This document shows positions 1-20,173 of a stretch of DNA of 20,173 nucleotides, one piece after another. Both the position numbers and the translations under genes were made by a program. Source of the DNA: a virus. The notes below the pieces were generated by a model that saw only the letters and a program-made list of their open reading frames with translations, did not search any database and was not told the DNA's origin. Every line of letters begins with the position of its first letter. Position 1 is the stretch's first letter. Location: the IMG/VR virus record IMGVR_UViG_3300049783_001348, positions 1 through 20,173 of that record; one strand, 5' to 3'.

Positions 1-1
1 T

Positions 2-349
2 GCTTTTAATGCTGACTTTATAACAAATTTTTCACATGATGGAAATGGTGTTATAACATACATAGGAGATGCAATGATAAGAATATCTACAGATGCCACT
101 ATGCACTTCCAATCTACAAACAATCAAGACATCAACTTCTTTGTGGCAGTTAATACTGGGGGAACATATTCAATGATAACATCATCGCAAGGTCCTTCAA
201 GGACTCAGGGTGCATCTGAAACGACTTTTGCAAATCCTAAGTGTCTTTATGATATTAATACTGGAGATAAATTAGCTCTTTTTGTTGAAAACACAACTTC
301 TACAAACAACGTTTTAGTACAAGGGTTTAACTGGACAATAAATGCATAA
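2..349 (+). CDS. C-terminal part of a virion/fibre-like protein (5' end outside window)
   Basis: The reading frame is open from the left edge, so this is the C-terminal 115 residues of a longer protein; the internal ATG at 74 is unlikely to be the true start. The visible part alternates short beta strands with Ser/Thr/Asn-rich turns and ends in a pattern like TGDKLALFVENTT followed by VQGFNWTINA. That is typical of C1q/TNF-like jelly-roll domains at the tips of phage fibres and other receptor-binding or decoration proteins. No catalytic motif is visible. It is followed almost immediately by another virion-like gene, which supports a structural role. The jelly-roll reading is by pattern only and the exact role is unknown. 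Confidence 0.6.
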   Translation, partial: AFNADFITNFSHDGNGVITYIGDAMIRISTDATMHFQSTNNQDINFFVAVNTGGTYSMITSSQGPSRTQGASETTFANPKCLYDINTGDKLALFVENTTSTNNVLVQGFNWTINA

Positions 350-350
350 T

Positions 351-1181
351 ATGAAAGTAGCAAGATTAGATACATTACCAAGACAAGATAGCTTGTTTAC
401 TGGCGGAGAGCCTGATGGAAGATATGAGAAAAGACAACTCATAGTAGTTGATGATGATTATGACTTCGAAGTAAATGATTCAACTGATGTAACGGGTGTT
501 GAGAATTTAAAGCTCGTTCACTCTTTGGGTAGAATGAATTACATGGAGTATAGAGATGCTTTAATTGTATATGCTCAAACTGTAACATTTTCAAACTTAA
601 CTACAGAACAAAAAGAAGAGCTATGCTTAAATTTTGCAGTAGACAAATCAGATAGAGATTCTGTTTTTTCTGGAGGAGACCAAAAGAAGCATGCCAAGAC
701 AATTCAAAAACTTGTTGACGAAGCAAATGAACAAATTACTTTTGATAGCAAATCTATGGATATTGCTGATGAAAGTGGAATTCCAGATATGACAAACATA
801 TCTTCAAGCTCAGCTTATGGTTCTTATGTTGCCGAAACATCTTCAGAGGGTGAAAGCTCAACAAAAGATAAAAACACATATCAAACAAAACTAAGTCTTG
901 TAACGACAAGTGTTTCAGATGGAAAATATAGAATAGGCTGGTCTTTTGAAGTACAGGGTTCAGATAAAGACGATATAGAAAACACAGTTACATTAAACAA
1001 TTCAACAGTTTTGATGGAGACTAATGTAGAACCAGGAGATAAAGGCAATTGGATTCCAAGTAGTGGATTCAAATATGAAACTATATTAGAAGGGATTCAA
1101 ACAATTGACTTAAAATTTAAAACAACAAAAGACGCTGTTAAAATCAGAAGAGCAAGGCTTGAGATAATTAAAATAACTTAA
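351..1181 (+). CDS. Virion-associated protein sharing a module with the next gene
   Basis: I do not recognise this 276-residue protein as a named family. I place the start at ATG 351, one base after the upstream stop; ATG 342, which overlaps the upstream gene, is also possible and adds three residues. Around residues 85-111 it has the pattern LTTEQK, then F.VDKSDRDSVF and a following D-Q. The next gene has a closely matching stretch at the same distance from its start. The middle (about residues 145-175) is rich in Ser, Thr and Glu. The last 100 residues look like a beta-sandwich (WSFEVQG, NSTVLMETN, IDLKFKTT, ARLEIIKIT). No signal peptide or membrane segment is visible. Its place among T4-type virion genes suggests a tail or fibre component, which is inference. 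Confidence 0.6.
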   Translation: MKVARLDTLPRQDSLFTGGEPDGRYEKRQLIVVDDDYDFEVNDSTDVTGVENLKLVHSLGRMNYMEYRDALIVYAQTVTFSNLTTEQKEELCLNFAVDKSDRDSVFSGGDQKKHAKTIQKLVDEANEQITFDSKSMDIADESGIPDMTNISSSSAYGSYVAETSSEGESSTKDKNTYQTKLSLVTTSVSDGKYRIGWSFEVQGSDKDDIENTVTLNNSTVLMETNVEPGDKGNWIPSSGFKYETILEGIQTIDLKFKTTKDAVKIRRARLEIIKIT

Positions 1182-1189
1182 TATTTATA
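1182..1189 (+). promoter_or_regulatory. Putative late promoter element (TATTTATA)
   Basis: TATTTATA begins immediately after the upstream stop codon and lies 12 bases before ATG 1194 (18 before the alternative ATG 1200). It matches the motif found before seven other genes here. The short distance favours ATG 1200 as the real start if this is a promoter. It is not proven to be one, and the same 8-mer also occurs inside the downstream gene at 1412. Confidence 0.4.
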
Positions 1190-1193
1190 AAAG

Positions 1194-2240
1194 ATGAGTA
1201 TGAACATATTTGCATATAACCTTAGCGGGCAAACAATAGGCGTTGACCTTAAATCTTGGAACAGTAATGACTTGAGTGGAAGCACTCCGTTTGCTGTTTC
1301 TACAGCTTCAACATTGAGCGAGTACGCCAATATAACCTCAATTTCTAATTGGGATGAGTACGGAGGGTCTGTTGGATATAGACACTGCAAAGTGAGGGAT
1401 GAAATAAATAATATTTATAACACTCAAACAGGTACAACCTGGAGTGCATACACTTTGAGTGAACAAAAGATTTTTTCTAAATATTTTATTGTTGACAAAG
1501 ATAAAAGGGATGAAGTTTTTACAGATGAAGAACAGCGGGGGTTCAATCATTATAAGATTTACGATTTCTTAAGTGACGATACTTTTGAGAGAGTAGGTTC
1601 TATAAACCCAAAGATGACTCCAAAATCAATTGACTATAAAAAAGAACTTCAAGTTAGATTGCATCCAGAGTTGAAGTTTGATAAATTCGGATTTATGACT
1701 GGGTGTACTTATTACGAAAACCTAACTATTTCTTACGATGCGTATGGATTTACAGTGTTTACATATGATAATCCAATATTAAATTATGATGCAGACTATA
1801 CATTTGCAGACAATGGATACGTATCAACAAGAACTATAAAGAGGAATTGGTATATGATGGATGGAACTTTATCTGATGATTCTAAAACTACATTTAAGAT
1901 TTATCCGCTAATGGTTGCGAGAGACGAGGCGAGAAGAAGAAGAAAGAACTTAATTAATGACTTACTTATTAAAGCCGTTGGGTTATTCATTATGACATCT
2001 CCAGATTTAGATGATGTTAATGAAGCGGAAGCTGATGCAATGCCTCTTTTAAAAGAAATTAACTCAGCTATATCGGCTTATTATGAATATGGAACAAAAG
2101 AGGATGCTGAAGGAAATCCTTGCGAATTAATTCAAGCAATAGCGGTTAGTACATATGCGAGATTAGACAATTTCGTTCCAGGTACAAGTAATACCGTGAC
2201 TATCAGGATGTTTATAATGGGAGGATTGAATCCGCAGTAA
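1194..2240 (+). CDS. Virion-associated protein, paralogous module with upstream gene
   Basis: This is a 348-residue protein of unknown function; ATG 1200 is an alternative start that drops two residues. Residues 88-114 (LSEQK, then F.VDKDKRDEVFTDEEQ) align with the matching stretch of the upstream protein, including VDK at residues 100-102 in both when that gene is numbered from ATG 342. The N-terminal 60 residues are rich in Ser, Thr and Asn, and the middle (150-235) is rich in Tyr and Asp and looks like beta structure. Residues 240-300 are more helical, opening with an Arg/Lys cluster (EARRRRKN) and a hydrophobic stretch (IKAVGLFIM) too short to be a confident membrane span. I infer a tail or fibre structural protein from the neighbours and the shared module. 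Confidence 0.6.
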   Translation: MSMNIFAYNLSGQTIGVDLKSWNSNDLSGSTPFAVSTASTLSEYANITSISNWDEYGGSVGYRHCKVRDEINNIYNTQTGTTWSAYTLSEQKIFSKYFIVDKDKRDEVFTDEEQRGFNHYKIYDFLSDDTFERVGSINPKMTPKSIDYKKELQVRLHPELKFDKFGFMTGCTYYENLTISYDAYGFTVFTYDNPILNYDADYTFADNGYVSTRTIKRNWYMMDGTLSDDSKTTFKIYPLMVARDEARRRRKNLINDLLIKAVGLFIMTSPDLDDVNEAEADAMPLLKEINSAISAYYEYGTKEDAEGNPCELIQAIAVSTYARLDNFVPGTSNTVTIRMFIMGGLNPQ

Positions 2241-2246
2241 TTTGTT

Positions 2247-2262
2247 CTATTTATAATTAGAA
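2247..2262 (+). promoter_or_regulatory. Putative late promoter element (CTATTTATAATTAGAA)
   Basis: The element lies in the 40-base gap before the first patatin gene, with TATTTATA starting 33 bases before ATG 2281. It combines the TATTTAT core with the TTAGAA tail seen at 4794 and 16482. It sits inside a 6-bp perfect inverted repeat (GTTCTA at 2244-2249, TAGAAC at 2258-2263). The leader after it (aatttaacaaacaaac) has no Shine-Dalgarno sequence. Confidence 0.5.
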
Positions 2263-2280
2263 CTAATTTAACAAACAAAC

Positions 2281-3300
2281 ATGAAAGCACTTGTATTATC
2301 TGGCGGAGCAGCCAAGGGAGCGTTTATAGGAGGGATGTTAGAATATATGAAGCTCAAGGAAGGTAAAGAGTATGACATGTATCTTAGCACATCTACTGGA
2401 ACATTAATCCAAATGCTCGCATCAATAAATGATTTTACATCTCTAAGAGAAGGCTACACTTCAATGGATATTAAGGGAATGTATGACGTAAGTCCATTTA
2501 AAAAAGTAAAAGACCCAAAAGATGCGGGTCGAGCAGATATAAATTTATGGTCTGCAGTAAGAATGATTCTTTTTAGAAAAGAACCAACTTTTGGAGACAA
2601 TCAAAAATTTAAGGAAACAATAAAGAGTTTTTTCCCTTACGAAAAATACCTTCTGGCATATGATAGCGGAATCAACATGACTTCAACTGTTACAAATATG
2701 TCAAAAAATAAGACTATGTATTTCGATATGAAGTCTCTTGGTAGAAACGAAAAAGGGTATGAAGATTTTGTAGAATGGACATGGACATCTACTTGCGCAG
2801 TTCCCTTTACATCTATATCAAGAAAGGTGGTTGGTGAAAGTGGAAATATCATTCATCACGGAGAGCATCCAGTTGTTTATTCAGACTATTTTGCAGACGG
2901 AGGATTTAAAGAACATATGCCAATTTCACAAGCAATTAAAGATGGCGCCACTGAGATTGATGCCATCTCTTCAAATACGGAAGAGTTTGCAGGAGACATG
3001 GAGCCAGAGTTTGGAGCAAATCCGCTTAAGTTACTCGCCAGGATGTTTGAGATAACTATGCGTGAAGCGATGGATAGAGATATTGATAACGCAAGGAGTA
3101 TGGCTAAAGATAAAGATGTTACTTTACGTGTTTATTATGCGCCAAGGCAGCTTACTGAAAATGGTATGTATTTTGACAAAGAGCAAATGTCTGGATGGTG
3201 GACAGAGGGTTATGAGTACATGGAACATAATCACGAGCATGATGAAAAATGCTGCAAAGTGTTTAAGATGAAAGCGAGAAAGGCTAAAAAAAAGAAATAA
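2281..3300 (+). CDS. Patatin-like phospholipase (first copy)
   Basis: This 339-residue protein has the patatin layout. The glycine-rich oxyanion loop SGGAAKGAF is at residues 7-15, the nucleophile elbow with Ser37 is in STSTG (36-40 region), and the dyad aspartate is in ADGG (Asp206). Family members hydrolyse the acyl esters of membrane lipids with a Ser-Asp dyad. The usual GxSxG elbow here reads SxSxG, with the first glycine replaced by serine, so activity may be altered; the second copy downstream keeps GTSTG. There is no signal peptide. The C-terminus has a His/Cys cluster (HNHEHDEKCC, about 316-325) and a lysine-rich tail. Shared patches with the downstream copy include the EGYTS, EDFVEW and WW.EGY regions. 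Possible roles are host membrane disruption at lysis or membrane remodelling; neither is shown by the sequence. Confidence 0.88.
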   Translation: MKALVLSGGAAKGAFIGGMLEYMKLKEGKEYDMYLSTSTGTLIQMLASINDFTSLREGYTSMDIKGMYDVSPFKKVKDPKDAGRADINLWSAVRMILFRKEPTFGDNQKFKETIKSFFPYEKYLLAYDSGINMTSTVTNMSKNKTMYFDMKSLGRNEKGYEDFVEWTWTSTCAVPFTSISRKVVGESGNIIHHGEHPVVYSDYFADGGFKEHMPISQAIKDGATEIDAISSNTEEFAGDMEPEFGANPLKLLARMFEITMREAMDRDIDNARSMAKDKDVTLRVYYAPRQLTENGMYFDKEQMSGWWTEGYEYMEHNHEHDEKCCKVFKMKARKAKKKK

Positions 3301-3351
3301 GATAAATTGATTTTATTAAACAAAAGAGCTATCTTATGGTAACCCTTTTTT

Positions 3352-3510
3352 ATGGCAGAAGATAAATTTAAGGTGTAGGTTTTGTTATTTCTGGAGTTTG
3401 AAAGTTTTCATGAGGCAGTTAATTATATTGAAGTTGGTCAACCAGCATTAAGTCAATGCTTTATAAGAAAAACATACAAGTGTAAAGGTTGTATATGGCA
3501 AAAAAAGTAA
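3352..3510 (+). pseudogene. Broken NUMOD1/IENR1-like DNA-binding domain remnant
   Basis: In the 194-base gap between the patatin genes one frame starts at ATG 3352 (MAEDKFKV), is cut by a TAG at 3376-3378, and continues for 43 codons to a TAA at 3508-3510. After the stop the peptide contains FLEFESFHEAVNYI, then ALSQCF and KTYKCKGCIW. This fits the pattern 'F.S..EA......I..c...K.K..G..W' of NUMOD1/IENR1 helix-turn-helix domains, which form the DNA-binding tails of phage and intron homing endonucleases. The KFKV before the TAG fits the expected first strand, so the stop seems to interrupt the domain. The end overlaps the first 16 bases of the second patatin gene in another frame. No HNH or GIY-YIG catalytic part is visible. 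A short protein started at the TTG just after the TAG cannot be excluded. Confidence 0.5.
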
Positions 3511-4427
3511 AACATAAAAAAGCATTAGTAGTAAGTGGTGGAGGAGCAAAAGGCGCTTGGGCTGGTGGCGTAATTCAGTATCTTCTTGAAGACAAAGAAA
3601 AGGATTATGACTTGTATGTTGGAACCTCTACAGGAAGCCTCTTAGCTCCATTGTCATCAATTCGAGAGTTAAGTATTTTAAAAGAAGGATATACCAGCAT
3701 AACGTCAAAAGACATATTTTCCCTAAACCCATTTAATGATGATGGAAGCATTAGGAAGTGGAATGCAATAAAAAGAGTGCTATCTTCAAAAAAGACTCTT
3801 GGAGAAACAGACAATCTTAGAGAATTAATTAAGGAGCATTTTAAGGAAAAACATTTTGAAAAACTTTATAAGTCAGACAAAGAAGTTATTGCTGTAGTTT
3901 CAAATCTTACAGACAAAAGAGTTGAGTATAAGTCATCAAATGAAAATAAATACGAGGACTTTGTAGATTGGCTTTGGGCATCATGCAATGCGCCTATATT
4001 TACGAGCATTGTCGAAAAGGACGATAATCAATATGCTGATGGTGGTATTTATGAACAAATCCCAATTCAAGTAGCAATTGAGAACGGAGCTACTGAGATA
4101 GATGTAATTGTTTTATCTCCAGAAGGTTTTGGTGTTGTTAAAAGAAAAAAGATAACCAGCCTGCTTCAATATTTTTTTAGATTGATAGAGATTCTAATGA
4201 GGAAAATTGCAAAGGATAATATAGACCTTGAAAAACTTAAGTCACATGGGAGAGAAATAGATATAAACATTTATTACACTCCATATAGCTTAACTGACAA
4301 TTCATTGGTGTTTGAAAAAGAGTCAATGCTAAGATGGTGGCAAGAGGGTTATATCAATGCAAAATCTGGAAATGTTAAAAAATACAAGATTACAAGGTCA
4401 AACGTATTCAAAGAGGTGGAAGAATAA
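3495..4427 (+). CDS. Patatin-like phospholipase (second copy)
   Basis: This 310-residue protein is a paralogue of the gene at 2281. I use ATG 3495; a frame-compatible TTG lies at 3489. It has the complete set of patatin motifs: VSGGGAKGAW (about residues 13-22), a canonical GTSTG elbow with Ser45, and the dyad aspartate in ADGG (Asp182). This predicts a Ser-Asp acyl hydrolase acting on phospholipids. It shares with the first copy the EGYTS region, EDFVDW followed by a conserved FTSI, ENGATEID, and a C-terminal WW.EGY block. There is no signal peptide or obvious membrane span, so it would act from the cytoplasmic side or within the virion. The gap before it has no TATTTAT element, so it is probably co-transcribed with the first copy. 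Confidence 0.9.
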   Translation: MAKKVKHKKALVVSGGGAKGAWAGGVIQYLLEDKEKDYDLYVGTSTGSLLAPLSSIRELSILKEGYTSITSKDIFSLNPFNDDGSIRKWNAIKRVLSSKKTLGETDNLRELIKEHFKEKHFEKLYKSDKEVIAVVSNLTDKRVEYKSSNENKYEDFVDWLWASCNAPIFTSIVEKDDNQYADGGIYEQIPIQVAIENGATEIDVIVLSPEGFGVVKRKKITSLLQYFFRLIEILMRKIAKDNIDLEKLKSHGREIDINIYYTPYSLTDNSLVFEKESMLRWWQEGYINAKSGNVKKYKITRSNVFKEVEE

Positions 4428-4438
4428 TCTTTTAATTC

Positions 4439-4446
4439 TATTTATA
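4439..4446 (+). promoter_or_regulatory. Putative late promoter element (TATTTATA)
   Basis: The sequence ctatttatataaaa lies in the 32-base gap after the second patatin gene, with the core starting 21 bases before ATG 4460. This is close to the 22-base spacing seen at 4794 and 14801. Confidence 0.45.
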
Positions 4447-4459
4447 TAAAACTCTTATT

Positions 4460-4768
4460 ATGAACGTTGGCACTGGACAAACTGTATATGAACAAATAAT
4501 TTCTCTTGACGTGGATAACAACTCTGTTACTGGAGCAACATTCGATACAACAATGTATAGAGATGGCGCTTCGTATACTGGAGCCACCGTAAGCATAGCA
4601 TTATCAGACGCTTCAAGAGGCGTATTCACTGCGTCTTGGTCAGCCTCTACTACTGGCGATTATCAATTATATGCCAAAAACCTTATTACATCTGTTGTTT
4701 TTATAGCAGATAATGTAGTTGTAAAATCAGACAGCGAACTTAGCACAAGTGTGTATATCGGAATCTAA
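4460..4768 (+). CDS. Small beta-sandwich (Ig-like) virion protein
   Basis: This is a 102-residue protein with no recognised family name. Almost the whole length alternates short beta strands (EQIISLDV, ATVSIAL, GVFTASWSA, GDYQLYAK, SVVFIADNVVV) with Ser/Thr/Gly/Asp turns, like the small Ig-like proteins that decorate phage heads or tails. The G-x-F/Y and GDY-x-LY pattern in the second half is typical of such folds. It contains no cysteine, signal peptide or membrane segment. It stands just before the terminase with its own putative late promoter element, consistent with a structural product made late. The function is inferred from fold appearance and position only. Confidence 0.65.
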   Translation: MNVGTGQTVYEQIISLDVDNNSVTGATFDTTMYRDGASYTGATVSIALSDASRGVFTASWSASTTGDYQLYAKNLITSVVFIADNVVVKSDSELSTSVYIGI

Positions 4769-4805
4769 TTCTAATAAACTCATTTTTTACCCCTATTTAT
4801 TAGAA
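4769..4805 (+). repeat. 10-bp inverted repeat whose right arm is the promoter-like motif
   Basis: TTCTAATAAA (4769-4778) begins directly after the stop codon of the upstream gene and is the exact reverse complement of TTTATTAGAA (4796-4805), the core and tail of the TATTTATTAGAAA element before the terminase. The 17-base loop contains a run of six T. In RNA this could fold as a weak AT-rich hairpin at the 3' end of the upstream message; in DNA it could be a two-sided protein-binding site. Confidence 0.5.
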
Positions 4806-4810
4806 ATTAA
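4794..4810 (+). promoter_or_regulatory. Putative late promoter element (longest form)
   Basis: TATTTATTAGAAATTAA starts 22 bases before the terminase ATG. The identical 17-mer occurs at 16482-16498 before the first baseplate gene, and both are preceded by a T-run followed by AC and a C-rich pair. Two unrelated late-type genes sharing this exact intergenic sequence is the best single support for a functional motif in the window. Confidence 0.6.
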
Positions 4811-4815
4811 TAAGT

Positions 4816-6585
4816 ATGGTTAATAATCAAATGTTAGAATTTGCTAAATGTGCAGCTGACCCTGTGTATTATATGAACACGTATGGATATGTGTTTAATG
4901 CAAAAGAAAGACAGGTTACTCAAATGACTTGTTTCGAATATCAAAACGATTGTCTGAGAAACTTTCACGAACATCAAAACAATATTATTCTAAAGTCAAG
5001 ACAAACAGGTCTTTCAGTTATTACTGCTGGATATGTTGCGTGGAGGCTTTTATTCAGATACGATGAAAAGATTCTTATCATTGCCAATGATGGCGCTGGT
5101 GCGGTTCGTTTCCTTGAAACTGTTAAGCAATTTATAGAACACACTCCTGTTTGGCTTAAGCCAGACGCAATTGAAACTGATAACACAAAGAAGATTGCAT
5201 TTTCAAACAACTCTTATGCTGAAGCAAAAGCATCGAGTCCAAATGCTGGTCGTGGAGATTCACTTACAATGTTGGTTCTTGATGAAACTGCCTTTATTAA
5301 AGATGACGAGGCAATTTGGATGGGAGCTGGTATGGCGCTTTCTGCTACAGGTGGAAAGTGTATTATGATTTCTACACCAAATGGTACTTCGGGATTGTAT
5401 TACAAAACCTGGAGAGAAACTATTAGTGGAGATAAATCTGCTAAAGAAGGAGAAGATTTTGTTGGAAAAACAGTTCACTGGACTGAAAATGAAAATAGTT
5501 CTGAGGGACTTGAATATAAAAAGGATGCAAATGGCAACGAAGTTCCATGGAGCCCATGGTACGAAGCACAATGTAAAAGACTTAACTGGGATTCAGTTCA
5601 GATTGCACAAGAGCTTGACCTTTCGTTCGAAGGTTCGAAAAGATTGGCAATTGATGCTCAGCTTGTTTCTAAATATAGAACAAAGGTTGAGAATGATTGC
5701 GAAAAACTTGGTTACATTAAGTTTGACTTCATGCAAAAAGAAGACTTGCACGAGTTTGCTCGGTTTACTTTGGAAGAAACAAATTTACACATTTACAAGC
5801 AACCAGAAGAAGGGGCGAGATATATACTTGCTGCCGATGTCGCCAGGGGTGATGGAATGGATTATTCTACAATGCAAATTCTTGATGCTGAAACTCTTGA
5901 GCAAGTAGCTGAGTATAGAGAGAAGGTTGGTCCAGATTTATTCCCATTCGTAATTAACGCAGTGGCGAGGATGTATAATACAGCATATGTTGTAATTGAG
6001 GCGAATTCATTTGGTCTTGGTGTTTGTTTTGACATTAGAGATAAATTCAAATATCCAAGAAACAGATTATATTTTTCTAAAAATATAAAAGACATTCACG
6101 TAAGACATTATAGCTACAAAGTAAATGAAGGAACAGAAATTCCAGGTTTCCAAACATCAAGAAAAAACAGAGTGCTTCTTGTAAAGGCTATTATCGAGCA
6201 CATGAGGGAGAACTCAATAACTCTCCACTCCAAAAGGCTTATGATGGAGTTTGACACATTCATTATGAATGGAGACAAGCCAGAGCACGAAAAAGGTTCT
6301 CATGATGATTTAATCATGGCGCTTGGAATTGCTCTTTATATTAGAGATACAGAATTTGAAAACGTAACCTCATCTACTGAGATGACAAAAAGCATGCTTG
6401 CAGCAATGATGCTTAATGCAAACCCTTCTGTTGGTAAAGTACTTGGAAATAATAACAAACGAAAAGAGACTCCAAAAGGAGGGGGCGGGCTTTTCATATT
6501 CAATGGAAATGAAAACACCGATGTGGGTGGCGCTGGAACACCAGGTGCAATAGACGATGATGATTTAAGTTGGTTATTAGGATAA
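4816..6585 (+). CDS. Phage terminase large subunit (T4 gp17-like)
   Basis: This 589-residue protein is the DNA-packaging motor ATPase and headful nuclease. The N-terminal ATPase domain has an adenine-binding FEYQ patch (40-43), a Walker A-type KSRQTGLS (60-67), a Walker B strand ending LVLDE (Asp156-Glu157) and the coupling motif ISTPNG (185-190). The C-terminal RNase H-fold nuclease domain shows its acidic residues in AADVARGDGMDY (Asp341), VIEANSFG (Glu395) and GSHDDLIMALG (Asp497-Asp498). The length matches T4 gp17-type terminases (about 600). The last 60 residues are a low-complexity Asn/Gly/Asp-rich tail. The protein docks on the portal encoded just downstream. No small subunit (gp16-like) is seen next to it. 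Confidence 0.96.
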   Translation: MVNNQMLEFAKCAADPVYYMNTYGYVFNAKERQVTQMTCFEYQNDCLRNFHEHQNNIILKSRQTGLSVITAGYVAWRLLFRYDEKILIIANDGAGAVRFLETVKQFIEHTPVWLKPDAIETDNTKKIAFSNNSYAEAKASSPNAGRGDSLTMLVLDETAFIKDDEAIWMGAGMALSATGGKCIMISTPNGTSGLYYKTWRETISGDKSAKEGEDFVGKTVHWTENENSSEGLEYKKDANGNEVPWSPWYEAQCKRLNWDSVQIAQELDLSFEGSKRLAIDAQLVSKYRTKVENDCEKLGYIKFDFMQKEDLHEFARFTLEETNLHIYKQPEEGARYILAADVARGDGMDYSTMQILDAETLEQVAEYREKVGPDLFPFVINAVARMYNTAYVVIEANSFGLGVCFDIRDKFKYPRNRLYFSKNIKDIHVRHYSYKVNEGTEIPGFQTSRKNRVLLVKAIIEHMRENSITLHSKRLMMEFDTFIMNGDKPEHEKGSHDDLIMALGIALYIRDTEFENVTSSTEMTKSMLAAMMLNANPSVGKVLGNNNKRKETPKGGGGLFIFNGNENTDVGGAGTPGAIDDDDLSWLLG

Positions 6586-6586
6586 C

Positions 6587-6615
6587 TATTTATTTTAAAC
6601 ATTCAATTATTTATA
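6587..6615 (+). promoter_or_regulatory. Two putative late promoter elements before the portal gene
   Basis: The 50-base gap before the portal holds two copies of the core: TATTTATT at 6587-6594 and TATTTATA at 6608-6615. The second lies 28 bases before ATG 6636, within the usual distance. Between them and the portal start lies an out-of-frame ATG at 6626 that would encode only seven residues and overlaps the portal start. Confidence 0.45.
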
Positions 6616-6635
6616 TTTTATAAAAATGAACACAG

Positions 6636-8642
6636 ATGGCACAAGATAGTAACTTCAATAGCGTTTTTGGTGGCGTAAATGACGCAATCAACAAGAATAA
6701 GCGTAGAACTCCGAGGGTGGAAAATCCTGGTGTGGTTCAAAATGTTGGCAATGGACTAATCAACCAAGAAAATAATGTTGAGCATGTTCAGCAACAGTTC
6801 CTTGATTGGCAAGTGAACAAGATTGCGCACGACCTTTACTCAAGAACTATTTATTATGATACTGATAGGATTAATGCCTACCAGGATTTTAGAGCGATGG
6901 ACCAGTCTCCTGAGATTGCTGCGGCTCTTAATATAATGAGAGATGAGTGTATTACCAGGGGAGAGAAAGGAAAAATTCTTGACATATTTTCAGAGAATGA
7001 AAGAGTTAAAGTGGTGCTTGAAGATTTGTTCTTCAACAGAATAGATATAGATTTTGCGCTTAAACTTTGGATTAGAGATTTATTGAAGTATGGAGATTTC
7101 TTTCTTCACCTTCATGTTGACAAAGAAGAGGGTATTTATGATGTAATGGCGCTCCCTTCTGAGGAAATTCACAGAGAAGAAGGGTTTGATGGAAGAACAG
7201 ATAATGTAAGATTTAGATGGGAAACTACTGGAGATTATTTTGAGGACTGGCAAGTTGCTCACTTTAGACTTCTTGAGGATACAAGAAAACTTCCTTATGG
7301 TCGTTCTATTCTTGACCCAGCGAGAAAACTTTGGAAACAATTGCAGTTGGCTGAGGATTCTATGCTTGTGTACAGAATTACAAGAGCGCCAGAGAGAAGA
7401 GTGTTTTATATTGATGTAGGTAACTTGGAGCATGCAGATGTTGCACAGTTTGTACAACAATTCCAAATTCAACTTAAGAAACAGCCTATCGTTGACCAGA
7501 AGACTGGTAACATGAACTTGAAGTACAATCCAATGAACGTAACAGAAGATTACTTCATTCCGATGAGAGCTGATAGGTCATCAAGAATTGAAACACTTCC
7601 AGGAGCATCTAACCTTGGTGATATTCAGGATATTGAATACCTACAAAACAAGTTATTCGCATCGCTTCAGGTTCCTAAGAATTACTTGAACTACGGTGAA
7701 TCACTTCCAGGAGGTTCAACGCTTAGTCAACAAGACCTTAGATTTGCAAGAACTATTAACACAATTCAACAAGCAGTGCTTGCTGAGCTTAAAAGGATTG
7801 CAAATATTCACCTGTACTTCAACGGGTTTACAGATGAGATAAATAATTTTACACTTACACTTACAAATCCATCTACACAACAAGAGCTTCTAAAGTTAGA
7901 AACTATGAAAGCTCGTCTTGAGGTGTTCAAGGAAATGTTTTCTGCAGAGGCAACATCTCCAGTGTCTTATGTTTGGGCAATGGAAAATGTTCTTGGATTC
8001 TCTAAGTCTGAAATTAAACTTATCCTTAAGCAGAAGAAGGTTGAAAAGAAAATATTTGCTGAAATTGACAGCGCTGTTGAGATGTACAAGAAAATTGGAT
8101 TATTTAAAGACCTTGATGAGAAATTTGAAATCGAAGGTGCTGAAGAAATGATGAAAGCTCAACAAGAGGGTGGCGATGAAGGTGGAGATGACCTTGGTGG
8201 CGGAGGCGGAGGCCTTGGCGGTGACCTTGGCGGAATGGACATGGGAGGAGCTGATGAGCTTGACATGGGAGATGAGCCTGGAGCTGAAGGTGGAGGCGAG
8301 GAAGAAATTCCTGTTGCTGAGAATAAGTTTAGAAAAGCTCAAAGAATTTCTGATAAATATGTTGGAAACATGCTTAATGAATTATTAGGACCAGATGAAG
8401 CTCCAAAGAAAGCAGTTAACGTTGAAGATAATGCTTTGATTAAAAGAAATAAGTCAATGAATCTTGAGTCTAAGAGGTTGATTGATAGCATGAATAATAG
8501 CTCCGCTGGTATAGGTAGAGGAGTTATTCAAGAGGCTGTTAAGAAAGCGAGCCCGCTTGTGGATGGTTCTGGCAAACTTGGAGATGAGAGCGATATTCTT
8601 ATGAATGATATTGAAAAGTTTTTGAGAAACAGAAAAAAATAA
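6636..8642 (+). CDS. Portal protein (T4 gp20-like)
   Basis: This 668-residue protein forms the dodecameric portal ring at the unique head vertex, through which the terminase pumps DNA and to which the tail attaches. T4 gp20-type blocks are visible: YYDTDRINAYQDFRAMD and PEIAAALNIMRDEC near residues 70-110, LLKYGDFFLHL (about 149-159), the LPYGRSILDPARKLWKQLQL helix, and ITRAPERRVFYIDVGNL (about 248-264). A YLQNKLFASLQVPKNYL stretch and the SLPGGSTLSQQD loop follow. Residues about 509-558 are an unusual run of Gly, Asp, Glu and Met, followed by a charged helical C-terminus of about 110 residues, making it longer than T4 gp20 (about 520). It directly follows the terminase, as in many tailed phages. 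Confidence 0.94.
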   Translation: MAQDSNFNSVFGGVNDAINKNKRRTPRVENPGVVQNVGNGLINQENNVEHVQQQFLDWQVNKIAHDLYSRTIYYDTDRINAYQDFRAMDQSPEIAAALNIMRDECITRGEKGKILDIFSENERVKVVLEDLFFNRIDIDFALKLWIRDLLKYGDFFLHLHVDKEEGIYDVMALPSEEIHREEGFDGRTDNVRFRWETTGDYFEDWQVAHFRLLEDTRKLPYGRSILDPARKLWKQLQLAEDSMLVYRITRAPERRVFYIDVGNLEHADVAQFVQQFQIQLKKQPIVDQKTGNMNLKYNPMNVTEDYFIPMRADRSSRIETLPGASNLGDIQDIEYLQNKLFASLQVPKNYLNYGESLPGGSTLSQQDLRFARTINTIQQAVLAELKRIANIHLYFNGFTDEINNFTLTLTNPSTQQELLKLETMKARLEVFKEMFSAEATSPVSYVWAMENVLGFSKSEIKLILKQKKVEKKIFAEIDSAVEMYKKIGLFKDLDEKFEIEGAEEMMKAQQEGGDEGGDDLGGGGGGLGGDLGGMDMGGADELDMGDEPGAEGGGEEEIPVAENKFRKAQRISDKYVGNMLNELLGPDEAPKKAVNVEDNALIKRNKSMNLESKRLIDSMNNSSAGIGRGVIQEAVKKASPLVDGSGKLGDESDILMNDIEKFLRNRKK

Positions 8643-8647
8643 CAAAG

Positions 8648-8896
8648 ATGCTTGATAAGAAATATTATGAAGGCTGGAACAAGAATGATGAGTACGGAGC
8701 AAAAAAAGATGTAGTAGGACTTCTTGAGGAACTCGAAGAATTTGATGAGCGAATCAAAAAGTTCTTTGGTCCTAAAAAGGTAAAAGCTGCAGGTGTTGAC
8801 GTAAGAAGAAGTTGCAGGATAATGATTGGTATTCTTAAAGAGATTCAGTCAAAAGTTCAGAAGACTAAGCAGGATTATGAAAGTGATTATGAATAA
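8648..8896 (+). CDS. Small charged helical protein, possibly histone H1/Hc1-like
   Basis: This 82-residue protein starts six bases after the portal stop and has no promoter element of its own, so it is probably expressed with the portal. It has an acidic N-terminal helix (VVGLLEELEEFDERIKKFF) followed by PKKVKAAGVDVRRSCRIMI and a Lys/Gln/Glu helix. The KAAG..VRR......L.EI.. pattern resembles the small histone H1/Hc1-like proteins found in Bacteroidota and their phages, which bind DNA. That resemblance is weak and by eye. In T4-type phages the gene after the portal is often a small prohead core protein, so that is the main alternative. Confidence 0.6.
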   Translation: MLDKKYYEGWNKNDEYGAKKDVVGLLEELEEFDERIKKFFGPKKVKAAGVDVRRSCRIMIGILKEIQSKVQKTKQDYESDYE

Positions 8897-8899
8897 AAG

Positions 8900-8931
8900 T
8901 TTGGTCAATAAATAAAAAGTGCATAATTTTG
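8900..8931 (+). promoter_or_regulatory. Bacteroidota-type housekeeping promoter for the replication block
   Basis: TTTG (8900-8903) and TAATTTTG (8924-8931) are separated by 20 bases, an exact fit to the known Bacteroidota primary-sigma consensus TTTG-N19-21-TAnnTTTG. It lies in the 80-base gap before the polymerase gene; transcription would start near 8938 and give a leader of about 40 bases ending in an A-rich stretch with no Shine-Dalgarno sequence. No TATTTAT element is present in this gap. Confidence 0.7.
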
Positions 8932-8976
8932 CGTTGAGTTGGAGTTAGAAAGAATTCAACAAAACAAAAATAACAT

Positions 8977-11900
8977 ATGTATATAGTATTTGATACCGAG
9001 ACAACTGGAAAGGCAAAAAATTTCAGCGCTCCTATCACAGACTTTAACAACTGGCCAAGAATGGTCCAGATTGCCTGGAAGGTCTTTGATGCGAACGGAG
9101 TAGAGATAGATTCACAAAACTTAATCATTAAACCTCAAGGGTTTAAAATTCCTGATGAAGCAATAGCGATTCATAGGATTACAAACGAGATAGCCAAAGA
9201 GAGAGGTATTCCCCTTCGCCAGGCTCTTGATAAGTTTACAACAGCTGTAGGAAAAAATAAGCACCTTATTGCTCACAACATGTCATTTGATGAAAATGTA
9301 ACAGGGTGTGAGTTTCTTAGAGAGGGGATGCATAACTGTGTTCCAGACATAAATCACATTGATACCATGAAGTTAACAACTGACTTCGTGGCAATTCCAA
9401 ACAAAAGAGGTAGAAGCGGATTTAAGTTCCCTTCTCAAACTGAGCTTCACAAAAAACTATTCGACAAAGGATTTGATGATGCTCATGATGCACTTGCAGA
9501 TGTTACTGCATTGGCAAGATGTTTCTTTGAGCTTCAGAGAATAGGTATTCTTGGATTTAAAGAAGAAGGGGGAGCAGAAGACCTTATGGAATCTTTATCT
9601 ATAACCGCAGAAGAGAAGCCTTCTGATATAGATGCTGACGCAATTAGAGTGACTCCTCTTGGATTACATACATTCCACTCTATTCTTGACGGAGCAGGTT
9701 CTATTGATGAATATATTAAGCTTGCAAAGAATTATGGACACACATCAATGGCGATTACAGATAATTCAACATTGTCTGGAACATTTGAGTTTTTCAATAA
9801 ATGTAAAGCAAATGGTATCAAACCAGTGTTTGGTATTGAGATTTTCTTAAATGATAACATTGGCAAGTTCGAAGAGAAAGAGCTTGAAGGAGATAATTAT
9901 AAGATAAAGATTTTTATAAAGAATGAACAAGGGTATAGAAACTTGAATCACCTACTTTATCTCGCAAACACCGAAGGATTATTTAAGAAAGAAGCGAGAA
10001 TAACTACTGAATGGCTATTGAAGTATAAAGAGGGGTTAATCGTCTCAACTTCTGGTCTTGACAGTAAATTAGCAAACTTGGTTCTTAAAGGTAAAGTTAT
10101 TGATGCAGAGAACTACATTAACATGCTTAGAAGGGAGTTTGCAGATGATTTGATAGTAGAGTTCAAGTTTAGTAAGTTCACCACTCAGAAGCAGTATAAC
10201 AACTTCCTAATCAAAATGATGAGAAAGTACAAGTTGTTTCCTGTAATGAGCAACGATACTTACTATCCAAGGAAGGAGGATTCTAAGCTCCAGGATGTGG
10301 TGACCTCAATTAAGCAACACCGTATGTTGGCTTATTGTTCTCTAAAAGAAAACAGAGAATTATACTACTTCAATAGCGATGACTATAGGGAAATGAATAC
10401 TAAGTATGGATTTAAGTATCCTGAAAAGTTTCTTGAGCTTTGTATGAAAAATACAAACGCCATTGCTGATAAGTGTAATTTTGAATTTGATACTGGAACC
10501 GAAAAATACCCAAGGTATGAACCAACGGAGAAAGTAATCAATTATTTCAAGACAGATAAGACAGAGGATATTATTGTCAAGCTTTCATTTGCCAAGTTGA
10601 GACAGAAGATTGAAATCTACAAGAAGAATGGAATCGTTGAAATAACTGATGAAAAAATTGATGAGTACGTTGCTCGTCTAAATTATGAAATCAGCATTAT
10701 CAAATCAAAGAAGATGCTTGATTATTTCATGGTGAACTGGGAGATAATTAACTTTTACAGAGACCAGGGTCACGACATTGGTCCAGCCAGAGGTTCTGCT
10801 GCGGGTTCATTATTATCATGGTGTCTTGACATCACGAAGATTGACCCAATTAGGTTCGGTCTTTATTTTGAGCGTTTCCTAAACCCTGAAAGAGATAGTC
10901 CGCCAGATATTGATATTGATTTCATGACTGGTACAGATGATGTAACTAATCAGTTCCTGCAAGATAAGTATGGCAAGGAGCGTGTAATGTCTGTTGCAAC
11001 TTTCTCTACGTTCTCTGAGAAGAATACAATTAAAGATGTTGTTCGTGCTCACCGTGGGAGTGAAGCAACTGGGTTTGATTCAGGGGTGTTCAAACTTACG
11101 AAAGAGATGCCTAATTTCTTGAACTATAACGATACGCTTAGGCATTGGTTTGAGACATGGCCAGATAAACCAGAGTGTTCTCCAGAAGTTAGAAATTGGA
11201 TTAGAAACCCAAATAATGCTGAGGTGATTGAAACAGCTCTTCAGCTTCATGGAAACATTAGAGGTATTGGTCAGCACGCAGCTGGGGTTGTAATTACTCC
11301 AGGTTTATCTTGGGATTATATTCCAACTAATGTAATCGCATCAAATGAGAATGTGGTTACAGCATTTCAAGAAGCCGATAAGTCTGGAAAGGATTTAAGT
11401 GCGCTTGGAATTCTAAAATTGGATAGATTGAAATTGGAAACCTTAAATGTAATCAAGGAGACAATAGATATTGTTAAAGCAAAAAAGGGCGTAGATATTT
11501 CTAATGAAGTGGATTATGTGAATCTTGAAGACCCTAATTTGTTTATGGAGCTTCGATTAGGTCTTAACCATGGTATATTTCAGTTTGAGAGTCACGGGAT
11601 GAATAATCTTATTAGAGGTATTGCGGTTGATAAATTTGAAGAACTTGTTGCAGCCAACGCATTGTATCGTCCAGGTCCAATGGGGATTGGAGCGCACGAA
11701 GAATTTATTGTAAACAAATTCAACCCAGAGAAGATTGAGTATATTCACCCAGCTCTCGAATCAATTCTTGGAGAAACAAATGGAGTACTTGTATTCCAAG
11801 AGCAGCTTATGTTTATTGCTGATAAAATTGGGGGTATGGGTCTTGGTAAAGGAGATATGCTTCGTAGGTACATGGATAAAGCTTCTAAGATTATTGCGAG

Positions 11901-13080
11901 GAATTCAGCTGGAGAGAAATTGACAGACGAAGAAAATAACAACAAGAACTGGAAAGGTTTCCAAGAATATTGGGGAATGTTCCTTGATGGAGCAGCTGCT
12001 CAAGGTTATAATAAAGATGAGGTAGATGGGATTAAGGATTGGGTAATTCAATACCTTGGTTATTCATTTAATAAATCTCACGCACTTTCTTATTCGTACT
12101 TGGCAATGCAGACTCTTTATCTTAAGCATTATCATCCTACAGAGTTTTATACAGCCCTTTTAAATCACCCAAAATCTGGAAACAAAGAAAAGCAACAAGC
12201 GTGGATTGGTTCTGCGATTGCATCAGCAATGTCGAAAGGAATTGAGATTAAGATGCCATCAAGAAAGTCTGGATGGAGATGGACAATGACTGGGGAGCAT
12301 GAAATATCTATGGGGTTCTCTGGTATTAATGGATTGGGTCCAATTGCCTATGAAGAAATGATTGACCTTATAGATGAGATTAAGGTAAAGGATGGAGAGA
12401 CAAAAAAGACGCTCGAAACTGTAAGTATGAGTGTGTTTTTTAGATTACCATTTAGTAAGTTTAATAAGAGCGCTTTTGCAGCGTGCCTTAAAGCTGGAGT
12501 GTTTGATGATTGGAGCAACTCAAGAGAGCAGTTGGCTAACCTAAAGACTAAGAAGAAAAAGAAGGCGAATGCTAATCAAACTGTGTTGTTCGACATGAAT
12601 GATGAAGCTTTCGATATTCCAGTTAAAGAGGAGGCAAGTAAATATCCGCCAACTACGTGGGCAGCAAAAAGAATAGACTTTCTTGAGGTGTGTAATTTTG
12701 ACCTTGAAAAGATTAAGTACATTCAAGATATAAAAGCTGATGTAAATACCAGGGCAAAGAGAGATAAACTTGTGGAGACGATAATCAATTTTGATGATAA
12801 TGATTTCTATATATTTGTCGTTGACACATTCAAGGTGTCTATGAGTAAGAATGGGAAAGAGTATTTAACAATGAGGGTTGGTGATGGAATTAGTTTCACA
12901 ACACTTAGAGCGTTCGACCCAGTTGCAAAAGACCTTCAGCCACTCCTTGCGGCAAATGGAATATACGTTGCTGAATTTGAAAAGAATGCTAAAGGGTATG
13001 TGAACTTCAAGAGAGGAACGAGAATCGTTCGAGTTGATAAGGATTTAAGTAAAAAAGAAGAAGATGAAGTTAACAATTGA
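8977..13080 (+). CDS. DNA polymerase III alpha subunit with fused DnaQ-type 3'-5' exonuclease
   Basis: This 1367-residue family C replicative polymerase presumably copies the phage genome. Residues 1-190 are a DEDDh exonuclease: FDTETTG (Asp6, Glu8), HNMSFD (Asp105) and HDALAD (His170, Asp175). Residues about 225-480 are a PHP domain whose metal-binding residues are largely lost: the usual first H-x-H motif reads PLGLHTFHS and the ITDH motif reads ITDN. The polymerase core follows: PARGSAAGS near 602, FERFLNPER then PDIDIDF (643-649) with the catalytic aspartates, and LKLDRLKL with Asp816. After this come QFESHGM, ALYRPGPM, VFQEQLM and FNKSHALSYSYLAMQTLYLK. Toward the C-terminus come a helix-hairpin-helix (SGINGLGPIAYEEM) and an OB-fold-like region (about 1268-1350). 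The A-rich leader before ATG 8977 fits Bacteroidota starts. No clamp-loader or clamp gene is in the window. Confidence 0.96.
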   Translation: MYIVFDTETTGKAKNFSAPITDFNNWPRMVQIAWKVFDANGVEIDSQNLIIKPQGFKIPDEAIAIHRITNEIAKERGIPLRQALDKFTTAVGKNKHLIAHNMSFDENVTGCEFLREGMHNCVPDINHIDTMKLTTDFVAIPNKRGRSGFKFPSQTELHKKLFDKGFDDAHDALADVTALARCFFELQRIGILGFKEEGGAEDLMESLSITAEEKPSDIDADAIRVTPLGLHTFHSILDGAGSIDEYIKLAKNYGHTSMAITDNSTLSGTFEFFNKCKANGIKPVFGIEIFLNDNIGKFEEKELEGDNYKIKIFIKNEQGYRNLNHLLYLANTEGLFKKEARITTEWLLKYKEGLIVSTSGLDSKLANLVLKGKVIDAENYINMLRREFADDLIVEFKFSKFTTQKQYNNFLIKMMRKYKLFPVMSNDTYYPRKEDSKLQDVVTSIKQHRMLAYCSLKENRELYYFNSDDYREMNTKYGFKYPEKFLELCMKNTNAIADKCNFEFDTGTEKYPRYEPTEKVINYFKTDKTEDIIVKLSFAKLRQKIEIYKKNGIVEITDEKIDEYVARLNYEISIIKSKKMLDYFMVNWEIINFYRDQGHDIGPARGSAAGSLLSWCLDITKIDPIRFGLYFERFLNPERDSPPDIDIDFMTGTDDVTNQFLQDKYGKERVMSVATFSTFSEKNTIKDVVRAHRGSEATGFDSGVFKLTKEMPNFLNYNDTLRHWFETWPDKPECSPEVRNWIRNPNNAEVIETALQLHGNIRGIGQHAAGVVITPGLSWDYIPTNVIASNENVVTAFQEADKSGKDLSALGILKLDRLKLETLNVIKETIDIVKAKKGVDISNEVDYVNLEDPNLFMELRLGLNHGIFQFESHGMNNLIRGIAVDKFEELVAANALYRPGPMGIGAHEEFIVNKFNPEKIEYIHPALESILGETNGVLVFQEQLMFIADKIGGMGLGKGDMLRRYMDKASKIIARNSAGEKLTDEENNNKNWKGFQEYWGMFLDGAAAQGYNKDEVDGIKDWVIQYLGYSFNKSHALSYSYLAMQTLYLKHYHPTEFYTALLNHPKSGNKEKQQAWIGSAIASAMSKGIEIKMPSRKSGWRWTMTGEHEISMGFSGINGLGPIAYEEMIDLIDEIKVKDGETKKTLETVSMSVFFRLPFSKFNKSAFAACLKAGVFDDWSNSREQLANLKTKKKKKANANQTVLFDMNDEAFDIPVKEEASKYPPTTWAAKRIDFLEVCNFDLEKIKYIQDIKADVNTRAKRDKLVETIINFDDNDFYIFVVDTFKVSMSKNGKEYLTMRVGDGISFTTLRAFDPVAKDLQPLLAANGIYVAEFEKNAKGYVNFKRGTRIVRVDKDLSKKEEDEVNN

Positions 13081-13501
13081 ATTAGTACCACAGACAGCAT
13101 GGTATAGTAATGTTCGTTCTAATGTTTCTAAAGCAGAGTGGGATGTCTTAAGAAAAGCATGCTACAAAGCTGCAGGATATAAATGCGAGGTATGTAGTGG
13201 AAAAGGTCCGAAGCATCCAGTAGAATGTCATGAGATATGGGATTATGATGACAAGGCTTGCAAACAAACGCTTGAAGGGTTAATAGCTCTTTGTCCAGAT
13301 TGCCACAAGTGTAAACACATGGGCTATGCTCGTATTAGTGGAAATTATGATATGGCTTTGAAACATCTTGCTAAGGTTAATGGAATATCTAAGAAGAAGG
13401 CTGAGAAGTATGTTGAAGAAAGTTTTGTTATCTGGGAAGAGAGAAGTAAGAAAAAATGGGAGTTGGATATTACAATTTTAGAAAATAAAGAAGATGAGTA
13501 A
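13064..13501 (+). CDS. HNH-type zinc-binding protein, putative endonuclease
   Basis: This 145-residue protein overlaps the end of the polymerase gene by 17 bases. The zinc/HNH core is CEVC (Cys41, Cys44), VECHEIW (His56), and LCPDCHKCKH (Cys77, Cys80, His81, His85), the treble-clef layout of HNH nucleases. The usual central Asn position reads Gly in LEGLIALC, and only one His is found in the first strand, so catalysis is not certain. The flanks (ELVPQTAWYSNVRS at the start, LAKVNGIS and WEERSKKKWELDI at the end) look like a conserved full-length family rather than a homing-endonuclease fragment. Its coupling to the polymerase suggests a role in DNA metabolism. Confidence 0.75.
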   Translation: MKLTIELVPQTAWYSNVRSNVSKAEWDVLRKACYKAAGYKCEVCSGKGPKHPVECHEIWDYDDKACKQTLEGLIALCPDCHKCKHMGYARISGNYDMALKHLAKVNGISKKKAEKYVEESFVIWEERSKKKWELDITILENKEDE

Positions 13502-13643
13502 TGTTCAAGTGTTTACAATAGTATCTTGTAAAAAGAAATACGCCCTAATAAACTATGCAGAAATCATAGAGTATTATAACTCGCCATTTTATAAGAAGTG
13601 GTTTAAAAAGTGTCCTACAAAAGATTTAATGGAAATAAAGTGA
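13494..13643 (+). CDS. Small ORF of 49 residues between HNH protein and RNase H
   Basis: The ATG at 13494 lies inside the end of the HNH gene (8-base overlap, ATGAGTAA), and the stop TGA at 13641-13643 shares a base with the next ATG (TGATG). Both junctions are typical of translational coupling, and without this ORF there would be a gap of about 140 bases in an otherwise overlapping block. The product begins MSNVQVFTIVSCKKKY and is rich in Tyr, Lys and Ile; I recognise no domain. It could be a genuine small protein or a coupling leader for RNase H. Confidence 0.6.
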   Translation: MSNVQVFTIVSCKKKYALINYAEIIEYYNSPFYKKWFKKCPTKDLMEIK

Positions 13644-14122
13644 TGACAATATATACAGACGGAGCCTGCAAGGACAATAATAGAAACGAAGGAGTTGCAG
13701 AAGGAAAAGGTGGATGGGCTTTTCTAATTTTAGAAAATCAACCAGGAAAAGATATGGAAATTACTATTCAGGGTTCTGGGCAAGTAATTGGAACAACCAA
13801 TCAGGAAATGGAAATATTGGCTGTAGCTCAAGCTTTTGAAGCTTTGAACAATAGTCATGCTGAAATGATAAATCTATATTCAGATAGCGCTTATGTGATT
13901 AATTGCTTGAAAGATAGATGGTATGATAAGTGGGTATCAAACGGGTGGCTTAATAACAAAAAAAAGCCAGTTGAGAATCAAGAGGCTTGGGAAAGGTTAA
14001 TTGATGTCGTAGGACGATACAGCGTGAATTTCTTCCACGTCAAGCGTAATACCACAAAGTATATAAGAATGGTTGATGGAATGGCAAAAAAGGCTTCTAA
14101 GAAAGATACCAACCAACAATAG
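13643..14122 (+). CDS. Ribonuclease H (type 1)
   Basis: This 159-residue enzyme cleaves the RNA strand of RNA-DNA hybrids, here presumably removing replication primers. The catalytic acidic residues of RNase HI are visible: Asp6 in IYTDGAC, Glu57 in TTNQEMEILA, Asp81 in LYSDSAYV and Asp145 in MVDGMAKKA. The His of the flexible loop in the E. coli enzyme is not evident. I chose ATG 13643 because it overlaps the preceding stop as TGATG and puts the first strand (MTIYTDGA) at the N-terminus as in the family; a GTG at 13610 would add 11 residues. The gene ends in TAG followed directly by TAA. Its last 26 bases overlap the tail of the opposing gene. Confidence 0.92.
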   Translation: MTIYTDGACKDNNRNEGVAEGKGGWAFLILENQPGKDMEITIQGSGQVIGTTNQEMEILAVAQAFEALNNSHAEMINLYSDSAYVINCLKDRWYDKWVSNGWLNNKKKPVENQEAWERLIDVVGRYSVNFFHVKRNTTKYIRMVDGMAKKASKKDTNQQ

Positions 14123-14525
14123 TAATTGCTGTAGTTAAAAGGAAAAATACAATAACTCCAGCTGTAACCGCTTTTGTCTTAAATGTCTTAAGGTCATATA
14201 TATCTTTTTTATTGACATCTTTTTCTTTAACGATGGAAGAAATATCTTTTTCAGCTTGCTCAATGTCTTCTGTGTTTTTTTGAATTTTAGAAGCACACTT
14301 CTTCATTTCTTTTAAATCCTCTTCGTTAACAACTTTGTCTACATCTTTTTTCCATGCGATTAGTTCGGTAAGTGCATGTTTCATTGCTGCTGTCTTAACT
14401 AATTCTTGATTAGTTCTGACAACTTCGTCTCTAAGGTTTTCGTAATTACTGTTAAGTCTTTCAAGTTCTTTAAGTACGTGGTTAGACCATTCTTTCCACC
14501 CTTGATTTTCGTTGTTATCTGTCAT
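14097..14525 (-). CDS. Coiled-coil protein with C-terminal membrane anchor
   Basis: This 142-residue protein is on the minus strand, tail to tail with RNase H. Residues about 12-115 are highly charged and helical with heptad-like spacing of Leu, Val and Ile. Residues 119-140 (AVTAGVIVFFLLTTAITIVGWY) form a clear transmembrane helix preceded by lysines, so most of the protein should face the cytoplasm. This architecture resembles XhlA-type lysis-associated proteins and other phage inner-membrane anchors, but no diagnostic motif confirms it. It starts six bases after the 56-residue gene upstream on the same strand. A role in lysis, superinfection control or membrane tethering are alternatives I cannot separate. 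Confidence 0.75.
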   Translation of the reverse strand: MTDNNENQGWKEWSNHVLKELERLNSNYENLRDEVVRTNQELVKTAAMKHALTELIAWKKDVDKVVNEEDLKEMKKCASKIQKNTEDIEQAEKDISSIVKEKDVNKKDIYDLKTFKTKAVTAGVIVFFLLTTAITIVGWYLS

Positions 14526-14531
14526 TACTTC

Positions 14532-14702
14532 TTATTTTTTAACTTCCTCCTCCAAGGTTTTTGTGAATTCTGAATTTTTTATTAATTTATCTCTTGAAAT
14601 TTTGAGCTTTTTTATAATTTTCTCAAAATTATTATTTTCTTCGATTAATTCTTTTATAATTAATTTTGATTCCCCATCAAAATCTTCTACTATTAATTCC
14701 AT
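14532..14702 (-). CDS. Small charged helical protein (56 residues)
   Basis: On the minus strand ATG 14702 opens a frame of 56 codons ending in TAA at 14532-14534, six bases before the start of the next minus-strand gene. The product begins MELIVEDFDGESKLII and is rich in Lys, Glu, Asn and Ile, probably all helical. A plus-strand frame across the same bases (14512-14742) would encode a Ser/Phe/Ile-rich peptide and looks like its shadow. No known domain is visible. Position suggests the two minus-strand proteins are made and perhaps act together. Confidence 0.6.
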   Translation of the reverse strand: MELIVEDFDGESKLIIKELIEENNNFEKIIKKLKISRDKLIKNSEFTKTLEEEVKK

Positions 14703-14749
14703 ATATATGTTATGTTTGAAGAGGTTTAGTCGTTTGTTCTAAATATGTG

Positions 14750-14767
14750 TATTTTTTGCAAAAAATA
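14750..14767. repeat. Perfect 18-bp palindrome in the divergent intergenic region
   Basis: TATTTTTTGCAAAAAATA is its own reverse complement. It lies 48 bases upstream of the minus-strand start at 14702 and 56 bases upstream of ATG 14823, between divergent genes. Candidate roles are an operator for a dimeric regulator or overlapping promoter elements; each strand reads TA-TTT-TTTG, one base longer than the Bacteroidota -7 box, and no TTTG stands at the right distance upstream. Confidence 0.5.
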
Positions 14768-14800
14768 GGTTTTTACTAATTCAAAAGCCTTTTTATTTCA

Positions 14801-14810
14801 TATTTATTAT
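14801..14810 (+). promoter_or_regulatory. Putative late promoter element (TATTTATTAT)
   Basis: TATTTATTAT starts 22 bases before ATG 14823, the same spacing as at the terminase. It would drive the overlapping trio 14823-16433. Confidence 0.5.
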
Positions 14811-14822
14811 AAAGTCACAGAC

Positions 14823-15602
14823 ATGAATAATAAAAAGAAATTAGTAGAGGAATCATTTAAAAAAATGAAAACATTACTTGAATCAAGGATTGGTGAAGCA
14901 CAAGCTGCTCCTGCTGCGCAACAGCCAGCACAAGTTCAGCAACCAGCTCAAAAACCAGCTGCAGACCCAAAGAGAGACCAGAAGATAGGTCAAAATATTG
15001 ATGCAACAATGGACCAAGCTATGGCTAAGATGGTTCAAGGTCTTCCAGCAGTTCTTGCTAAGTTTGCAAAAGCAGGTGGAGATAAAGATGGCGCATTAGA
15101 TGCTTCTGGTGTTTATGACAACGATGGCGCTAACGCACAGGCTCAACCAATTCAAGAAGGAATGGTTAATGAGATTACTTTTAATGAAGCTGTTTTTATG
15201 GAAACAATGGGAGAAGGAGAGTTAAATGAAGGAGGGATTCTTGGTTTAGCAATGGCGGTTCCAGCTATATTAAAGTATGGTGGAAAAGCTGCAGAGTGGA
15301 CTGGAAAGAAAATGAACTCACAATGGCTTCAGAAGTGGGGAGGAAAAACTGCTAAGGCTGGAGAGAAAATTCATCACAAATATATTGGTGTTATTGAGAA
15401 AGTTATTGCTCCATTTATGCCGAACGCAAATAAAGAACAACTTCACAAGGCTGCTAATGGCATCTTTATGGGAGGGGTTGCTATTATGTTCGCAGGAGGA
15501 TTGGCACATCCAGGTATTTTAACTGGAGTAAAAGGCGCTGAGCTTGGAGAATTTAGTCTTGCAAGTATTGGAAAAATACTTCCTAATTTAGGATTTGCTT
15601 AA
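14823..15602 (+). CDS. Putative internal virion protein with hydrophobic C-terminal segments
   Basis: This is a 259-residue protein of unknown family. Residues 1-25 form a Lys/Glu amphipathic helix ending LLESRIGE, followed by an Ala/Gln/Pro-rich linker (about 26-50). I see a possible T4-type prohead protease site: T4 cleaves after (I/L)-x-E, and IGE25 followed by Ala matches, as does LLE. The C-terminal half has hydrophobic stretches (GGILGLAMAVPAILKYGG, about 137-154, and GIFMGGVAIMFAGGLA) that could insert in membranes. It overlaps the next gene by one base (TAATG). An internal head protein ejected with DNA or a membrane protein are the likeliest roles; this is inference. Confidence 0.6.
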   Translation: MNNKKKLVEESFKKMKTLLESRIGEAQAAPAAQQPAQVQQPAQKPAADPKRDQKIGQNIDATMDQAMAKMVQGLPAVLAKFAKAGGDKDGALDASGVYDNDGANAQAQPIQEGMVNEITFNEAVFMETMGEGELNEGGILGLAMAVPAILKYGGKAAEWTGKKMNSQWLQKWGGKTAKAGEKIHHKYIGVIEKVIAPFMPNANKEQLHKAANGIFMGGVAIMFAGGLAHPGILTGVKGAELGEFSLASIGKILPNLGFA

Positions 15603-16081
15603 TGGCTAAGAAAAGAAAGCAGCCAACTTATGCACAAATGGTAAAAAAAGCTTTAGCCAGAGCCAAGAGGGAAGCAAACCCAGAGGCGGCAAGGCTAAAT
15701 AAGAAGAAAAAACTTGAAGCACAAGCTAAGAAGATGTCAAATAAGATGACAGCTCCAGAAAGGCTTTTTGCTGAGATGATGAAAGAGCTTGATGTCAAGT
15801 TTGAGACTCAGAAGGTTCTTGGAAAGAAGATATTTGACTTTTATATTCCATCTAAGAACATGATGGTTGAAGTTGATGGAGACTATTATCATGCAAATCC
15901 TCTTATTTACGAGTCGAAAGATTTGAATAAGATGCAAATTAGAAATGTCAGAAATGACAAATTTAAGGATGTGCTTGCAAAAGGAAACGGATACACTATT
16001 GAGAGAGTATGGGAATATGACCTTAATAACGACTATAAAGAACAGAAGAAAAGATTTAAAAAATTATTGAAAGATGAATAA
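15602..16081 (+). CDS. PD-(D/E)XK nuclease, Vsr/DUF559-like
   Basis: This 159-residue protein has a strongly basic N-terminal extension (1-48, many KK and KR pairs) and a Vsr/DUF559-type nuclease core. The core shows MTAPERLFAEMM (50-60), then FDFYIPSKNMMVEVDGDYYH (78-97) with Asp79, Glu90 and Asp92 in the expected PD-(D/E)XK positions. It ends with RNDKFKDVLAKGNGYTIERVWEYDL, the usual last helix and strand. Such enzymes nick or cut DNA; relatives include patch-repair endonucleases and free-standing phage homing endonucleases. It overlaps the upstream gene by one base and the downstream gene by eight, so it is built into a virion-type operon rather than recently inserted. Confidence 0.82.
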   Translation: MAKKRKQPTYAQMVKKALARAKREANPEAARLNKKKKLEAQAKKMSNKMTAPERLFAEMMKELDVKFETQKVLGKKIFDFYIPSKNMMVEVDGDYYHANPLIYESKDLNKMQIRNVRNDKFKDVLAKGNGYTIERVWEYDLNNDYKEQKKRFKKLLKDE

Positions 16082-16433
16082 GCAACTAAAACAAATAATC
16101 AAAGAAGAAGTCTATAAAGTTATGATGGAGATAGGTGAAGAAGACCCAATGCAGCTTAGTCAAAATATGATTAAATCTGATGAAGATTACATTAAAGAAC
16201 TTGAGATTGAACTTAAGTATCGAGAAAATGACGCAAGAGTTTCAGGCCTTCCAAGAGATATGAGAGATGCAAGAGTTGCTCAAGCAAAGGTTATTAAAGA
16301 CAGGCTTGAAATGAAAAAGAAAGAGCTTGAAATGTCTAAACAGTCAGAAGTTAATGCGGTTAAGTTTACTCAGATGCAGACACAGATGCAGACACAGACA
16401 GACGGTAATTCTCAAATTGATTCTCAAATCTAA
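16074..16433 (+). CDS. Small helical protein with prohead-core-like N-terminus
   Basis: This is a 119-residue protein of unknown family. It begins MNKQLKQIIKEEVYKVMMEIGEE, a short amphipathic helix of the 'L..iI.EE...v' type often seen at the ends of head proteins in large T4-related phages. IGE22 followed by Glu could be a prohead protease site. Residues 35-95 are a charged coiled-coil-like helix. The C-terminus is a Gln/Thr/Asp-rich tail made by a 12-base tandem repeat. It overlaps the nuclease gene by eight bases. A scaffold, core or internal head protein is plausible but not established. Confidence 0.6.
   Translation: MNKQLKQIIKEEVYKVMMEIGEEDPMQLSQNMIKSDEDYIKELEIELKYRENDARVSGLPRDMRDARVAQAKVIKDRLEMKKKELEMSKQSEVNAVKFTQMQTQMQTQTDGNSQIDSQI
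16371..16400 (+). repeat. Tandem 12-bp repeat within the 119-residue protein gene
   Basis: CAGATGCAGACA is repeated exactly at 16371-16382 and 16383-16394, followed by a half copy CAGACA to 16400. It encodes alternating QMQT units. The unit keeps the reading frame, so copy number could vary between relatives without disrupting the gene. Confidence 0.85.
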
Positions 16434-16481
16434 GGAACACAAAAAAAGTTTTTCTATTTACTTTACTTTTTTTTACGCCTA

Positions 16482-16498
16482 TATTTATTAGAAATTAA
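16482..16498 (+). promoter_or_regulatory. Putative late promoter element (longest form, identical to 4794)
   Basis: TATTTATTAGAAATTAA starts 31 bases before ATG 16513 and is identical to the element before the terminase. ATTTATTAG within it (16483-16491) forms a perfect 9-bp inverted repeat with CTAATAAAT (16503-16511), which ends two bases before the start codon. Confidence 0.6.
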
Positions 16499-16512
16499 CA
16501 AACTAATAAATT

Positions 16513-17406
16513 ATGTCAGAAACTATAACGTTAGGCGGAGCTAAAGACTCAAATAGCGGTAATACTAATCCCAATGAAGGGGTTAATAGTCAGCAAGAGC
16601 CTAAAACACAACAAGACATTGCTAAAGAGTACAATATTCCAGAGCAATATCTTGACATGGAATTTAAAGTTCCAACAGAAGAGGTGACTCTGCCTTCAAT
16701 GGGAGCGTTTTATCCAAACAACAAAAAATCAGTTACAATTAAGTATCTTACAGCAGAAGAAGATGATATTCTTTATTCTCCAGACCTTATTAAGTCAGGA
16801 AAAGTATTAGATGTTCTTCTTGATAAAGCTGTTATAGATAAAGACCTTAGGCCTGAGAATATGCTTTCTGGAGATAGAAACTACCTTCTTGTTGAAATCA
16901 GAAAGACTGGTCTTGGTAATGACTATGTTCCAGGAGAAGTGCAATGCCCTTCTTGTGGTCAAGTTCATGAGCCAACAATCGACCTTTCTAAGCTTGGAGC
17001 TAAACCTCTTGAGATTATGCCAGATTCAGACGGGGAGTATGAAACTGAGCTTCCTATCATGAAAATGAGAATCAGATTTAGACTTCTTACTGGAGTTGAT
17101 GAAAAGAGATTAGGAAAACTTGCCGAAGTAAAAGGTAAGAAAAATGGCGGAATCAGAGTTTCTAAACTTGTAACTGAAAAGTATGTGATGCAAATCATGG
17201 AAGTAAACGGAAACAGAGACAAGCTTTACATTAAGAAATTTATTGCAGCAATGCCAATGAAAGACTCAATGTACTTCAGAGAGTATGTTAGAAGAATTGA
17301 GCCAGGATTGGACCTTTCTTACGAATTCGAATGTCCAGCATGTGGAGAGTTAGATGTTAAAGATATTCCAATTACTCCTAAGTTGTTCTACCCAGACTTA
17401 GATTAA
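16513..17406 (+). CDS. Baseplate hub protein, T4 gp26/T4_baseplate-like (first paralogue)
   Basis: This 297-residue protein resembles the T4 base plate protein family (gp26, hub assembly). After a disordered Asn/Gln/Ser-rich N-terminus (1-40) comes LPSMGAFYP (60-68), then IKYLTAEEDDIL and LLDKAVIDKDLRPENMLSGDRNYLLVEIR (102-130). Two zinc-type knuckles follow, CPSCG (Cys145, Cys148) and CPACG (Cys274, Cys277), which probably join in one four-cysteine site. Between them lie FRLLTGVDEKRLG and KKFIAAMPMKDSMYFREYVRRIEPGLD. The gene at 17408 has the same order of blocks. In T4 the family acts in building the central hub of the baseplate. It carries its own long-form promoter-like element. Confidence 0.8.
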   Translation: MSETITLGGAKDSNSGNTNPNEGVNSQQEPKTQQDIAKEYNIPEQYLDMEFKVPTEEVTLPSMGAFYPNNKKSVTIKYLTAEEDDILYSPDLIKSGKVLDVLLDKAVIDKDLRPENMLSGDRNYLLVEIRKTGLGNDYVPGEVQCPSCGQVHEPTIDLSKLGAKPLEIMPDSDGEYETELPIMKMRIRFRLLTGVDEKRLGKLAEVKGKKNGGIRVSKLVTEKYVMQIMEVNGNRDKLYIKKFIAAMPMKDSMYFREYVRRIEPGLDLSYEFECPACGELDVKDIPITPKLFYPDLD

Positions 17407-17407
17407 T

Positions 17408-18481
17408 ATGTCAGACGGTCATCAAGATATAATAAAGTCTATTGATGATTTGAAAGAGGTTGTAGAAAAAAACAAGGATGCTAATGACTTGTTGAAATCC
17501 GTTAATGAGCTAAAAGAAAAGTTCAGCGAGAATACAGATGAGGTAAGAAATCTTGCCGAACTGATTCAACAAGAAAGGACGCATAAAAATATAGAGAAGC
17601 CTTTTGAGATGCTATTCATACCCTCAAAAGGCTTTTTTTATCCAAGTAGAGAAGACCACTTACTTTTAAATCAATTGACTTATGTTGAGGAGAACCTCCT
17701 CACAAGCGAATTCCTTGTAGAATCTGGAAAGGCTATGGAGTTTGTTCTTAAGAATATTCTTGTAGAACAAAATATAGACCCAAAAGATTTATTAACTGGA
17801 GATGTTCAGGCTATTGGGTTGTTCTTGCGTTCATATGCTTATGGAGACAATCTTGAGCTTGAACTTGAGTGTCCTCATTGCGGATTTGAAGAAGAAGTTC
17901 CTGTGAGGTTGTCATCATTCCAGATGAAAGACATCGTGGTTCAACCAGAAAATGGAATGATTCCAATGTTACTTAATGGTACCGAGCTTATATTCATGTT
18001 TAAGCCGCTTACTTACTTTGAGGAGATTGGTGTAGAAAAAGCTAAATTAAGTAGTTTGGAGAAGTTGATTTATATGACGCATTCAGTAAATGATTGTGAA
18101 GATAAAAATATTATATCTCAGATTTATAGAAAATTAAGTATTCCAGAAATAAGAAGAGTAAAAAAATTTCTTATAAAAGCTACTCCTGGAGTAGACGCTG
18201 TTGTTAGACATTCATGTAGTTCTTGCGGTAAAGATAATTCTCTTAACTTTGGTGGTGCTCACAGTTTCCTTGCATTTCCTGCAACATTTAGAGAGAACGT
18301 ACAAGAAGAGTGTTTTCTTGTGTCTTATTATGGTAAAGGAATTAGTCATGAGGATGCTAAGAAAATGCCAGTTACTGAAAGAAGGTGGCTATTAAATAGA
18401 ATTAACGAAGAGCTTACCAAGAAAAAAGAAGCTGAAGAAAAAGCTCACAGAGCAGCGAAATCAAAGTCTAAATCGAAGTAA
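17408..18481 (+). CDS. Baseplate hub protein, T4 gp26/T4_baseplate-like (second paralogue)
   Basis: This 357-residue protein starts one base after the previous stop, so it is co-transcribed. Residues 1-60 are a charged coiled coil. Then follow LFIPSKGFFYP (69-79), LLTGDVQAIGLFLRSYAYGD (about 128-147), a first knuckle CPHCG (Cys155, Cys158) and FMFKPLTYFEEIG (196-208). KKFLIKATPGVDAVV leads to a second knuckle, CSSCG (Cys270, Cys273). The order matches the upstream gene, but this copy has a C-terminal extension (about 285-357) with MPVTERRWLLNRINEELTKK and a basic tail KSKSKSK. The pair may be two different hub parts or form a heteromer. Alignment is by eye. Confidence 0.78.
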   Translation: MSDGHQDIIKSIDDLKEVVEKNKDANDLLKSVNELKEKFSENTDEVRNLAELIQQERTHKNIEKPFEMLFIPSKGFFYPSREDHLLLNQLTYVEENLLTSEFLVESGKAMEFVLKNILVEQNIDPKDLLTGDVQAIGLFLRSYAYGDNLELELECPHCGFEEEVPVRLSSFQMKDIVVQPENGMIPMLLNGTELIFMFKPLTYFEEIGVEKAKLSSLEKLIYMTHSVNDCEDKNIISQIYRKLSIPEIRRVKKFLIKATPGVDAVVRHSCSSCGKDNSLNFGGAHSFLAFPATFRENVQEECFLVSYYGKGISHEDAKKMPVTERRWLLNRINEELTKKKEAEEKAHRAAKSKSKSK

Positions 18482-18519
18482 TAAACAGGTTTTGTTTAAA
18501 AAAAATAACCTATTTATTA
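18479..18519 (+). repeat. 13-bp inverted repeat (one mismatch) spanning gene end and promoter-like motif
   Basis: TAATAAACAGGTT (18479-18491) begins at the stop codon of the baseplate gene and pairs with AACCTATTTATTA (18507-18519), with a single C/A mismatch. The loop is 15 bases and A-rich. The right arm contains the TATTTATTA core of the downstream element, the same arrangement as at 4769-4805. It could act as a weak terminator hairpin, an RNA-processing site or a binding site. Confidence 0.5.
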
Positions 18520-18520
18520 G
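18511..18520 (+). promoter_or_regulatory. Putative late promoter element (TATTTATTAG)
   Basis: cctatttattagtaaa lies in the 54-base gap before ATG 18536, with the core 25 bases upstream of the start. It shares ten bases exactly with the long-form elements at 4794 and 16482. Confidence 0.55.
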
Positions 18521-18535
18521 TAAACTATCTTTGCT

Positions 18536-19972
18536 ATGAAAGACCAACCTAAAAAACTTCAAGAATTAAAGAAGGACAGCTCTGTTGTCTTTGAAGGTAT
18601 ATTTGGCAAAAAAGCAGCCCCACAAAAAGGAAATGGACAAGTTCAAATTATCGGAATCGGGAAGTATAGAATGGGAAATAGTTTAATCACTAAGGTACAT
18701 GGGACCAGTGAGGCTGGAATTACTAATTATGATTTTGCTAATTCTGACTTAGGTTGGCTATTGGATGCTAAATTTGAAGGAATTCTAAATTTAGACTTAG
18801 ACAGAGGGGTCTTAAAGTCTTTCTCAGGAAAGTGGATGGAAGGCGTATTCAAAGGTTTGGTATTTGGAAATGGAAGCACATTCGAAGGTGGACAGTTTGG
18901 TGATGGAATCACAAAGCCTGTTTATCATCCTCCATTTGTTTCATGGAAAACATCTCCGCTTAACTTTATAGACGGAACAATCAATAGAGAGACTGGTGGT
19001 ATATTAGGTATTCCTGATGCTCCAAATGGAGAAGTAGATGGTGTCAACATTATTTCTATTCAGCCTGGTAAATCATTGATAATAAAATTAAAGAATAACA
19101 TTGTTCACAAAATCAATTTTAAAAAGAGAATTGATAGGATGAGCTCTGACTTCACTATCGAAATTGTAAATGGAGAAACTGGAGAAATTAAAGATAAAAC
19201 GTTTGATTGGGCAAATTCTAAGCAATCGTTAAATAAACCATTCTACCCTTATAAGTCACAAGTATTCTTAGGATTGGACTTAAGTGTAGGGGTTATTTCT
19301 GCAACTATTGCTACTTCGGGTAGAGAAACTTTGTCTCACAAGCCAGAGGGCGATAAGTCATCTCCAAGCAATCTATCAAAAGAACAGCAACAGTTCAATC
19401 TTTCTGATATGCCATTTTTAGGTATACCAAGTATTCCAAGAGGAAAAGGCGGAACTCCAGATGTATTATATTTTAACTTCCCAACTGCAAACCACCAAAA
19501 TGGTCATGCAAAGGTTGTTAACTCAATTAAGAGTGGGTGGATTAAATCTTATCTTACTCAAATTAAAACAGCCTTAGAACAAGGCGTTATAAAAGGAGCC
19601 CCAGCAACACACCAATATCTATCAAATGTAATTGGTAAGGATGCGGATGCGGATTTGAAGGCGATGGACCAAGACCTTGTTAATTCTCTTAATGGTATGG
19701 AAAGCTTTTTAAAGTATTTCGTAGAGACCATGGTAAGAAGAGTTAGAAAGTCTGGTACAGAAAAAGGATTAACAGATGTTGTTGATGCAAAAGGTAAAGA
19801 GGCTATAAAAAATAGACTTAAAGAATTGGTTGGATTATCTAATCCTATCCAGAACAAACCAGCTAACAAACCATCCACACAAGCGGGTAGTAAGTTAAAA
19901 AACAAATTCCTAAAAGAAAGTGTTGTAGACGCTGTTCGTGAAATTATTTCGAAAAATATGAAACATTTTTAA
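18536..19972 (+). CDS. Virion-associated protein with MORN-like glycine/aromatic repeats
   Basis: This is a 478-residue protein of unknown family. Residues 95-125 (SGKWMEGVFKGLVFGNG, then STFEGGQFGDG) resemble MORN-type repeats, where aromatic and glycine residues alternate about every ten positions; the similarity is limited to two or three units. The middle (150-275) looks beta-rich. A Ser/Lys/Pro-rich linker follows near 280-305, then a helical C-terminal third. The final stretch LKESVVDAVREIISKNMKHF is an amphipathic helix of the same general type as the N-termini at 14823 and 16074. No signal peptide or membrane span is visible. It follows the baseplate hub genes with its own putative late element, so a baseplate or tail component is likely. 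Confidence 0.6.
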   Translation: MKDQPKKLQELKKDSSVVFEGIFGKKAAPQKGNGQVQIIGIGKYRMGNSLITKVHGTSEAGITNYDFANSDLGWLLDAKFEGILNLDLDRGVLKSFSGKWMEGVFKGLVFGNGSTFEGGQFGDGITKPVYHPPFVSWKTSPLNFIDGTINRETGGILGIPDAPNGEVDGVNIISIQPGKSLIIKLKNNIVHKINFKKRIDRMSSDFTIEIVNGETGEIKDKTFDWANSKQSLNKPFYPYKSQVFLGLDLSVGVISATIATSGRETLSHKPEGDKSSPSNLSKEQQQFNLSDMPFLGIPSIPRGKGGTPDVLYFNFPTANHQNGHAKVVNSIKSGWIKSYLTQIKTALEQGVIKGAPATHQYLSNVIGKDADADLKAMDQDLVNSLNGMESFLKYFVETMVRRVRKSGTEKGLTDVVDAKGKEAIKNRLKELVGLSNPIQNKPANKPSTQAGSKLKNKFLKESVVDAVREIISKNMKHF

Positions 19973-19975
19973 TTA

Positions 19976-19996
19976 TCTATCGTATAAGAAGATAGA
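19976..19996 (+). repeat. Short hairpin after the 478-residue protein gene
   Basis: TCTATC (19976-19981) and GATAGA (19991-19996) form a 6-bp stem with a 9-base loop in the 43-base gap before the last gene. There is no T-run after it, so it is a poor rho-independent terminator candidate. The gap contains no TATTTAT element. Confidence 0.3.
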
Positions 19997-20015
19997 ACCA
20001 ATTAAAAATAAAGAT

Positions 20016-20173
20016 ATGAAACAGTTAATAGGAATTTTCAGAATAGCATTGTTTATAGTGTTTGCTTACTCTTTCGACATTAACCTTGACCCGCATGATT
20101 TAAAAATTTGGGTTTCCGATATGATTCACGGAGCTCACACGCCAGAGTTGAGAAATTCAGCTATTGTATGGTT
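20016..20173 (+). CDS. Small membrane protein, 5' part (continues beyond window)
   Basis: ATG 20016 opens a frame that runs off the right edge; 52 codons are visible. The product begins MKQLIGIFRIALFIVFAYSF, a lysine followed by about 15 hydrophobic residues, which could be an uncleaved membrane anchor or a signal peptide. The following residues (DINLDPHDLKIWVSDMIHGAHTPELR) are mixed and polar. No family is recognised from this fragment. A holin, spanin or other small inner-membrane protein are possibilities only. Confidence 0.55.
   Translation, partial: MKQLIGIFRIALFIVFAYSFDINLDPHDLKIWVSDMIHGAHTPELRNSAIVW

Follow-up and report, generated by a model that had tools for sequence, protein, structure and literature searches.

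TATTTAT recurs in the gaps before the genes of the window

Does the short word TATTTAT, which recurs ahead of the genes of this phage fragment, act as a promoter, and if so, of what class and read by which factor? The window, namely the whole 20,173-base IMG/VR record, represents part of the genome of a T4-like phage that probably infects a member of the Bacteroidota. It carries genes for the large terminase, the portal, two baseplate-hub proteins, a bacterial-type DNA polymerase III alpha, an RNase H and two patatin-like proteins. The last two are adjoining phospholipase genes (PF01734, positions 2281-4427), unusual amid virion genes, and the second is also kept in relatives. We consider it very probable, from the sequence comparisons described below, that TATTTAT is the late promoter core of this phage and a variant of the T4 scheme; late timing, the start position, the factor and its presence in the window phage are what we infer. 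Sites of this kind are called class I hereafter.

The nine TATTTAT cores listed in the initial annotation were all recovered on the + strand (Table 1), together with the identical 17-mer TATTTATTAGAAATTAA at 4794 and 16482. From the first T of the closest copy to the ATG, the distance was 12/18 to 33 bases, in agreement with the range given there. Eight gaps contain the core, as had been counted, although the gaps of at least 10 bases that precede genes number 12 (829 bases in total with our gene models) and not 11. Dinucleotide-preserving shuffles yielded a mean of 0.58 gaps with the word and a maximum of 4 in 10,000 trials, so that the observed 8/12 is far beyond the shuffled background. The reverse complement ATAAATA was present in one window gap for 0.58 expected, and this background level indicates that the signal of TATTTAT is strand-specific. 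The longer 13-mer alone was weaker, with 6 matches at no more than two mismatches in the window against 3.0 expected; hence the core is the signal. The caveat that copies also lie inside genes is justified, since four TATTTAT occur on the + strand within window genes. An artefact of AT-rich composition might be suspected from the GC content of the genome (31-39%) and from a 13-mer at just twice the chance level; however, neither dinucleotide shuffles, nor the reversed word, nor other AT-only 7-mers reproduced the enrichment, which leaves this explanation a negligible probability.

Table 1. Genes and promoter elements of the window (class I, TATTTAT sites; all starts of transcription are predictions)
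Feature	Position	Strand	Remarks
Class I (putative late) box TATTTAT before the 1194/1200 gene	1182..1188	+	Predicted start ~1193, leaving almost no leader before ATG 1194
Class I box before patatin-like gene 2281-3300	2248..2254	+	Predicted start ~2259
Class I box before small gene 4460-4768	4439..4445	+	Predicted start ~4450
Class I putative promoter of the large terminase gene	4783..4800	+	T-tract, spacer ACCCC, box TATTTAT 4794-4800, predicted start A 4805
Terminase large subunit (gp17-like)	4816..6585	+	3' of class I putative promoter
First class I box before portal gene (6636)	6587..6593	+	Retained in most cases; some relatives have a degenerate copy
Second class I box before portal gene	6608..6614	+	Predicted start ~6619
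Portal protein (gp20-like)	6636..8642	+	3' of the class I box pair
Host-type sigma-A putative promoter TTG-N20-TAATTTTG before DNA polymerase III alpha gene 8977-13080	8901..8931	+	Early-type; gap without class I
Class I box before gene 14823-15602	14801..14807	+	Predicted start A 14812
Class I box before baseplate-hub gene 16513-17406 (phrog_150)	16482..16488	+	Predicted start A 16493
Two baseplate hub genes (phrog_150)	16513..18481	+	A single class I putative promoter would serve the pair
Class I box before gene 18536-19972	18511..18517	+	Predicted start A 18522
Class II putative promoter before gene 20016	19963..19987	+	ACAT...CGTATAA, i.e. AACA-N17-TATAA

The box is conserved and enriched in related phages

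Comparison of the terminases gave as nearest named relatives an uncultured 484-kb phage and the Flavobacterium phages 'immuto' (30-32% identity); IMG/VR contains much closer relatives than immuto, which were labelled G001 to G009. Two other contigs, G013 (372 kb) and G015 (96 kb), encode a capsid protein 74% identical to that of G008. Upstream of the terminase gene, TTTTTACCCCTATTTAT was invariant across all relatives compared (74-93% protein identity) while its flanks differ. The boxes at 4439 and 14801 were retained in 10/10 and 5/5 orthologs, respectively, and the box at 16482 in the orthologs of G001, G003, G007 and G009. At the 18511 site, ACCTATTTATTA was retained in 4/4 orthologs despite protein identities of just 30-35%. 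Conservation is weak or not apparent for the genes at 1200 and 2281 and for the second portal box. One ortholog, that of G008 (75% identity), still has the 1182 box; among two further orthologous matches, one has no box and the other (L010) has it at another spacing. For the 2248 box, the matches in the relatives are paralogs or rearranged and provide no evidence of conservation. At 6608 the box itself varies among relatives, and the sequence kept there is TATATTTTATAAAA.

In the contigs of the relatives, TATTTAT ranked first or close to first among over-represented upstream 7-mers. With genes outside the window called by a simple in-house caller, and with sites in related phages being non-independent samples, we observed 40 upstream copies for 5.8 expected in the 195-kb relative G003, 60 for 5.2 in G005/G007/G008, 25 for 2.5 in G001/G009, 29 for 3.6 in Flavobacterium phage immuto, 116 for 19.5 in G013, and 30 for 2.5 in G015. 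The word was also enriched in four contig sets gathered by the gp55-like factor described below or by capsid: 74/228 (9 expected), 8/23 (0.9), 38/128 (6) and 84/217 (13).

The box was found within 40 nt of 220/603 genes that follow a gap, but of only 4/261 tightly packed genes (p 3e-35), as had been claimed for the tightly spaced genes of the window. This near absence from operon-internal genes speaks against a signal acting in translation by AU-rich ribosome loading, or a site of mRNA processing. Such a role would fit the proximity of TATTTAT to start codons and the lack of Shine-Dalgarno sites in Bacteroidota (PMC6847099); nevertheless, the distance to the ATG varies (11, 20-29 and up to 50), and in G003 the word is never found in a gap with the other promoter classes. 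We therefore regard a translation or processing signal as highly improbable.

The boxes were over-represented in the virion regions of immuto (21/40 versus 9/72 elsewhere, p 1e-5) and of G003 (12/21 versus 29/134 elsewhere, p 0.002). They precede capsid, protease, terminase, portal and baseplate genes; in G008, for instance, they lie before the genes of the gp21 protease and of the gp23 capsid protein (PF07068). Part of the class I sites precede non-virion genes, that is endonucleases and the neighbourhood of an ATP-dependent protease, and in the group at 42-46% identity the capsid genes have no box directly upstream. Taken together, the strand-specific enrichment, the conservation in orthologs, the placement before virion genes and the absence inside operons support the initial proposal that the phage has a late-promoter class of its own, with a distinct specificity.

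Anatomy of the box and predicted start of transcription

When aligned by their first T, the class I sites showed a T-rich stretch from -10 to -5, a frequent C at -1, the TATTTAT box, A/T at +7, and A at +8, +11 and +12. Nothing was conserved at -33 or -35 in the aligned sites, and the T-tract located 5 to 10 nt from the box is the only upstream feature. That this tract is nothing more than the U-run of a preceding terminator was rejected, since it is also seen where no hairpin lies upstream. Immuto has the box of the clade, but devoid of the T-tract.

The distance from the first T to the ATG was bimodal, with a sharp peak at 11 (13 sites, with one more at 10 and two at 12) and a broad peak at 20-29; the same analysis performed on the reversed word lacked these peaks. 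Furthermore, the base at +11 was an A in 167/186 sites (90%). This spacing together with the A at +11 suggests that transcription probably begins 11 nt downstream of the first T. With a start at +11, most genes would have a 5' leader of some 10-18 nt, and the subset whose ATG coincides exactly with this start would have a leaderless mRNA. In G003, genes with the ATG at +11 are mostly stand-alone homing endonucleases of the GIY-YIG or HNH type. The intron-borne and free-standing homing endonucleases of T4 (I-TevI, SegB) also have a late promoter immediately upstream of the start (PMC2988022). The difference is that here the ATG is itself the predicted start of transcription, which would give leaderless mRNAs.

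The Flavobacterium sigma-A -7 box, TAnnTTTG, is located at -12 to -5 (PMC9723704), so that the predicted placement of the class I box fits the geometry of the host polymerase. This resemblance in position to the Bacteroidota promoters (-33 TTG, -7 TAnnTTTG), and the TA plus TT in common, might suggest that class I is a variant host sigma-A promoter whose genes are not specially late. However, class I has an invariant A at the sixth base, lacks both the TTTG and the -33 element (neither TAnnTTTG nor a TTG 19-21 nt upstream was found at class I sites), and genuine host-type promoters exist in the same genomes, in other gaps of G003. A variant host promoter is thus very unlikely.

Putative host-type and class II promoters lie mostly in other gaps

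Two of the four window gaps without TATTTAT contain promoter-like elements of other kinds (Table 1, positions 8901-8931 and 19963-19987). The first, of the host type, precedes the DNA polymerase III alpha gene, which in the window sits amid virion genes; the TAnnTTTG box was present before its ortholog in G001, G003, G007, G008 and L014, and TATTTAT in none of them. The second belongs to class II, AGAACA-N17-TATAAT, of which ACAT-N12-15-CGTATA is the equivalent. It was found before the correspondingly placed gene in G001, G003, G007 and G009, and at about 28 sites in G003. In the window, the region 19963-20002 reads ACATT-N13-CGTATAA followed by GAACCAAT, and several class II sites likewise have GAACCAAT downstream.

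Scoring the 155 gaps of G003 for promoter classes gave 41 gaps with TATTTAT, 22 with ACAT-N12-15-CGTATA and 14 with TTG-N18-21-TAnnTTTG, with zero overlap (p 2.6e-6). G013 differs from G003 in that class I and host-type elements occur together in six gaps. We also observed that the DNA polymerase gene is split in G003 (8405-14079, L015) and in G008 (58472-64173) by an inserted ORF of 359 aa with its own putative TATTTAT promoter; this is perhaps an intron or endonuclease insertion.

Comparison with the late promoters of T4 and Aeh1

The late promoters of T4 carry the box TATAAATA at -13 to -6 and depend on the sigma factor gp55, the co-activator gp33 and the clamp gp45. Class I sites resemble them in consisting of a box without a -35 element, in being placed immediately ahead of virion genes and certain homing endonucleases, and in having a small region-2 sigma as likely reader. 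Aligned in a common orientation, TATAAATA and the class I sequence TATTTATA agree at 6/8 positions, the central AA being replaced by TT. The core had initially been described as the exact reverse complement of the T4 box. We judge this match a coincidence because the element always points the same way relative to its gene, and a box turned round would drive transcription away from it. The two systems also differ in several respects: the class I box would start at -11 and the T4 box starts at -13, a T-tract lies upstream of the box in the clade of the window, and the candidate sigma of the clade's relatives is only remotely similar to gp55. When the same method was applied to T4 as a control, it recovered TATAAATA in 8/13 cases and TATTTAT in 2/13. 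Conversely, TATAAATA was rare in the gaps of the clade (7/155 in G003, 0/27 in G009 and 0/21 in G001). The phrog_223 profile, which matches T4 gp45, gave nothing in five clade contigs or in the complete immuto genome.

For a T4-like phage, an altered late box alongside a divergent gp55 has a precedent in Aeromonas phage Aeh1, the late promoters of which read CTAAATA (PMC1524935). In Aeh1, however, the change in the box is another one and the host is Aeromonas. Moreover, Aeh1 gp55 was detectable with T4 gp55, unlike the gp55-like family of the clade's relatives. No earlier description of a TATTTAT late promoter was found in the open-licence literature.

Two candidate factors for reading the box

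The search for a gp55-like or other sigma factor recommended in the initial annotation was partly successful: a remote gp55-like family exists in close relatives, and none was detected in the window or in the nearest clade contigs. This family, first found as immuto26A_153, is abundant in viral contigs and occurs in the close relatives G013 and G015 as well as in eight more distant contigs; its gene has a conserved order near baseplate genes. T4 gp55, immuto-type profiles, clade queries and profile-profile comparison did not find it in the window, G003, G005, G007, G008, G009 or G001. The G008 contig stops at glycosyltransferase genes, and in G015 and G013 the gene is located only some 7-9 kb past these; contig ends may therefore account for its absence from the clade contigs. 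The classic T4 gp55 model, phrog_234, had no match in the clade and hit the immuto protein only at E 0.008. A weak match to a protein of 504 aa was discarded, the protein being a DNA helicase.

Region 2 is recognizable in the family, since 13/34 members match Sigma70_r2 (PF04542; best E 9e-5). The AlphaFold model had a mean pLDDT of 84 and replaced an earlier, poor model built from two sequences (pLDDT 54). It superimposed on domain 2 of SigA (4x8k) with a Z of 7.8 and an rmsd of 3.0 over 105 residues, and most of its best structural matches were sigma factors, with scores that are modest for a helical protein (best VIA-align Z ~8, Foldseek E at least 0.18). Region 4 had no Pfam match, the C-terminal helices could be compared with full-length sigma factors only at large rmsd, and the family profile matched none of the sequences of solved structures. 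We consider the gp55-like family a fairly likely reader of the class I box.

The other candidate is a sigma-A-like factor of 298 aa encoded in G003 (50819-51715; L017:10819-11712), which contains regions 1.2 to 4 (PF04542, 71 bits; PF04545, 60 bits). It would make class I a late promoter read by the phage's own sigma-A-like factor and not by the gp55-like family. In line with this reading, the clade contigs yielded no gp55-like gene, while the sigma-A-like factor is encoded by G003, L132 and G013, always within an operon that follows a host-type promoter, as fits an early regulator. Region 2.4 of this factor (FISYAVWWIRQSILQ) matches that of a Bacteroidota primary sigma exactly, and the change that stands out most, R to N, lies in the helix of region 4.2 (TNERVRQI versus TRERVRQI). 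A normal region 2.4 combined with a changed -35-reading helix would suit an altered -35 with a normal -10, that is class II promoters rather than a box-only promoter. In addition, immuto possesses the TATTTAT class, and no sigma-70 match was found in it. Recognition of class I by the sigma-A-like factor is therefore unlikely, and its sequence suggests a role at class II promoters.

In the scheme that we favour, with the gp55-like family as reader, the host RNA polymerase would carry a phage sigma of this remote family, made of a region-2 domain and a small helical C-terminal domain, and the complex would recognise late in infection solely the -10-like TATTTAT box. A non-systematic look at the genes revealed no phage RNA polymerase. 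Early genes, including those of the DNA polymerase and of the sigma-A-like factor, would use the host-type TTG-N20-TAnnTTTG promoters, and a second gene set would use AGAACA-N17-TATAAT, possibly read by the sigma-A-like factor.

A putative promoter code for T4-like phages of Bacteroidota

Such an early, second-class and late code would be readable for abundant environmental phages that are known almost only from metagenomes, so that the timing of their genes could be predicted from sequence alone. Tentatively, and at a little under an even chance, these phages may form a large and mostly uncultured T4-like assemblage infecting Bacteroidota with its own late-transcription system. This system would combine the TATTTAT box, a fixed start at +11, a distinct gp55-like sigma, no T4-type clamp, and stand-alone homing endonucleases in which the box is joined to the start codon to form minimal leaderless cassettes. 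With an altered late box and a divergent sigma family side by side, they would offer a natural test of promoter-reader co-evolution from T4 to the phages of Bacteroidota, and immuto, a cultured phage of Flavobacterium sp. LMO8, allows direct testing of the prediction.

Further repeated elements were noticed in two of these genomes. In immuto (MW353175, 63-76 kb, L043), early-type promoters of the form AGTTGC-N-TATATTTAGGTATCAATAAT precede many small genes, and in G013 (340-346 kb, L256) a repeated CCCACTTTTTCAAATAATTTGCTTTATATAGTC before many small genes appears to be another promoter class.
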